Made by a program: the position numbers and the translations under genes. The notes below the pieces were generated by a model that saw only the letters and a program-made list of their open reading frames with translations, ran no database searches and was not told the origin of the DNA. A stretch of DNA of 64,000 bases from Acidimicrobiales bacterium (lineage in GTDB: Bacteria > Actinomycetota > Acidimicrobiia > Acidimicrobiales > Aldehydirespiratoraceae), in the NCBI GenBank assembly GCA_040219515.1, contig JAVJSI010000018.1, positions 1-64,000 on the forward strand, in the 5' to 3' direction. Positions 1-64,000 of this stretch are shown piece after piece (the stretch's first letter is position 1; each line of letters begins with the position of its first letter).

Positions 1-1
1 G

Positions 2-334
2 CTCGCCGACCGCACCTCACACCGCCCGAACGAACTGTCCGGCGGTCAACAACAACGCGTCGCCGTCAGCCGCGCCCTCGCCAGCCGGCCCGAGATCATC
101 TTCGCCGACGAACCCACCGGCAACCTCGACTCCACGACCGGCACGGAGATCCTCGACTTCATGAAGAAGGCGGTCGACACCCTCGGCCAGACGATCGTGA
201 TGGTCACCCACGATCCCGTCGCCGCGGCCTACGCCGACCGGGTCATCTTCCTCGCCGACGGCAAGGTCGTCGGTGAACTGCTCGATCCCGACGCCGAGAA
301 GGTGATCGACCAGATGAAGCAGCTGCGCCGATGA
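2..334 (+). CDS. ABC transporter ATP-binding protein, MacB/LolD type (3' part)
   Basis: Only the last 110 residues are inside the window; the start lies upstream. The visible part has the ABC signature LSGGQQQR, a Walker B followed by the D-loop ([13 protein letters not shown]) and the switch His (VTHDP). [11 protein letters not shown] is typical of the LolD/MacB/FtsE group, which energises FtsX-like permeases. The stop overlaps the start of the next gene (ATGA at 331-334), so the two are translationally coupled and very probably form one exporter or envelope-remodelling complex. Substrate unknown. Confidence 0.93.
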
Positions 335-3300
335 TCTGGAAGCTGATCCGCCGCAACGTCACCGGCAAGCCGTTCCGGTTCCTGCTGACGTGTTCGGCGG
401 TCACCGCCGGCGTCATGTTCGTGGTGGGCATCTTCGTGTTCACCGACGGCCTCCGCGAGACCTTCTCCGATCTCGCCGGCGACATCGAGGGCAACGTCGA
501 TCTCGCCGTCCGCACCGAGGTCGACTTCGGTGGCGACTTCGCCCGCCCGGTCATCGATGTCGCAGTGGCCGACACCATGCGGTCCCTTCCCGAGGTCGCC
601 GCCGTCCAGCCCCGCATCATCGATCTCGGCAACACCACGGTGATCGACGCCGACGGCGAGGCCCAGCAGGGGAACAACGGCCCCAACATCGGGTTCAACT
701 GGGAGGCCGAGACGCCGAATCCGCGCCTGTTCCTCGTCGACGGGCGTCCGCCGGACGCGCCCGCCGAGTTCGCGTTCGACGCCGACTCGTTCGCCGACGG
801 CAACTTCACCATCGGCGACAGCTACACGATCGAGACACCCACCGGGGTCTATGACGACGTCGAACTCGTCGGCACCTACAACTTCGCGCAGGAGGACGGC
901 AGCGCCCTGGCCGGCGCGAAGCTCGCCGCGTTCGATCTCGACTGGGCCCTCGAGATCCTCAACCAGGGCACCGGCTACAACGACATCACCGTCGTGCTCG
1001 CCGACGGCGTCGACCGCGCCGAAGCGACCCGCACGATCAGCGACGCGATCGGCCCCGACTACGAGATCATCAGCGGCGAGGATCTCGCCGCCGAGCAGGC
1101 AGAACAGTTCGACGAGTTCATCGGCATCTTCCAGACCATCCTCCTCGTCTTCGCCTTCATCATCCTCATCGTGTCGGCGTTCGTCATCTTCAACGTCTTC
1201 TCGATCCTGATCAGCCAGCGCATCCGCGAACTCGGTCTGCTCCGGGCCATCGGCGCCACCGGGCGTCAGGTCACCGGTGCGCTCCTCGGTGAGGCCTTCC
1301 TGGTCGGCGTGTTCGCGATGGTGGTGGGCACCGCGTTGGGCATCGGTTTCGGCTGGCTCCTGCGCTTCCTCCTCCAGCAGGTCGACTTCGGTCCCGAGGG
1401 CAACGAGCTCGTGCTCAAGCCGGCCACCTTCATCTGGGGAGCCGTCGTCGGCATCCTCGTCACCATGGCCAGCGCAACCGCACCGGCCCTGAGGGCCCGC
1501 CACGTCAGTCCGATGGCCGCGTTGCGCGAGGATGCCCGACTCTCGAAGCGGCTCCCGGCCGTCAACCTCCCGCTCGGCGGCATCGTCACCCTCGCCGGAT
1601 GGGCGCTCATCGTGCTGGCCGTCGCGTCGGGCGAGGTCGGGTCGATCCTCTCGCTCGGGCTCATCGGTGCCTTCGCCAGCACCTTCGGCATTCGGCGGCT
1701 CAGCCCCACCCTCGGTCGCTACAGCACCCTCGCCCTCGGCATCGTGCTGCTGCTCGTGGCGGTGCTCGCCGACCTCGACGTGGTCGCGCTGCTGTCACTT
1801 CTCGGTGTCGCCGCGATCACATTGTTCCTCGGTATCAACAGCATCAGTCCGGCGTTGGCCCGACCGGTGAGTCACCTTCTCGGCCGCTGGCCGCTCGCCA
1901 TGCTGCTGGGCATCGGCGGGATCGTCACCACGCTCCTCGGGGCCGCCGCCACGCTCGGCTCGTTCGCCCTGATCGTCATCTCGCTCTGGGACGTCGTCAC
2001 CGACTTCGACCTCGCCGGTGTGCTCGGGTTCTTCGGCGCGTTCATCCCACTGGCCCTCTCGATGGCGATCCTCGCCGTGGGTCTGCGAGCCATCGATGCC
2101 TCCTTCATCATGGGTTGGCGATGGACGCAGGTGCTCACCGGTCTCGGGATCTTCACGGTGGGTGCCGCGGGGATCGTGCTCGTCCTGCTCGGCAGCGTCG
2201 GTCTACTCACCGGCGAATGGGACCAGTCCGCGCTCCTCGCCGCCGGCGTCGTCGTCTTCGGTGTCGCCTGGGTGCTGCGTCGATTCGTCCCGTCCGCCAT
2301 GAAGTCGAACGCGCGTATGGCCCGCGAGAACGCTGGACGCAGTCCGCAGCGCACGGCGTCGGCGGCAGCCGCGTTGATGATCGGCCTGGCCCTCGTCAGC
2401 ACCGCCACCGTCGTCACCTCGTCGTTCAAGGCGACCTTCGCCGACATCCTCGAGACGTCGGTGACCTCCGACTGGTTCATCTCGCCGGCCAACCAGCAGG
2501 CGCCCTCCTCGGGCTTCAGCTCCGATCTCTCCGAGGAGCTACGGGCCTTGCCCGAAACCGAGAGCGTGCTCAGCTACCAGTTCAGCCTCGAGGCGTACCG
2601 CACCGGGTTCGACGGCCTCGTCCGTGACAGTTCGGCCACGAGCCTCGGCCCGTCGCTCGACCACATCGACCCCGACCTCGTGGAGTACGACGAGTCCATC
2701 CCCGACCGCAACGCGATCTGGGTCCACGAGGACTTCGCCGACGACAACGGCTTCTCCCTCGGGTCGGAGTTCGCCATCGACTTCAACGACGGCGAGTCCG
2801 AGACCGTCACCGTGTCCGGCATCTTCACCGACTCCAGCATCTACGGAAACCGCATCATCGACCTCGAGCTGTGGAACGAACACTTCGATCTCGGTGTCGA
2901 CCAGTTCGCGTCGGTCATCATCACCGATGGCGTGTCCGAGGACGACGCCCGCGCGGCCATCGAATCGGTCACCGGGAAGTACACACAGGTCAACGTCGAC
3001 ACCCGTCAGGAGTTCCAGGATCGCCAGGAAGGCCAGATCGACTCCGTCCTCCTGGTGTTCAACGCGCTCTTGCTCGTGGCGATCATCATCGCCTTGCTGG
3101 GCATCGCGATCACACTCGCCCTGTCGGTCTTCGAAAGAACGCGGGAGCTCGGTCTCGTGCGGGCCGTCGGCATGACCTCGCAACAGATGATGCGGATGGT
3201 CCTGTTCGAAGGCGCCATCATCGCCGTGTTCGGCGGTGTGCTCGGCGTGGCGCTCGGCACCGTCTTCGGCTCGGCTGCCGTCGTCGTCATTCCCGACACG

Positions 3301-3441
3301 TTCATCAGCACGCTGGACGTGCCGGTCGTGAGCCTGCTGCAGTACCTGGCCATCGCCGCGGTGGCCGGCATCGCCGCCGCCATCGTGCCGGCCCGTCGCG
3401 CCGCCCGGCTCAAGGTGCTCGAAGCCATCTCACAGGGCTGA
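331..3441 (+). CDS. FtsX-like ABC transporter permease, large two-repeat form
   Basis: A 1036-residue membrane protein partnering the ATPase it overlaps. An N-terminal TM helix (about 17-37) is followed by a MacB-like extracytoplasmic domain (to about 255). A first FtsX core contains FSILISQRIRELGLLRAIGAT (about 290-310), then a stretch of extra hydrophobic helices (about 415-640). A second extracytoplasmic domain (about 690-870) and a second FtsX core (SVFERTRELGLVRAVGMT) follow, ending in PARRAARLKVLEAISQG. Two FtsX cores in one chain suggest it supplies both halves of the permease. Families like this export lipids or lipoproteins or control cell-wall hydrolases; nothing here decides which. 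Confidence 0.92.
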   Translation: MIWKLIRRNVTGKPFRFLLTCSAVTAGVMFVVGIFVFTDGLRETFSDLAGDIEGNVDLAVRTEVDFGGDFARPVIDVAVADTMRSLPEVAAVQPRIIDLGNTTVIDADGEAQQGNNGPNIGFNWEAETPNPRLFLVDGRPPDAPAEFAFDADSFADGNFTIGDSYTIETPTGVYDDVELVGTYNFAQEDGSALAGAKLAAFDLDWALEILNQGTGYNDITVVLADGVDRAEATRTISDAIGPDYEIISGEDLAAEQAEQFDEFIGIFQTILLVFAFIILIVSAFVIFNVFSILISQRIRELGLLRAIGATGRQVTGALLGEAFLVGVFAMVVGTALGIGFGWLLRFLLQQVDFGPEGNELVLKPATFIWGAVVGILVTMASATAPALRARHVSPMAALREDARLSKRLPAVNLPLGGIVTLAGWALIVLAVASGEVGSILSLGLIGAFASTFGIRRLSPTLGRYSTLALGIVLLLVAVLADLDVVALLSLLGVAAITLFLGINSISPALARPVSHLLGRWPLAMLLGIGGIVTTLLGAAATLGSFALIVISLWDVVTDFDLAGVLGFFGAFIPLALSMAILAVGLRAIDASFIMGWRWTQVLTGLGIFTVGAAGIVLVLLGSVGLLTGEWDQSALLAAGVVVFGVAWVLRRFVPSAMKSNARMARENAGRSPQRTASAAAALMIGLALVSTATVVTSSFKATFADILETSVTSDWFISPANQQAPSSGFSSDLSEELRALPETESVLSYQFSLEAYRTGFDGLVRDSSATSLGPSLDHIDPDLVEYDESIPDRNAIWVHEDFADDNGFSLGSEFAIDFNDGESETVTVSGIFTDSSIYGNRIIDLELWNEHFDLGVDQFASVIITDGVSEDDARAAIESVTGKYTQVNVDTRQEFQDRQEGQIDSVLLVFNALLLVAIIIALLGIAITLALSVFERTRELGLVRAVGMTSQQMMRMVLFEGAIIAVFGGVLGVALGTVFGSAAVVVIPDTFISTLDVPVVSLLQYLAIAAVAGIAAAIVPARRAARLKVLEAISQG

Positions 3442-3459
3442 CGCGATCTCACAGGGCTG
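3427..3459 (+). repeat. 14-bp direct repeat across the permease stop codon
   Basis: ATCTCACAGGGCTG occurs at 3427-3440 and again at 3446-3459, a 19-bp period. The first copy encodes the last permease residues and the second is non-coding. It looks like a small local duplication that left a second copy of the gene end. Confidence 0.7.
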
Positions 3460-3490
3460 GGCCATTCGGCCCAGTTCGGGCTCAGTTTTT
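3457..3490 (+). terminator. possible Rho-independent terminator after the ABC exporter
   Basis: CTGGGCC (3457-3463), a 4-nt ATTC loop and GGCCCAG (3468-3474) form a perfect 7-bp stem. A TTTTT run follows at 3486-3490, separated from the stem by 11 nt. The T run is further away than in classical terminators, so this is only a candidate. Confidence 0.35.
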
Positions 3491-3499
3491 CCCACGGGA

Positions 3500-4219
3500 G
3501 TGCCGACAGATCACCAGATGACCCGCGACCCGACGAGCAACGACGAGCTGACGGTCCTCGTGGCCGGCGACTCCGACCGTCCCGATGCCCTTCGCGTTCC
3601 TGTCGGTGATCTGGTGGTGGTCGGCCACGTCCCCACGGGCAACGAGGCGGTCGCCTGTGTGCTCACCGAGATTCCCGACGTGCTGCTGCTCGATGTTCGC
3701 ATCGACGACCGGGATGCTCGCGCCGTCTGTCGCCGCGTGCGGGAGTGGGCCCCGGCGACCAGGGTCGTCGCTGCCACCCCCCGCGACGACGAACGGGCCT
3801 ACACCACCATCGTCGCCGGCGCCGTCGGCGTCGTGCTGCTCGACGACACCGATGCACACGTCGTTCAGACCCTCCACGAGGTCGTCCGGGGCGAAGCGGT
3901 GCTCTCGGCACGAGCCGCGACACGGCTGCTGCACGACGTCGACGCCTGGGCCCGGCGATCTGCCGACCCGATCCATCCGCCACCCACGCTCACACCGACC
4001 GAGCGCGAGGTGCTGGCTCGCCTCGGCGAGGGACATCGCTCGGCCGAGATCGCCGCCGATCATGCGGTGACCACCCACCTCGTCAACCTCCACGCCGGCT
4101 TCGCGGTCGCCAAGCTGCATCGCTACGTGCACGGAGCCGAGGCCATCAACCGAGCGACGGCTGGCAACGCGGGCACCACCAGGTTCGGCGGCCCTGCCCG
4201 CCCTGAATCCGCGAGCTGA
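3500..4219 (+). CDS. NarL/LuxR-type response-regulator-like protein with degenerate domains
   Basis: 239 residues from GTG 3500; ATG 3518 would give a start six codons later. Residues about 17-130 resemble a receiver domain with a phospho-acceptor-type Asp (VLLLDVR, D65). The late conserved Lys is not visible; GVVLLDD stands where a Lys-bearing loop is expected. Residues about 165-220 resemble a LuxR HTH (TPTEREVLARLGEG), but the recognition helix is poorly conserved. No histidine kinase is adjacent. The 3' end overlaps the convergent DNA glycosylase gene by 74 bp. It may be an atypical, phosphorylation-independent regulator. Confidence 0.72.
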   Translation: MPTDHQMTRDPTSNDELTVLVAGDSDRPDALRVPVGDLVVVGHVPTGNEAVACVLTEIPDVLLLDVRIDDRDARAVCRRVREWAPATRVVAATPRDDERAYTTIVAGAVGVVLLDDTDAHVVQTLHEVVRGEAVLSARAATRLLHDVDAWARRSADPIHPPPTLTPTEREVLARLGEGHRSAEIAADHAVTTHLVNLHAGFAVAKLHRYVHGAEAINRATAGNAGTTRFGGPARPESAS

Positions 4220-4919
4220 TACCCGCACCGCACACGCGACACCCCTGTCGATCGCGACCGTAGACGGCCAGTCCGTCGCCGAACGTCGCCCGTCGACCTC
4301 GGCCGAGGTTGGCCTGGAGCTGCGCGGCGGCCGTCTCGTAGAGCGATCGTTGCATCGCCGGGGCCACATCGGCCAAGGGCAGGAAAGGGTCGACGCCGCA
4401 GGCGAACAGCGTCTCGCACTTGTAGACGTTGCCGATCCCCGCGGCGAGTCGCTGCTCGAGCAACACCTCGGCGATCTCGGCTCGCGGGTCGGCCCACGCG
4501 GCGACCCGGCGAAGGATCTCGTCGATGTCGACCGGTGCCACACACAGGTCGGGACCGAGGTGATCGAGCCGCCCGTCGCCCGGCCGGCCGATCTCGACCA
4601 CCGGCGCCGAGAAGCAGACGGCGGCGGCCGCATCGGTCTCCAGCACGGCGCGAGCCAGGTGCCGGGGCTTCCGCCAACGGTCGCCGCGCCGATAGAGGTC
4701 CCAACTCCCGGTCATCTGCAGGTGGGAGCGGACGACGAGACCGCGGTCGACCTCGATCTCGAGGTACTTCCCACGGCTCTCGATCCGCGTGACCAGGTCG
4801 CCGGCCTTCACCCGGTCGACGCCCCGAAGTCGGGGAAACGAGACGGTGGCGAGACGCCGACCGACCAACGCCGGCCGTAGCCGCAGTGCGGTGTTGTGGA
4901 GCGTGTCGCCCTCGGGCAC
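4146..4919 (-). CDS. Fpg/Nei family DNA glycosylase (endonuclease VIII-like)
   Basis: Base-excision-repair glycosylase/AP lyase for oxidised bases. Start is the GTG at 4917-4919, because maturation must expose Pro2: the protein begins (M)PEGDT, the Nei-type N terminus with catalytic Pro and Glu. The beta-strand Lys is in ESRGKYLE. The helix-two-turn-helix is around AAGIGNVYKCE, and the C terminus carries a Cys4 zinc finger (CRVC...CPRC). An open frame extends upstream but lacks family features. The esterase stop is at 4921, one base before this start, so they are probably co-transcribed. The tail overlaps the convergent regulator gene. Confidence 0.92.
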   Translation of the reverse strand: MPEGDTLHNTALRLRPALVGRRLATVSFPRLRGVDRVKAGDLVTRIESRGKYLEIEVDRGLVVRSHLQMTGSWDLYRRGDRWRKPRHLARAVLETDAAAAVCFSAPVVEIGRPGDGRLDHLGPDLCVAPVDIDEILRRVAAWADPRAEIAEVLLEQRLAAGIGNVYKCETLFACGVDPFLPLADVAPAMQRSLYETAAAQLQANLGRGRRATFGDGLAVYGRDRQGCRVCGAGISSRIQGGQGRRTWWCPRCQPSLG

Positions 4920-4920
4920 G

Positions 4921-5952
4921 TCAGTCGATACCGAGCAGGGTGGCCACGTCGTCGGCCAGCCGATCGATCGCGGCGCCCGCTTCCCTGCTGACACCACCGA
5001 ACAACGTGAAGGAGTGGGTCAACGACGACTCGGTGCGTGCCGTCACCGGCACACCGGCTTTCGCCAACGCCGCCGCGTACCGACGCCCTTCATCCCGCAG
5101 GGGGTCGAAGCCGGCGGTGACCACCAGGGCCGGGGCCAGCCCCCACAACTCCTCGGTGAGCCCCGGGCTGGCCCGCACATCATGGGCCGCCGACGGATCG
5201 GGCAGCGCCAGCGCCGCGAAGAAGTCCAGGGTGGCCCTCGACAGCGGGAACGTCTCGGCACAACTGTCTCGACTGCCGCCCGTGGCGGTGATGTCGATCC
5301 ACGGATACACGAGGACCTGCGCGACCGGTTGTGTGGACCCTCGGACTCGTGCCTGCTGGCAGATGACCGCCGCGAGCATCGCGCCGGCCGACGTGCCCGC
5401 CACCGCCACACGGCCGGGATCGATGCCGAGGCCATCCGCCTGTTCGACGACCCACCGATGGGCTGCGACACCGTCGTCGACGAACGCCGGGAACGGGTGT
5501 TCGGGCGCACGTCGGTAGGCGACCGAGATCACCACCGCCCCACACCGATCGGCGAGGGTGGCACACAGCGAATGATCGGTGTCGAGCCCGCCGATCACGT
5601 AGCCACCCTGATGGAACCAGAGCAGTGCGGGGGCCGCGCCGTGCGTGGACGGCGGATGGTAGATGCGCACCGGGAGGTCGCCGCCCGGACCGGGGATGGT
5701 CCGGTCGTGGATCGACACCGACGCCACCGGATCGGGGGCGACGATCGAGACCAGGTCGTCGAAGGCCGAGCGGATGGATTCGACCGTCGGCGACTCGTCG
5801 CCCTGCTGCCGGGCCGCCGCGGCAGCGAAGACGTGCATCTGGAGGTCGAGGACATTGCCGTCGATCTCCGGCGGATCACCGGCGATGCGACGCAACGCCC
5901 GCTTCGGTAGTCGGCTCGTCGCCCGAGCGGCCGTTCTTGCCAGACGATTCAT
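4921..5952 (-). CDS. alpha/beta hydrolase, HSL/acetyl-esterase family
   Basis: 343 residues. The oxyanion motif is HQGG rather than the usual HGGG (LLWFHQGGYVIGG), and the nucleophile elbow is GTSAGAM, a variant of GDSAG. Later motifs include a DPLRDEG segment with the expected acid and a C-terminal HSFTLFGG with the catalytic His. It probably hydrolyses short acyl esters; the substrate is unknown. It lies directly upstream of the nei-like gene on the same strand with a 1-bp gap. Confidence 0.9.
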   Translation of the reverse strand: MNRLARTAARATSRLPKRALRRIAGDPPEIDGNVLDLQMHVFAAAAARQQGDESPTVESIRSAFDDLVSIVAPDPVASVSIHDRTIPGPGGDLPVRIYHPPSTHGAAPALLWFHQGGYVIGGLDTDHSLCATLADRCGAVVISVAYRRAPEHPFPAFVDDGVAAHRWVVEQADGLGIDPGRVAVAGTSAGAMLAAVICQQARVRGSTQPVAQVLVYPWIDITATGGSRDSCAETFPLSRATLDFFAALALPDPSAAHDVRASPGLTEELWGLAPALVVTAGFDPLRDEGRRYAAALAKAGVPVTARTESSLTHSFTLFGGVSREAGAAIDRLADDVATLLGID

Positions 5953-6051
5953 GCCACCAACGTAGGGCCGTCGGCAGGAGAACTTTCCCGCGAGCCCTAT
6001 TGTTTGAACTGCTCGAACCGAATGGGTGAGGGTCGAATCCAGGGAGTGCGA

Positions 6052-7311
6052 ATGAACGTCGATCTAGTTGTGGTGGGCCTCGGCTACGTGGGTCTCCCGT
6101 TGGCCCAGGAGGCCACCCGGTCCGGGCTCACGGTCGTGGGCTACGACGTGTCGGCCGAGGCCGTGGACGGTCTCAACAGCGGCACATCACACATCGACGA
6201 CCTGAGCGACGCCGACATCGACGAGATGCGGGCCGCCGGCTTTCGCGCGACCACCGACCCGACGAGCCTCGCGGAGGCCGACGCGATCGTGATCTGCGTG
6301 CCGACGCCGCTGAGCGACGACGGCACCCCCGACCTTCGTGCCATCGAGGGTGCGACGGGCGACATCGGCCGCAACCTCACCGCCGGCACCCTGGTCGTGC
6401 TCGAGTCGACCACCTATCCGGGCACCACCAACGACATCGTCCGCCCCATCCTCGAGGAACTCAGCGGGCTCACGGCCGGCGTCGACTTCCACCTGGCCTT
6501 CTCACCCGAGCGGATCGACCCGGGCAACCCGCAGTTCGGCCTCCGCAACACGCCAAAGGTGGTCGGTGGCTACACCCCGGCCGACACCGAGGTCGCCGCC
6601 GCGTTCTACGGGCGCATCGTCGACGAGGTCGTCCGCACCGTCGGCACCCGTGAGGCCGAGATGGCGAAGCTGCTCGAGAACACCTATCGCCACGTCAACA
6701 TCGCGCTGATGAACGAGATGGCCATCTTCGCCCACGAGCTCGACATCGACCTCTGGTCGGTCATCGACGCGGCGAAGACCAAGCCGTTCGGTTTCCAGGC
6801 CTTCTATCCCGGCCCCGGTGTCGGTGGCCACTGCATCCCGATCGACCCGAACTATCTGTCCTACGCCGTGCGCTCGCTCGGCTACCAGTTCCGCTTCGTC
6901 GAGCTGGCCCAGGACGTGTCCTCCCGCATGCCCGCCTATGTGGCGACACGGGCCCAGTCACTGCTGAACGAGCAACGACTGTCGGTCAACGGGGCCAAGA
7001 TCCTTCTGCTCGGTGTGACCTACAAGGCCGACATCTCCGACGAGCGCGAGACCCCCGCTCGTCCCCTCGCCGCCCGTCTTCTCGAGCTCGGCGCCGACCT
7101 CTCGTTCTACGACCCGCACGTGTCCAGGTTCATCGTCGGCGAGCACGCCGTCACCCAGGCGACCGACCTCGCCGCGGCGATGAAGGACGCCGATCTGGTG
7201 ATCCTGCTCCAGGCCCACAGCGCCGTGATGGACGAGGCCGACTTCGACTCCGCCACGTCGATCCTCGACACCCGCGGAAAGCTCCGCGGCGCCAACGTCG
7301 ACCGTCTCTGA
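6052..7311 (+). CDS. nucleotide-sugar 6-dehydrogenase (UDP-ManNAc/UDP-Glc dehydrogenase family)
   Basis: NAD-dependent four-electron oxidation of a UDP-sugar C6 alcohol to the uronate. 419 residues from ATG 6052; an upstream in-frame ATG at 6004 has no family sequence. Rossmann motif VGLGYVG (residues 8-14), STTYPG/SPERIDPG in the NAD domain, catalytic Cys261 in GVGGHCIPIDP, and a C-terminal domain with GVTYKADISDERETPA. The N-terminal sequence resembles the WecC/TviB branch, and wecB is 2.5 kb away. UDP-ManNAcA synthesis is therefore plausible, but UDP-glucose cannot be excluded. Confidence 0.93.
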   Translation: MNVDLVVVGLGYVGLPLAQEATRSGLTVVGYDVSAEAVDGLNSGTSHIDDLSDADIDEMRAAGFRATTDPTSLAEADAIVICVPTPLSDDGTPDLRAIEGATGDIGRNLTAGTLVVLESTTYPGTTNDIVRPILEELSGLTAGVDFHLAFSPERIDPGNPQFGLRNTPKVVGGYTPADTEVAAAFYGRIVDEVVRTVGTREAEMAKLLENTYRHVNIALMNEMAIFAHELDIDLWSVIDAAKTKPFGFQAFYPGPGVGGHCIPIDPNYLSYAVRSLGYQFRFVELAQDVSSRMPAYVATRAQSLLNEQRLSVNGAKILLLGVTYKADISDERETPARPLAARLLELGADLSFYDPHVSRFIVGEHAVTQATDLAAAMKDADLVILLQAHSAVMDEADFDSATSILDTRGKLRGANVDRL

Positions 7312-7333
7312 GCGGCGCGCTTCGCGGCGCCGC
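7312..7333. terminator. GC-rich hairpin between convergent genes
   Basis: GCGGCGC (7312-7318) pairs with GCGCCGC (7327-7333), with a further GC/GC pair around a TTC loop. It fills almost the whole 24-bp space between the dehydrogenase and guaB stop codons. It lacks a T tract, so a role as bidirectional terminator is inferred from position. Confidence 0.35.
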
Positions 7334-7335
7334 CG

Positions 7336-8784
7336 TTACTCGTCGCGCAACACCGCGACATCGTGGGGGTGGCTCTCCCGCAGGCCCGCGCCGGTGATGC
7401 GCACCAGGCGGGTGCGCCGGCGCAGATCGTCGAGATCGGCCGCTCCGGCGTAGCCCATGCCCGAACGGAGCCCGCCCATGACCTGGGCGATCAGCTCGGC
7501 CATCGGTCCGGCATAGCGCACGCGGGCTTCGACGCCCTCGGCCACGTGCTTGCCCGGCGCCTGACCCGTGCCGTAGCGATCGGATGCTCGGCCCCGCATG
7601 GCGCCGGCGGACCCCATGCCGCGATAGGTCTTCCACATCGCGCCGTCGACCAGTTCGAGATCGCCGGGGGCCTCGTCGACGCCGGCCAGCAGGTTGCCGA
7701 GCATGACGCAGTCGGCACCGGCCACGAACGCCTTGACGATGTCGCCCGAGGTGACCACGCCACCGTCGGCGATGATCGGCACCCCGAGCTCTCGGGCTGC
7801 CTTGGCGCACTCGTTGATGGCGCTCATCTGGGGCATTCCGGCCCCGGCCACGATGCGGGTGGTGCAGATGCTGCCCGCCCCCACCCCGATCTTGATCACA
7901 TCGGCGCCCGCCTCGACCAGCGCCTCGACACCTTCCCGGGTGACCACGTTGCCGCCGACGACCGGGAGATCGGGCCAGCCCTTCTTGATGGTCCGCACCG
8001 CGTCGACCACACCCTGGGTGTGACCGTGGGCGGTGTCGATCACGAGCATGTCGACCCCGGCGGCCTCGAGCGCCTCGGTGCGCTCCGCGGTGTCGGAGAC
8101 GCCGATGGCCGCGGCCACCCGGAGCCGACCGTCGGCATCGAGCGTGCTGTCGGGATTCTCGATTCGCTTGGTGATGTCCTTCACCGTGATGAGACCGGCG
8201 AGTCGCCCCTCGTCGTCGACCAACGGCAGCTTCTCGATGCGGTGACGGTGCAGGATCGCCACCGCCGCCTCGAGCTCGGTGCCCACCGGCGCCGTGACCA
8301 GCGGTGCCGCCGTCATGAACTCGGTGACCGGTTTGGCGTATTCGTCCGTCGTGCAGAACCGGATGTCGCGATTGGTGAGAATGCCGACCAGACGCCCGTC
8401 GGCATCACAGATCGGCACGCCGCTGATCTTGTGGCGGCCCATGAGTCGTTCGGCGTCGTCGAGGGTGGCGGTGGGCGGCAGGCTGATCGGCGACGAGATC
8501 ATGCCGGCCTGGGCCCGCTTGACCCGATCCACCTCGTCGGACTGCTCCTCGATCGAGAAGTTGCGGTGCAGCACGCCGAGTCCCCCGGCGCGCGCGATGG
8601 CGATCGCGAGTGGCGCCTCGGTCACCGTGTCCATCGCGGCGGACATGAGCGGGACCCGCAGTTCGATCCCGGCCAGAGAGGTGGTGGTGTCGACCTCGGA
8701 GGGCAACACCTCGCTCCAACCAGGGACCACGAGCAAGTCATCGAAGGTGAGCGCCTCGGCGCCGGCGAAGATCTCGTCGTTCAT
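7336..8784 (-). CDS. guaB: IMP dehydrogenase
   Basis: Oxidises IMP to XMP, the committed step of guanine nucleotide synthesis. 482 residues, close to the bacterial norm. TIM barrel with the start LTFDDLLVVPG, two CBS domains at about 95-210, and the catalytic-loop Cys307 in GVGAGSICTTR. Downstream are IADGGV and the mobile-flap region (GMGSAGAMRGRASDRYG). A stand-alone gene, divergent from the lipoprotein at 8845. Confidence 0.97.
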   Translation of the reverse strand: MNDEIFAGAEALTFDDLLVVPGWSEVLPSEVDTTTSLAGIELRVPLMSAAMDTVTEAPLAIAIARAGGLGVLHRNFSIEEQSDEVDRVKRAQAGMISSPISLPPTATLDDAERLMGRHKISGVPICDADGRLVGILTNRDIRFCTTDEYAKPVTEFMTAAPLVTAPVGTELEAAVAILHRHRIEKLPLVDDEGRLAGLITVKDITKRIENPDSTLDADGRLRVAAAIGVSDTAERTEALEAAGVDMLVIDTAHGHTQGVVDAVRTIKKGWPDLPVVGGNVVTREGVEALVEAGADVIKIGVGAGSICTTRIVAGAGMPQMSAINECAKAARELGVPIIADGGVVTSGDIVKAFVAGADCVMLGNLLAGVDEAPGDLELVDGAMWKTYRGMGSAGAMRGRASDRYGTGQAPGKHVAEGVEARVRYAGPMAELIAQVMGGLRSGMGYAGAADLDDLRRRTRLVRITGAGLRESHPHDVAVLRDE

Positions 8785-8844
8785 CCGTTCACGATAGACG
8801 CTCGCATCACTACAGAGCGGACGGAATCGGCCGATTGGACATCC

Positions 8845-9864
8845 ATGAAGTCCCGGATCTGGCTCGTGCTCGTGCTACTCGGCGCGGCCTGTGCCGCGCC
8901 CGAACCACCGGATGAGTGGTCGGTCGAACGCCTCACCCCGCCACCCGAGGAGACCGCCGAGCCGGTCGGCGTGTGCGACGACATCCGGGAACTGGCCACT
9001 GGTTCCCACGCGGACGAGACCGAGCTCGACGGAACCCTTGCCGCGCTCGCCCGTATCGCCGCCACGACCGGGGCCACGTCGGCGCTCCCGCTGCTGAGCG
9101 ACATCGGTGATCTCGGTACCGCAACCACGACGTCGAGCGGTGAGCTCCTGTCGAACGGCGAAGTCGCCGTCCTCCGCCACGACCTGCTGCTGACGGCGGG
9201 CCGCGCCATCGACGATGCCACGGCAACGGCGTGCGGTATCCCCGCGTTCAGCGCGCTCTACGCGACCTCCGGCTTCCCCGAGTGCCACTTCGAGATGGAG
9301 ATCCCGATTGCGGCGTACGTCGCGCCGGCGGCGGAGACCCGCTGCACGATGGAGGGACGGCCCACGTTTCTTCCGTGTTGGAGCGACGACGGCGATCATC
9401 TCGCCGTCGACTGTGTGACCGGCAAGGTCGTCCAGGCGGTCGACGATCGATGGTCCACCGCCGGCGATCCTCGAACGATCGAGATCGATCGGAGCGCCAC
9501 AATCGATCCCGATGCTCCCGACATCGTGGCCCTCAACCCTGCGCCCGAATGCGCCGACCTGGCCACGCTCTTCCGGACCGACGCGGCGGCGAGCGCGGAT
9601 CTCGAACGGCTCCCCGCCTCCACGGCATCGCTCAGCATCGACATTCGCAACCAGGTCGCGGCCTTCATCGCTGCGGCGGCCGATCCACCGAGTCTCGATG
9701 AGTTCGAGGCCTTGGTCTTCGAACTCGACCAGTCGACCGCGGCGGCATGCGGACTGCCCCTCGTGAGCGCCTGGGCCACGCTGACCGACGATGCCGCCGT
9801 GCTCCCGTGCTGGACCGAGACCGGGCTCCCGTACCCGGCCTTCGAGGTCATCGACTGCGCCTGA
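8845..9864 (+). CDS. predicted lipoprotein with a duplicated Cys-rich module
   Basis: 339 residues starting at ATG 8845 with a lipobox (LLGAAC, Cys16). The mature part appears to be two copies of one module. Module A (about 44-190) and module B (about 236-338) each begin with an isolated Cys. Each then shows ACG(I/L)P (129-133 and 301-305), LPCW (176-179 and 320-323) and a closing (V/I)DC (188-190 and 336-338). The matched cysteines suggest disulfides in an extracytoplasmic fold. I recognise no family. It ends one base from the convergent wecB stop. Confidence 0.8.
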   Translation: MKSRIWLVLVLLGAACAAPEPPDEWSVERLTPPPEETAEPVGVCDDIRELATGSHADETELDGTLAALARIAATTGATSALPLLSDIGDLGTATTTSSGELLSNGEVAVLRHDLLLTAGRAIDDATATACGIPAFSALYATSGFPECHFEMEIPIAAYVAPAAETRCTMEGRPTFLPCWSDDGDHLAVDCVTGKVVQAVDDRWSTAGDPRTIEIDRSATIDPDAPDIVALNPAPECADLATLFRTDAAASADLERLPASTASLSIDIRNQVAAFIAAAADPPSLDEFEALVFELDQSTAAACGLPLVSAWATLTDDAAVLPCWTETGLPYPAFEVIDCA

Positions 9865-9865
9865 C

Positions 9866-10975
9866 TCAGGCCGTCGGGACGAGGTCGGTGGGTCGTGAGC
9901 GATCGGCCAGGGGTTCGGCCAGCAAGACGTCGATGATGCGTTCAGCCGCCGCTCCGTCCCAGAGTTCGGGACGGGAGTACTCGCCGTCGAAGGCGAGCGC
10001 CTCGGCCGCCGCCGCGACGATCATGTCCGGATCGGTGCCCACGACGCGGTTCGACCCGTCCGTGACGGTGATCGGACGTTCCGTGTTCTCCCGAAGCGTG
10101 AGGCAGGGAACGCCGAGCATCGTGGTTTCCTCCTGCACGCCGCCCGAGTCGGTGAGAACGAGTCGAGCTTCAGCTTGGAGCGCGATGAAATCCAGATAGC
10201 CGGCCGGCTCGATGAGCCGGATCTGCGGGTGGAGCAAGAATCGTTCGAGCATCGGCCTGGTACGCGGGTGCAGAGGGAAGACCAACGGCAGATCGGCCGC
10301 CACCGTGTTGAGCGCGTCGACGATCGGCCCGAACACCTCGGCGTGATCGACGTTGGATGGACGATGCATCGTCACCAGCCCGTAGGCCCCGGGCTCGACC
10401 CCGATCTCTGAGGTGATTCCGCGCTCGCGGGCCCTGTCGAGATTGGCGAGCAACGTGTCGACCATCACGTTGCCGACGAGATGGATCTGGTCCTCCCGGT
10501 AGCCCTCGGCGCGGAGGTTGTCCACACCGTCGGGTGATGGCGCGAAGAGGAAGTCGCTCAACCGGTCGGTGACGACCCGATTGATTTCCTCGGGCATCCC
10601 CCAGTCGCGGCTGCGGAGGCCGGCTTCGACATGGGCCACGTGGACGCCGAACTTTGCAGCCACAAGGCTGCAGGCAACGGTGCTGTTGACATCGCCGACC
10701 ACGGTGAGGATGTCGACGTCACGGTCCGCGATGACCTTCTCGAACGCGACCATCACGCCCGCAGTCTGCTCAGCCTGCGTGCCCGAGCCGACGCCGAGAT
10801 TGATGTCGGGGGGCCGAATCCCCAGATCGTCGAAGAAGACGTCGCTCATCTTGTGGTCGTAGTGCTGACCGCTGTGAACCAGCGTGACCTCGATGCCGCG
10901 CTGTTCTGCGGCCCACAACACCGGGGCGACCTTCATGAAGTTGGGTCGCGCGCCGGCGACGAGGACCATGTGCAT
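9866..10975 (-). CDS. wecB: UDP-N-acetylglucosamine 2-epimerase (non-hydrolysing)
   Basis: Interconverts UDP-GlcNAc and UDP-ManNAc. 369 residues, normal length. Family motifs in order: GARPNFMK near the N terminus, VHSGQHYDHKM, GDVNSTVA, HVEAGLRS, PEEINRVVTD, VTMHRPSNVD, FPLHPRTR and DSGGVQEET. It starts the surface-sugar region and pairs functionally with the nucleotide-sugar dehydrogenase at 6052 for ManNAcA, although the two are not co-transcribed. Confidence 0.96.
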   Translation of the reverse strand: MHMVLVAGARPNFMKVAPVLWAAEQRGIEVTLVHSGQHYDHKMSDVFFDDLGIRPPDINLGVGSGTQAEQTAGVMVAFEKVIADRDVDILTVVGDVNSTVACSLVAAKFGVHVAHVEAGLRSRDWGMPEEINRVVTDRLSDFLFAPSPDGVDNLRAEGYREDQIHLVGNVMVDTLLANLDRARERGITSEIGVEPGAYGLVTMHRPSNVDHAEVFGPIVDALNTVAADLPLVFPLHPRTRPMLERFLLHPQIRLIEPAGYLDFIALQAEARLVLTDSGGVQEETTMLGVPCLTLRENTERPITVTDGSNRVVGTDPDMIVAAAAEALAFDGEYSRPELWDGAAAERIIDVLLAEPLADRSRPTDLVPTA

Positions 10976-11212
10976 CCGGCGAGCCTAATTAGAGGGGCCG
11001 GGGAACCGAACGACGGCGTAGGTACTGAACGCACGGTGGGCGTACTCGGCGAGCAGGCCGACCACCGCGCCGACGACGGCGACGTCCCCGTCGTCAAGCC
11101 CTCGGCCACCATCCACTCGACCGCCGCTGCGTCGCACGCACCCGTTCGTGGAGAAGCCCGTCAGCGGACTCGCGCCCCTGAGAGGGTTCCTCACGCCGGT
11201 ACTCTCTCCGGG
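10976..11212. other. divergent intergenic region with a possible 3' gene remnant
   Basis: This 237-bp gap must carry the promoters for wecB (minus) and the acyltransferase (plus). On the minus strand, the end of an open frame (stop at 10985) reads like a natural protein tail (VVGLLAEYAHRAFSTYAVV...) but has no recognisable 5' part. It could be the remnant of a gene once upstream of wecB. No clear -35/-10 pair was identified. Confidence 0.25.
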
Positions 11213-13246
11213 ATGTCGTCGACGCAGCACACCGTGCCCAGACCTGCAAGTGCCGGTTACCGCGGCGACATCGATGGTCTGCGGGCACTCTCGATCATCG
11301 CCGTCGTGCTCTTTCACGCAGGGGTCTCCCGCGTTGCCGGCGGCTATGTCGGTGTCGATGTCTTCTTCGTGATCTCGGGATTCCTCATCACGGGACTGCT
11401 CGTTCGTGAGATCGAGCGCTCCGGGCGCGTCTCGATGCGTGAGTTCTATGCCCGACGAATCCGACGCCTCCTTCCGCTGTCATTCTTCACGATCATCGCG
11501 ACGCTCGCCGGTGGCATGTGGCTACTTCCACCGGTCGCCCGTGAGAGCCTCGTCGACGACGCGCGGGCTGCCTCGCTCTATGTCGCCAACTGGCGCTATG
11601 CCTCAAAGGCCACCGCCTACTCCGACACCGAAGTCACCGACAGCCTGCTCGTCCACTTCTGGTCGCTGGCCATCGAGGAGCAGTTCTACGTTCTCTGGCC
11701 CCTGCTGATCATCGCCGGCCTCGGTGTTGCTCGACTTCTGAAGCAACCGACCCGACGGGTACTCGGTGTCCTGCTCGGCACGCTCGGGGTGGCGTCGTTC
11801 GCCTTCTCCGTCGTCATCACCAACAACGAAGGCGTGGGGGCCTACTACTTGACCCACACCCGTCTCTGGGAGATGGCCATGGGCGCCGGGATGGCGCTGA
11901 CGATGCACAAGCTCCCAACCCTTTCGCGGTGGGGAGTCGAGGCACTCGGCGTCGGCGGCCTCGTCCTCATCGCCTATGCCGCGATGACGTTCGACGAGTC
12001 GACGCCGTTCCCCGGCTCGATGGCACTGCTCCCGGTCGTCGGGTGTGTGGCCGTCCTCGTTGCAGGATCCCAGGGTGGCGGCTCCGTCGCTCGGGTCTTG
12101 GCGACCGCCCCACTCCGACTCATCGGTCGGCTCTCGTACGCGTGGTACCTGGTTCACTGGCCCTCGATCGGCCTTCTCCTCTTGGCGCGCGAACGATTCG
12201 ACTGGGGGCTCGGAGTCGGGGCCACGACTGCATTCGCCGTGGCCGCTTCGTTCGGGATCGCCTTCGTTCTCCATCACGCGATCGAGAACCCGGTCCGTCA
12301 CGCCCACCTGCTCCGCGATCGATCAGCGCCGAACTTCGCGATGGGGGCTGCCCTCACCGTGGCGCCCCTGTTGTTCGGTGCCCTGCTCATCTCCAGCGTC
12401 GACCGTGGTGATGGCCCCGTGATCGTTGCATCCGAGAGCGGTGCCATCGAACTGGTCCAGACGCCCGCGGAAGCCCTCGACGACGACACTCTGGCGAGCG
12501 ACAGTTGCCATGCCGACATCGCGGACACGACGCCCGCCGACGGTTGTGTCTTCGGTGACACTGAGGGTGAGCGCACCATCGTGATCCTCGGTGACAGTCA
12601 CGCGCGACAGTGGGTGGATGCGATCGACGAAATCGGCCGTGAGGAGGGTTGGCGGGTCCATGCCTGGACGAAGTCGGGCTGCTCGATCATCGACGCGTCC
12701 ATCTATCTCGACTCCCAGGAGCGCCCGTATCGGGAGTGTGACGAATGGCGAGAGGCGGTCACGGATCAGGTAGCTGAGATCGGCCATGTCGACCTCGTCG
12801 TCCTCGCCCGCGCGGCCGGCTACCGGAACCAGATCATGAACGGCGGCGACGTCCTTGCGGTCGAGGAGTCACCCGAGCACTGGCATCAGGCGTTCTCTCG
12901 CACTGCGGAGACCTTCACATCGCTCGCCGATGACGTCGTGCTGCTCGCTGACACCCCCTGGCCGGGATTCTCTCCCCCCGAGTGCCTCTCGGAACGCCCG
13001 GCGGACCTCACCGAATGCTCGTTCCCGCTCCAGCCCGCGATCCGGGATCTGGCGCTCCTCGAGGTCGAGCGACCGATCGCCGACGCGTTCGGGGTCCGCA
13101 TCGTCGACCCGGTTCCCCTGACGTGTCCCGACGACCCCTGTGCTGTCGTCACCGACGACGGCATCATCACGTACCGCGATTCCCATCACCTGACGCGGAC
13201 GTTCACGATGTCACTGCTCGAGGACATCAGCGCGTGGCTCCTCTGA
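11213..13246 (+). CDS. OafA-type acyltransferase 3 with C-terminal SGNH domain
   Basis: 677 residues from ATG 11213; the longer open frame upstream is antisense to wecB. The N-terminal half is an acyltransferase-3 membrane domain: YRGDIDGLRALSIIAVVLFH with the catalytic-type His, GGYVGVDVFFVISGFLIT, YARRIRRLLPL and FWSLAIEEQFY, then about ten TM helices. The C-terminal part (about 425-677) is an SGNH hydrolase-like domain with GDSH (S462) and a late DSHH. Such proteins O-acetylate cell-surface polysaccharides, passing acyl groups across the membrane to the outer SGNH domain. Confidence 0.93.
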   Translation: MSSTQHTVPRPASAGYRGDIDGLRALSIIAVVLFHAGVSRVAGGYVGVDVFFVISGFLITGLLVREIERSGRVSMREFYARRIRRLLPLSFFTIIATLAGGMWLLPPVARESLVDDARAASLYVANWRYASKATAYSDTEVTDSLLVHFWSLAIEEQFYVLWPLLIIAGLGVARLLKQPTRRVLGVLLGTLGVASFAFSVVITNNEGVGAYYLTHTRLWEMAMGAGMALTMHKLPTLSRWGVEALGVGGLVLIAYAAMTFDESTPFPGSMALLPVVGCVAVLVAGSQGGGSVARVLATAPLRLIGRLSYAWYLVHWPSIGLLLLARERFDWGLGVGATTAFAVAASFGIAFVLHHAIENPVRHAHLLRDRSAPNFAMGAALTVAPLLFGALLISSVDRGDGPVIVASESGAIELVQTPAEALDDDTLASDSCHADIADTTPADGCVFGDTEGERTIVILGDSHARQWVDAIDEIGREEGWRVHAWTKSGCSIIDASIYLDSQERPYRECDEWREAVTDQVAEIGHVDLVVLARAAGYRNQIMNGGDVLAVEESPEHWHQAFSRTAETFTSLADDVVLLADTPWPGFSPPECLSERPADLTECSFPLQPAIRDLALLEVERPIADAFGVRIVDPVPLTCPDDPCAVVTDDGIITYRDSHHLTRTFTMSLLEDISAWLL

Positions 13247-13264
13247 CCAACCCGGCGGGCATCC

Positions 13265-16200
13265 CTAGAGGAAGATCTCGTCCTCGCGGAAGCCGGCGCC
13301 GACCGGTGCGCACGCCTTCAGGAACTCGTCGTCTTCGATCGCCCAGGTGTGCGACGCGACGTTCGCGTGTCGAACCTGGCAGAAGTTGAATCGATCGGCG
13401 CTGAAGACGGTGAGTCCCCGAGCGCGAACGGCGTTCAAGAACCGTGAATCAGTGCCCTGAGGAACCGCCTCGAACGCGATGTCGCCGACCTGGGAGCGGT
13501 CGGCAACGATCGTGCCGCCGACAACCCTCGGGGCGTCCCGGAACTCTCGGCCCGGGAACCGGAGCACCGTCCGATCCTGCCCCTCGAGGTAGGCGTAGTA
13601 GCACTGCTTGCCGGCGACCGCAGCGCCCGTGTAGGGGAACGTCATCATCACGTCGGCGAGGTACTCGTCGCCGTAGTGATCGTCATCGTCGAACTTTGCG
13701 AAGTACTCACCCGTCGCCACACCGAGCGCCTCGTTGAGACAATCGCCCAGCGTGGCTGCTTCATCGATGCGCAGGACCTTGGCTCCGGGCACGCGAGACT
13801 CGACCGACGCGAGCACGCTCTCGTCGAACGACGCCGAGTTCGCCACGAAGACGAACTCGGTGTCCGTGTAGGTCTGGCGAAGGTAGCTGTCGAGCGCGTG
13901 ATCGAGCATCTCAGGCCGATTGCTGACGCAGATGACCGAGACGCGGCGTCGAGGCCGACTGGCCGGGGTGCCGATCATCGACAGCATCGCGTCCACGCGC
14001 TGCTCATAGCTGTGTTCCCGGTGAACCAGGCGATATCCGAGGTGCGAGTGACGATCACGGGCAACCGGCTCGTTCAGCACCCAGTCGACATACTCGCCCG
14101 TTTGTTCACGGCTCTCCGTGACGAGCACGGTGTCGCCGAGAAGCTCGTCGATCCCCTGCGCTCGCGTCGAGATCACCGGCGTGCCGCAGGCAAGAAGCTC
14201 GAACACTCGTCGGCTGAACATGGTCGGCGAGGTCTGCACGCTGTTGACGTTCAGGAACGCGGCGTAGCGGCGGTAGGCGTTTCCCATCTCGGAATAGGGA
14301 AGGCTTCCGACGACGGCTGACCTGAAGGGATCGGGGAAACCGAGCCTTTCGGCGTCGGGACCGCCGGCGTACCGGTCGTAGATGTCGAGGGCGCCGCGTT
14401 CGAGCGGAGGGCCCAGCAAGATGTCGAAGTCACTGCCCCGCTGCGCGTACTTGTCGCCTCGCCAGCTTCCCGCGAAGCACACGCGGCCGGCCACGTCGCG
14501 CCCACGGCCGATGGGATTGTGCAGTCGAGGCTGGGCGGCAAACGCCATCGCTGCCACCCGGTCGTGGCCGAGAGCCGACTTGTAGTCGTCGACGACATCG
14601 AGATCGGTGGTGAGCACCGCGTCGAACGCTCGGGTGGCGGGCAGGAACACGTCGAAGGAGACCGGATCCTCCTTGTTCCAGAAGACCGACGGGATGCCGG
14701 CGGAACGTGCGGCCTCGAGCATCTCCTTGAGATCCTCGCCGTTCTTCTCGAACTTGTTGAGCGTGTAGCTCCACGCACCTCCGTTGCCCCTCCAGGCCGA
14801 CTCGACGAAGACGAGACCGGCCCCGTCGAGTTGTGCTCGCCAGCCAGTTCGATCGAGCGGTGTCAGTTCGAACTCCGGGGCGAAGCAATCGTGCGTGAAC
14901 TCATCGAGGATCGACACGACCTTGAGGTCGAGCGCCGGTGGGACCGACGCAGACTCGCTCGGCCCGACCGGTACCGGCTTCGTACGGCGCCGTTGCAGGT
15001 GCCAGAGTTCCCGCGGCAGTTTGGCGACCTTGGCGGGGTTCTGCACGACGTCCAACAACGCAGAACCGAGTCGATACTGCGTGCTGTCGTGCGCCTTCTC
15101 GAGTCGAGCGTTCGTGGTCTTGCGCTCCTGGGCGAGCGACTTCTCCGCCTTCGCCAACTCGGACCGGACGCGCGTGAGTTCTTCCGTCGCCGACGCTGCG
15201 CCCAACAACGCCACCTCGGCGACCGGCACGGGTTCGCTACCCTCTGCTTCGAGTCGGAGCACGAGCCGTCCGGCATGGGCGTCGATGCTCACGGCGCGGC
15301 CCGAATCGGTGATCAGGCCGAGCACCGAGCTCACTCGGTGCGGTTCGCTGTCGCCGGGCAGCACGATCTCCCCGATGCCCTCGGGTGCCAGCGTCGCCAT
15401 GGCCGCTCGCACCTTGTCCTCGGCAATCTCCTCCGATGGCAAGGTCATCCGAAAATGTCGGAGAGCCCCGGACTCGATCGTCTCGGCCTCGAGTCGGTCG
15501 AGATCCGCGAACCCGACTTCGGGTTCGGGCGACACCGTGACCACCGGCGGTGCATCGACCGCACTGGACTTCGCCGGCACCACCGTGCGAACCCTGCCGC
15601 GACGGCGAAGCGCGTTCGACAGTCGCTGCGGAGTCGTGGCAAGACGGACGAGTCGATGCCCGACTCGAAAACTCGTGCTGTTCTCGACAAGTTGCTGACG
15701 CCGTCGAACGGCCGCCGCCTCGGACTTCGCCTCCGCAAGTGAACGAGTCGCTGCGTCGAGCTCCTTCTTCAGCATCGCCGAGCGAGTGCTCTCGTCGGCC
15801 AGTCGGAGCTCCACCCGCCTCGTGTTCTCCTGGCGGGCATCCATCTTCTCCATGAGCAAGGCATTCGTGGCGGCCAGCTTTTCGTTGGCGCCACGGGACT
15901 CGACCAGCCGTCGATCGATACGGAGAGTGTGCGAGGTGAGGAGGTTCAACTCCCCCCGCAGAACACGCAAGTCTGCGAGTTCGACCTGAAGGCGCTCGGC
16001 CGGGTCCGGTGCCGGCTCGGTCCCTCCCGTGTCCGCGTCTGCCGTTGCGTCATCGCGGTCCCAGCCGGGATACCAATCGTCCATGAGGTTCCCGCACTCT
16101 TCGGCAAAAGCCGCGACCTGGTCCTCGGTCCAGTCTTCTGGACCGAACCGGTGGTCGACCTGGTTCGCCGTCTCCGGACCGGTGTCAGGACGCTTCGCTC

Positions 16201-16816
16201 GGGCGTTCATGCGGGGCACGACCCACTCCATCGGCGCGATGTCGAGAAACTCGGCGACGTCGTCCATGCGGTCGGCCATGTCCTCGAGCCGGAGCCGCAT
16301 CACGCGATCGGGATCGAGTGAGGCGAGGTCGCTGCCGATGATCTCGTTCGTCCGCCGCCAGGTCCAACAGACTCGACGGAAGGGCGGCCACTGCGCCCAC
16401 TCGTCCTCGCTCACGTCGTGCAGGCGGTCACCCCGAAGCCGATGTCGCTCCCATGGTGTGTCCTTGGCGCGGTCCGGGTCGAACCAGCCGCGCTGCACGC
16501 CCGACGAAACGACGTCGCGCCCGTCGCGGACCATCCAGATGAATTGCGCGTCCGGGAATACCTCGGCGAGCACCGGCACCGCCAGCGACAGGCGATTCGC
16601 CGACTCGCAATAGCGCCGACCGTCGATCTGGGCGGGCCTGCTCTCTTTCAGGATCTCGCCGAGATCCTCGCCGGGAAGCTCGCCGTAGCGGTAGGAAACG
16701 GTCTCCTCGATCAGTCGCGGGAGGGGTTCATGGAGACACACCAACTCGGGGTGTTGCGAGAGTACGTTCGCGATCGAGCGTGAACCCGATCGCCCGGTAT
16801 TGAGGACGAACAGCAC
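13265..16816 (-). CDS. fusion: sulfotransferase + coiled coils + CgeB-like glycosyltransferase + GT2 glycosyltransferase
   Basis: One uninterrupted 1183-residue frame from GTG 16816. Residues 1-255 are a sulfotransferase domain with the PAPS 5'-phosphosulfate loop TGRSGSRS (7-14) and the 3'-phosphate region VRDGRDVVSSG (96-106). Residues about 265-375 are a coiled coil ending in a FRVGHRLVRL linker; a second coiled coil (about 545-578) ends in the similar YRLGSALLDV linker. Residues about 628-950 resemble CgeB/GT-B glycosyltransferases (FAGSWRGDKY, FSRRVFELLACGTPVIST). Residues 957-1183 are a GT2 domain with KFDDDDHYGD (1041-1050) as metal/nucleotide-binding site. It probably assembles and sulfates a surface glycan exported by the neighbouring Wzm/Wzt pair. 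Confidence 0.9.
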   Translation of the reverse strand: MLFVLNTGRSGSRSIANVLSQHPELVCLHEPLPRLIEETVSYRYGELPGEDLGEILKESRPAQIDGRRYCESANRLSLAVPVLAEVFPDAQFIWMVRDGRDVVSSGVQRGWFDPDRAKDTPWERHRLRGDRLHDVSEDEWAQWPPFRRVCWTWRRTNEIIGSDLASLDPDRVMRLRLEDMADRMDDVAEFLDIAPMEWVVPRMNARAKRPDTGPETANQVDHRFGPEDWTEDQVAAFAEECGNLMDDWYPGWDRDDATADADTGGTEPAPDPAERLQVELADLRVLRGELNLLTSHTLRIDRRLVESRGANEKLAATNALLMEKMDARQENTRRVELRLADESTRSAMLKKELDAATRSLAEAKSEAAAVRRRQQLVENSTSFRVGHRLVRLATTPQRLSNALRRRGRVRTVVPAKSSAVDAPPVVTVSPEPEVGFADLDRLEAETIESGALRHFRMTLPSEEIAEDKVRAAMATLAPEGIGEIVLPGDSEPHRVSSVLGLITDSGRAVSIDAHAGRLVLRLEAEGSEPVPVAEVALLGAASATEELTRVRSELAKAEKSLAQERKTTNARLEKAHDSTQYRLGSALLDVVQNPAKVAKLPRELWHLQRRRTKPVPVGPSESASVPPALDLKVVSILDEFTHDCFAPEFELTPLDRTGWRAQLDGAGLVFVESAWRGNGGAWSYTLNKFEKNGEDLKEMLEAARSAGIPSVFWNKEDPVSFDVFLPATRAFDAVLTTDLDVVDDYKSALGHDRVAAMAFAAQPRLHNPIGRGRDVAGRVCFAGSWRGDKYAQRGSDFDILLGPPLERGALDIYDRYAGGPDAERLGFPDPFRSAVVGSLPYSEMGNAYRRYAAFLNVNSVQTSPTMFSRRVFELLACGTPVISTRAQGIDELLGDTVLVTESREQTGEYVDWVLNEPVARDRHSHLGYRLVHREHSYEQRVDAMLSMIGTPASRPRRRVSVICVSNRPEMLDHALDSYLRQTYTDTEFVFVANSASFDESVLASVESRVPGAKVLRIDEAATLGDCLNEALGVATGEYFAKFDDDDHYGDEYLADVMMTFPYTGAAVAGKQCYYAYLEGQDRTVLRFPGREFRDAPRVVGGTIVADRSQVGDIAFEAVPQGTDSRFLNAVRARGLTVFSADRFNFCQVRHANVASHTWAIEDDEFLKACAPVGAGFREDEIFL

Positions 16817-16877
16817 TGGCTTACACTACCAGTCGCCCTCGGTATCCCTTGCGGGCCGACGATGGGCAACCGAACCT

Positions 16878-17723
16878 ATGACCGAGCAGTTATCAGCCGA
16901 TTTGTCCGAACTTTCGCCTGCGAACCAGGTCGATCCTCTGGGTCTCTATCTCCGCGGAGTATGGCAGCGTCGGGACTACATCCTTCAGGTACCGCTCAAC
17001 GAGCTACGGGTCGAGCAGGCCAACACTCTCCTGGGCAACGCGTGGCTGATCATCAACCCGCTGCTGTCCGTCGCGATCTACTACCTGGTGTTCGGTGTGA
17101 TCCTGGACGCAAGTCGCGGCGTCGACGACTACATCGCGTTCCTGGTCATCGGTGTCTTCACCTTCCTCTTCAGCAACCGAATGATCGTCAACGGAGCCAA
17201 ATCCGTCTCCTCGAGTATCGGCCTGGTTCGAGCGATCCGATTCCCTCGGGCGGTTCTTCCGATCTCGACCGCCGTGGCAAGCATCATTCGATTCGCGCCC
17301 AACTTCTTGGTGATGCTCGTCACCGTCCTCGCCTTCGGCAACTTTCCCGACCTTCGCTGGTTGCTACTGGTCCCGATCTTCCTACTCCAAGTGCTCTTCA
17401 GCGCAGGAGGAAGCTTCTTCGTCGCCCGCCTGAACCATTTGTACGCGGACATGGAGAACACCCTGCCGTTCGTCTTTCGACTGCTCTTCTATCTCTCGGG
17501 CGTGCTCTATTCCGTCGACCGCTTCGTGGATCACGGAGGGTGGCGTGCGGCCTTCGCCCTGAACCCGCTCTATGACTACCTGACCTTGTGGCGCTGGGGG
17601 CTTCTCGGAACACCCGTGGATGGATGGACGGTCCTCGGCGCGGTGTTGTGGGCCATCATCACCCCGATCGCCGGGTTCGCGTTCTTCCGCGCCGGCGAGG
17701 CCGGCTACGGCCGGGCGAGCTGA
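16878..17723 (+). CDS. polysaccharide ABC exporter permease (Wzm/TagG family)
   Basis: 281 residues from ATG 16878. An N-terminal amphipathic region (YLRGVWQRRDYILQVPLNEL) is followed by an ABC-2 type core of six predicted TM helices, including LLGNAWLIINPLLSVAIYYLV and NRMIVNGAKSVSSSIGLVRA. It moves a lipid-linked polysaccharide or teichoic-acid-like polymer across the membrane. Its TGA overlaps the ATG of the ATPase gene (TGATG at 17721-17725). Divergent from the fusion gene with a 61-bp gap. Confidence 0.93.
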   Translation: MTEQLSADLSELSPANQVDPLGLYLRGVWQRRDYILQVPLNELRVEQANTLLGNAWLIINPLLSVAIYYLVFGVILDASRGVDDYIAFLVIGVFTFLFSNRMIVNGAKSVSSSIGLVRAIRFPRAVLPISTAVASIIRFAPNFLVMLVTVLAFGNFPDLRWLLLVPIFLLQVLFSAGGSFFVARLNHLYADMENTLPFVFRLLFYLSGVLYSVDRFVDHGGWRAAFALNPLYDYLTLWRWGLLGTPVDGWTVLGAVLWAIITPIAGFAFFRAGEAGYGRAS

Positions 17724-18439
17724 TGACCGAACTCGCGATCGCATGCCGCAACGTCGAGGTCGAGTACCTCATTCGCGGACGCCAGTCGACGGTGCGGGAC
17801 CGGCTTCGGGGTTCGGTGTCGGCGGGACGGACCATCAAGGCTGTCCGCGGCGTCAACCTCGATGTCACCGTCGGCGAGAGCGTGGGAATCATCGGACCCA
17901 ACGGTTCCGGCAAGAGCACGCTCCTGCGCACCATCGCGGGCCTTCTGCCACCGACGCGAGGCGATGTTCTCGTTCGTTCCATGCCGACCCTGCTGGGTGT
18001 GAGCGCCGTCCTACGCCCACGAATGACCGGCCGGCGGAACATTCAGATCGGTCTGCTGGCCCAGGGCATTCGTGGGGTACAGATCCCGGAACTCGAGAAG
18101 GAGGTCATCGAGTTCAGCGAGCTCGATGAGTTCATCGACTACCCGATGGACACCTACTCCAGCGGCATGCGGGCACGGCTCCACTTCTCCATCGCCACGG
18201 CCGTGACGCCGGAGATTCTGCTGATCGACGAGGCGCTCGCCGTCGGCGATCGGCAGTTCCGCGAAAAGAGCGCCCGCCGCTTCGACCTCCACAAGAAGTC
18301 CGCAGGGACGATCGTCATCGTCAGTCACGTCCTCGGTGAACTCCGACGATCCTGTGACCGCGTCATCTGGCTGGAAAAGGGCGAGATCATCACCGACGGG
18401 CCGACCGACGAGGTTCTCGACCTCTACGAATCGACCTGA
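17723..18439 (+). CDS. polysaccharide ABC exporter ATP-binding protein (Wzt/TagH family)
   Basis: 238 residues. Walker A GPNGSGKST (58-66), a family-typical variant signature YSSGM (145-149) instead of LSGGQ, Walker B LLIDE (166-170) with the switch His in VSHVLGEL. It lacks the C-terminal carbohydrate-binding domain of long Wzt proteins, so substrate recognition should not rely on a Wzt-C domain. Translationally coupled to the permease. The tail overlaps the convergent methyltransferase by 16 bp. Confidence 0.94.
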   Translation: MTELAIACRNVEVEYLIRGRQSTVRDRLRGSVSAGRTIKAVRGVNLDVTVGESVGIIGPNGSGKSTLLRTIAGLLPPTRGDVLVRSMPTLLGVSAVLRPRMTGRRNIQIGLLAQGIRGVQIPELEKEVIEFSELDEFIDYPMDTYSSGMRARLHFSIATAVTPEILLIDEALAVGDRQFREKSARRFDLHKKSAGTIVIVSHVLGELRRSCDRVIWLEKGEIITDGPTDEVLDLYEST

Positions 18440-19209
18440 CGGCTCGTCCGACCGCGCACCCGTTGACTCGCCGTGACCGCTCGGGAAACCACGAGTGACG
18501 TCAGTCCGGCAACTGCGGCGACCACCGCAGAGGTGCGGGGTCGCGACTGCGGGGCCGGAGCACCGCGGCCCGACGACCCGGTCCACTCCTCGACGACGAC
18601 CCACGGAGTGATCAGTCGGTAGAGAAGGGTCCGCTCGCCCTCGGGAAAGGTACGGGCAACATCGTTGACGCCGAATCGCCGCTGATGACCTTCATAGATC
18701 GGCTCCGGTTCGGCGAAGGGAACGCTCATGATGAGCTTTCCCCTGCACACACGCCGTAGTTCGGCCATCCCGGCCTCGAGAACAGGTGCAGGCACGTGTT
18801 CGAGTACCTCCATGCAGGTGACCACATCGAAGTGGTCGTCCGGGAACGGCAGCTTGTCGATCCCCACCCGAACGGCGTTCACAGCATCAAAGAGGTCGAG
18901 ATACTTCGAGAATCGGTGGGGATCCGCACCGTGAATCTCCGCAAAGCGACCCGACTGTGCCACCGCGTTCACGAACTGACCTGCACCGGTGCCGACATCG
19001 AGCAAGCGTTCACCGGAGCCCACCCGATCGAGAACAAAGCTGATCCGTCGCCAGTCGTCGTCGTGATACCACCCGCCGCGGTCCTCCGGATCGACGCCGA
19101 ACGCCGCCTCGTACCGACGACGCACCGCAGCGACGGGCTCGCTCACATCGATGGAGCGAAGCCGGACGGCCGCAGCGAAGGGCAAGAACCCGAGAACCGT
19201 CGCGCTCAT
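18424..19209 (-). CDS. SAM-dependent methyltransferase with hydrophobic C terminus
   Basis: 261 residues from ATG 19209. Class I methyltransferase motifs: RLLDVGTGAGQFVNAV (motif I), FPDDHFDVVTCMEVLEHV (motif IV region) and LIMSVPF. The C-terminal part has a hydrophobic segment (about 230-248) that may anchor it in the membrane. Position beside Wzm/Wzt and a second methyltransferase suggests methylation of a surface glycan or its carrier. Target unknown. The frame continues upstream, but that part is antisense to the next gene. Confidence 0.85.
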   Translation of the reverse strand: MSATVLGFLPFAAAVRLRSIDVSEPVAAVRRRYEAAFGVDPEDRGGWYHDDDWRRISFVLDRVGSGERLLDVGTGAGQFVNAVAQSGRFAEIHGADPHRFSKYLDLFDAVNAVRVGIDKLPFPDDHFDVVTCMEVLEHVPAPVLEAGMAELRRVCRGKLIMSVPFAEPEPIYEGHQRRFGVNDVARTFPEGERTLLYRLITPWVVVEEWTGSSGRGAPAPQSRPRTSAVVAAVAGLTSLVVSRAVTASQRVRGRTSRQVDS

Positions 19210-19278
19210 CTCGGCAACGCTATCGGTTCGCGCGGTGAGCCGAAGCGGGTAGAAAGCCGACTGGTAGGGTCCCCGGCC

Positions 19279-20214
19279 ATGCCCCCCCGGTTCGACCTTG
19301 CACTGTTCACCTCGCTCAACGAGGAGTACGCGACGAAGCCCCTGGTGCCGAGTCCCCGAAAGTTCGACCCGGCCTCCATGGCTCGAGAGGCCGAGAAGCG
19401 AACAACCCGACTCGACCGCCATCTCGATCTTCGCGGGAAGCGAGTGCTCGAGATCGGCTGTGGCACCGGAAGTGTCGGCCGGCAATTGGCCGAACGGTTC
19501 GACTGCACCGTTGTCGGTATCGACATCGACCGGTACCCCGCGTGGGACGACAATTCGCTCGACCGGGTCAGCTACCTGCAGGGTGACATCTCTTCTCCGC
19601 CCGAGGGCCTCGGTTCGTTCGATGCGATGTTCTCGTTCTCGGTGTGGGAACACCTCGTGCACCCTCACGCTGCCCTCGAACGTTGCTTCGAGCTGCTGGC
19701 GCCGGGTGGCCGGATGTTCCTCCAGGCTCAGTTGCACCGCGGGCCGAAGGCGTCTCATCGCTACCGTGAGATCTTCTTCCCGTGGCCGCACCTTCTCTTC
19801 ACCCCCCAGGTCTTCGAGGAGTACTACGAATCGATCGGGCGCGAGCCGAGGCGGCCGGCGTGGGTCAACAAACTCACCTGCGGCCAGTACATCGAAGCCA
19901 TCGAACGAGTCGGCTTCGCGACACAGTCGCGCTCCACGCCCGTCACGGTGGAGTTCGATGAGGACTTCTACCAGCGGTTCCACGATGAGCTGAGTGCGTA
20001 CCCGCGGTGGGATCTACGCCATGACGTTCTCACGACGGTGATCACGAGACCGCAGGAGTCGAGCGCGGCTGCCGTCGCACTCGATCGCACGCTGGACGGA
20101 CTCTCCCCGGAACCGTCGACCGTCCGGAAGATCTGGCGATCGGTGCCGGCGTCGGTCCGCGATCACCCCCTGCTTCAACGCGGGGTCCGGATGCTTCGTT
20201 CTCGACGAGGCTGA
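19279..20214 (+). CDS. SAM-dependent methyltransferase
   Basis: 311 residues from ATG 19279. Motif I is VLEIGCGTGSVGRQLAERF, then VVGIDIDRYP and FDAMFSFSVWEHLVHP with LAPGGRMFLQ. The C-terminal 130 residues are an extra domain without a family I can name. Divergent from the methyltransferase at 19209 across 69 bp and 4 bp upstream of the GT4 gene, so probably in one transcript with it. A role in glycan methylation is inferred from context. Confidence 0.88.
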   Translation: MPPRFDLALFTSLNEEYATKPLVPSPRKFDPASMAREAEKRTTRLDRHLDLRGKRVLEIGCGTGSVGRQLAERFDCTVVGIDIDRYPAWDDNSLDRVSYLQGDISSPPEGLGSFDAMFSFSVWEHLVHPHAALERCFELLAPGGRMFLQAQLHRGPKASHRYREIFFPWPHLLFTPQVFEEYYESIGREPRRPAWVNKLTCGQYIEAIERVGFATQSRSTPVTVEFDEDFYQRFHDELSAYPRWDLRHDVLTTVITRPQESSAAAVALDRTLDGLSPEPSTVRKIWRSVPASVRDHPLLQRGVRMLRSRRG

Positions 20215-20218
20215 CGCA

Positions 20219-21265
20219 ATGCGGGTGCTCGTCGCCACCGTCGTCCATCATCCCGAGGACGCTCGGATACGGCATCGTCAGATTCCTGCGCTGCTCGAGG
20301 CCGGGTGGGAAGTGATCTACGCCGCGCCGCCCGGCGACCTGACGCCGCTGCCGGATCGTCTCTCGCGGATCCGGGTCCCCCGCGCGGCGGGGCGCGATCG
20401 GTTGGGCGCGCTTCGGGAAGTTCGTCGCGCGCTTCGCCGACACTCCGCCGTCGTCGATCTGACCGTGCTCCACGATCCGGAACTTCTCGCCGTCGCCGGC
20501 GCGATAACAGGACCGGTGATCTGGGACGTCCACGAGGACCTCCACGCCCAGATGGCGGACAAACCATGGCTTCCCGAGCTGTTGCACCCGATCGGTGGCC
20601 TCCTGGCCCGGGGCCTGGAACGACGCGGCCGACGGTTGCCCCGAACGATCGCCGAGGTCGGCTACGGCCGAGCCCACCCGGATGCGGTGCTCGTCCGCAA
20701 CTCCGTGACCGTTCCCGACGAGATCGCCCCGACCGGCGACGACCGGGTCGTCTACCTGGGCCGGGTCTCTCCCGGACGCGGGGCGGATCTCCTCGGGGCC
20801 ATAGCCGCCGGACTCCCCGCGCCGATGACGGTCGACGTCATCGGACCGCTCGACCCGGGACTCACCCTTCCCGCGTCCGTCCACGGCCGTGGATTCGTGC
20901 CGAACAATGTCGCACTCGGTGAGCTCTCGGGGGCGACCGCCGGACTCGCGCTGCTCCGAGACCTTCCCAACTACCGCCATTCGCTCCCGACCAAGATCCT
21001 CGAGTACCTGGCGCACGGGTTGCCCGTGATCACCACGCCTCTGCCGGTTGCCCTCGAGGTCGTGGAGGGCCACGACTGTGGGATCGTGGTGCCGTTCGAT
21101 GACCCGGACGCCGTCGTCGACGCCATCGCGGAACTCCGTGAGGACCCCGAGTTGCGAAATCGGCTCGGCCGCAACGGCCACGCCGCCGTGCGCGAGCACT
21201 ACAACTGGCGAGATGACAGTGCTCGCATGCTCGACTTCTACGCCGAGGTCGTGGCCGGGCGGTGA
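20219..21265 (+). CDS. glycosyltransferase family 4
   Basis: 348 residues, GT-B fold. The N-terminal half starts MRVLVATVVHHPEDARIRHR; a linker VVYLGRVSPGRGADLL precedes the nucleotide-sugar half. The donor-binding region is SLPTKILEYLAHGLPVITT, with the EX7E-type element replaced by KILEYLA...VALEVVE. It likely adds a sugar to the polymer exported by the Wzm/Wzt pair; donor and acceptor unknown. It follows the methyltransferase directly. Confidence 0.9.
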   Translation: MRVLVATVVHHPEDARIRHRQIPALLEAGWEVIYAAPPGDLTPLPDRLSRIRVPRAAGRDRLGALREVRRALRRHSAVVDLTVLHDPELLAVAGAITGPVIWDVHEDLHAQMADKPWLPELLHPIGGLLARGLERRGRRLPRTIAEVGYGRAHPDAVLVRNSVTVPDEIAPTGDDRVVYLGRVSPGRGADLLGAIAAGLPAPMTVDVIGPLDPGLTLPASVHGRGFVPNNVALGELSGATAGLALLRDLPNYRHSLPTKILEYLAHGLPVITTPLPVALEVVEGHDCGIVVPFDDPDAVVDAIAELREDPELRNRLGRNGHAAVREHYNWRDDSARMLDFYAEVVAGR

Positions 21266-21275
21266 TCGCGGCCGA

Positions 21276-25844
<4,569 letters not shown>

Positions 25845-25935
25845 GAACGCACGCTACCGACGTCGTGTGACGCCATACCCTCGGGGTTTCCCGGTCGCTC
25901 AGAAATTCCGGCCGCGACACAATAGACTTGCTTCC

Positions 25936-26604
25936 ATGGCCGAGTACGAATCGCCCGAGTGGCACCCTGCGTTCGAGGAGTACTGCGAAACGATCTTCGA
26001 GCTCGAGGAAGACGATTTCGACGTGATCCAGGCACGTATCGCCGAACGGCTCGAAGTTTCGCGCCCGGCCGTCTCCGAGATGGTGAAGCGCATGGAGGCC
26101 GAGGGCCTCATCGAAGCCGGTCGCCAGATCACGCTGACCCCTGCCGGTCTGCGTCTCGCCGAGACCGTCGTCCGGCGCCACCGCCTGGCCGAGTGCTTCC
26201 TCACCGACATCCTCGGCCTCTCCTGGGCCGACGCGCACCAGGAGGCCGGCAAGTGGGAGCACGTGATCTCCCCCACCGTCGAGGCCGCCATGATGGCTCG
26301 ACTCGACGACCCCACCACCTGCCCTCATGGCAACCCCATCCCGGGCAGTGGCTACGAGGCCCCCGACCTGGTCACCCTCGACTCGATCGCCATCGGCAAT
26401 CGCTTCACGGTTCGCCGCATCCCCGAGGAGCTCGAGTTCCGCGAGGGAATGCTCGACTTCCTCGAGAACTCGTCGATCACCCCGGGGTCGAAGGGATTGC
26501 TCACCAACAAGTCCCCCGACGGCACCGCCACGGTCGAGATCGACGGTTCCACGGTGGGCGTCGGTGGCTTCGCCACGGCCCGGATACTCGTCTCCACCGC
26601 CTGA
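25936..26604 (+). CDS. DtxR-family metal-dependent transcriptional regulator
   Basis: 222 residues from ATG 25936. N-terminal winged helix (ARIAERLEVSRPAVSEMVKRM), the dimerisation/metal domain (RRHRLAECFLTDILGL, KWEHVISPTVEAAM, CPHGNPIPGSG), and an SH3-like FeoA domain at about 150-222. The CPHGNPIP element is common in manganese-type (MntR/SirR) members, while the neighbouring ferric importer suggests iron (IdeR-like). It is convergent with the importer operon, and a strong DtxR-box-like site lies at 29410-29428. Confidence 0.93.
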   Translation: MAEYESPEWHPAFEEYCETIFELEEDDFDVIQARIAERLEVSRPAVSEMVKRMEAEGLIEAGRQITLTPAGLRLAETVVRRHRLAECFLTDILGLSWADAHQEAGKWEHVISPTVEAAMMARLDDPTTCPHGNPIPGSGYEAPDLVTLDSIAIGNRFTVRRIPEELEFREGMLDFLENSSITPGSKGLLTNKSPDGTATVEIDGSTVGVGGFATARILVSTA

Positions 26605-26662
26605 CGGAGGACCAGCCCGTACTCCCGATCACCATGGACCGGGAGAGCCAGCGTTCACCAGT

Positions 26663-28249
26663 TCAGTAGTGATCGAGGCGGCGGAGTACCACGAACCATG
26701 TCAGCACCGCGCTGACGAATACGAGCGCCAACGACGCCAACGCCCCCTGCGCCAGGGCACCCGACTCCCCCGCACTCCAGATGCGGGTGGCGAGCGTGTT
26801 GTAGCCCGGCGGCGCGAGCAGCTTCGTTGCCGGCAGTTCCTTCATCGTCGACAGCATCACCAAGCCGGCGCCGGCGAGCAGGCCGGGTGTCATGAGTGGC
26901 AGCTCGACAGTCACCAGACGTCGGATCCGGCCGGCCCCGAGTGTGGCGGCGGCATCACCCAGACGTTGTGGCACCGCACCGACGGCAACATGGGCCGCCC
27001 GTGTCGCCTGGGCGCCGAAGTGCAACACGTAGGCGAGGATCAGCAGCGGAAACGTCTGGTACCAGCGGCCGATGATCGGCGCGTCGATCGCCCAGAAGAC
27101 CAGCGACAGCGCGATCACGAGCCCGGGGAGCGCAAAGCCGGCCACGACCATCGTGTTGGCCGCGCCGCCCACCCGACTCCGATAGCGGGCGGTGAGCCAG
27201 GCAACCGGCAACACCACAGCGATCGCGATCGCCGCCGTGATCAACCCGGCCTGCGCCGTGTTGACCGCCGGGTCCACCAGCGCCCGGACGTCGGTGCCGA
27301 GGCCGATCGTCGTGGAATCGGACCGCAGGCCCCGCCAACCCCAGAAGGCGAACACCGCGACCGGACCGATCAGCGCGTTGCCGAGCACCAACCCGGCAAC
27401 ACCCACCGCGGGCCACCGCCAACGGCCCAGCGGGACGACCAGGGCATCACGGGTTCGGACCGCCTCGACCCGGTGGCGCCGACGATCGAGCGAGCGCTCC
27501 GCGGCCACGACGAGCAAGGCAACGACACCGAGCACCAAGGACAGTCCCATGGCCCGGGGCTGGTCGAACAACCGGTCGGCGTAGATGTCGCGGGTCAGCG
27601 TGCTGTATCGGAGCAGGTTCACGGCACCCCAGTCGCTGATCGTGTAGAGGAAGACCAGCAACACACCGGCCCAGATCGCTCCCGAAACCTGCGGGAGCAC
27701 GACTGTGCGAAACACCGTCCACGGAGATCGACCCAGCATCCGTGCCGACTCTTCGAGCGATGGCGAAAGCGAGGCCATCCGGGCCGCGACCGGCAGGTAC
27801 ACGTAGGGAAAGGTGAACAGGGTCAGGACCAGCCAGGCGCCCCGGAACCCGGAGACGTCGGGAAGGTCGGTGACACCGAGCGGGCCGAGCATGCGCTCGG
27901 CCAGACCGCCGGTGGCGAAAGCGGCGATCAGCGCGGTGGCACCGACGAAACTCGGAAAGACCAACGGGAGCGGCGACAGCGCACGGAAGAGACGGCGCCC
28001 CGGCAGGTCGGTACGCATCGTGAGCCACGCCAGGCCCGTGCCGACCACCGCGGCCGACGACGACACCGTGAGACCGAGCCACAACGATCGGCGTAGCGGA
28101 TCCCAGGTGTCGCGCGACCACAGGATCGAGAGGAGGTCGGTGCCCAACTCGACGTTTCGAGAGACCACGTACGCGAAGGGGCCGACGAACACGAGCCCGA
28201 CCACCATGCCGGCGACCAGAAGTGGCCGAGGCGGCCGGGGCCGAGGCAT
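26663..28249 (-). CDS. ferric iron ABC transporter permease (FbpB/SfuB type)
   Basis: 528 residues with two copies of the binding-protein-dependent permease unit in one chain, as in FbpB: about 12 TM helices. The EAA-like loops are ESARMLGRSPWTVFRTVVLP and a second DAAATLGAGRIRRLVTVELP. Start at ATG 28249, just before TM1; an in-frame ATG at 28291 would add 14 residues but would put the hairpin at 28268-28288 inside the gene. Last gene of the importer operon, convergent with the DtxR-family gene. Confidence 0.92.
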   Translation of the reverse strand: MPRPRPPRPLLVAGMVVGLVFVGPFAYVVSRNVELGTDLLSILWSRDTWDPLRRSLWLGLTVSSSAAVVGTGLAWLTMRTDLPGRRLFRALSPLPLVFPSFVGATALIAAFATGGLAERMLGPLGVTDLPDVSGFRGAWLVLTLFTFPYVYLPVAARMASLSPSLEESARMLGRSPWTVFRTVVLPQVSGAIWAGVLLVFLYTISDWGAVNLLRYSTLTRDIYADRLFDQPRAMGLSLVLGVVALLVVAAERSLDRRRHRVEAVRTRDALVVPLGRWRWPAVGVAGLVLGNALIGPVAVFAFWGWRGLRSDSTTIGLGTDVRALVDPAVNTAQAGLITAAIAIAVVLPVAWLTARYRSRVGGAANTMVVAGFALPGLVIALSLVFWAIDAPIIGRWYQTFPLLILAYVLHFGAQATRAAHVAVGAVPQRLGDAAATLGAGRIRRLVTVELPLMTPGLLAGAGLVMLSTMKELPATKLLAPPGYNTLATRIWSAGESGALAQGALASLALVFVSAVLTWFVVLRRLDHY

Positions 28250-28267
28250 ACGGGATGGCGCGACGAG

Positions 28268-28288
28268 GCCGGGGGCTGCGCCCCCGGC
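28268..28288 (-). promoter_or_regulatory. strong hairpin between binding-protein and permease genes
   Basis: GCCGGGGGC (28268-28276), TGC loop, GCCCCCGGC (28280-28288): a perfect 9-bp GC-only stem, 29 bp after the binding-protein stop. In other ABC importers such hairpins protect the binding-protein mRNA or reduce read-through to the permease. It would overlap coding sequence if the permease starts at 28291. Confidence 0.45.
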
Positions 28289-28316
28289 CATCGCCACATC
28301 AGGCGAGTCGAGCGGG

Positions 28317-29378
28317 TTACTGCTCGATGCCACTTTCCCGGATGAGCTCGATCGTTCCCGTGAGTCCCTCACCGAGTAGTTCATAGTCGATCGTGTCGGC
28401 GGCATACCCTGCGAGCGGCGGCAACCCTTCGGGGGCGTCAACGCCCGGGAGGATCGGGTACTCCTGGATCTCGTCGACGAACTGAGCCTGCGACTCCTCG
28501 CTCAGAAGGAAGGCCAGCAGGGCTTCGGCACCAGTCACTGCGTCGGACGACGAGAGAACCGCACCACCCGTGATCACCACGAGCGAACCGATGTCGTCCG
28601 CCGCGAAGAAGTGATTGCGGCTGGGCAACGACGGATCGGCTTCGAGGGCACGCACGTTGTAGTAGTGGTTGACCAGACCCATCTCGACTTCGCCGCGACC
28701 GACCGCCTCGACGATCGGGGAGTTGCCCGAGTAGTTCGGGGACTCATTGGCCGCCATGCCTTCGAGCCACTCGAGGGTCGCGTCATCGCCGAGTTCGTTG
28801 CGCATGGCCGTGACGAAATCCTGGAACGATCCGTTCGTCGGCGCCAGCGCAACGCGCCCGGCATAGGAAGGATCGGTCAGGTCGAGCACCGACTCGGGGA
28901 GGTCCGCCTCGTCGACGAGTTCGCTGTTGAAGACGAGGACCCGAACCCGACCGGTGAGACCGACCCAGGTGTCGTCGCTGGCCGCATACTCGGGTCCGAC
29001 CAGGTCGGTGATCGACGGATCGAGCTCGGCGAGCATCTCTTCACCGGCGAGGAAACCGAGCGCGCCCGGACTCTGCGAGATGAAGACGTCGGCCGGGGAG
29101 CTGTCGCCCTCGGTTTGGATGAGCAGAGCAAGCTCGGCGGAGTCGGCGTACTGCGCCTGTACGTCGATACCGGTCTCCTCGGTGAACGCCTCGAGGAGCG
29201 GACCGATCAGCTCCTCGTCGCGGCCCGAATACACGGTGATGGAGTCGGCCATCTCTTCCTCGGGCGTGACGCCGTCGGTGGGGTCGCCGTCGCCGGCCGT
29301 TTCGCTGTCGTCCCCGCACGCGGCCGCGAACAGCACGAATACGAGAAGCAGGGTGAGTATGCGGAATGGTTTTCTCAT
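28317..29378 (-). CDS. ferric iron-binding lipoprotein (FbpA/FutA type)
   Basis: 353 residues from ATG 29378, chosen because it gives a classical lipoprotein signal MRKPFRILTLLLVFVLFAAAC (Cys21); an upstream ATG at 29405 would disturb it. The mature part starts a periplasmic-binding fold at ITVYSGRDEELIGPLLEAF and contains the tyrosine pair in GLVNHYYNVRALEA, which coordinates Fe(III) in FbpA-type proteins. Middle gene of the importer operon, with a DtxR/IdeR-like box about 30 bp upstream. Confidence 0.94.
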   Translation of the reverse strand: MRKPFRILTLLLVFVLFAAACGDDSETAGDGDPTDGVTPEEEMADSITVYSGRDEELIGPLLEAFTEETGIDVQAQYADSAELALLIQTEGDSSPADVFISQSPGALGFLAGEEMLAELDPSITDLVGPEYAASDDTWVGLTGRVRVLVFNSELVDEADLPESVLDLTDPSYAGRVALAPTNGSFQDFVTAMRNELGDDATLEWLEGMAANESPNYSGNSPIVEAVGRGEVEMGLVNHYYNVRALEADPSLPSRNHFFAADDIGSLVVITGGAVLSSSDAVTGAEALLAFLLSEESQAQFVDEIQEYPILPGVDAPEGLPPLAGYAADTIDYELLGEGLTGTIELIRESGIEQ

Positions 29379-29409
29379 GCCGGGCAACATACATACTTCT
29401 CGCAAACAG

Positions 29410-29428
29410 TTAGGTATTCCTAACCTGT
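29410..29428. promoter_or_regulatory. DtxR/IdeR-box-like operator before the iron-binding lipoprotein gene
   Basis: TTAGGTATTCCTAACCTGT matches the 19-bp DtxR/IdeR consensus TTAGGTTAGSCTAACCTAA at 14 of 19 positions, including both half-site cores TTAGG and CCTAA. It lies 32 bp upstream of the lipoprotein start and overlaps the last codon and stop of the ATPase gene. This implies an internal iron-repressed promoter for the lipoprotein and permease genes. Confidence 0.72.
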
Positions 29429-30508
29429 GGCGTGTGTCACACCGCCGGGACTCGGCACTCGCGGGAAGGCGACCGTCGCGGCTCCCCGATGGCGAACCCC
29501 GACCGTCGTGCCGACGGTGAACGGCGACGACCCCACGACGCGGCTACGCACGACGACGCCACCGTCGAGCCGGATCGTGGAGAGCGCGTCGTGGCCGTGG
29601 TACTCGACCTCGGTCACGACGCCATCGGTGCCGGCGGCCAACCCGACCTCCTCGGGGCGAACCAGCACCCGGACCGCACCCGTCGCCGTCGAAGCGAGCG
29701 GGATCCGGCCGAGGGCGGTGAGGGCGTGCTCGCCGTGAGCGTCGCCGTCGAGCAGGACAGCCTCACCCACGAACTCGGCGAGCCACACGTCTGCCGGCCG
29801 AGAGTAGAGCTCGGTCGGCGACGCCTGCTGCACCACCACCCCATCTCGCATGACCGCGACCTCGTCGCCGAGTACGAACGCCTCGTCCTGATCGTGGGTC
29901 ACGAAGATCGCCGTGACCGAGAGATCGCGAAGCAGCTGGGCGACCTCGGAACGCACGTCGGCCCGCAGGTTGGTGTCGAGGCTCGAGAACGGCTCGTCGA
30001 GGAGGAGCACATGGGGTCGGGGCGCGAGCGCTCGGGCCAGCGCCACGCGCTGTTGCTGGCCACCCGAGAGCGAGCCCGGCATGCGATCGGCCAGATTGCC
30101 GATGCCGACCATCTCGAGCAGAGCCGAGATCCGCTGCTCGGCTTCCGCGTTGCGGCGTCCGAAGCGGCGGGGGCGGATCTCGCGCGGGAGCCCGTAGGCG
30201 ACGTTGGCGGCGACGGACAGGTGGGGAAAGAGAGCCCAGTCCTGGAACACGAGGCCAACCCGGCGGTTCTCGGCCGCCACGCTGACCCCATCACCGGCCA
30301 CCTTGTGCTCGCCGAGCCACACCTCGCCTCGAGAGACTGCCTGGAGTCCGGCGATGACCCGCAGGAGCGTGGTCTTCCCGCACCCGCTGGGTCCCAGGAG
30401 CGCGAGCTGGCTGCCGGCCGGCGCGTCGAGCGAAACCCCGCGCAACACCGCCGCGCCGCCGAGGTCGACATGCACATCACGGATGGCAACCCCCGGCGTG
30501 TCAGGCAT
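29420..30508 (-). CDS. ferric iron ABC transporter ATP-binding protein (FbpC type)
   Basis: 362 residues. Walker A GPSGCGKTT (39-47), Q-loop VFQDWALFPH, signature LSGGQ (147-151), Walker B LLLDEP (168-173), and switch His in VTHDQDEAF. A C-terminal TOBE-like region (about 240-362) is usual for this subgroup. First gene of the operon on the minus strand. No DtxR box as clear as the one at 29410 was seen in the 87 bp upstream of it. Confidence 0.94.
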   Translation of the reverse strand: MPDTPGVAIRDVHVDLGGAAVLRGVSLDAPAGSQLALLGPSGCGKTTLLRVIAGLQAVSRGEVWLGEHKVAGDGVSVAAENRRVGLVFQDWALFPHLSVAANVAYGLPREIRPRRFGRRNAEAEQRISALLEMVGIGNLADRMPGSLSGGQQQRVALARALAPRPHVLLLDEPFSSLDTNLRADVRSEVAQLLRDLSVTAIFVTHDQDEAFVLGDEVAVMRDGVVVQQASPTELYSRPADVWLAEFVGEAVLLDGDAHGEHALTALGRIPLASTATGAVRVLVRPEEVGLAAGTDGVVTEVEYHGHDALSTIRLDGGVVVRSRVVGSSPFTVGTTVGVRHRGAATVAFPRVPSPGGVTHATG

Positions 30509-30595
30509 ACTTTACAGATTAGCGGTAGGCCAGATATTCCCAAAACCCGGGGCTGACACGAGCGCTCGCATTCGGAAGAGTCGAAGTGTCGGGAT

Positions 30596-31552
30596 TCAGC
30601 CCGATCGGGTGATCGAGCGGACCCGCCACTCGGTGCCCGGCTTCGCGGGCTGACCGCCGGGGGCACCGCAGGCGATGGTCGGCACCGTCCGTCCGACCTC
30701 GACCTCGACCCGCCACACACCGGCGTCGGCGGCGACCTCGACGACCGTGGTGTCGTGGTCGCTCACGTCGTCCAGCACCGTCGTGGTGCGCGACATCGAG
30801 TCGAATTTCCAGTCGTCGATCTCGGCCATCACCGCGCGTTCGGCGACCTGCTCGGCGCCACCGGCGGCGCCGATCCACCCGCGGCAACGCGTGGCCAGCG
30901 CCGCCGGGCTGCCCTCGAGATCGAGGATCGCGACCATCTCACCGATGTCGACCATGCCCCACATGCGCCCGTCGGGCAGTGTGACGCCCGTCGGGGCCAT
31001 CCGGTGGCCGCCGGTGTGGCTCACCCGCCGGACCGACGCGTCGGGGTTGGCGGCGGCGAGAGCGGTGAGCATCGACATACCGAGCGAACCGCAGCAGATG
31101 TCGTGGCTGCCCTGCGTGCACAGCAGGAGTTCACGTACCGGCTCGTGGGAAACGACCGTGGCCGGCGACGATTCGAGGCCGTCACCGAGGAGCCCAGCGA
31201 GAAGGCCGGCAACATCGGCTTCGACGACCTGATGCTCGGCGCGTTCGAAGCGAGCGTCGTCGACGAGGCGATGGGTGACCACCCGGCCGATGCCGTCGCC
31301 GAGGGGTACGGCGGCCAGCACCCGGACCCGCCGGCCGGCCTCGCCGGCCGCCATCACCAGCTCGGGCACCGCGGTGAAACCGTCCTTGGCCCAGACCGGC
31401 TTCGGCCACGGCAACGGCACGTCGACCACGATCAGCTCGTCGACCCACAACGCGGTGCCGCCCGGATCGAGCGCGATGCGTTCGGCATGGGCGGCGCAGC
31501 GCTCGGACTCGTCGTCGGGGGGCAGCAGGGACGGGTCGAACGCGAGGGTCAT
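30596..31552 (-). CDS. sucrase/ferredoxin-like family protein
   Basis: 318 residues from ATG 31552. Contains the thioredoxin-like ferredoxin pattern CTQGSHDICCGSLG, followed by HTGGHRMAPTGVTLPDGRMWG, both characteristic of the Suc_Fer-like family. The cysteines probably bind a 2Fe-2S cluster. Its biochemical role is unknown in bacteria. Its ATG overlaps the helicase stop (ATGA, 31549-31552), so it is translated from the HelD message. Confidence 0.88.
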   Translation of the reverse strand: MTLAFDPSLLPPDDESERCAAHAERIALDPGGTALWVDELIVVDVPLPWPKPVWAKDGFTAVPELVMAAGEAGRRVRVLAAVPLGDGIGRVVTHRLVDDARFERAEHQVVEADVAGLLAGLLGDGLESSPATVVSHEPVRELLLCTQGSHDICCGSLGMSMLTALAAANPDASVRRVSHTGGHRMAPTGVTLPDGRMWGMVDIGEMVAILDLEGSPAALATRCRGWIGAAGGAEQVAERAVMAEIDDWKFDSMSRTTTVLDDVSDHDTTVVEVAADAGVWRVEVEVGRTVPTIACGAPGGQPAKPGTEWRVRSITRSG

Positions 31553-33615
31553 GGTGTGCTCAGGATGGCAGGCAGCGGCTCGCGATGCACGACGGCAATG
31601 CGCTTCGTCGCCCGAGTGAGCGCCACGTAGAGGGAGCGGACACCCTGGCGCTCCTCGTCGACGATGCGGGCCGGTTCGACGATCACCGCGGCGTCGACTT
31701 CGAGGCCCTTGACCAGGCGAACGGGCACCACGGTGACCCGCTGGTCGAGGCCGTGACGGGTGGGACCGCCCACCGGCATCTCGTGCGCCGCGAACGCCGC
31801 GTGGACCTCGTCGACGAGCGAGTCGGGGACGATGACCGCGACATTTCCCTCGGCGACGGCGCCGAGCTCGGCCCGGACGACCTCGACGAGGCCGTCGGTG
31901 AATTCGGTGACGGCGACGATGCGGGGCGCATCGCCGTCGGTACGCACCGGTTGCGGCGGTCGGAGCCCCGGCGCGGCCACCGGCAGCACCCGGTTGGCGA
32001 GCGCCATCGCCGGCCCGGGGATGCGATAGCCGATCGTGAGTTCCCGATAGCGGGTTTCGCGCTTCCGGGGCAGGGCGTCGACGATGGCGTCCCAGCCGTC
32101 GTTGGCCCACGCGCCGGTGGCCTGAGCGATGTCGCCGACGATGGTCATCGAACCGTTGAGCGAACGCCGGGCGATCATGCGCAGCTCCATCGGCGAGAGG
32201 TCCTGCGCCTCGTCCAGACAGATGTGGCCGTAGGTGCGGATCGAATCCTTGTCGCGCTGGCCCGGCCGATAGCCGAGCACGGCCCGGGCCTCGTCGAGCA
32301 GCGGCACGTCCTGGAAGCGCCAGATGACGTCGTCGGCATGGGTGCCGCGGGGACGGTGGAGCAGCTGGATCTCGTCGTCGGTGAACACCCCCCGGTTGGC
32401 CGAGCGCAGCAGGGCACGGGAGCCGTAGAGGTCGTGCAGGAGATGGGCAGGGTCGAGCACCGGCCACATCCACTCGAGCGCCTCGCGTATCGGGAGCTCG
32501 TGGCGTATGCGTTCGCGCACGGTGCTCGCGTCGACATGGCGTCGCGCGCTCGCCGCCAGCCGTTGGAAGAACAACTCCTCGACGATCCTGCGGCCGGAGT
32601 TGTGACCCCGCGAACGCCGGCGGGCCTCCTTGATCACCGCCGCCGATTCGGCCACCGTGATCCGCAGCTTCTGGAGACCGAAGCCCACCTCGAGGTCGTC
32701 GCGGAGCGGACGCTCCCGGTCGGCGGCGGCCCGGGCGATCACCTTGATCATCCGGCTGTCGCCCTTGACCCGGCCGGCCGCTTCGTCGTCGAGCTTGTCC
32801 ACGCGGACCTTGGGCCGGACGAGATCGGCCAGCACCGCGATGTCGACGCCGGCCTCGCCCAACGACGGCAGCACCTGCTCGATGTAGGCGACGAAGAGCC
32901 GGTTGGGACCGACCACCAGCACGCCCTGGCCCTCGAGCGGGAAGCGGTGGGTGTAGAGAAGGTAGGCGGCGCGGTGCAACGCGACCACGGTCTTGCCGGT
33001 GCCGGGCCCGCCCTGCACAACCATCACCCCGGGCATGTCGGAGCGGATGATCTCGTCCTGCTCGCCCTGGATGGTGGCGACGATGTCACCGAGACGACCG
33101 GTGCGCGATGCCTCGAGCGCGGCGATCAGGGCGCCCTGCCCGCGGGTGGCGATGTCGTCGGCTCCCAGGTCGCGGAGGTCGCCGAAGAGTTCGTCGTCGA
33201 TCCCGAGCAGCGTGCGACCGCGGGTGGCGAAGTGGCGGCGCCGCGAGATGCCCATCGGGGTGCGACCGGTGGCGCGGTAGAACGGTTCGGCGATGGGCGC
33301 CCGCCAGTCGACGACCAGCGGGTTCTGCTCGCGGTCCCACACGCCGAGTCGACCGATGTGGAAGCGCTCGTCGGTGTCCTCGAGGTCGATACGACCGAAC
33401 ACCAGGGAACGATCGCCCAGATTGAGCTGGCTGAGACGGTTGACGGCGCCCTCGATCATCGACTCGCGCTCGAACCGGTGCTGGTTCGTGCCGCCCTTCT
33501 GCGCCTCGTGGCCACCCGTGATGCCGTGGGCGCGCTCGCGCGCGTCCTCGAGACACGCATAGGCCCAGTCGATGTGGGCCTGTTCGGCATCGAGATCGGG
33601 GTGGCGGTCGGTCAC
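31549..33615 (-). CDS. helD: HelD/UvrD-like superfamily 1 helicase
   Basis: 688 residues. An N-terminal arm (about 1-60, helical) and a segment typical of HelD (GRIDLEDTDERFHIGRLGV) precede Walker A GGPGTGKT (202-209). A long insertion follows, then Walker B LDEAQDLSPMELRMI and a C-terminal motif (SLYVALTRATKRIAVVHRE). Actinobacterial HelD proteins release stalled RNA polymerase from DNA. Divergent from the patatin gene at 33705. Confidence 0.9.
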   Translation of the reverse strand: MTDRHPDLDAEQAHIDWAYACLEDARERAHGITGGHEAQKGGTNQHRFERESMIEGAVNRLSQLNLGDRSLVFGRIDLEDTDERFHIGRLGVWDREQNPLVVDWRAPIAEPFYRATGRTPMGISRRRHFATRGRTLLGIDDELFGDLRDLGADDIATRGQGALIAALEASRTGRLGDIVATIQGEQDEIIRSDMPGVMVVQGGPGTGKTVVALHRAAYLLYTHRFPLEGQGVLVVGPNRLFVAYIEQVLPSLGEAGVDIAVLADLVRPKVRVDKLDDEAAGRVKGDSRMIKVIARAAADRERPLRDDLEVGFGLQKLRITVAESAAVIKEARRRSRGHNSGRRIVEELFFQRLAASARRHVDASTVRERIRHELPIREALEWMWPVLDPAHLLHDLYGSRALLRSANRGVFTDDEIQLLHRPRGTHADDVIWRFQDVPLLDEARAVLGYRPGQRDKDSIRTYGHICLDEAQDLSPMELRMIARRSLNGSMTIVGDIAQATGAWANDGWDAIVDALPRKRETRYRELTIGYRIPGPAMALANRVLPVAAPGLRPPQPVRTDGDAPRIVAVTEFTDGLVEVVRAELGAVAEGNVAVIVPDSLVDEVHAAFAAHEMPVGGPTRHGLDQRVTVVPVRLVKGLEVDAAVIVEPARIVDEERQGVRSLYVALTRATKRIAVVHREPLPAILSTP

Positions 33616-33704
33616 GTCGACGGAGTACTCCGGAAGGGGGAAACACTTGATTCTACCTGTGCCCCCTGCACCTTCACGCCGCGGGAGACCTACCCTCGGC
33701 GGGG

Positions 33705-34655
33705 ATGTTCTCGATCGGACTCGTACTCAGCGCCGGCGGATCGCTCGGCGACCCCTGGCATTCGGGCGTCCTCGGCCGTCTCCAGGAGGTCACCGACTGG
33801 GACGCCCGCAAGGCCGACCTGATCGTCGGCACGTCGGCGGGGTCCATCACCGCCGTCACCCTGCGGGCCGGGGTGGCCGCCGTCGACCGCAAACTCCACA
33901 TGACCGGTGGACCGATCAGCCCTGAAGCCGAGTCGATCTACGCCCGCATCGTCACGCCCTACGACGAACCCGAGGTCGAGCGCGACTGGCGTCCGACCTC
34001 GCCGATGATGGCGGTCCGCGCCGCCTGGCCGCCATGGAAGGCCGACCCCGTCCGCCTGGCGGCGGGAAATCTTCCCCGCGGCTCGCGATCGGGCGAACCA
34101 CTCCAGAAGCGCATGAACGAACTGCATCCCGACGGATGGCCTGAACTTCCCACCTGGATCGTCGCCGTCCGGGTGTCCGACGGCCGCCGGGTGGTGTTCG
34201 GCCGAGACGACGTGAGGGGCGACGTCGGCCAAGCCGTGCGCTCGTCGTCGGCGGTCCCCGGCTTCTATCTCCCCGGCCGGATCGGCGACCGCGAGTACGT
34301 CGACGGTGGTGTGCACTCCTCGACCAACCTCGACCTCACCGCCATGCTGGGATTCGATCTCGTGATCGTGTCGTCGGCCATGACCATCGCGGCGGACAGG
34401 CGCAACTGGCTCGCCGACACCAGCCGGGCGTGGTTCAGCCGCAAGCTCGAGGCCGAAGCGACCGAGGTTCGAGCCCGCGGCACGGCCGTCGTCGTCGTCG
34501 AGCCCGACGCCGAGCTGGTCACCGCGCTGGACAAGACCGCCGACGACGCACGCGCCAACGCGGCCACCGCTGGCGCCACCGCGGTCGATCGGGTGCTCAC
34601 CGGTCGCACCGGCGACGGACTGGCCGAGCTCATCGAGCGGGCCGCCGATCGCTGA
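33705..34655 (+). CDS. patatin-like phospholipase
   Basis: 316 residues. Serine lipid acyl hydrolase with a Ser/Asp dyad: oxyanion region SAGGSLGDPWHSGVL, nucleophile GTSAGS (Ser44), and a DGGVHSSTN motif supplying the Asp at about 205. No signal peptide is visible, so it is probably cytoplasmic. Substrate unknown. Confidence 0.93.
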   Translation: MFSIGLVLSAGGSLGDPWHSGVLGRLQEVTDWDARKADLIVGTSAGSITAVTLRAGVAAVDRKLHMTGGPISPEAESIYARIVTPYDEPEVERDWRPTSPMMAVRAAWPPWKADPVRLAAGNLPRGSRSGEPLQKRMNELHPDGWPELPTWIVAVRVSDGRRVVFGRDDVRGDVGQAVRSSSAVPGFYLPGRIGDREYVDGGVHSSTNLDLTAMLGFDLVIVSSAMTIAADRRNWLADTSRAWFSRKLEAEATEVRARGTAVVVVEPDAELVTALDKTADDARANAATAGATAVDRVLTGRTGDGLAELIERAADR

Positions 34656-34684
34656 CCGGCGACCAACCTGTTGGCAAGCGGTGC

Positions 34685-35476
34685 TCAGCAGCCCGAACCG
34701 GGCGTGGGGATGTCGGGGATCGAGGGATCGATCACTTCGACGTGCACGTGCGGCGTCGACGGCTCGAAGGCGAACTCGTCGACCTGTGACTCGAACGGCA
34801 AGCGGGTGGGTCGGGGTGCGATGACGGTGACGCCCGCCTCGACCCGGTCGCCGGCCGACACCATCACGCCGTCGATGTGGAACACCTTCACTTCCCACCC
34901 GGGCGCCGAGTCGGGTTCGATCACCACGAAGTCGTCGGAGTGGTCGCAGTACAGGACGTAGGTCCCGGCCCGAACCACGGTGCCGGTGACCGGCGAGCGG
35001 ATCTCGGCCTCGGGCCGCACGACGATGTCGGCGGCAGTGCGCGACCCGGTGCTGCGGCTGCGACTCTCGAGCGTCACCGACGGCGCGGCACCCTCGACGG
35101 CGGTCTGCTGCTGCGACCCGTCGTGGCCGGCCTCGTGAAAGCCGATCAGCTCGACCTCCGCGGCGGGATGGAACAGTTCGACGGGTCCGGCGGTGGCGAA
35201 GCGCGTGTGGTCCTGCACCGTGTAGACGGGCCCGTCCGGCACGGTGGTCGTCGTGCTGGTCGTCGTCGGGGCGCTGGTCGTCGAGGTCGTCGTGCTCGTC
35301 GTCGAGCTGGTGGTGGGGCTACTGGTCGTCGGGGCGCCCGTGGTGGTCGACTCGTCGGGCGAGACCAAGGGCGCCACGTCGACATCGCCGTTGTCGCCGA
35401 TCCCGCACCCGGCGGCCGACAGCGCCAAGGCCGTCGCCACGGTGACGAACCGAACGGCGCGGGAGCGAGAGAACAT
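34685..35476 (-). CDS. LytM/M23-like lipoprotein, probably non-catalytic
   Basis: 263 residues from ATG 35476. Lipoprotein signal with lipobox SAAGC (Cys24), then a Thr/Ser linker (about 43-80) that lifts the domain off the membrane. The C-terminal part (about 155-255) resembles an M23/LytM fold: [16 protein letters not shown], the hairpin [20 protein letters not shown] and the HVHVEV strand. The first zinc motif HxxxD is not visible; only the HxH-like HVH remains. It may therefore bind peptidoglycan or activate a hydrolase rather than cut. Divergent from hemE. Confidence 0.82.
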
Positions 35477-35539
35477 CGGCGCGAGCGTACTGCTCGGCCA
35501 CTGCCGTCCCGGACCGTCCCGCTCGGTAGCCTCGCCGAC

Positions 35540-36694
35540 ATGTCCGCCGGCCGATTCGACGACCATCCTTTCATCCTTGCCTGCCGCGGGCTCCCTCACG
35601 AACGGGTGCCGGTCTGGTTCATGCGCCAGGCCGGGCGCTCGCTTCCCGAGTATCGGGCCATCCGTGGCGAGGGCACGATCCTCGATGCCATCGCCGATCC
35701 CGACCTCTCGACCGAGATCACGCTCCAGCCCGTGCGCCGCTACGGGGTCGACGCCGCCATCCTCTACTCCGACATCGTCGTGCCCGCCCACGCCGTCGGG
35801 TTCGGGCTCACGGTCACCCCCGGTGTGGGGCCCGAGGTCGAGAAGCCGTTTCGCTCGGCCGCCGATCTCGAACGACTGCGCCCGCTCGACCCCGAGGCCG
35901 ACACGCCGTATGTGCTCGAGACCGTGCGTCAGCTGGTGGCCGAGCTCGATGTGCCGCTGATCGGGTTCGCCGGGGCGCCGTTCACCGTCGCCTCCTACCT
36001 GATCGAGGGGCGCCCGTCGCGCGACTACGCCCACACGAAGAGCCTGATGTTCAACGACGAGGCGCTGTGGCACGCACTGATGGACCGGCTCGCCGACATC
36101 GCCATCGCTTCGTTGCGGTCGCAGATCGACAGCGGTGCGTCGGCGGTACAGCTGTTCGACTCGTGGGCCGGCGCGCTCTCACCTCCACAGTACGAGCGCT
36201 ACGTGCTCCCCCACTCGTCGAAGGTGCTGGCCGGCGTGGCCGACACCGGCGTGCCCCGGATCCACTTCGGTGTCACCACCGGTGAACTTCTCGAACTCAT
36301 ACGCGACGCGGGTGCCGACGTCGTCGGGGTCGACTGGCGGGTGCCGCTCGACCGGGCCCGCGACCGGGTGGGCCACGACGTCGCCCTCCAGGGCAACCTC
36401 GACCCCACGATGGTGCTCGCCGGGGTCGATCCGGCCGTCGAGGGCACACGCGACGTGCTGGCCCGCAACGCCGGCCACCCCGGCCACGTGTTCAACCTCG
36501 GCCACGGCGTGATGCCTGCCGTCGATCCCGACGTGCTCAGCGAGGTCGTCCGGGTCGTGCACACCGAGGGGACCGTAGGGACCCGACCCGAGGATGCCGA
36601 GGGGACCGTAGGGGACCGACCCGGCAATGCCGAGGGGACCGTAGGGGACCGACCCGGGGATGCCGAGGGGACCGTTCGGACCGCAGGGTCGTGA
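35540..36694 (+). CDS. hemE: uroporphyrinogen decarboxylase with repeat-built C-terminal tail
   Basis: Decarboxylates uroporphyrinogen III to coproporphyrinogen III. 384 residues from ATG 35540. Motifs: [16 protein letters not shown] (substrate-binding Arg/Asp region), [34 protein letters not shown] and a final [13 protein letters not shown]. The enzyme core ends near residue 342, a normal HemE length. The last 42 residues are encoded by a 33-bp tandem repeat (EGTVGDRPG(N/D)A units). The stop overlaps the hemY-like start (GTGA at 36691-36694). Confidence 0.96.
36566..36694 (+). repeat. 33-bp in-frame tandem repeat in the 3' end of hemE
   Basis: Units at 36566-36598, 36599-36631 and 36632-36664 plus a 30-bp degenerate unit at 36665-36694. 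Each begins GAGGGGACCGTAGGG and ends ATGCC. Units 2 and 3 are nearly identical; unit 1 differs slightly. The repeat keeps frame and encodes an acidic, Gly/Pro-containing tail. Confidence 0.9.
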
Positions 36695-38052
36695 CCGACC
36701 GGGTGGTGATCGTCGGCGGTGGCATCACCGGTCTGGCCGCCGCCCATGAGCTGGTTCGGCAGGGCCGTGAGGTGGTCGTGCTCGAGGGCGATGAGCGCGC
36801 CGGCGGCAAGATCGACGGCGGCCCGATCGCCGACGCGGACATCGACTTCGACGTCGATGCCGCCGCCGACGGCTTCCTCGCCCGCGAACCGGAGATGACA
36901 CAACTCTGCGTCGAGCTGGGACTCGGGGCCGACCTGGTGTCGCCCCGGCCGGGCGGCGCCTTCATGTGGGTCGACGGTGCGCTGCGGCGGATCCCGCCCG
37001 GCGTGCTCGGTGCCCCGCTCGATCCCGACGCGGTGGCGGCGAGCGGCATCGTCGGCGACGACGCCGTCGAGGCGTTGCGGGCCGGGCTGGCCGCCGACAT
37101 TCCCCCGCTCGTCGGCGACGCGTCCGTCGGCGAGGTTCTCCGGCCGCGAATCGGCGACGAGGTGTTCACCCGCCTCGTCGATCCGCTGATCGGCGGGATC
37201 AACGCCGGCTCGGCCGATCACCTGTCGATCCGGGCCGGGGCCGCCGCCCTGGCCGCCGCCGCATCCCGTGCGGTGCCCTTCGGCACCGCCCTGCGCGACC
37301 ATGTCGCCGCGGCGGTCACCGGCGGACCGGTGTTCCACGCCGTGCGCGGCGGGAGTCGACGCATCATCGACGCGCTGACCGACGAACTGGGCGACCGGGT
37401 ACGCACCGGCGCCGAGGTGTTCGACCTCGAGCGGACCGGGACGTCGTGGACGGTCCGCACCGACGACGAGACGTTCACGGCCGAGCGGGTGGTGCTGACC
37501 ACCCCCGGCTGGGTCAGCGCCGCCCTCCTCGCATCGCACGCGCCCGAGGCGGCCGCCGTCCTTGCCGGTCTCGACTACTCCGACGTCGTCCTCGCCACCT
37601 TCGTCGCCCACCGCGACCAGCTGGATCACGCACTCGACGGTGCGGGGTTCCTGGTGCCCCGGGACCAGGGGCTCCTCACCACTGCCTGCTCCGTCGCGTC
37701 CTACAAGTGGGAGCACTACGACGACGGTGAACATGTCGTGCTGCGGGTGTCCGCCGGCCGCACCGACGACCGGCGCTGGCTCGCGATCGACCCCACCGAG
37801 CTCGTCGAGGTGCTCCGCGAGGAGCTGGCGCTCACCGTGGGGCTGCGCGGCGAGACGGCCGTGCGGGTCCGCGAATGGCGTCGTGCGCTCCCCCAGTACC
37901 GGCCCGGCCATCTCGACCGATGCGACGAGATCGACACGTGGCTGGCCCGGGACGCTCCCGGCGTGGTCGTGACCGGGGCGTCGATGCGCGGGCTCGGACT
38001 CCCGGCCTGCGTGCGTCAGGGTCGGGCCGCCGTGACCGCGTCCCCGAGATGA
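36691..38052 (+). CDS. protoporphyrinogen/coproporphyrinogen III oxidase (HemY/CgoX family)
   Basis: 453 residues from GTG 36691. FAD-binding [17 protein letters not shown] near the N terminus with [12 protein letters not shown]; monotopic-oxidase features continue with [18 protein letters not shown] and a C-terminal [18 protein letters not shown]. In Gram-positive actinobacteria this enzyme usually acts on coproporphyrinogen III in the coproporphyrin-dependent haem pathway. Translationally coupled to hemE. Confidence 0.93.
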
Positions 38053-38130
38053 CGGGCAATTGCAACGACGATCTGCAAGACTTCCTTGCGATTACTGTCC
38101 GACTCCCTCACAGAACCCACGGTGCACGAC

Positions 38131-38727
38131 ATGGTTGACGACACTCCCGCCAAGAAGTCCCGCCGCCCTCGAGCCGAACTCAAGGAGCTCATGATCCAGG
38201 GGGGTGTCGACGTGCTCAGGGAGCTGGGTGTCGAGACCCAACTCTCCTCGGTCAGCTACGCGAAGGTGTTCGAACACCTCGAGCAGACCCACGGGATCAA
38301 GGTCACCTACGGCTCCGTCCACGAACGCATCTGGAACTCGCTCCAGGAGTATCAGCTGTCGGTCATCCAACGCGCGGGCCTGTGGGACGACCACCCCGGC
38401 GATCGCGACGCATGGGTCGACTGGCTCCAGACCATGGTCGCCATGTCATCCTCCGGCGCCGACGAGACCGTGCGCGGGGCAGCCGCCGCCGGGGCGCAAG
38501 CGAACTACGCCGCCCGCACGGCGGCATTCGAGCCGGGCGCCACCGAGCCGGCCACTCTGCTCCCCGCCGGAGCCGATGCCGACGAGATCCTCGCCACCCT
38601 GTCGCTGGCCGTGGCCGACGGGCTCCGCCTGCGCGGATTTCTCGTCCCCGAAGACTCCTCCGACGTCGACTTGAACGAGCTCGGCACGGCGATCCTCCGC
38701 GCCTGGTTCCGAGACCACCGCGGCTGA
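38131..38727 (+). CDS. TetR-like transcriptional regulator
   Basis: 198 residues from ATG 38131; upstream in-frame ATG at 38086 seems less likely. The N-terminal 60 residues fit a TetR HTH (LKELMIQGGVDVLRELG...YGSVHERIWNSLQEYQLSVI), though the HTH is longer and less regular than usual. The rest is a helical ligand-binding region. It lies 78 bp after the hemE-hemY pair on the same strand; whether it controls them is not visible. Confidence 0.75.
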   Translation: MVDDTPAKKSRRPRAELKELMIQGGVDVLRELGVETQLSSVSYAKVFEHLEQTHGIKVTYGSVHERIWNSLQEYQLSVIQRAGLWDDHPGDRDAWVDWLQTMVAMSSSGADETVRGAAAAGAQANYAARTAAFEPGATEPATLLPAGADADEILATLSLAVADGLRLRGFLVPEDSSDVDLNELGTAILRAWFRDHRG

Positions 38728-38846
38728 CAACGGCGAGAACCCGGGGAGTCGAGATCCGAATCCCCGCGATGACCCGAATGTGACTTCCGTCTCAACATTG
38801 CGGTTGTGTGACGAAGTGTGTCTACCTTGTCGGTCGCTGAGGCGTT

Positions 38847-38899
38847 GGTGATCGCCCCGCACCCCTGCCCACGACCATCGAGTCGTGTGACCGATCACC
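38847..38899 (+). promoter_or_regulatory. structured leader upstream of the Rpf-like gene
   Basis: GGTGATCG (38847-38854) pairs with CGATCACC (38892-38899), a perfect 8-bp outer stem. Within it, CACGAC (38870-38875) pairs with GTCGTG (38882-38887) around a CATCGA loop. It sits 49 bp before the start codon and 31 bp before a good Shine-Dalgarno (GAGGAGG, 38931-38937). Rpf genes elsewhere can be controlled by a c-di-AMP riboswitch; I do not see that consensus here. Confidence 0.4.
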
Positions 38900-38948
38900 C
38901 TGCACAACGCACGACACGGGCCATCCGCCCGAGGAGGCAGCACTCTTC

Positions 38949-39323
38949 ATGCGCCGAACAATCCGGTTCATCGCGTTCACCCTGACCGCACTCTTCCTGA
39001 CCGCCGCCTGCACCCCCGAACAGGTTGCGCTCTATCTCGACTCCACCGCCGAGGTGCGAGACGTACTCTCCAACGAGGACCTCTCCCGCCTGCGTCAGTG
39101 CGAATCCACCGACAACTACCGGGCCGTGTCGTCGAGCGGTCTCTACCGCGGTGCCTATCAGTTCGACCAGACCACCTGGGACGACGTCGCCGACCGGTTC
39201 TTCCCGTGGCTCGAGGGCATCGATCCGGCTGCCGCCGAGCCCTGGTGGCAGGACGCCATGGCCCGTGCGCTGTGGTCCGAGCGGGGCAAGCAGCCATGGC
39301 CGATCTGCGGCCACCGGGTCTGA
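38949..39323 (+). CDS. resuscitation-promoting-factor-like muralytic lipoprotein
   Basis: 124 residues with lipoprotein signal MRRTIRFIAFTLTALFLTAAC (Cys21). The domain at about 48-122 matches the Rpf/transglycosylase-like fold: LRQCESTDNY with the catalytic-type Glu, SSSGLYRGAYQFDQTTWDDV and WPICG with the partner Cys. It should cleave peptidoglycan glycan strands on the outer face of the membrane. Shine-Dalgarno GAGGAGG is 11 bp upstream; a structured leader precedes it. Confidence 0.92.
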   Translation: MRRTIRFIAFTLTALFLTAACTPEQVALYLDSTAEVRDVLSNEDLSRLRQCESTDNYRAVSSSGLYRGAYQFDQTTWDDVADRFFPWLEGIDPAAAEPWWQDAMARALWSERGKQPWPICGHRV

Positions 39324-39394
39324 CACCCGCGCCCCTCGCACCACCGCAGAGTTCTGACCGCGAGACTCGGGAAGGTGTGTGGGAGTCTGACGGC

Positions 39395-40090
39395 GTGACG
39401 TCGCCCGACATCCCCACGCCTTCCCCTTCGCCCTCCCGGTCGACCCCCGCTTCGACCCTGCGACGCGTCGACGCGACCGGAGAACTGCTGGTGCCGCTCC
39501 TGGCTCGGGACACCGGCCCCGCCCTCGATTGGGCCGAGGCCGCCCAGGCCGATCAGGTGGCGAGCCCGGATCAGTTGACGGAGGGCGACACACATCTCAA
39601 CGTCACCCGCACGTTCTGCTTCGCCGACCTGAGCGGATTCACCGCCTTCACCCGGGACAACGGTCCCCACGCCGCGGTTCGTCAACTGGGCGAGTTCCGT
39701 CGGGTCACGCGAAACGTCGCCGCGAAGCGCGGCGTGCGGGTGGCCAAGTGGCTGGGCGACGGCGTCATGCTCGTCGGCACCGAGCCGGCGCCCACGATCG
39801 CGCTCGGCGTACACCTCGTGCACCACTTCTCGGACTCGGCCATCCGCGTTCGGGTCGGGCTGGCCACCGGCATCGCCCTCCTGTTCGAGGGCGATGACTA
39901 CATCGGCGAACCGGTGAACATGGCGGCCAAGCTCTGCGCCGCCGCCGCCCCGGGCGAGGTGCTCGCGGTCACCGACCCCGAGGGTCTGCCCGACTGGGTC
40001 ACCACCGACGGCGACGTCACGGTGCGCATCAAGGGCGTCGGGGCCGTCGGCGGCGTGCATCGCCTGCAGGCCGACATCCGTCCGAAGTGA
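39395..40090 (+). CDS. class III adenylate/guanylate cyclase domain protein
   Basis: 231 residues from GTG 39395, chosen because GGGAG lies a few bases upstream and earlier starts would overlap the Rpf-like gene. Single soluble cyclase homology domain: FCFADLSGFTAFTRDNG (metal-binding Asp), VAKWLGDGVMLVG (second metal Asp), VRVGLATGIALLFEGDDYIGEPVNMAAKLC (transition-state region). A residue pair for ATP versus GTP cannot be settled by eye. The stop overlaps the start of the acyltransferase gene by 4 bp (GTGA). Confidence 0.9.
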   Translation: MTSPDIPTPSPSPSRSTPASTLRRVDATGELLVPLLARDTGPALDWAEAAQADQVASPDQLTEGDTHLNVTRTFCFADLSGFTAFTRDNGPHAAVRQLGEFRRVTRNVAAKRGVRVAKWLGDGVMLVGTEPAPTIALGVHLVHHFSDSAIRVRVGLATGIALLFEGDDYIGEPVNMAAKLCAAAAPGEVLAVTDPEGLPDWVTTDGDVTVRIKGVGAVGGVHRLQADIRPK

Positions 40091-41640
40091 GACACCCGCG
40101 CGCCGCGAGCGCACTCGCCGGGTTGCTCATCGCCGCGGGCCTCCCGCCCTGGGGCTGGTGGCCGCTCACCCTCGCCGGCCTGGGTCTCTGGTTCCACCTG
40201 CTCGCCGACGTGCCGGCCCGCACCCGCCTCGGTCGGTCGGTGGCGGTCGGCGCCTTCTGGGCCTTTCCCTCGACCCTGTGGATGCTCGATCTCACGCCCG
40301 CCGGGTGGCCGGTGGCCGCCGGCCTCTTCACCCTGCTCGTCGCCCTCGCCGGTTGGGCGACCCCCGGGGAGGGTGCGCGCCGTCCGACTGCGTTCGCCGG
40401 TGCCGTCGTGCTGGCCGAGGTCGTCCGCTGGCACGTGCCCTTCGGCGGCGTGCCGCTCGCCACCCTCGCGATGGCCTCGGTCGACACGCCCTGGGCCGTC
40501 GCCGCTCGCTTCCTCGGATCGCCGTTCCTCGTGTTCGTCACCGTGGTCATCGCCGCGGGCCTGCGCGATGCCGTCGTGCGCCGCCACGTCCCGTGGCGGC
40601 CGATCGGTGCGGTGTGCGCCGCCGTCCTGCTCGGCTATCTCGGCGGTATCGGCGTCGACACCGTGCGCACGATCGACGTGGTCGTCGTGCAGGGTGGCGG
40701 CCCGCAGAACACGCGGGCCGACACGTGCGAGAACCGCAATGTGTTCGAGCGTCATGTGGCGGCCACCGAACTGATCGCCGCCGACGAGGACGTCGACCTC
40801 ATCCTCTGGCCCGAGGACGTGATCCATCCCGTCGACGAACTGATCCCCACTCCGACCCGTTGCGACGAGCCCGTGCTGCGCGCCGACGAGGCACTCGGCG
40901 AGCTCCGGCGTCTCGCCGCCGCGACCGACGCCACGATCGTGAGCGGCTGGTTCGAGCCGTCCGACGACCGCACCGCCAACGAGAACTACTCGGTCGTCAC
41001 CACCCCCGATGGTCGCCAGGGCGACCGCTACGACAAGGTCCGTCTGGTCCCGTTCGGCGAGTTCGTGCCGCTGCGCTCGCTGCTCGAGAAGTTCAGCGAC
41101 GAGCTCCCCGGACGCGACGTCCGGGCCGGCACCGGACCCGCCGTGCTCGACACCGAGTTCGGTCCGCTCGGCGTCTCGATCTCGTGGGAGATCTTCTTCG
41201 ACTATCGAGCACGCGACGCGATGAACAACGGCGGCCAGATGCTGCTGAACCCCACGAACGGTTCGTCCTACTGGCTCACGATCGTGCAGACCCAGCAGGT
41301 CGCGTCGAGTCGCCTGCGCGCCATCGAGAACGATCGGTGGGTCCTCCAGGCCGCACCGACCGGCTTCTCGGCCGTCGTCGGGAACGACGGCGAGGTCCAC
41401 CAGCGCACCAGCATCAGCGAGCAGACGGTCCTGCGCCAGGCCGTGCCCCTTCGTCAGGGCCGCACACTGGCCACCATCGTCGGACCCTGGCCGATGTTGG
41501 CCCTCGCACTGTTCGCTCTCGGTCGCGCCCGGCGGGGCTCAGACCTCGACGGCGAGGGTGACGGGCCCGTCGTTGACGAGCTCGACGGTCATGTCGGCAC
41601 GGAAGCGACCGGTCGCCACGGTCGCGCCGAGCGTCCGTAG
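40087..41640 (+). CDS. lnt: apolipoprotein N-acyltransferase-like protein with Ser at the catalytic Cys position
   Basis: 517 residues from GTG 40087. N-terminal TM helices (to about 195) precede a nitrilase-like domain. Of the Lnt triad, Glu is present in LWPED (E243) and Lys in [14 protein letters not shown] (K317). The expected Cys is Ser366 in [11 protein letters not shown]. The rest of the domain is conserved ([32 protein letters not shown]). It should acylate lipoproteins in the membrane if Ser can replace Cys. The final 34 codons overlap the convergent dtd gene by 102 bp. Confidence 0.88.
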
Positions 41641-41991
41641 CTCGGCGACCACCGCGTCGACGAGCGGCTCGGCCACCTCGGGACGCGCCGCGTCGGCGTA
41701 GCCGGGCCGACGCCCCTTGCGGGTGTCGGCATACAGCGTGAACTGGCTCACCACGAGCACCTCACACGTGGTGTCGGCCACCGACAGGTTCATCACCCCG
41801 TCCTCGTCGTCGAAGATCCGCAGGTGCCAGATCCTGGCGGCCAGTTTGGCGGCCTGCGCCGGTGTGTCGTCGTGCGTGACCCCCACGAAGGCGAGCACCC
41901 CCGGGCCGATCCGGCCGGTGATCTCCGGGTCCGGTCCCTCGGCGTCCACGGTCACTCTCGCTCGGATCACCCGCTGGATCAGTGCTCGCAT
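41539..41991 (-). CDS. dtd: D-aminoacyl-tRNA deacylase
   Basis: 150 residues, full length. Frees tRNA from D-amino acids. Family motifs: [16 protein letters not shown] at the N terminus, [17 protein letters not shown] containing the conserved SQFTL motif, and the C-terminal NDGPVT (N-x-GPVT cross-subunit Gly-cisPro element). Convergent with lnt and overlapping its 3' end. Confidence 0.96.
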
Positions 41992-42102
41992 GGGCCCGTT
42001 CTACCGGCGCGAGACGTGCCCGACGTCACCGTGAGGGTGGAAACGAGCCGATCTCGGGCATCATTTGACGTCCTGACGTACCCCGCGGAAACCTGGTGAC
42101 TC

Positions 42103-43380
42103 ATGCCCGACGACCGAGATGGCGCTCTGCGTATCGCGCTGCTCACCTATCGAGGCAAGCCGCACGTCGGCGGACAGGGCGTCTACATCCGCCATCTCAG
42201 CAAGGCGCTGGTCGATCTCGGCCACCATGTCGAGGTGCTCGGTGGACCGCCGTATCCGATCCTCGACGAGCGTGTCCCGCTGATCGAACTACCGAGCCTC
42301 GACATCTGGGGTGACCCGCACCCGATGCGCAAGCCCCGCGTCTGGGAGTGGAAGGACTGGACCGACGTCGCCGAACACGCCTCGTTCAGCACCGGCAACT
42401 TCTCCGAACCGATGGCGTTCAGCCTCCGCGCCTGGCGTCACCTCCGGCACCGGCGCGACGAGTTCGACCTGATCCACGACAACCAGACACTCGGATGGGG
42501 CCTGCTGAAACTCCAGCAGGAGGGGTGGCCGATCCTCGAGACCATCCATCACCCGATCACCGTCGATCGCAAGCTCGAACTCGAACACGCCCGCACCCCG
42601 TGGGAGAAGTTCGGCAAACGCCGCTGGTACTCCTTCACCAAGATGCAGACCCAGGTCGGCAAGCGCATGCCCCGCGTGATGACCGTGTCGGAGTCGTCCA
42701 AGGGCGACATCAGCGCCGACCACGGCATCGATCCCGAGAAGCTCCACGTCGTGCCGGTGGGCGTCGACCCCCAGCTCTTCCTCCCGGTGCCGGGCGTCGA
42801 GCGTCGACCGGGCCACCTCGTCACCACCGCGTCGGCCGACGTCGCCATGAAGGGCCTGAAGTTCCTCCTCGAGGCGGTCGCCAAGCTGCGCACCGAACGC
42901 CACATCGAGCTCACGATCATCGGCAAACGTCGCCCCGACAGCCACGCGAGCACGGTGATGACCCGACTCGGCCTCGACGACTGTGTCGAGTTCGTGTCCG
43001 GTGTGCCCGATCAGCGCATCGTCGAGCTCTACAGCGAGGCCGAACTCGCCGTCGTGCCCTCCCTCTACGAGGGCTTCTCGCTGCCCGCCATCGAGGCGAT
43101 GTCGTGCGGCGTCCCACTGGTGGCCACGACCGGGGGCGCGCTGCCCGAGGTGGCCGGCATCAGCGGCGAGACCTGTTTCCTCACCGAGCCGGGCAACAGC
43201 GAGGCACTCGCGGCCACGATCAAGATGGCGCTCGACAACCCGGAGCTGTGCGCCAAGGTCGGCGCCCAGGGTCGCCAGCGCGTCATCGACCAATGGTCGT
43301 GGCGCCACACCGCGCAGCGCACGGTCGAGCAGTACCGCGCCCTCCTCGCCGAGCACGAAGCCACCCACGGAGCCCGCTGA
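42103..43380 (+). CDS. glycosyltransferase family 4
   Basis: 425 residues from ATG 42103. N-terminal Rossmann-like half with HVGGQGVYIRHLSKALVDLGH (acceptor side), central VSESSKGDISADHG and VVPVGVDPQLF, and donor-side YEGFSLPAIEAMSCGVPLVAT with the EX7E-type acidic pair. This reads as a retaining GT4 enzyme. First gene of a plus-strand set of three whose ends overlap (TGATG into the methyltransferase). Substrate unknown. Confidence 0.93.
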   Translation: MPDDRDGALRIALLTYRGKPHVGGQGVYIRHLSKALVDLGHHVEVLGGPPYPILDERVPLIELPSLDIWGDPHPMRKPRVWEWKDWTDVAEHASFSTGNFSEPMAFSLRAWRHLRHRRDEFDLIHDNQTLGWGLLKLQQEGWPILETIHHPITVDRKLELEHARTPWEKFGKRRWYSFTKMQTQVGKRMPRVMTVSESSKGDISADHGIDPEKLHVVPVGVDPQLFLPVPGVERRPGHLVTTASADVAMKGLKFLLEAVAKLRTERHIELTIIGKRRPDSHASTVMTRLGLDDCVEFVSGVPDQRIVELYSEAELAVVPSLYEGFSLPAIEAMSCGVPLVATTGGALPEVAGISGETCFLTEPGNSEALAATIKMALDNPELCAKVGAQGRQRVIDQWSWRHTAQRTVEQYRALLAEHEATHGAR

Positions 43381-44144
43381 TGTTGACGGTCGACTACGAC
43401 AGGTTCGATCTGCGCGCCGGGGATCTCCTGCTCGACCTCGGCTGCGGTTTCGGACGCCACACCTACGAGGCTCTCGTCCGCGGCGCCAGCGTCGTCAGCT
43501 GCGACATGGCGCTGCCCGAACTCGAGGCGATCCGCAACACCGGCCCAATCCTGGTCGACGACGGGCTCTTCGACGGGGCCCTGCTGCGCGCCCAGGTGCA
43601 GGGCGACGGCACCCGCCTCCCCTACCCCGACGAGACCTTCGACAAGATCATCGCCTCCGAGGTCCTCGAGCACGTGCCCGACGACCAGGCGGCCTACGAC
43701 GAGTTCATGCGCATCCTCAAGCCGGGTGGCACCATCGCCGTCACCGTGCCGGCCACCCTCCCCGAGAAGATCTGCTGGAGGCTGAGCGACGAGTACTACG
43801 CCCCGAAGGCCGAGGGCGGCCACGTCCGCATCTACACCGAGCAGGAGGTGCGCGAGAAGCTGCGCGGCGCCGGTCTCGACCCCGTCGATTCGCATCGTGC
43901 CCATGCCCTGCACTCGCCCTACTGGTGGATCCGCTGTGCGGTGGGCGTCAACAACGAGATCGACGACAACTGGTCGGTGAAGACCTACCACCGGCTCCTC
44001 GAGTGGGACATCGTGAAGCAGCCGTGGTTGACTCGCACGGCGGAGAAGGTCCTCAATCCCGTCCTCGGCAAGAGCTTGGTGGTCTACGCCACGAAGTCGC
44101 CGCTCCGTTCGACGCGCATCCTGGAGGGATCCCATGCCGCCTGA
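43380..44144 (+). CDS. class I SAM-dependent methyltransferase
   Basis: 254 residues. Starts at ATG 43380 overlapping the glycosyltransferase stop (TGATG). Motif I LLLDLGCGFGRHTYEAL, acidic loop SCDMALPELEAI, motif IV FDKIIASEVLEHVPDD and LKPGGTIAVTVPA. The C-terminal third has a methyltransferase-capping domain with YYAPKAEGGHVRIYTEQEV. Coupled to both neighbours, so it most likely methylates a glycosylated lipid made by the adjacent GT4 enzyme. Confidence 0.9.
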   Translation: MLTVDYDRFDLRAGDLLLDLGCGFGRHTYEALVRGASVVSCDMALPELEAIRNTGPILVDDGLFDGALLRAQVQGDGTRLPYPDETFDKIIASEVLEHVPDDQAAYDEFMRILKPGGTIAVTVPATLPEKICWRLSDEYYAPKAEGGHVRIYTEQEVREKLRGAGLDPVDSHRAHALHSPYWWIRCAVGVNNEIDDNWSVKTYHRLLEWDIVKQPWLTRTAEKVLNPVLGKSLVVYATKSPLRSTRILEGSHAA

Positions 44145-45219
44145 CATCCCCGGCGTTCTTTCCGCCCGACAGATCCGCGACACCGCCGACCACATCGCCT
44201 CGTGGCAGTTGCCGTCCGGCATGATCCCGTGGTTCCCCGGCGGCCACGCCGACCCGTGGAACCACATCGAGGCCGCGATGGCGCTCGTCATCGGTGACCA
44301 CCGGGCCGAGGCCGAGGCCGCCTACCAGTGGCTGGTCGACGTGCAGCGTCCCGACGGGTCGTGGCATCAGTACTACCTCGCGGACGGGGTCGAGCAGGAC
44401 AAGCTCGACGCCAACGTCATCGCCTACATCGCGACCGGCGTGTGGCACCACTACCTCCACTTCCGCGATCTGGGCTATCTCGAGGAGATGTGGAAGGTCG
44501 TCGAGCCCGCCATCGACTTCGTACTCGACCTCCAACAGCCCCGCGGCGAGATCCTGTGGGCCCGCCACCCCGACGGGACCCCGTGGTCGTTCGCGCTGCT
44601 CACCGGCTCGTCGTCGATCGCCCACAGCCTTCGCTGCGCAGTTGCCATCGCCGAGGAACTGCACCACGAACGGCCCGACTGGGAGCTCTCGGTCGGCCGG
44701 CTCGCCCGAGCCATCCGCTTCGAACGCGACGAGGCGTTCTCGCCCAAGCACCGCTGGGCGATGGACTGGTACTACCCGGTGCTGGCCGGCGTGCTCACCG
44801 GCGAGGTCGGCCGCGCCCACCTGGCCGAGCGCTTCGACACGTTCATGCTCGACGACAAGGGCATCCGCTGCGTCAGCGATCGGCCGTGGGTCACCACGGC
44901 CGAGACCTGCGAGTGCGCGCTCGCCCACCTCGGCGTCGGCGAGACCGACATCGCCCGCCAGCTCTTCGCCGCCGCGCAGGCCACCCGCGAGGACGACGGT
45001 CGCTACATCACCGGCATCGTCCACCCGGACGGCACCCTGTTCCCGCCCGAGGAGCGCTCGACCTACTCGTCGGCCGCCGTACTGCTCACCGCCGAGGCGA
45101 TCGACGGGTCGAGTCCGGCCGCCCGTCTCTTCTCCGACCACGGCTTCCTGCCGGCCATCATCGATGTCGAACCGAGCGATCAGCCCAGCAGCACGCTCGA
45201 CCAACGCGCCCGGGACTGA
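44134..45219 (+). CDS. prenyltransferase/terpenoid-cyclase-like alpha-alpha toroid protein
   Basis: 361 residues from ATG 44134, overlapping the methyltransferase by 11 bp. Repeated helical pairs with QW-like elements (VDVQRPDGSWHQYY, LDLQQPRGEILWARHPDG) indicate an alpha/alpha-toroid of the kind found in prenyltransferase and squalene-cyclase-like domains and in some glycoside hydrolases. The catalytic DXDD/DCTAE motifs of terpenoid cyclases are not present. It may bind an isoprenoid or a glycan; function not assignable. Confidence 0.72.
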   Translation: MPPDIPGVLSARQIRDTADHIASWQLPSGMIPWFPGGHADPWNHIEAAMALVIGDHRAEAEAAYQWLVDVQRPDGSWHQYYLADGVEQDKLDANVIAYIATGVWHHYLHFRDLGYLEEMWKVVEPAIDFVLDLQQPRGEILWARHPDGTPWSFALLTGSSSIAHSLRCAVAIAEELHHERPDWELSVGRLARAIRFERDEAFSPKHRWAMDWYYPVLAGVLTGEVGRAHLAERFDTFMLDDKGIRCVSDRPWVTTAETCECALAHLGVGETDIARQLFAAAQATREDDGRYITGIVHPDGTLFPPEERSTYSSAAVLLTAEAIDGSSPAARLFSDHGFLPAIIDVEPSDQPSSTLDQRARD

Positions 45220-45230
45220 CGGTCAGACGC

Positions 45231-45734
45231 TCACCAGGTGGGCGTCGGCCTCCAGCGTCGGTTCCTCCGCCCGGGCGGCTCGTTGACCGCGGATCCGATA
45301 CCGGCCTTGTCGGCCGGCAGGGAGCCCAGGATCGACTCGGTGGCCGGCGCCGTGGTCAGACCGAGACCCACGCCGAGGAACACCATCTGGCCGACGATCT
45401 CCGGATACGGCGTCGTCGCCGACACGACGGAGACCCACAGGAACCCGGTACCCATGAGGGCGAGCCCGACGCTGACGACCCGCTTCGTGCCGATCCGCTC
45501 GACGACCTTGGGCGCGACCACTGCGGCGGTCGCGATCGAGAGAGCCACCGGGATCGTGCGCATGCCGGCCTCGAACTGGCCATAGCCGCGCACGAGTTGG
45601 AAGTACTGCGTCACCAGGAAGATGAAGCCGAAGAGCATCGGCGAGGGCATCCTCAGCTCCCAGCCGACGAAGGCGGCCAGCGCGACTGCGGCGACCGCGA
45701 ACCCGGCGAGAGTGGCGCCGCTGGTCCACCCCAT
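45231..45734 (-). pseudogene. remnant of a DHA2-type MFS drug transporter
   Basis: An open frame of 167 residues corresponds to a middle and distal piece of a 14-TM transporter: GYGQFEAGMRTIPVALSIA, GLGLTTAPATESILGSLPADKAGIGSAVN are typical DHA2 segments. TM1-6 are missing. SPML joins directly to FGFIFLVTQY, where family members have a further 20-30 residues, so an internal deletion is likely. After GSAVN the frame becomes unlike the family. A shifted frame supplies a plausible C terminus ending in ADAHLVSV at 45223. Non-functional relic between two convergent glyco-gene blocks. Confidence 0.72.
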
Positions 45735-45761
45735 TCGCCGACCGTCACAACCCCGCGGCGC

Positions 45762-46391
45762 CTACTCGCCGAGTGCGATGCGCTCCAGTACGCGGAGGGA
45801 GCCCACCGCGGCCAGTTCCCGGAAACCGCCGGCCTCCATGGCTCGGCAGTAGATCTCGTACGGCGGGCGGCCGCCGTCGTCGGGGTTCGGGAACACGTCG
45901 TGGATCAGCAGCCGACCGCCGATCACGACATGGGGCACCCAGATCTCGTAGTCACGGTGGGCAGGATCGTGGCCGTGCCCCCCGTCGATGAAGAGCAGCG
46001 CCAGCGGCGTCGCCCACACCGACCCGACGGTGGGCGAGTCGCCCACCAGCGCGACGACCGAGCCCTCGAGGCCGGCATCGTGGATCGTGCGACGAAAGGT
46101 GGGGAGTGTGTCCATCTTTCCGACGGCCTCATCGACGAGATCCGGCTCGTGCCATTCCCAGCCGGCCTGGTTCTCCTCGGACCCACGATGGTGATCGAGC
46201 GCGAAGAGCACCCGCCCCATGGTCTGCGCGGCCGACCCGATGTAGACGCCCGACTTCCCGCAATAGCTGCCGACTTCGAGGAACGGGCCGTCGACGTCGA
46301 CACCGAGCGCGGCCTCGTACAGGGCGACGCCCTCGTCGGGCGGCATGAACCCCCGGGCGGCCTCGGCGAACGCGCGGCGCTCGGCGTCCAT
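45762..46391 (-). CDS. class I SAM-dependent methyltransferase (CmcI/TylF-like)
   Basis: 209 residues from ATG 46391. Motif I FLEVGSYCGKSGVYIGSAAQ, FALDHHRGSEENQAGWEWHEPDL and a metal-site-like region LFIDGGHGHDPAHRDYEIW. This arrangement resembles metal-dependent O-methyltransferases acting on sugars or small molecules. The ATG overlaps the GtrA stop (TGATG on the minus strand), so the two genes are coupled. Confidence 0.87.
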   Translation of the reverse strand: MDAERRAFAEAARGFMPPDEGVALYEAALGVDVDGPFLEVGSYCGKSGVYIGSAAQTMGRVLFALDHHRGSEENQAGWEWHEPDLVDEAVGKMDTLPTFRRTIHDAGLEGSVVALVGDSPTVGSVWATPLALLFIDGGHGHDPAHRDYEIWVPHVVIGGRLLIHDVFPNPDDGGRPPYEIYCRAMEAGGFRELAAVGSLRVLERIALGE

Positions 46392-46867
46392 CAGACGGTT
46401 TCGACCTCGACGTCGAGGCGGATGCCCCACATGAGCCGCTCGAGCAGGAGGTACTTCGCCACCCAGACCACGCCGAACGCGCCGAGGTTCACCAGGAGCA
46501 GCATGAGCGACGAATCGGTGAAGAAACCGGCGACCCACACGCACAGGCCCGAGAAACCGAGGCCGATGAGGGCCAGGACCCAGAAGGGGGCGACCTCGTT
46601 GCGCATCGAGTTCGCCCCGGTCTGTTGCCACACCCAGCGACGGCTCAGCAGGTAGGCCGGCACCGTGCTGACCGACCACGCGATCAGGACGGCCAGGACC
46701 CGGTGCAGATCGAACACCTCGAGGCACAGGAGCAGCGTCCCGTTGCCGGTGATCACGTTGACCACCGACACGCCGCAATAGCGAAGGAACTTCCGTCCGT
46801 GGTCCTCGATGAGGCGGCTGAGCCCCAGACGCTCGACGGTCGACATGGAGGAGGAGGCTAGCGTCAT
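46391..46867 (-). CDS. GtrA family membrane protein
   Basis: 158 residues from ATG 46867; ATG 46846 is an alternative. Four predicted TM helices with the GtrA-type core: FLRYCGVSVVNVITGNGTLLLCLE, IAWSVSTVPAYLLSRRWVW, LALIGLGFSGLCVWVAGFF and LLLVNLGAFGVVWVAKYLLLERLMW. GtrA-like proteins are thought to flip polyprenyl-phosphate-linked sugars across the membrane. Context with glycosyltransferase and methyltransferase genes fits that role. Confidence 0.92.
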   Translation of the reverse strand: MTLASSSMSTVERLGLSRLIEDHGRKFLRYCGVSVVNVITGNGTLLLCLEVFDLHRVLAVLIAWSVSTVPAYLLSRRWVWQQTGANSMRNEVAPFWVLALIGLGFSGLCVWVAGFFTDSSLMLLLVNLGAFGVVWVAKYLLLERLMWGIRLDVEVETV

Positions 46868-46915
46868 ACCCCGACTTGTCGGCCGAACGCCGCCACCTGT
46901 TGACCATGCGGCAGA

Positions 46916-47773
46916 ATGTCGTCCATGCAGACCGCAGTGGACGATCTCGTCGACCTCCTGGATCTCGAGTCCATCGAGGTCAACATCTTCCGCGGGGTGT
47001 CCCCCGACGAGAGTCGCCAGCGCATCTTCGGCGGCCAGGTGGCCGGCCAGGCGCTCGTGGCCGCGGCCCGCACGGTGAGCGACGAACGTCCGGTGCACTC
47101 GCTCCACGCCTATTTCCTGCGACCCGGCGATCCGAGCGTCCCGGTGCTCTACGAGGTCGATCGCATCCGTGATGGTCGCTCGTTCACGACGCGCCGGGTG
47201 GTCGCCATCCAGCACGGCAAGGCGATCTTCAACCTCGCCGCGTCGTTCCACATCAAGGAACCCGGCCTCGAGCACCTCGAACCGATGCCCCAGGTTCCGC
47301 CGGCCGACGATCTGCCCACCCGGGCCGAGCGCTTCGCAGCCTCCGGCGTCGAGGACCCGTTCGGTGACCATCCCCACCCGCTCGACATCCGCTACATCAC
47401 CGCCAGCCCCCTCGGCCGGACCGAGCCCCTGCCGCCCGTGCAACAGGTGTGGTTCCGCGCCGATGGCCGCCTGCCCGACAACCAGGTGCTCCACACCTGT
47501 CTGCTCACCTATGCGTCCGACATGACCCTGCTCGACACCAGCCTGTTGCCCCACGGCACGGGATCGACCGATCAGACGATCCAGATGGCGAGCCTCGACC
47601 ACGCCATGTGGTTCCACGGCGGCTTCCGGGCCGACGAATGGCTCCTCTACGACCAGCACACCCCCGCCGCCACGGGCGCCCGCGGACTGGCCACCGGCCG
47701 GGTGTTCACCCACGACGGCCGACTCATCGCCAGCGTCGTGCAAGAGGGTCTCATTCGTAGAGTGCCGGCATGA
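46916..47773 (+). CDS. tesB: acyl-CoA thioesterase II
   Basis: 285 residues, double hot-dog fold. Family motifs: FRGVSPDESRQRIFGGQVAGQA near the N terminus, HSLHAYFLRPGDP, RDGRSFTTRRVVAIQ, ASDMTLLDTSLLPH and SLDHAMWFH. It contains the Asp/Thr/Gln-type active-site elements. Hydrolyses acyl-CoA esters. Either ATG 46916 or 46925 works. Overlaps the next gene by ATGA. Confidence 0.94.
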   Translation: MSSMQTAVDDLVDLLDLESIEVNIFRGVSPDESRQRIFGGQVAGQALVAAARTVSDERPVHSLHAYFLRPGDPSVPVLYEVDRIRDGRSFTTRRVVAIQHGKAIFNLAASFHIKEPGLEHLEPMPQVPPADDLPTRAERFAASGVEDPFGDHPHPLDIRYITASPLGRTEPLPPVQQVWFRADGRLPDNQVLHTCLLTYASDMTLLDTSLLPHGTGSTDQTIQMASLDHAMWFHGGFRADEWLLYDQHTPAATGARGLATGRVFTHDGRLIASVVQEGLIRRVPA

Positions 47774-49053
47774 GCTCTCTTCGACCCATCGCCGTGTGCG
47801 TCGCCCTCGCGGTCGCGCTGACGGCCTGCGGCAGCGACGATCCCGTCGCCGAGTCGTCGGGCACGACGGTCCCCGTCGTCACCGAGGCACCGAGCACCAC
47901 GAACGCCGACACGACCATGCCCGACTCCGGCGTCGACCCCGAGTCGCCGGAGGAGACCACGACGACCACCGACGCTCCGGCGCCCGGGTCGGTCGACGGC
48001 GACCTCACCCAGGCCGTCGTCGGCGCGAGTCCCCTCGGTGTCTACGACGAACCGGTCGACACGACGGTCGCCGCCAACGGCGAGCTGTGGCTCGCACAGC
48101 GCAGCGGGATCGTGGCCGTGCTCGACCCCGCCACCGGCGACCTCGGCGACACCGTGGTCGACCTCTCGGCCGAGACCGTCGCCGGCGGCGAGCGAGGTCT
48201 GCTCGGAATGGCCGCCGACGAGACCCACCTCTACGTCAACTTCACCGACCTCGACGGCCACACCAACATCGATGCCTTCGTGCTCGATACCGACGGCCGC
48301 CCCGGCGAACGCCACCACCTCCTCACGATCGAACAACCCTTCGGCAACCACAACGGTGGGGGGATGGCGATCGGACCCGACGGCCATCTCTACATCGGCG
48401 TCGGCGACGGCGGGAGCGGTGGCGACCCCCTCGGCGCCGGCCAGGACCCGACGCAGATCCTGGGTTCGCTCCTGCGCATCGACCCCACCCCCGGGGCCGC
48501 ATCGCCCTACGAGATCCCGGCCGACAATCCCTACGCCGACGGGGTCGACGGGCGACCCGAGATCTTCGCCATCGGACTCCGCAACCCGTGGCGGTTCTCC
48601 TTCGACCCGCTCACCGACGACCTCTGGATCGCCGACGTCGGTCAGAACCAGTGGGAGGAGGTCGACCTGCTGCTCGGCGCCAATGGCTTCGGCCTCGGCG
48701 CGAACCTCGGGTGGAACCTGCGCGAAGGCACCAACGAGTTCAGCGGCGACCGCCCGTCGGGCAATGTCGACCCCGTGTTCGAGTACCCGCACGCAGGCAG
48801 CACGCCGAGCGGTTGCAGCATCAGCGGCGGTGAGGTCTATCGGGGTTCCGCGATCCCCGAGCTGGTCGGATCCTACGTGTTCGGCGACTACTGCCAGTCC
48901 TCGGTGTGGGCGCTGTCGATCGTGGATGACGACGTCGTGTTCCGCGACCTCGGCGTGCCGATCCAGGATCTCGTCGGGATCACCGCCGATGCCGAGGGCG
49001 AGCTGTTGACGCTGTCGCTCGGGGGCGGGATCAGCCGCCTCGTCGCCGGGTGA
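47770..49053 (+). CDS. PQQ-dependent glucose/sorbosone dehydrogenase-type lipoprotein
   Basis: 427 residues. Lipoprotein signal with lipobox LTAC (Cys20), then a Thr-rich linker (about 28-75). A six-bladed beta-propeller of the glucose/sorbosone dehydrogenase family follows: GERGLLGMA, NHNGGGMAIGPDGHLYIGVGDGG, FAIGLRNPWRFSFDP and LWIADVGQNQWEEVD. These motifs contain the His and Arg of the PQQ site. The natural substrate is likely a sugar or sugar alcohol; PQQ dependence is inferred. Overlaps tesB by 4 bp and the next gene by GTGA. Confidence 0.92.
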   Translation: MSSLRPIAVCVALAVALTACGSDDPVAESSGTTVPVVTEAPSTTNADTTMPDSGVDPESPEETTTTTDAPAPGSVDGDLTQAVVGASPLGVYDEPVDTTVAANGELWLAQRSGIVAVLDPATGDLGDTVVDLSAETVAGGERGLLGMAADETHLYVNFTDLDGHTNIDAFVLDTDGRPGERHHLLTIEQPFGNHNGGGMAIGPDGHLYIGVGDGGSGGDPLGAGQDPTQILGSLLRIDPTPGAASPYEIPADNPYADGVDGRPEIFAIGLRNPWRFSFDPLTDDLWIADVGQNQWEEVDLLLGANGFGLGANLGWNLREGTNEFSGDRPSGNVDPVFEYPHAGSTPSGCSISGGEVYRGSAIPELVGSYVFGDYCQSSVWALSIVDDDVVFRDLGVPIQDLVGITADAEGELLTLSLGGGISRLVAG

Positions 49054-50075
49054 GCATCCGGCCCCGGCCCCTCCGGGTCGCGCTCATCGCGGCCGTCGCC
49101 ACCTTCACCCTCGCCTGTTCGGGCGGCGACCAGGGCGAACTCGCCGATCCGGACGAGACACCGGCGACGACCACCCTTTCGGCCGCCTCGAGCACGACGA
49201 CCCCGACGACGACCCCGACGACGACCCCTACGACAACCACTCCCCCGCACCCGGCGGCCCCGAACGGCCGGGTTTACCCCTCGGTTCCCGGCACCGCCGA
49301 TGCGGCCGCGGCCCGTGTCCTGGAGGTCGAGCAGCTGCTGCACGACCCCGACCTCGACCCCGGCGACGAACGATGGGCCGACCTCGCCCACGAACAACAG
49401 ATGCTCTACCGGATCATCGCCCGCGATCCCGAGTGGGTGCAGGCGGCACTCGCCGGCGCGTCCGACGAACTCACACCGGTGATCGCGAGCCACCTCGCGG
49501 CCCGCCAGTCGATCGCCGACATCAGCCACGGCGGCGAGCCGCCGGTCAACGTGCCGGCGTGGGAGATCATCGAGCCGCTGCCCGCCGACGAACTCCGGTC
49601 GCTCTACGAGGCCGCCGAGGCCGACACCGGCATCGGTTGGTCGTTCCTCGCCGCGATCAATCTGATCGAGACGGGCTTCGGGCGCATCGACGGACTCTCG
49701 ACCGCCGGCGCGCAGGGGCCGATGCAGTTCCTGCCCACGACCTGGGAGGAGGTCAGCGACGGCGACATCACCGACCCGTTCGATGCCATCCCGGCGGCGG
49801 CCCGGTACCTCGTGCGCAGAGGCGGTCCCGCCGACATGCACGGGGCGCTGTTCGGCTACAACAACTCCGACGCCTACGTCGCCGCGGTCACCCACTACGC
49901 GAATCTGTTCCGCGACGACGAGCGCTCGTTCCTCGCCACCCACGGGTGGGAGATCCACTACTCGGCCGCCGCCGGCGACCTCTGGTTGCCGGTCGGGTTC
50001 CGGGTGGAGGAACCCACACCGGTCGAGGACTATCTGGCCGACGCGCCCTGGTCTGCGCCACCTCCCGTTTCCTGA
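49050..50075 (+). CDS. lytic transglycosylase lipoprotein
   Basis: 341 residues from GTG 49050. Lipobox FTLAC (Cys23) and a linker of TTTPTTTP repeats (about 44-66). The catalytic domain (about 190-330) has AINLIETGFGR with the Glu, the signature AGAQGPMQFLPTTWEEV, and FGYNNSDAYVAAVTHYANL. This is a soluble-lytic-transglycosylase-like peptidoglycan hydrolase displayed outside the cell. Confidence 0.94.
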   Translation: MSIRPRPLRVALIAAVATFTLACSGGDQGELADPDETPATTTLSAASSTTTPTTTPTTTPTTTTPPHPAAPNGRVYPSVPGTADAAAARVLEVEQLLHDPDLDPGDERWADLAHEQQMLYRIIARDPEWVQAALAGASDELTPVIASHLAARQSIADISHGGEPPVNVPAWEIIEPLPADELRSLYEAAEADTGIGWSFLAAINLIETGFGRIDGLSTAGAQGPMQFLPTTWEEVSDGDITDPFDAIPAAARYLVRRGGPADMHGALFGYNNSDAYVAAVTHYANLFRDDERSFLATHGWEIHYSAAAGDLWLPVGFRVEEPTPVEDYLADAPWSAPPPVS

Positions 50076-50091
50076 CCTCTACGCTCGGCCC

Positions 50092-50538
50092 ATGGTCGAG
50101 ACGTACATCGCAACCGAAGTCACCGCCGAACTGCGCGAGGCCATGGACCGGCTCGTGCCCCAGCTGTCCAAGTCGAATCCGCCGCCCACCGACGAAGCGC
50201 TGCAGGAGATGATCGACTCCGATGCCTCGATCCTGTTCATGTGTCGCGACGAGACCGGCATCCTCGGCACGCTCACCCTGATCCTCTTCCGCATTCCCAC
50301 CGGCATCCGGGCGTGGATCGAGGACGTCATCGTCGACGAGGCCGCCCGCGGCAAGGGCGTGGGTCGCATCCTCAACGAGGCCGCGATCGACCATGCGTTC
50401 GCCCGGGGTGCCATCACGGTGGACCTCACCTCCCGGCCGAGCCGCGACGCAGCCAACCGTCTCTACCAGCGCATCGGTTTCGTGCAGCGGGACACCAACG
50501 TCTACCGCTTCAGCCCCCCCGACCAGCACGACTCCTGA
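50092..50538 (+). CDS. GNAT-family N-acetyltransferase
   Basis: 148 residues from ATG 50092. Acetyl-CoA binding motif with WIEDVIVDEAARGKGVGRILNEA (motif A RGKGVG) and AANRLYQRIGFVQRDTNVYR in motif B. No target can be assigned. It ends one base before the double palindrome at 50540. Confidence 0.93.
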   Translation: MVETYIATEVTAELREAMDRLVPQLSKSNPPPTDEALQEMIDSDASILFMCRDETGILGTLTLILFRIPTGIRAWIEDVIVDEAARGKGVGRILNEAAIDHAFARGAITVDLTSRPSRDAANRLYQRIGFVQRDTNVYRFSPPDQHDS

Positions 50539-50539
50539 G

Positions 50540-50605
50540 TTGGGACACCGGGGTCAGACCCCGGTGTCCCAACGTTGGGACGCTGGGGTCTGACCCCCGT
50601 CCCAA
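50540..50605. repeat. double palindromic repeat, core GGGGTC(A/T)GACCCC; probable bidirectional terminator
   Basis: First unit: TTGGGACACCGGGG (50540-50553), TCAGA loop, CCCCGGTGTCCCAA (50559-50572), a perfect 14-bp stem. Second unit (50575-50605) has an 8-bp outer stem TTGGGACG/CGTCCCAA and a GGGG-TCTGA-CCCC core with a small asymmetry. Together they fill the gap between the GNAT stop (50536-50538) and the aldehyde dehydrogenase stop (50606-50608). A related element lies at 58886-58968. Confidence 0.85.
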
Positions 50606-52042
50606 CTAGGCCGGGAGCAGGACGGACTGGATCTCGGTGAAGGGGCCGAAGCCCTCGGGGCCGAGCTCACGGCCGATGCCACTCTTCTTGAAGCCGCCGA
50701 ACGGGCTGGCCATGTCGAGGATGGCCGCACTGTTGACGGCCACGACGCCGGTGCGGATCTGGCCGGCGATGTGGGCGGCGCGATCGATGTCCTGCGTCCA
50801 CACCGAACCGCTGAGGCCGTACTCGCTGTCGTTGGCGATCTTGATGGCCTCGTCGACCGTGTCGTACTTGATGCACGACAACACCGGCCCGAAGATCTCC
50901 TCACGAGCGATCTTCATGTCGTTGGTGACGTTACGGAACACGGTGGGCTCCACGAAGAATCCCTTGTCGACGTCGGCCAGGTTGCCGCCGGTGACCACGA
51001 CGGCGCCCTCGTCCTTGCCGGACTGGAGGTAACCGCCGACCTTGTCGTACTGACGCTTGGCGACGAGCGGGCCGAGCACCATCTCGGGATCGGTCGGGTC
51101 ACCGTAGGGCACCGCGGCGACGGCGGCACCGAGTGCCTCGGTGATCTCGTCATAGCGCCCGGCGGGCACGAGGATACGGGTCTGCGCGCCACAGGCCTGG
51201 CCCGTGTTGAGCATGCCCGACATGACGAGGTCGCCCATGACGGCATCGAGATCGACATCCTCGAGCACGATCGCGGCCGACTTGCCGCCGAGCTCGAGGG
51301 TGCAGCGCTTGATCTGCTCGCCACAGATACCGGCCACGATGCCGCCGGTGAGAGCCGACCCGGTGAAGCTCACCTTGTCGATGTCGTTGTGGCGCACCAG
51401 GTATTCACTGCCCACCCGATCGGCGGAGATGACGTTGACGACACCCTCGGGCAGACCGGCTTCCTTCACGGCCTCGCCGATGAGTCGACCGTGCAACGGG
51501 GTCTCCGGGGCCGTCTTCAGGATCATGGTCGAACCGGTCGCGATGACCGGACCGAGCTTCATCGCCGCGATGAACAACGGCACGTTCCACGGCACGATGC
51601 CGGCGCATACGCCCACGGGCTGACGGTTGATCAGCACCTTCTGGCCCATCGAGCCCTGACGCTGCTCCTGCCACTGGTAGTTCTTGGCGGCATTCACGTA
51701 GTGGTCGAGCACCATCTTCGACGCGTAGACCTGCACCATCATCGACTGGGTGGTCGGCGTGCCGACCTCTGCGGTGATGACGTCGGCGAAGTCCTGCGTG
51801 CGCGCCTCGATCGCCTGGGCGAATCGGCTCAGCGCCTCGATGCGATCGTCGGGGGTCCACTTGCGCCACTCGCCGTTGAACGCAGCGACCGAACTGGCGA
51901 CGGCACGATCGATGTCGGCCGGACCGCAATCCGGCACCGAACCGATCATCTCCTCCGTAGCCGGATTGATGACCTCGATGCGGTCGGAGCTCGCCGCCGT
52001 GACGTGGTCGTTGTCGATGAAAATCGTGGTCTGGTCGTCCAT
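50606..52042 (-). CDS. aldehyde dehydrogenase family protein
   Basis: 478 residues from ATG 52042; ATG 52063 is an in-frame alternative. NAD(P) site FTGSALTGG, catalytic Glu in LELGGKSAAIVLED, and catalytic Cys in GQACGAQTRI. IVPWNVPLFIA and EEIFGPVLSCIKY are standard. Oxidises aldehydes to acids; substrate unknown. Transcribed towards the double palindrome. Confidence 0.95.
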   Translation of the reverse strand: MDDQTTIFIDNDHVTAASSDRIEVINPATEEMIGSVPDCGPADIDRAVASSVAAFNGEWRKWTPDDRIEALSRFAQAIEARTQDFADVITAEVGTPTTQSMMVQVYASKMVLDHYVNAAKNYQWQEQRQGSMGQKVLINRQPVGVCAGIVPWNVPLFIAAMKLGPVIATGSTMILKTAPETPLHGRLIGEAVKEAGLPEGVVNVISADRVGSEYLVRHNDIDKVSFTGSALTGGIVAGICGEQIKRCTLELGGKSAAIVLEDVDLDAVMGDLVMSGMLNTGQACGAQTRILVPAGRYDEITEALGAAVAAVPYGDPTDPEMVLGPLVAKRQYDKVGGYLQSGKDEGAVVVTGGNLADVDKGFFVEPTVFRNVTNDMKIAREEIFGPVLSCIKYDTVDEAIKIANDSEYGLSGSVWTQDIDRAAHIAGQIRTGVVAVNSAAILDMASPFGGFKKSGIGRELGPEGFGPFTEIQSVLLPA

Positions 52043-52208
52043 GGACCGCGACGTTAGCGACATCCACGATCGGTGCCCAGACGAGCGCCGGTCGTAGATT
52101 TCGAAAATATGTCAGTTGGGTGACGGAAAGTCATCACATGACGTACTACTCTGTGGAATGCGGGTCAGGTTGCCTCGTCCCCCGCAGGGCAGCCGCCAAG
52201 GAGCTGAA

Positions 52209-52352
52209 GTGAGTATCCCGAACACCACCGGTGGCTACGTCCTGGCAAACGGCGTCGACCGTTCGACCGCCGACGAGTTACGGAAGCGCAACGACGGCGT
52301 CGTGGTCAGCCGCAACGCCGACGGCACCTACCGCGTCACGCGGGCACGCTGA
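52209..52352 (+). CDS. 47-residue conserved-looking small protein
   Basis: GTG 52209 follows a near-ideal Shine-Dalgarno AAGGAG (52198-52203) with 5-bp spacing. The product (about 5.1 kDa) starts VSIPNTTGGYVLANGVDR and ends in an Arg-rich tail (DGTYRVTRAR). No signal peptide or TM helix. I do not recognise it. It is tail-to-tail with a frameshifted secreted micro-protein (52353-52542), no gap. Confidence 0.6.
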   Translation: MSIPNTTGGYVLANGVDRSTADELRKRNDGVVVSRNADGTYRVTRAR

Positions 52353-52542
52353 TCATCCGCCGTTGATGGCGGCCGCGAACGCAGCCCGGAAGACGGCATC
52401 CTGCGCCACCCGCTGACGGATCGCTTCCACTATCGCGGCATCCCTGCGCCGACGCCGATGCGGGCAGCGCGAGCATCGACGCGAGCACCGCCACGACCAG
52501 CGCGAGTCGACCTCCCGGTAGGGGTCGTCGTCGACGGCGCAT
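52353..52542 (-). pseudogene. frameshifted small secreted protein (one extra base)
   Basis: From ATG 52542, the frame encodes an Arg-rich start and a clear signal peptide (GRLALVVAVLASMLALPASASAQ). It then goes off into improbable sequence. Removing one G of the GGG at 52442-52444 gives a continuous product with a mature part DAAIVEAIRQRVAQDAVFRA... and a stop at 52353. The 190-bp span is 63 codons plus one base. Either a real single-base insertion or a sequence error in a homopolymer. A run of nine Cs lies just before the start (plus strand 52546-52554). Confidence 0.55.
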
Positions 52543-52681
52543 CAGCCCCCCCCCCTCAGTCGCGTGCGTGTGGGCGAACGCTATCCACACCCTCCGGCAC
52601 CGGTCCACCGGTCCACGGTCGTACAGACCACCGCAAGGTTCCGGGCACGATGAGCCACCGCCCGCCGATAGCGTTGATCGG

Positions 52682-53587
52682 GTGTCGACGCACGCCGAAA
52701 CCCCCGCCCACGTTCGCTGGCTCTCGAACGTCCCCCAACTGCGCTCGCCGGTGCTCATCACTGCATTCGAGGGCTGGAACGACGCCGGCGATGCTGCCAG
52801 CATCGCTGCTGCACACCTCGCCGATCGTTGGGACGGCACCCCGCTGGCCGAGATCGATGCCGAGTTGTTCTACGACTTCAGCACCACCCGCCCGCTGGTG
52901 CAGCTCGACGACGATCGTCAGCGCTCGCTGACCTGGCCGACGAACATGTTCCGGGCCTGCCGAGTGCCGGGCGCTTCGCGCGATGCGATCGTGTTGCTCG
53001 GTCTCGAGCCCCAGCTTCGCTGGCGCACCTTCTGCGACCAGATCATCGAGACGGCGAGGGCACTCGACGTGAGCCAGATCATCACCCTCGGTGCCCTGCT
53101 CGCCGACGTGCCCCACTCCCGGCCCGTCGAGGTCTACGGCGCCACCGACAACGCGCAGCTCATGGCCGAGCTCGACCTCGAGCCGTCGACCTACGAGGGC
53201 CCCACCGGCATCGTCGGCGTGCTGGCGAGCCAGTGCAACGAAGCACGGATGCCGACCGCATCGGTGTGGGCCACCGTGCCGTCCTACGTGCCCGGCGCGC
53301 CGTCGCCGAAGGCCGGACTCGCCCTCGTCGAAAGGGTGTGCGACGTCATCGGCACCTCGGTCTACTGCACCGACCTCGAGATCGCGGCGGCCACCTACGA
53401 ACGCCAGGTCGACGAACTCGTGGCCGAGGACGACGACACGGCGAGCTATGTCGCCGATCTCGAAGAAGCGTGGGACGACGCCGACGAAGAGAACGACGAG
53501 CTCGACGCCGAGAGCGACGAGTCGCTCGACGACGACCCCGAGACACTGCTGGCCGAAGTCGAACAGTTCCTCCGCGACAACGAGTAG
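52682..53587 (+). CDS. PAC2 family protein
   Basis: 301 residues from GTG 52682. PAC2 (proteasome assembly chaperone-like) core: PVLITAFEGWNDAGDAAS, LFYDFSTTRPLVQ, VLLGLEPQLRWRTF, ITLGALLADVPHSRPVEV and a C-terminal acidic tail (about 245-301, Asp/Glu-rich). The family occurs in actinobacteria with a 20S proteasome, but its role in bacteria is not settled. No proteasome gene is visible in the window. Confidence 0.93.
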   Translation: MSTHAETPAHVRWLSNVPQLRSPVLITAFEGWNDAGDAASIAAAHLADRWDGTPLAEIDAELFYDFSTTRPLVQLDDDRQRSLTWPTNMFRACRVPGASRDAIVLLGLEPQLRWRTFCDQIIETARALDVSQIITLGALLADVPHSRPVEVYGATDNAQLMAELDLEPSTYEGPTGIVGVLASQCNEARMPTASVWATVPSYVPGAPSPKAGLALVERVCDVIGTSVYCTDLEIAAATYERQVDELVAEDDDTASYVADLEEAWDDADEENDELDAESDESLDDDPETLLAEVEQFLRDNE

Positions 53588-53606
53588 CGCTCCCAGGCCC
53601 TGGTGC

Positions 53607-54458
53607 TCAGCCGAGCCGGCCGTTGATCCAGGTGATGACGGTGTCGAGGATCTCGAGGCCTTCCGCCTCGTTGAAGAGTTCGTGGCGGAGCCCGTCGTAG
53701 ACGATGCGTTCGGCGTTGGGCAGCGTGTCGAATATCTCGCTGGCCTCGGCGGGCACCAGCTTGTCGTCGCCGCCGTGGATCACGAACGTCGGAACGGTCA
53801 GGTCGGCGATCCGTTCACGGGTGTCGGCCATTGCCTGCATGAGTTCGGCGCCGAGCCGGGCCGTCGGGAAGGGCACGCGATACGGGTCGGCGTAGAAGAT
53901 CTCGCCGACGGCGGGATCCCTGGAGAGAAACGACGGGTCGCCTTTCTCCTTGATCTCCATTCGGGGGGCGAAGCGTGATACGAGCGGGGCGGCGACCCGC
54001 AGGTGCGTCGGGATCTCTGCGCCGAGGGCCGGGCCGCACAGCACGAGCAGGTCCGGTTGGGGCCGATCGGGGTCGACGCAATAGCGGGTCGCCATCAGCC
54101 CGCCCATCGAGTGGCCCAGCAGAATCGTCGGCCGGCCGAGCGTGCGGACCTCGGCGAGCTGGTCCTGCACGTCGTCGGTGAACTGCGACCAGCGGTCGAC
54201 ATGGCCACGCCGACCCCCACTTCGGCCGTAGCCGCGATGGTCGATGGCGACGGTGTCGAAGCCGGCATCGGCGAGGCGTCGGCCCACGTGTTCGTAGCGC
54301 CCGCCGTGTTCGGCGATGCCGTGGAGCAACAGCACCGCGCCCCGGGCATCACCTTCGGGCTGCCAGCGGCGCCGGGCCTGGACGAGCCCGTCGCGGGTCG
54401 TGCCGTGATCCATGGTGGAGGTGACCGGGTCGTACGCGGTCGGAGTGACAGCCTTCAT
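53607..54458 (-). CDS. alpha/beta hydrolase, monoacylglycerol-lipase type
   Basis: 283 residues from ATG 54458, which overlaps the NUDIX stop (ATGA). Oxyanion region LLLHGIAEHGGRYEHV, nucleophile GHSMGG, IDHRGYGRSGG, later Asp in VIHGGDDKLVP and His in LRHELFNE. Matches the serine aminopeptidase S33/monoacylglycerol lipase group. Likely handles lipid esters. Confidence 0.93.
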   Translation of the reverse strand: MKAVTPTAYDPVTSTMDHGTTRDGLVQARRRWQPEGDARGAVLLLHGIAEHGGRYEHVGRRLADAGFDTVAIDHRGYGRSGGRRGHVDRWSQFTDDVQDQLAEVRTLGRPTILLGHSMGGLMATRYCVDPDRPQPDLLVLCGPALGAEIPTHLRVAAPLVSRFAPRMEIKEKGDPSFLSRDPAVGEIFYADPYRVPFPTARLGAELMQAMADTRERIADLTVPTFVIHGGDDKLVPAEASEIFDTLPNAERIVYDGLRHELFNEAEGLEILDTVITWINGRLG

Positions 54459-55168
54459 TGTGAGTCCTCGTGGTCGACATCGCCCCGCCATGGCGGGGTG
54501 CGCGGTTGGTCGAACTGTACGGGCAGATCCTCACCGCGGATGGCCCGGAACGCCTGCTCGGCCCACAGCGCCGAGTTGGCCGTGGGTTCGGGCAGCGCGT
54601 CTTCCGCGAACCAGCCGACGTCGCGACACTCGAGCGGATGAGCGGCCAGACTGCCGCCGGTCATGCGGCAATGGAACACGAGCGAGATGAGGGGGATGCG
54701 GGTGAAGCCCCGCCGCTGTCCGTCGAGGATGGCGATGGGACGAACCACCTCGCATTCGATGCCGGTCTCCTCGTGGACCTCCTTCACCACGACCTCGGCC
54801 GGCGAATAGCCGACGTCGGCCCAACCCGTGGGATAGAGCCAGACCCCCGAGTCGGCTCGCTGGATCATCAGCAGCTCGCCATCGTCGTTGCCGACGACGG
54901 CGCCCACGGTGATCTTCGGTGTGACATAGCCGGCGACACCTGCGCCAACCGCGTCGAGCCATTCCTGCACCTGTTCCTGGGGATGGAACCCGCCCTGGAC
55001 ATGCGATCGAATGTCCGCAGCCACCGCCAGCACCTCTTGGAAGCGCTCGCGCTCGTAGAGGCTGTCGGTGAAGCCGAGACCGGTGCGAGCCGTGGCCGAG
55101 AGCGTCTCGGCCCACCGGATCAGCTCGCGCTCGGTGGCGCGACGCGGGTTTGGTGGGGTTGTCGTCAC
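54455..55168 (-). CDS. NUDIX hydrolase with N-terminal helper domain
   Basis: 237 residues. The Nudix box reads GWADVGYSPAEVVVKEVHEETG (about 117-138): KEVHEETG has Lys where REUXEE is canonical, with both catalytic Glu retained. The N-terminal 70 residues form a helical domain seen in hydrolases of nucleoside diphosphates linked to other moieties. First of a coupled pair with the lipase gene. Confidence 0.9.
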   Translation of the reverse strand: MTTTPPNPRRATERELIRWAETLSATARTGLGFTDSLYERERFQEVLAVAADIRSHVQGGFHPQEQVQEWLDAVGAGVAGYVTPKITVGAVVGNDDGELLMIQRADSGVWLYPTGWADVGYSPAEVVVKEVHEETGIECEVVRPIAILDGQRRGFTRIPLISLVFHCRMTGGSLAAHPLECRDVGWFAEDALPEPTANSALWAEQAFRAIRGEDLPVQFDQPRTPPWRGDVDHEDSQ

Positions 55169-55196
55169 GGCCCGACCCTATGCGGATACGCGTCGG

Positions 55197-55463
55197 TCAG
55201 TGGTTGCGAAGAGCGTCGATCAGTTCGTTCTTGTCCATCCCGGACCGACCGTCGATGCCGACCTCCTTCGCCTTGTCGTAGAGGTCGTCCTTCGTCCACT
55301 CCTCGTAGGGCGGTGCGTGGCCACCCTTCTGTCCCACTTCGTGTGCGTCGCTGTTGGCGATTCGCGCCGCCTTCTCCTTGCTCATGCCCTCATCGCGAAG
55401 GGCCTCATAGCGCTCCGGATCCTTGATCGAAGGTCCGGGGTCGGGGCTGCGGTCTTTCGGCAT
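55197..55463 (-). CDS. small Rho-N/SAP-like domain protein
   Basis: 88 residues. The front half (SKEKAARIANSDAHEVG) resembles a short helical domain found in DUF-type stress proteins. The last 33 residues (WTKDDLYDKAKEVGIDGRSG, then an ELIDALRNH end) are a helix-extended-loop-helix of the Rho-N/SAP type, likely nucleic-acid-binding. Partner paralogue of the tail of the 171-residue protein at 55934. Confidence 0.83.
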   Translation of the reverse strand: MPKDRSPDPGPSIKDPERYEALRDEGMSKEKAARIANSDAHEVGQKGGHAPPYEEWTKDDLYDKAKEVGIDGRSGMDKNELIDALRNH

Positions 55464-55481
55464 CTGTCTGTCCTCGGCTCA

Positions 55482-55880
55482 CTACTGCTCGTCGGTTCCG
55501 TCCTTCTCGTTCCGGTTGCCCACCTCGTGGCGGACGGCGTCGGCCGTCGCCTTTCCCACGCGACGGGCGGAGGCCCAGAACATCGCCATCGTCTGACCGA
55601 CGGTCGATGCCGTGTCCTTCACCCGGGACATGATCTCCGCGCGAGTCTCACCCGCTTCGGTGCCGTCTCGGCCGGAGAACCGTGCGACGAAGGCATCGGC
55701 ATCGGGTTGATCCTGCTCCGTCTCGGGATGATGGCCGGGTCGATTCTCCGGTGGTACGGGGCCACCCATGTGGTCATCGGCCTGCGGCTGGTCGCGCGCT
55801 TCGAGCCGGCCGCCGATGCTGTCGGGGTCGAGCGGCGTGTTCCCGCTGCGGTTCAGTTCTTCGTTCTGTGGGCGGGCCAT
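55482..55880 (-). CDS. hydrophilic protein of unknown function
   Basis: 132 residues with 18 bp to the next small gene. The first 75 residues are Pro/Asp/Glu-rich and probably unstructured (DPDSIGGRLEARDQPQADDH). The C-terminal part has one helix (about 84-115, VKDTASTVGQTMAMFWASAR). I recognise no family. Codon use matches its neighbours, so it is likely translated. Shares operon-like spacing with the Rho-N-like gene downstream of it. Confidence 0.7.
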   Translation of the reverse strand: MARPQNEELNRSGNTPLDPDSIGGRLEARDQPQADDHMGGPVPPENRPGHHPETEQDQPDADAFVARFSGRDGTEAGETRAEIMSRVKDTASTVGQTMAMFWASARRVGKATADAVRHEVGNRNEKDGTDEQ

Positions 55881-55933
55881 GAGAGGCTCCCTCTCCTCGT
55901 CGTTTCTGTGGTCGGTGTCGCTCGAGTGGTCGG

Positions 55934-56449
55934 TCAGGTCGTCGTTTCGACCGGAGTCCGAGGCTCGGCGTAGACCGGATCGACCGGGCCGTCGAGGGCC
56001 CCGCGCTCGTCGAGCTCGTCGAGAACGGCTTCGAGCAGGTCGGCCTTGTTGAGCTTCGACCGTCCCTCGAGATCGAGTGAGCGAGCCAGTTCGTAGATCC
56101 GGCCCTTCGTCCAGCTGTCGTCCGGCGTCGCCGTTTCGGCGAGACGTTCGTCGTCGGACGCAGCGTCGGCCGTGACTTCGTCGTCGGCACCCGAATCGCC
56201 GTCGGCGCGATCGGTGAGATCGATGTCGGATGATCGTTCGGTCGCCGGTCCGTTCGCCGCCAGACGTTCAGCCCGTCGGCGGGCCCACTCCTCGAGGAGC
56301 CGCATGCCGTCGAGCGTCCGAGTCCGGCCGATCGTGCGTCCTCGGTGGACGACGAACGCGGCACGACCCGGTATCCGGTCCTCGAGGCGGTTGGTGTACA
56401 ACACCAGCCGGGCCGGCCGGCGATGGGGATTGGTGGGACGGTTCGACAT
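55934..56449 (-). CDS. Rho-N/SAP-like C-terminal domain protein
   Basis: 171 residues from ATG 56449, preceded by AGAGGGG as Shine-Dalgarno. N-terminal basic domain (MSNRPTNPHRRPARLVLY...), an Asp/Ala-rich linker (about 75-110), and a C-terminal SAP/Rho-N-like unit WTKGRIYELARSLDLEGRSK. This unit aligns well with the tail of the 88-residue protein (WTK..Y..A....(L/I)(E/D)GRS....(D/E)L(L/I)..). Probably nucleic-acid binding; function unknown. Confidence 0.8.
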   Translation of the reverse strand: MSNRPTNPHRRPARLVLYTNRLEDRIPGRAAFVVHRGRTIGRTRTLDGMRLLEEWARRRAERLAANGPATERSSDIDLTDRADGDSGADDEVTADAASDDERLAETATPDDSWTKGRIYELARSLDLEGRSKLNKADLLEAVLDELDERGALDGPVDPVYAEPRTPVETTT

Positions 56450-56572
56450 GATTCCCCTCTCGTGGTGGTTGGCAGCGGTTCGCGCAGAAAGGCCTACCCA
56501 GATCGATCCATCCTCAATCATCGCAACAGCCGAATGCTGTCGGCCGGCCCGACCGGCATCCTCCACGGAGGT

Positions 56573-58861
56573 TCAGGCGTCGGCCGCGATCGACGTGAGG
56601 ATGGCCAGCTCGATCTCGCGCTGATGGGCCGGATCGGTGATCTTCATGCCGTCGGAGTCGAGCACGTAGAACGAGTCGATCACGTCGTCGCCGAGGGTCT
56701 GCACCTTCGCCGTGTAGATGTCGAGATCGAGGTCGGCGATCGCCCGGGTGACCCGGTAGAGCAGCCCGATGGAGTCCGGGCCGCGCATCTCGACGACGGT
56801 GTGCGACGACGACATCTCGTTGTCGAAGATCACCTGCGGCTCGATCAGGACCGCAGTCGTCGCCCGCTGGTAGCGGTAGTTCTGCGCCCGCTGGATGAGT
56901 CGGGCCCTGATGGCGACACGGCCGCGCAGCGCGGCGCGCACCTCGTCCTCGACCTCGCGAGGGCGTTCATCGAGACCGATTCCTCCGTCGAGCCGCAGGA
57001 CCTCGAGCGCGCGGCCGTTCTCGGTGTGCAACTGTGCTTCGAGGATCTCGACGCCGTGGAGCGCCAACGCACCGGCCACCCGGGAGAACGTGCCCCGGCG
57101 GTCCTCGGCCATGACGGTGAGCTCGTGGCCGCGCAGCTCGACGACCTCCTCGCCGCTGAGCAGCCGAGCGACCAGCTCGTCGGAGGGGAAGACCGACTCG
57201 ATGACCTTGCCGCCGGTCTGGAGGTAGTGACTCGTCCGCTCGACGAGATCGCGTAGGAGACCGGCCTTCCACCCGTTCCAGGCGGCCCGACTCGTGGCAA
57301 TCGAGTCGGCCTCGGTGAGGGCGCCGAGCAGTTCGAGCGTGTTGACCGATCCGATCTCGTCGGCGACGAACTTGATCGTGTCCTCGTCCTCGAGGTCGCG
57401 CCGGCTTGCCGTGTCGGGCAGCAGCAGGTGGTGGCGCACCAGCGCCGCGAGTACGTCGACGTCGGCCGGCGGATAGCCCATTCGGGTGCCGATCCGGCGT
57501 ACAAGATCCACGCCGACCTCCGAGTGGTCGCCCGGGTAGCCCTTGCCGATGTCGTGGAAGAGCCCGCCGAGCACCAGCAGATCGGGGCGTTCGACACGAT
57601 CGGCGATGTTGGCCGCCTCGGCCGCCGCCTCCATCAGGTGTCGGTCGACCGTGTAGCGGTGATACGCGTTGCGCTGCGGTCGACTGCGGTTAGGCGCCCA
57701 CTCCGGCAGCAGCCGAGAGAGCAGGTCGACCTGGTCGAGCGCTTCGAGCGTGCGGATGGCATCGCCGCCCAGCAGCAGCAGGTCGACGAGAACCTCGCGG
57801 GCGTCGGCCGGCCACGGGTCGGGCAGATTCGGACTCTCGGCCGCGAGCCGATCGAGCACCGAACGCTCGATGAACGCATCGTCTCGCGCCGCGATGTACG
57901 CGACCCGCAGCGGCATAACCGGATCGGTGGACACCGGGGCGTCGTCATCGAGCAGCAGCGTCTCGTCGGTGATCTTGATGCCGTGGCCGACGTCGCGGAC
58001 CTTCTTGCGCCAACGCCGACGGGTCGACCGCAGGTGCATCCGGTGCAGGACGGCGTCGGTGATCCATGCGACGGTGCGGGCCGCCTGCGAGATCTCGGCC
58101 ATGAGGTCGTCGGCGTCGCCGTAGCCGAGGGCCGAGGCGACCTCGTCCTGGTCCTGGAGGAGCAGCTGGTTGGAGTGCCGACCGGTCGAGCGATGGAGCT
58201 CGACCCGCGCTGACAGCAGCGTGTCGTGCGGGCCGATGAGCCCCTGGCGCTCCGAGTCCTCCATGAGCCCGTCGTCGGCCAGGTCGATCCAGTGCAGCGC
58301 GTGGACGTCGCGCAAGCCGCCGCGAGAGAGCTTGAGGTCGGGCTCGAGGAGGAACGCCACCTCCCCGGCTTCGGCATGGCGCTCTCGGGTTCGTTCCGAG
58401 ATCATGCTCAGCATCTTGTCGGCGTTGTCGCGCCACTGGGCTCGGGACTTCGCGGCCAGCTCGTCGACGAGCCGATGGTCGCCACCGATGAGACGAATGT
58501 CGAGCAGCGACGTCGCCGTGTCGAGGTCACCCGATGCCAGATCGAGTGCCTCGTCGATCGTTCGCACGGCATGGCCGAGCTTCATCCCGGTGTCCCAGAT
58601 CGGGTACCAGATGTTCTCGGCCACCTCGGCGACATGGCCCGAATTGTTGTGGATCAACAACAGGTCGAGGTCGGACCCCATGCTGAGATCGCCTCGCCCG
58701 TAGCCGCCCACCGCCGCGAGCGCGACGCCGTGCATCTCGTCGACTCCACCCACCACCCGCTGCAACCAGGCGTCGATCTCGGCCGTGTAGGCCCGCGACA
58801 GACCCGTGCCGATCAGCGAGGAATCGGCGAGCACCGAGGACGTGGCGGGAATGGCGTTCAT
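56573..58861 (-). CDS. glnD: [protein-PII] uridylyltransferase
   Basis: 762 residues, slightly short for the family. N-terminal nucleotidyltransferase motif GGYGRGDLSMGSDLDLL (Asp pair), then an HD phosphohydrolase segment (VLGGLFHDIGKGYPGDHSEVG), and two C-terminal ACT domains (from about 595 and about 690). It uridylylates PII under nitrogen limitation. It follows amtB on the same strand, but the gene that normally lies between (glnB/glnK) is absent. Confidence 0.95.
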   Translation of the reverse strand: MNAIPATSSVLADSSLIGTGLSRAYTAEIDAWLQRVVGGVDEMHGVALAAVGGYGRGDLSMGSDLDLLLIHNNSGHVAEVAENIWYPIWDTGMKLGHAVRTIDEALDLASGDLDTATSLLDIRLIGGDHRLVDELAAKSRAQWRDNADKMLSMISERTRERHAEAGEVAFLLEPDLKLSRGGLRDVHALHWIDLADDGLMEDSERQGLIGPHDTLLSARVELHRSTGRHSNQLLLQDQDEVASALGYGDADDLMAEISQAARTVAWITDAVLHRMHLRSTRRRWRKKVRDVGHGIKITDETLLLDDDAPVSTDPVMPLRVAYIAARDDAFIERSVLDRLAAESPNLPDPWPADAREVLVDLLLLGGDAIRTLEALDQVDLLSRLLPEWAPNRSRPQRNAYHRYTVDRHLMEAAAEAANIADRVERPDLLVLGGLFHDIGKGYPGDHSEVGVDLVRRIGTRMGYPPADVDVLAALVRHHLLLPDTASRRDLEDEDTIKFVADEIGSVNTLELLGALTEADSIATSRAAWNGWKAGLLRDLVERTSHYLQTGGKVIESVFPSDELVARLLSGEEVVELRGHELTVMAEDRRGTFSRVAGALALHGVEILEAQLHTENGRALEVLRLDGGIGLDERPREVEDEVRAALRGRVAIRARLIQRAQNYRYQRATTAVLIEPQVIFDNEMSSSHTVVEMRGPDSIGLLYRVTRAIADLDLDIYTAKVQTLGDDVIDSFYVLDSDGMKITDPAHQREIELAILTSIAADA

Positions 58862-58885
58862 GCGGACCCCATTAGATCAGCCCCA

Positions 58886-58968
58886 CCGTTGCACTCGGGG
58901 TCAGACCCCCGTTGCAGTTGGGGTCTGACCCTCGAAGCGCAACGGGGGTCTGACCCCAAATGCAACGG
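58886..58968. repeat. three-unit palindromic repeat between amtB and glnD
   Basis: CCGTTGCA (58886-58893) pairs with TGCAACGG (58961-58968). Inside are three cores: GGGGTCAGACCCC (58897-58909), GGGGTCTGACCC (58920-58931) and GGGGTCTGACCCC (58945-58957). It abuts the amtB stop (58969-58971) and ends 25 bp before the glnD start codon. Same core as the repeat at 50540-50605 with a different outer arm (GTTGCA instead of TTGGGAC). Confidence 0.85.
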
Positions 58969-60171
58969 TCAGTCGAGGTAGGCGGTTTCGGCGTGTTGGG
59001 TCTGATCGAGGCCGGTCTGTTCGGCGGCGTCGGTGACGCGGAGGCCCACCGTGGCATCGAGGAGCTTGGCGATACCGAAGGTGACGAGGAACGAATAGGC
59101 GAGGACGGAGACGATGGCGACGACCTGGCTGACGACCAACGCACCGTCACCGAAGAACAGGCCGTCCACGCCGTTGATCCGGGCGTCGGCGAAGAAGCCG
59201 AGCATGACACCTCCGACGATGCCACCGACCATGTGGATGCCGACGACGTCGAGCGAGTCGTCGTAGCCGTACTTCGACTTCAGTTGGATGGCGAAGTAGC
59301 AGGCGACCGAGGCGACGAGCCCGAAAAGGATCGGCGCGAGCCCGCCGACATAGCCGGCGGCCGGGGTGATGGCAACGAGTCCGGCCACGACACCCGACGC
59401 TCCACCCAGCGTCGTTGCGTGACCGTCGCGCAGCCGTTCGATGGCGAGCCAGCCGATCATGCCCGCGGCAGCGGCCACGAAGGTGTTGAGCAGCGCCTGG
59501 ACGGCGACACCGTCGGCCGCACCCGCCGAGCCGGCGTTGAACCCGAACCAGCCGAACCAGAGGATTCCCGCGCCCAGCATCACGAAGGTCAGGTTGTGCG
59601 GCGGCATCGCCGTGTCGGGCCAGCCCGTGCGCTTGCCGAGCACCATCACCAGGGCCAGCGCGGCAACACCGGCGTTGATGTGAATTGCCGTGCCCCCGGC
59701 GAAGTCGATTGCCGCCGGGTCGAGCTTCGAGTGGTGCCACCCTGTGTAGACCCAGTAGGTCACCGGTGTGTAGACGAGAATCGACCAGATCGGGACGAAG
59801 ACGGCCCAGGCCGAGAACTTCATGCGATCGGCAACGGCACCGGAGATGAGCGCCGGCGTGATCGCCGCGAACGTCATGAAGAACGCCACGCCGATCAGGG
59901 CTTCCGGGTTGCCGGCGAGGTCCTTGAGGCCGGCCACGTCGAAGTTTCCGATGACCGCCTCGAGACCGTCACCGTCGCCGCTGTTGCCGAGCGAATAGGT
60001 GAACAGCACCCACAGCAACGGCACGATGCCGAGACAGTAGGTGTTCATGTTCAGCATGTTCAGCACGTTCTTCGAACGGACCATTCCGCCGTAGAAGAGC
60101 GCCAATCCCGGCACCATGAACACGACGAGTGCCGTCGAGATCAACATCCACGCAATATCGCCTGATTCCAT
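58969..60171 (-). CDS. amtB: ammonium transporter
   Basis: 400 residues, about 11 TM helices. Conserved pore elements: twin-His region with IHINAGVAALALVMVLGKR and IHMVGGIVGGVMLG, RSKNVLNMLNMNTYCLG in TM1-2, and MPPHNLTFVMLGAGILWFGWFGFN. Moves NH4+/NH3 across the membrane. C-terminal tail ends in YLD. In many bacteria the PII gene follows; here a palindromic repeat and then glnD follow. Confidence 0.96.
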   Translation of the reverse strand: MESGDIAWMLISTALVVFMVPGLALFYGGMVRSKNVLNMLNMNTYCLGIVPLLWVLFTYSLGNSGDGDGLEAVIGNFDVAGLKDLAGNPEALIGVAFFMTFAAITPALISGAVADRMKFSAWAVFVPIWSILVYTPVTYWVYTGWHHSKLDPAAIDFAGGTAIHINAGVAALALVMVLGKRTGWPDTAMPPHNLTFVMLGAGILWFGWFGFNAGSAGAADGVAVQALLNTFVAAAAGMIGWLAIERLRDGHATTLGGASGVVAGLVAITPAAGYVGGLAPILFGLVASVACYFAIQLKSKYGYDDSLDVVGIHMVGGIVGGVMLGFFADARINGVDGLFFGDGALVVSQVVAIVSVLAYSFLVTFGIAKLLDATVGLRVTDAAEQTGLDQTQHAETAYLD

Positions 60172-60301
60172 GACTCTCCCCTCGGGACCGCGGGACCGCG
60201 GCCGGATACGGGAGGCAACCTACGAACCCACTGTTTCGGCAGTGTTTCTGGCGGCTGATGCGACTGTTACGGCGTCCGACGAGTCGAGCCCTCGTATGGC
60301 C

Positions 60302-61051
60302 CTAATACGGCCAATCGCGGCTGCGATGACCCAATATCCGCGTCAGCGGATACAACTTCGCCGTCAGCAACATCTTGATCGCGACGTTGCGGACGAACCA
60401 CGGCAACTGGGCGCTCTGACGTGCGAGGTCGATCACCCTCTCGCGGGCGTCCAGTCGCTCGCGACGGAACTCGGCCATCGACTGCGACCTGCCGATGTAG
60501 CGCCACTGGCCCGACCAGAAGGTGGTCGAGAGCAGCGCCAGGGTGACACCGATCGAGCTGAACGAGTCGTGGATCAGCATCGTGCCGCCGCCGCTCACCC
60601 GATCACCCCAATCGACGATGTCGGCCCGGGCCGGCCCGAAGCGGTGCGCACCGTCGATGTAGAGCAGGTCGATCTCGCCGTCGACGTCGGCGAGGGCGTC
60701 ATCGCTCATCTTGCGGACATGGGTGACCCGGTCACGGACCCCGGCCTCGGTGAGGTTCCGCACGTAGACCGAGTGGTCGTCGTCACCGCGGGCCTGATCG
60801 GCCGCGATCTCCTGCGGGCCACGATCGCTGCCCGCGTGCGGATCGATCGACACGATCTCGACACCCTCGGTGGCCGCCGAGGCGAGCACGATGAGCGAGC
60901 GGCCGCGGAAGCTGCCGATCTCGACGATGCGGGTGCCGGCGCCGAGGTCGCGGGCCCGGTCGTGAAGTCGTCGCGCCTGATCATCGGTCATCCAACCTTC
61001 GACGCCGGCCACCTGGCGGAGAACATCGACGAAGGGAGGGCGATTGGTCAC
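60302..61051 (-). CDS. class I SAM-dependent methyltransferase (CmcI-like)
   Basis: 249 residues. Motif I IVEIGSFRGRSLIVLASAA, IDPHAGSDRG, and LLYIDGAHRFGPARADIVDWGDRV with a metal-site-like Asp/His. The C terminus is helical and Arg-rich (RNVAIKMLLTAKLYPLTRIL). Such enzymes methylate hydroxyls of sugars or antibiotic-like acceptors; target unknown. Last gene of a minus-strand trio with the two small genes upstream. Confidence 0.87.
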   Translation of the reverse strand: MTNRPPFVDVLRQVAGVEGWMTDDQARRLHDRARDLGAGTRIVEIGSFRGRSLIVLASAATEGVEIVSIDPHAGSDRGPQEIAADQARGDDDHSVYVRNLTEAGVRDRVTHVRKMSDDALADVDGEIDLLYIDGAHRFGPARADIVDWGDRVSGGGTMLIHDSFSSIGVTLALLSTTFWSGQWRYIGRSQSMAEFRRERLDARERVIDLARQSAQLPWFVRNVAIKMLLTAKLYPLTRILGHRSRDWPY

Positions 61052-61093
61052 GGTGCTGGAGCCTAGCGACGGGTCGTGAGAAGTCAGGAAGCG

Positions 61094-61390
61094 TCAGGCC
61101 AGAAGCTCGCCGGCCCGGCGGAAGACCCGGGAACGGGGCACGGCATCGGCACAGCCGGCCGCCACTGCGTCATCGAGCGCGTCGGTGTCGACGTGGGCCC
61201 CGTAGGCCACCACCGGCGGGCCGATCGCCACCACTGCGGCGACATCGGCGCCCAGTGCGAGGTCGAGCAGGATCAATGTGGCCTCGGCGAGCGCCGGGGC
61301 GTCGATGTCGCGGACGACGACCGCGTCGGGGATGGCGGCCCGGAAGCGACTCCCGTCCATGAGGTCGCGGGTGAGCACCACCACACTCAT
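61094..61390 (-). CDS. small receiver-like protein
   Basis: 98 residues from ATG 61390, overlapping the upstream gene by ATGA. The hydrophobic strand pattern (MSVVVLTRDLMDG, DAVVVRDIDAP, LILLDLALG, VAAVVAIGPPVVAYGAHVD) fits a receiver-type Rossmann-like fold, with DLALG at the phospho-Asp position. The region is too short and diverged to call a true response regulator. Coupled to the 155-residue unknown gene. Confidence 0.7.
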   Translation of the reverse strand: MSVVVLTRDLMDGSRFRAAIPDAVVVRDIDAPALAEATLILLDLALGADVAAVVAIGPPVVAYGAHVDTDALDDAVAAGCADAVPRSRVFRRAGELLA

Positions 61391-61854
61391 CCGGCCGTCT
61401 CCCGGCGCCGACGAAGGTGCACGTGGGCCCGAGCTGCGCCCCACACCAATCCGGGCTCGTGCAGCGACGGATCGATGTCGGCGAACGAGGCGGGACCGAA
61501 CCCGAAGAGGTCGTCGGGAAACGCCCGCACGTCGAACTCGTCACGAGCGGCCGGCTCCGCCCCGGCCTCGACGAGGAGGGAGGTGATCGGGCCGGTGCCG
61601 GCGCGCACGACGGCCAGCGGATTGCCGGCTCCCGCGTCCACATCGGCACCGAGCACGCGCGCGAGCTGGGGTGCGAGGCAGGCCATGGTCTCGTCGATCG
61701 CCGCAGCGAGATCCGACTCGTCGATGGCCGGCCCGGGCCTCGTCGCCATCGTTCGCAACCACCCGGGCAGCGCGTCGAGGAGCGCGGCTTCGAGCTCGGC
61801 GGCGATCGTCGACAGCCGGGCCTCGTCGTCGGCGAGAGTCGGCTCGGAGGTCAC
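61387..61854 (-). CDS. protein of unknown function, cytoplasmic
   Basis: 155 residues from GTG 61854. Predominantly helical: EARLSTIAAELEAALLDALPGW, AIDETMACLAPQLARVLGAD, then a mixed C-terminal part (EFDVRAFPDDLFGFGPASF, HEPGLVWGAARAHVHLRRRR). I do not recognise a family. Its stop overlaps the start of the receiver-like gene, and both sit next to a methyltransferase. Divergent from the dehydrogenase gene at 61913. Confidence 0.7.
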   Translation of the reverse strand: MTSEPTLADDEARLSTIAAELEAALLDALPGWLRTMATRPGPAIDESDLAAAIDETMACLAPQLARVLGADVDAGAGNPLAVVRAGTGPITSLLVEAGAEPAARDEFDVRAFPDDLFGFGPASFADIDPSLHEPGLVWGAARAHVHLRRRRETAG

Positions 61855-61912
61855 CGTCGGAATACTACGGTGGGTCCTGTGCCGCTGCTTCTCTGCTGAA
61901 CCGAGGGACACG

Positions 61913-62740
61913 ATGACAACGGGAACCATGACGACCGGATACGAATCGCTCGGTGACAAGGTCGTGCTGGTCACCGGCGCGGGAAACGGCATCGGTGCCG
62001 CGCTCGCCCGACGCTTCGCCGGGGTCGGCGCCCGCGTCGCCGTCAACGATGTCGACCGGGATTCGGCCGACACCATCACTGCGGCCATCAACGACGACGG
62101 CGGCACCGCCTTCGCCATTGCCGCCGACGTGGCCGACGGCGGCGAGGTGGGTGCGATGTTCGAGACGCTGACGGAGCAGTTCGGCACGATCGACGTGCTC
62201 GTGAACAATGCCGGTCTGGTCGGGCCGATGCTGCACTTCTTCGAAGCCGACGAGGCCTGGTGGCGCAGGATCGTCGACGTGAACCTGACCGGTCACTTCC
62301 TGTGCTGCCACCAGGCCGCCCGCATCATGGCCAAGGCCGGTGGCGGTTCGATCATCAACATGTCGTCGGGCGGCGCCACGCGCGCCCATCGGTCGTTCAC
62401 CGCCTACGACGCCACCAAGGGCGGCATCGAAGCCTTCACCCGGGCCCTCGCCCTCGACCTCGGTCCCTACGCCATCCGGGTCAACGCCCTGATGCCCGGC
62501 TCGATCGACACCAGCGGCCTCACCGTCGAGGAACGCCGGCTGCGGGGCGAGAACGTCCCCCTGGGCCGCATCGGCGAACCGTTCGACATGACCGGTGCCG
62601 CCCTCTTCCTGGCCTCCGACGACGCGTCCTACATCACCGGCGACGTGATCCGGATCGACGGCGGCATGCTCGCCCAACAGCGATCCGCCACCGTCGACAT
62701 CATGCCGCCGTCGGGCTTCCCCCGGGTCGAGGACCTGTAG
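61913..62740 (+). CDS. short-chain dehydrogenase/reductase
   Basis: 275 residues from ATG 61913 with GAGGGA upstream. Classical SDR motifs: TGAGNGIG (21-28), NNAG (98-101), Ser151-152, and YDATK with Tyr165 and Lys169. NAD(P)-dependent oxidoreduction; substrate unknown. Ends 2 bp before the next gene. Confidence 0.95.
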   Translation: MTTGTMTTGYESLGDKVVLVTGAGNGIGAALARRFAGVGARVAVNDVDRDSADTITAAINDDGGTAFAIAADVADGGEVGAMFETLTEQFGTIDVLVNNAGLVGPMLHFFEADEAWWRRIVDVNLTGHFLCCHQAARIMAKAGGGSIINMSSGGATRAHRSFTAYDATKGGIEAFTRALALDLGPYAIRVNALMPGSIDTSGLTVEERRLRGENVPLGRIGEPFDMTGAALFLASDDASYITGDVIRIDGGMLAQQRSATVDIMPPSGFPRVEDL

Positions 62741-62742
62741 CC

Positions 62743-64000
62743 ATGGGCGCCCGCATCGGGGCCGACGTGGGCGGCACGTTCACCGACATCGTTCTGGAAT
62801 CCGACGGCGCGCTGCACAGCACCAAGGTGCTCACCACCCACGATGCGCCCGAGCGCGGCATCCTCGACGGAATCGCCCGAGTCGCGACTGAGGCCGGGGT
62901 CGACCTGGCCGACGTCGAGCAGGTGATCCACGGCACCACGCTGGCCACCAACGCGCTCATCGAACGCCGTGGCGCAACGACCGCGCTCGTCACCACCGAA
63001 GGGTTTCGCGACGTCATCGAGACCCGCACCGAGAGCCGCTACGAGCAATACGACCTGAACATCGTGCTCCCGCGCCCGCTCGTCGAACGCAAGGACCGCT
63101 TCGTCGTCGCCGAGCGGCTCAATGCCCGCGGCGAAGTACTCGTGCCGTTCGACGAAGCGGGGGCGCGAGACGTGATCGGCCGGCTCCGTGACGGCGGCTA
63201 CGAGGCCGTCGCCGTGGGGTTTCTGCACAGCTATCGCAACCCGGTGCACGAGCAGCGTTTCCGTGACCTGCTGCTCGCCGAACTCCCCGACATCGCCGTG
63301 TCGATCAGCAGCGAAGTGTCACCGCAAATGCGTGAGTACGAGCGCTTCAACACCGTGTGCGCCAACGCCTACGTGCAACCGCTGATGGCGTCCTACGTCG
63401 TGCGGCTCCGCGACCAGCTGCGCGAACGGGGAGCCACCTGCCCGCTCCATCTGATCCACTCCGGTGGCGGCCTCATCGACGTCGACACCGCAGCTGCCTT
63501 CCCGGTCCGCCTCGTCGAATCGGGCCCAGCCGGCGGCGCGATCTTCGCGGCCGACCTCGCCCAGCGCTACGGCCGCGATCGGGTGCTCTCCTACGACATG
63601 GGTGGCACCACGGCGAAGATCAGCCTGATCGAGGACTACACGCCGCAGACGGCGAAGACCTTCGAGGTCGATCGCACGGCCCGCTTCAAGAAGGGCAGCG
63701 GCATGCCGATCTCGATCCCGGTGATCGACATGATCGAGATCGGTGCCGGCGGCGGCTCCATCGCGAGCGTCGACGGGCTCGGTCAGATCCGCATCGGACC
63801 CAGGAGCGCGGGTAGCGAGCCAGGGCCCGCCGCGTACGACCGCGGCGGCACCGAGGCCACCATCACCGACGCCAACGTCGAGCTCGGTCGGCTGCACCCC
63901 GACACGTTCGGCGCCACCGACATCACGCTCTCGCCCGACCGGGCGCTCGAGGCGATCGCCGCGGGCGTCGGTGCGCCCCTCGACATGGAGGCCCACCTCG
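62743..64000 (+). CDS. hydantoinase/oxoprolinase subunit (HyuA type), 3' truncated by the window
   Basis: 419 visible residues; no stop before the window ends. N-terminal ATP-binding phosphate loop MGARIGADVGGTFTDIVLE, HGTTLATNALIERRG, later LIHSGGG, ESGPAGGAIFAA and DMGGTTAKISLI, then IGAGGGSIASVD. These are characteristic of the ATP-dependent amidohydrolases HyuA/oxoprolinase/acetone-carboxylase beta group. Exact substrate not decidable. Immediately follows the dehydrogenase, so probably one transcript. Confidence 0.93.
   Translation, partial: MGARIGADVGGTFTDIVLESDGALHSTKVLTTHDAPERGILDGIARVATEAGVDLADVEQVIHGTTLATNALIERRGATTALVTTEGFRDVIETRTESRYEQYDLNIVLPRPLVERKDRFVVAERLNARGEVLVPFDEAGARDVIGRLRDGGYEAVAVGFLHSYRNPVHEQRFRDLLLAELPDIAVSISSEVSPQMREYERFNTVCANAYVQPLMASYVVRLRDQLRERGATCPLHLIHSGGGLIDVDTAAAFPVRLVESGPAGGAIFAADLAQRYGRDRVLSYDMGGTTAKISLIEDYTPQTAKTFEVDRTARFKKGSGMPISIPVIDMIEIGAGGGSIASVDGLGQIRIGPRSAGSEPGPAAYDRGGTEATITDANVELGRLHPDTFGATDITLSPDRALEAIAAGVGAPLDMEAHL

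Follow-up and report, generated by a model that had tools for sequence, protein, structure and literature searches.

Whether one polypeptide may both assemble a surface glycan and sulfate it, and what the sulfate would do, is the question raised by one reading frame of the window (the whole stretch of 64,000 nucleotides of an Acidimicrobiales contig that was analysed). The frame occupies positions 13265–16816 of the minus strand, a strand that the preliminary description left unstated, from a GTG start at 16816 to a stop at 13265, and encodes 1183 residues. According to Pfam and AlphaFold, the chain comprises, in this order, a PAPS-sulfotransferase, a long helix, a CgeB-like GT-B domain and a GT2 domain (Table 1). 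The reading put forward here, to which a probability of about 0.4 is given, is that of a single-chain assembly machine for an ABC-exported glycan, in which the sulfotransferase stands at the place of a terminator and caps the chain.

Four codons before the GTG, the frame is closed by an in-frame stop. GC content by codon position is coherent in 12 of 12 blocks of 100 codons (0.73–0.86 at the third position, 0.43–0.51 at the second), so that no frameshift is visible. The uninterrupted multi-domain frame reported in the preliminary description is therefore borne out by Pfam, the AlphaFold models and codon-position GC together. An assembly or annotation artefact could be suspected, as the exact architecture is known from one genome only and a GTG with a Shine-Dalgarno-like sequence occurs at residue 469, within the middle domain. 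However, the GC pattern stays coherent across the junction, the in-frame starts at residues 412–428 have no Shine-Dalgarno-like sequence, and independent sulfotransferase-coiled-coil fusions recur elsewhere, in locus L132 (with a GT4 domain) and in L107, L108 and L109 (three species). An artefact was rejected on these grounds as most improbable. The signs of one named beforehand, a frame broken in relatives or an N-terminus without sulfotransferase match, were not encountered.

Table 1. Features of the multi-domain protein and of its neighbours in the window.
Feature	Positions	Strand	Basis or remark
Sulfotransferase domain, residues 1–250	16067–16816	-	PAPS 5'-loop TGRSGSRS, 3'-phosphate motif VRDGRDVVSSG
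First helical stalk, likely coiled coil, residues 272–393	15638–16003	-	AF2 helices 272–306 and 310–393
Linker 1, STSFRVGHRLVRL..., basic, residues 380–408	15593–15679	-	Overlaps end of first helix
Probable half-methyltransferase remnant, no SAM-binding half, residues 437–522	15251–15508	-	AF2 beta-alpha-beta-alpha-beta-beta
Second helical stalk, residues 532–576	15089–15223	-	AF2 helix
Linker 2, STQYRLGSALLDVV..., residues 578–612	14981–15085	-	Two short AF2 helices
CgeB-like GT-B glycosyltransferase domain, residues 629–951	13964–14932	-	Pfam Glyco_trans_1_2 and PimA fold match
GT2 (GT-A) glycosyltransferase domain with DDDD motif, residues 956–1183	13268–13951	-	Pfam and 5hea fold match
Wzm-like ABC-2 permease	16863–17723	+	Pfam ABC2_membrane 2.4e-10; listed ORF 16800–17723, start chosen in analysis
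Wzt-like ABC ATPase, short form	17720–18439	+	Pfam ABC_tran; listed ORF 17588–18439, start chosen in analysis
WecB, UDP-GlcNAc 2-epimerase	9866–10975	-	NCBIfam TIGR00236, 316 bits (cut-off 210)
Nucleotide-sugar dehydrogenase, probably UDP-ManNAc dehydrogenase	6052–7311	+	TIGR03026 over cut-off; listed ORF 6004–7311, start chosen in analysis

The N-terminal domain belongs to the PAPS sulfotransferases by profile, PAPS-binding motifs and fold alike, as previously proposed. Pfam Sulfotransfer_3 (PF13469) matches residues 3–185 with an E-value of 2.2e-10 and 41.6 bits (cut-off 27), and R9, R97, S105 and W153 are invariant in 13 aligned rows. In a structural alignment, the AlphaFold model of the N-terminal part superimposes onto TPST2 (3ap3) with a Z-score of 16.8 and an r.m.s.d. 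of 3.9 Å over 209 residues aligned within residues 1–276. An APS kinase for PAPS supply is encoded in the genome.

The two C-terminal domains are likewise assigned by both profile and fold, in agreement with the CgeB-like GT-B and Asp-rich GT2 domains of the first description. Glyco_trans_1_2 (CgeB type, PF13524) matches residues 827–945 (E 8.4e-20) and Glycos_transf_2 (PF00535) residues 961–1083 (E 3.5e-10); these two matches, like that of Sulfotransfer_3, exceed the curated cut-offs. Residues 631–950 resemble GT-B enzymes (PimA, 2gej: Z 21.0, r.m.s.d. 4.0 Å, 285 aligned) and residues 956–1150 GT-A enzymes (5hea: Z 19.8, r.m.s.d. 2.7 Å, 193 aligned). A sequence search of the PDB returned relatives of the GT2 domain only. 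With the C-terminal model, Foldseek ranked highest the heparan polymerases EXT1-EXT2 and EXTL3, which also join GT-B and GT-A domains in tandem; these are human proteins with low whole-chain TM-scores (0.18–0.28), so that the resemblance is one of fold only. The Foldseek and VIA-align lists are filled by glycosyltransferase domains, and their rows do not bear on residues 437–522.

Between the catalytic parts lie two helical stalks, both of which had been described as coiled coils. Heptad patterns were compared with residue shuffles using a crude home-made score. That of the first stalk, whose predicted helix is broken near residues 307–309 in the AlphaFold model, was reached by 14 of 2000 shuffles and supports a coiled coil, whereas that of the second was reached by 314 of 2000 and is not above chance, leaving a predicted helix. 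In a simple scan for periodicity, the maximum lay at 4.15 residues for the first helix and at 3.55 for the second. The claimed F/YR(V/L)G similarity of the linkers holds by eye (STSFRVG and STQYRLG), and linker 1 is also similar by eye to the YRLG/WWRLG linkers of relatives. With regard to a WbdD-like amphipathic membrane helix near the polymerase, the hydrophobic moment of linker 2 was reached by 3.2% of shuffles; that of linker 1 was not above shuffles (49%). With one linker helix amphipathic at the 3% level and the other linker basic, both may be membrane-associated. This, and the presence of several other glycosyltransferases in the loci, would suit a sulfotransferase that acts once on a lipid-linked primer or adaptor, or on some other acceptor, the fusion serving mainly to co-localise it at the membrane assembly site. 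Such a role is considered unlikely, as the sulfotransferase sits at the end of the stalk, far from the polymerase domains, and the primer target is a conjecture.

A small alpha/beta domain at residues 437–522 was absent from the domain list of the preliminary description. Pfam has no methyltransferase match there (hmmscan at E up to 10 gave two unrelated DUFs for the window protein and nothing for its relative in locus L022). When a two-sequence profile of the region was compared with a four-sequence profile of intact methyltransferases, hhalign gave a probability of 16% and a P-value of 0.0015, a match that none of 200 column shuffles equalled. A profile of two decayed relatives (L069 and L074) failed on the region, with an hhalign probability of 0.3 and HMMER scores near zero. 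From the weak profile score and the predicted fold, the domain is probably a half-methyltransferase remnant. An intact methyltransferase was rejected: there was no whole-domain match to a class I profile including the SAM-binding half, and the beta-alpha-beta-alpha-beta-beta part alone is predicted. In some relatives, which include actinobacteria and Sinorhizobium, a methyltransferase precedes CgeB (L025, L072, L073), and in L074 Methyltransf_11 is kept only over profile positions 53–94 of 95 (20.2 bits, below the cut-off of 21.2).

The adjoining exporter and sugar genes suggest what may be assembled. The permease matches NCBIfam galactan_ABC_perm below the cut-off. The best equivalogs of the dehydrogenase are ManNAc-specific models, but the scores are below their cut-offs. 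With WecB also present, ManNAc or ManNAcA is a probable constituent of the surface glycan. The Wzt frame terminates with its ATPase domain and thus has no C-terminal carbohydrate-binding module to read a cap; Wzt_C (PF14524) was absent from the whole genome at E 0.001, a threshold at which 2 of 14 control genomes match. This speaks against capping, since the terminated examples in the available text of PMC11231755 possess such a domain, the pyruvate of O1 being the exception named there. Sulfation of every repeat, or of many, by the same machine during synthesis, with the coiled coil as a mere tether, therefore stays a serious rival, if a somewhat doubtful one. What speaks against this rival is the arrangement described for terminators, in that about 120 residues of helix and a second helix part the sulfotransferase from the polymerase.

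The survey of genomes indicates how the chain may have arisen. In a sister species, one locus (L022) holds two separate genes, one for a sulfotransferase with a coiled coil and the other for CgeB-GT2, and the homology of the CgeB-GT2 protein to the window protein begins near the middle domain. The junction in the window thus has the look of a genuine fusion boundary between two modules, [sulfotransferase + coiled coil + linker] on one side and [half-methyltransferase + helix + linker + CgeB + GT2] on the other. Of the assembly by repeated coiled-coil glycosyltransferase modules first suggested, the fusion stands, but the parts joined are not repeated glycosyltransferase modules. The exact four-part chain occurred in one genome only across the samples searched. 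With the whole protein at 1e-10, a cut-off that would miss a weaker sulfotransferase match standing alone, some part matched in 16 of 61 genomes, its own included; none of the others held the full-length chain, and only one (G003) matched over residues 396–1183. In the class sample, residues 560–1183 matched in 28 of 395 genomes (own included) at 1e-30, only one other (G185) over nearly the whole stretch, and residues 1–400 in four (own included) at 1e-8, where the three besides its own matched within residues 2–243. In the phylum sample, the C-terminal stretch matched in 11 of 396 genomes (own included) at 1e-50. From 42 pattern matches, the related-locus search yielded 14 loci, among which records closest to the window's genome may be missing.

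Twenty-one CgeB loci were compared, a count that excludes L028 and the GT2-only matches L004–L021 and L029–L035, whose neighbours were seen only through L027, L117 and L065. Neighbours were matched by tblastn at 1e-4 or better, identities being as low as 31% (WecB) and 33% (dehydrogenase). WecB and/or a sugar-nucleotide dehydrogenase is present in 18 of the 21 and a Wzt-like ATPase in 16 (in L123 through a 36-residue match where the contig ends). The three GT2-core loci without CgeB (L027, L117, L065) have neither WecB nor dehydrogenase (0/3 each), which suggests, from a tiny sample, that the ManNAc(A) transferase is CgeB. A sulfotransferase is fused or lies within 10 kb in six CgeB loci (window, L022, L132, L131, L061, L125). 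The remaining 15 have none in the stretch examined, and the polymerase therefore does not depend on sulfation; with unequal flanks (contigs from 7.4 kb), absences are weak. In a genome search, 5 of 17 genomes had a PF13469 match no further than 10 kb from CgeB, against 0.46 expected by random placement; without the window's genome, the count was 4 of 16 against 0.40 (P 8e-4). One of the three loci without CgeB (L117) holds a sulfotransferase-like frame, so that the sulfotransferase may be associated with the sugar island.

These sulfotransferases are diverse. Heptad-supported coiled coils accompany them in three loci (window, L022, L132); that of L131 has a helical-looking stretch with unsupported heptads, that of L061 a Sel1-like part and a basic tail, and that of L125 is a plain 301-residue protein. 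The L061 sulfotransferase was found by hmmscan (Sulfotransfer_1, E 1.6e-5) and a home-made profile (E 6.7e-5), not by the genome-wide searches. Among those of the window, L022 and L061, blastp gave no good match, the best having an E-value of 0.002 across 52 residues. The L022 enzyme, of a subfamily different from the window's, is matched by L131 (40%) and by the second domain of L132 (39%), whereas the resemblance of the first L132 domain is to the window's enzyme and is weak (24%, E 1e-7). The joining of different subfamilies to supported coiled coils argues against decoration of the repeats. In favour of it, L132 is a sulfotransferase-sulfotransferase-coiled-coil-GT4 fusion, whose tandem domains fit modification at more than one position, and an Actinoplanes cluster includes, in the available text, two sulfotransferases of different families (PMC13390465).

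A sulfotransferase is nearby in none of the three loci with an intact methyltransferase (L025, L119, L122), in three of four with a half or decayed one (window, L022 and L125, not L120, whose protein L069 is called decayed only through alignment with L074), and in 3 of 14 with none recognised by a Pfam scan at E 0.001, the second CgeB protein of L126 being left out. The notion that the methyltransferase was lost where a sulfotransferase was gained was dropped as a claim, the loci being too few.

The initial proposal of a single chain able both to build a glycan and to sulfate it next to Wzm/Wzt is, as an inference, well supported by the intact-looking domains, the adjoining exporter and the separate or differently fused sulfotransferases of some related loci. 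In the scheme proposed for the capping machine, the CgeB-like and GT2 domains would alternately lengthen a lipid-linked chain at the membrane, while the RLG linkers and helical stalks keep the sulfotransferase apart. On reaching it, the growing end would be sulfated from PAPS; the sulfate would block further extension, setting the length, and the capped chain would be exported by Wzm/Wzt. The protein may have originated by fusion of a sulfotransferase-coiled-coil gene to a protein with a decayed ancestral methyltransferase terminator. The domains, the frame, the neighbouring genes and the split genes of the sister species are observed; substrates, capping, control of length and the origin from a methyltransferase are inferred. 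Tentatively, this could extend to the sulfotransferase-coiled-coil proteins of the related loci as sulfate-cap terminators that replace a decayed methyltransferase and need no cap-reading domain on Wzt. Against capping, the usual target of bacterial sulfotransferases in polysaccharide clusters is the repeat. As the domains of the window protein are separable, the question of capping could be approached in vitro.

Described end groups of ABC-exported glycans, in the accessible text of PMC11231755 and PMC10629545, are methyl, methylphosphate and Kdo, transferred by enzymes that coiled-coil rulers carry; the pyruvate of O1 is not length-setting, the polymer being exported with and without it. A sulfotransferase as terminator was not found described in the literature searched, which was largely without subscription papers. 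It would constitute a new cap and imply that the terminator module is exchangeable while the polymerase is kept. A terminal sulfate, as one group per chain, is easily missed in NMR of the repeats. The Actinoplanes paper of 2026 raises sulfated polysaccharides as a possibility, at least in its available part (PMC13390465), and sulfated glycans in actinobacteria would be extended beyond it.

The closest known systems, as far as described in the available text of PMC11231755, are WbbB of Klebsiella pneumoniae O12 and ORF6 of K. pneumoniae O7. The window shares with them two glycosyltransferase modules C-terminal to a helical stalk, here a likely coiled coil, and Wzm/Wzt in the locus, but not the Wzt with a cap-reading C-terminal module. 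WbbB likewise has an N-terminal enzyme, there a terminating one, in a single polypeptide, and its glycosyltransferase pair polymerises a disaccharide repeat for ABC export; its terminator is a Kdo transferase served by a cap-reading Wzt, instead of a sulfotransferase with a short Wzt. ORF6 starts with a methyltransferase, found at the same place in some relatives of the window protein, but combines a methyltransferase-kinase with two GT2 modules, where the window has a sulfotransferase, GT-B and GT2 domains and a putative half methyltransferase. In WbdD/WbdA of Escherichia coli O9 and K. pneumoniae O3, the terminator-coiled-coil protein is apart from the dual-glycosyltransferase polymerase, as in L022, but the cap is methylphosphate and Wzt bears a carbohydrate-binding module.

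Two further systems were compared by description. The teichuronic acid synthetase of the actinobacterium Micrococcus luteus has dual glycosyltransferase activity and makes a ManNAcA-containing polymer, but consists of two subunits (about 54 and 52.5 kDa), with no sulfotransferase mentioned in the accessible part of PMC3005890. In the wbsalmo locus of Aeromonas salmonicida, a sulfotransferase gene (ORF19) lies between wzt and the gene of a WbbB-type multi-domain protein, with wecB in the locus; there the sulfotransferase is a separate protein of 216 residues and Wzt has 438 (PMC4483657). The authors report, in the available text, no sulfotransferase-derived residue in the O-antigen structure (PMC4483657), which makes this unexplained sulfotransferase a case worth re-examination.

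The sulfotransferase, the CgeB-like glycosyltransferase and the GT2 domain, reported to share one frame in the preliminary description, do form a real, intact and unusual fusion, as backed by Pfam, codon-position GC, and AlphaFold models with structural alignment. An in-frame stop lies immediately upstream of the GTG start, and GC at the third codon position (0.73–0.86) exceeds that at the second (0.43–0.51) in 12 of 12 blocks of 100 codons. The protein was modelled in two parts, residues 1–430 (mean pLDDT 70) and 390–1183 (mean pLDDT 85.8). A sulfotransferase fold with helices over residues 272–393 is predicted, followed by a small α/β domain (437–522), a helix (532–576), two short linker helices, a GT-B and a GT-A fold. 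By structural alignment, the N-terminus falls among PAPS sulfotransferases (TPST2, Z 16.8, r.m.s.d. 3.9, 209 aligned). For the C-terminal model, the central part groups with GT-B enzymes (PimA, Z 21.0, r.m.s.d. 4.0, 285 aligned) and the final part with GT-A enzymes (5hea, Z 19.8, r.m.s.d. 2.7, 193 aligned). EXTL3 and EXT1-EXT2, tandem GT-B/GT-A heparan polymerases, top the Foldseek results for this model, with low whole-chain TM-scores. R9, R97, S105 and W153 do not vary across 13 aligned sulfotransferases, and E30 hardly does.

Features of the fusion gene, its protein and its surroundings
Feature	Position	Strand	Remark
Nucleotide-sugar dehydrogenase	6004–7311		Above general NCBIfam cut-off only
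WecB	9866–10975		Above NCBIfam cut-off
Acyltransferase with SGNH domain (O-acetylation type)	10631–13246		Between WecB and fusion gene; ends 18 bases from fusion stop
Fusion gene	16816 (GTG) to 13265 (stop)	minus	1183 aa
Sulfotransferase domain	residues 3–185		Pfam, above cut-off
CgeB-like glycosyltransferase domain	residues 827–945		Pfam, above cut-off
GT2 domain	residues 961–1083		Pfam, above cut-off
Wzm-like permease		plus	Divergent from fusion gene
Short Wzt-like ATPase		plus	Divergent from fusion gene; frame stops where ATPase domain stops

The small domain at residues 437–522 is predicted to be β-α-β-α-β-β, which is the order of strands and helices in the C-terminal half of class I methyltransferases. 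When the window sequence and its counterpart from the sister locus (L022, genome G003) were compared with a profile based on four intact methyltransferases from the family, a match was obtained over window residues 466–496, with a score equalled in 0 of 200 column shuffles and an hhalign probability of just 16%. Pfam detected no methyltransferase in this domain, and a profile built from two decayed relatives did not match the region. The domain is probably a methyltransferase remnant.

The window protein is an unusual version of an already known type of glycan assembly machine. In the available portion of a study of Klebsiella O antigens, the coiled coil bears the terminator distally and serves as a ruler, and the polymerase modules of O12 and O7 sit C-terminally on it (PMC11231755). 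The order is the same in the window protein, but a sulfotransferase occupies the place of the terminator, from where it would cap the glycan chain with sulfate. Because of this order, sulfate capping is taken as the likeliest mechanism (probability about 0.4), a specific and so far unproven proposal; no sulfotransferase terminator was found described in the literature searched. Sulfation of every repeat is the main rival, somewhat less likely. The short Wzt of the window speaks against capping: in the terminated examples covered by the same portion, the cap is read by a carbohydrate-binding module on Wzt, and Wzt_C has no match in the window's genome. The pyruvate form of O1 is a precedent for a terminal group without this module, and the O1 exporter, which lacks it, accepts chains with and without pyruvate (PMC11231755, PMC10629545, available portions). 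The O1 pyruvate, in these portions, exerts no length control. The window protein may thus function like the O12 and O7 machines, without being classed as a member of their kind.

An APS kinase is present in the window's genome. The best equivalogs of the dehydrogenase are ManNAc-specific models scoring under their cut-offs, and for this reason the identity of the sugar is inferred. The available part of a paper on Micrococcus luteus describes a ManNAcA-Glc polymer made by a two-enzyme complex (PMC3005890), and that of a 2026 paper suggests sulfated polysaccharides as a possibility in an actinomycete (PMC13390465). The acyltransferase-SGNH protein, for which tblastn gave no match in the stretches of the sister locus, indicates that the window glycan may also be acetylated.

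The L022 contig (titled Acidimicrobiia bacterium), from the genus of the window, matches window residues 399–1183 at 62%; its CgeB-GT2 protein is taken to start near the small middle domain, where homology begins. Its sulfotransferase is a separate gene of 466 aa with a C-terminal coiled coil (heptad score equalled in 10 of 2000 shuffles) and a basic tail. In L061 (G185, another family), the CgeB-GT2 protein is preceded by a helical-looking stretch only, and WecB, Wzt and Wzm are accompanied by a sulfotransferase that has a basic tail and a Sel1-like part. The window, L022 and L061 each have a sulfotransferase of a different subfamily. L131 (G325) encodes a 587-aa protein that comprises a sulfotransferase and a helical-looking stretch, whose heptads are no better than shuffles (397 of 2000), next to WecB and a CgeB protein. 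L132 (G360, 1944–5981) holds a 1345-aa frame in which two sulfotransferases in tandem are joined to a GT4 domain; it also includes a strong coiled coil (0 of 2000) and a WWRLG linker, and its neighbours are a CgeB protein as well as Wzm, Wzt and WecB. In L125 (G479), a plain sulfotransferase located some 7 kb from CgeB adjoins the dehydrogenase.

Three species of the window's genus share another sulfotransferase fusion, roughly 1000 aa long: L107 (own genome, 10348–13323), L108 (9468–12554) and L109 (3071–6280). The coiled coil is heptad-supported in L107, the one examined, and the end of the fusion is weakly GT2-like, with a Pfam match in L107 only and under cut-off. Inspection by eye places Wzt- and Wzm-like genes near the L107 fusion and a Wzm-like gene near that of L108. 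In L126 (G072, 11725–13491), a 588-aa Wzt-like ATPase frame extends about 350 residues beyond the ATPase match, and its end resembles Sel1 repeats by eye; together with the Sel1-like end of the L061 sulfotransferase, it is possibly a shared docking module.

Among 21 CgeB loci (17, including the window and the sister, plus four more), WecB is found in 16, the dehydrogenase in 9, either in 18 and a Wzt-like ATPase in 16. Neither WecB nor the dehydrogenase was found in the three loci with a GT2 core without CgeB, one of which (L117) also carries a sulfotransferase-like frame. A sulfotransferase is fused or within 10 kb in 6/21 CgeB loci. In a genome search, PF13469 matches lie within 10 kb of CgeB in 5 of 17 genomes versus 0.46 expected under random placement (4 of 16 versus 0.40 minus the window's genome, P = 8e-4); since this null takes no account of sugar-gene clustering, the enrichment reflects association with the sugar island and not with CgeB itself.

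An intact methyltransferase precedes CgeB in L025 (Sinorhizobium), L072 (G511) and L073 (G720), with a GT2 found by Pfam in L025 and not in L072 or L073. The Methyltransf_11 match in L074 is limited to positions 53–94 of 95 and slightly under the Pfam cut-off. In L025, from Sinorhizobium kostiense, a CgeB-only protein (7962–8978) and the methyltransferase-CgeB-GT2 protein (9405–12599) are adjacent; the locus also has WecB and a sugar dehydrogenase, along with an ABC exporter that is Kps-like by eye. As a named strain, S. kostiense DSM 13372 offers a way to study the family. In the L026 stretch examined, from an Ilumatobacter MAG, no sulfotransferase was found; a polysaccharide pyruvyl transferase, recognized by eye at 1021–2181 of this CgeB-GT2 locus, points to pyruvate as a possible end group in this case.
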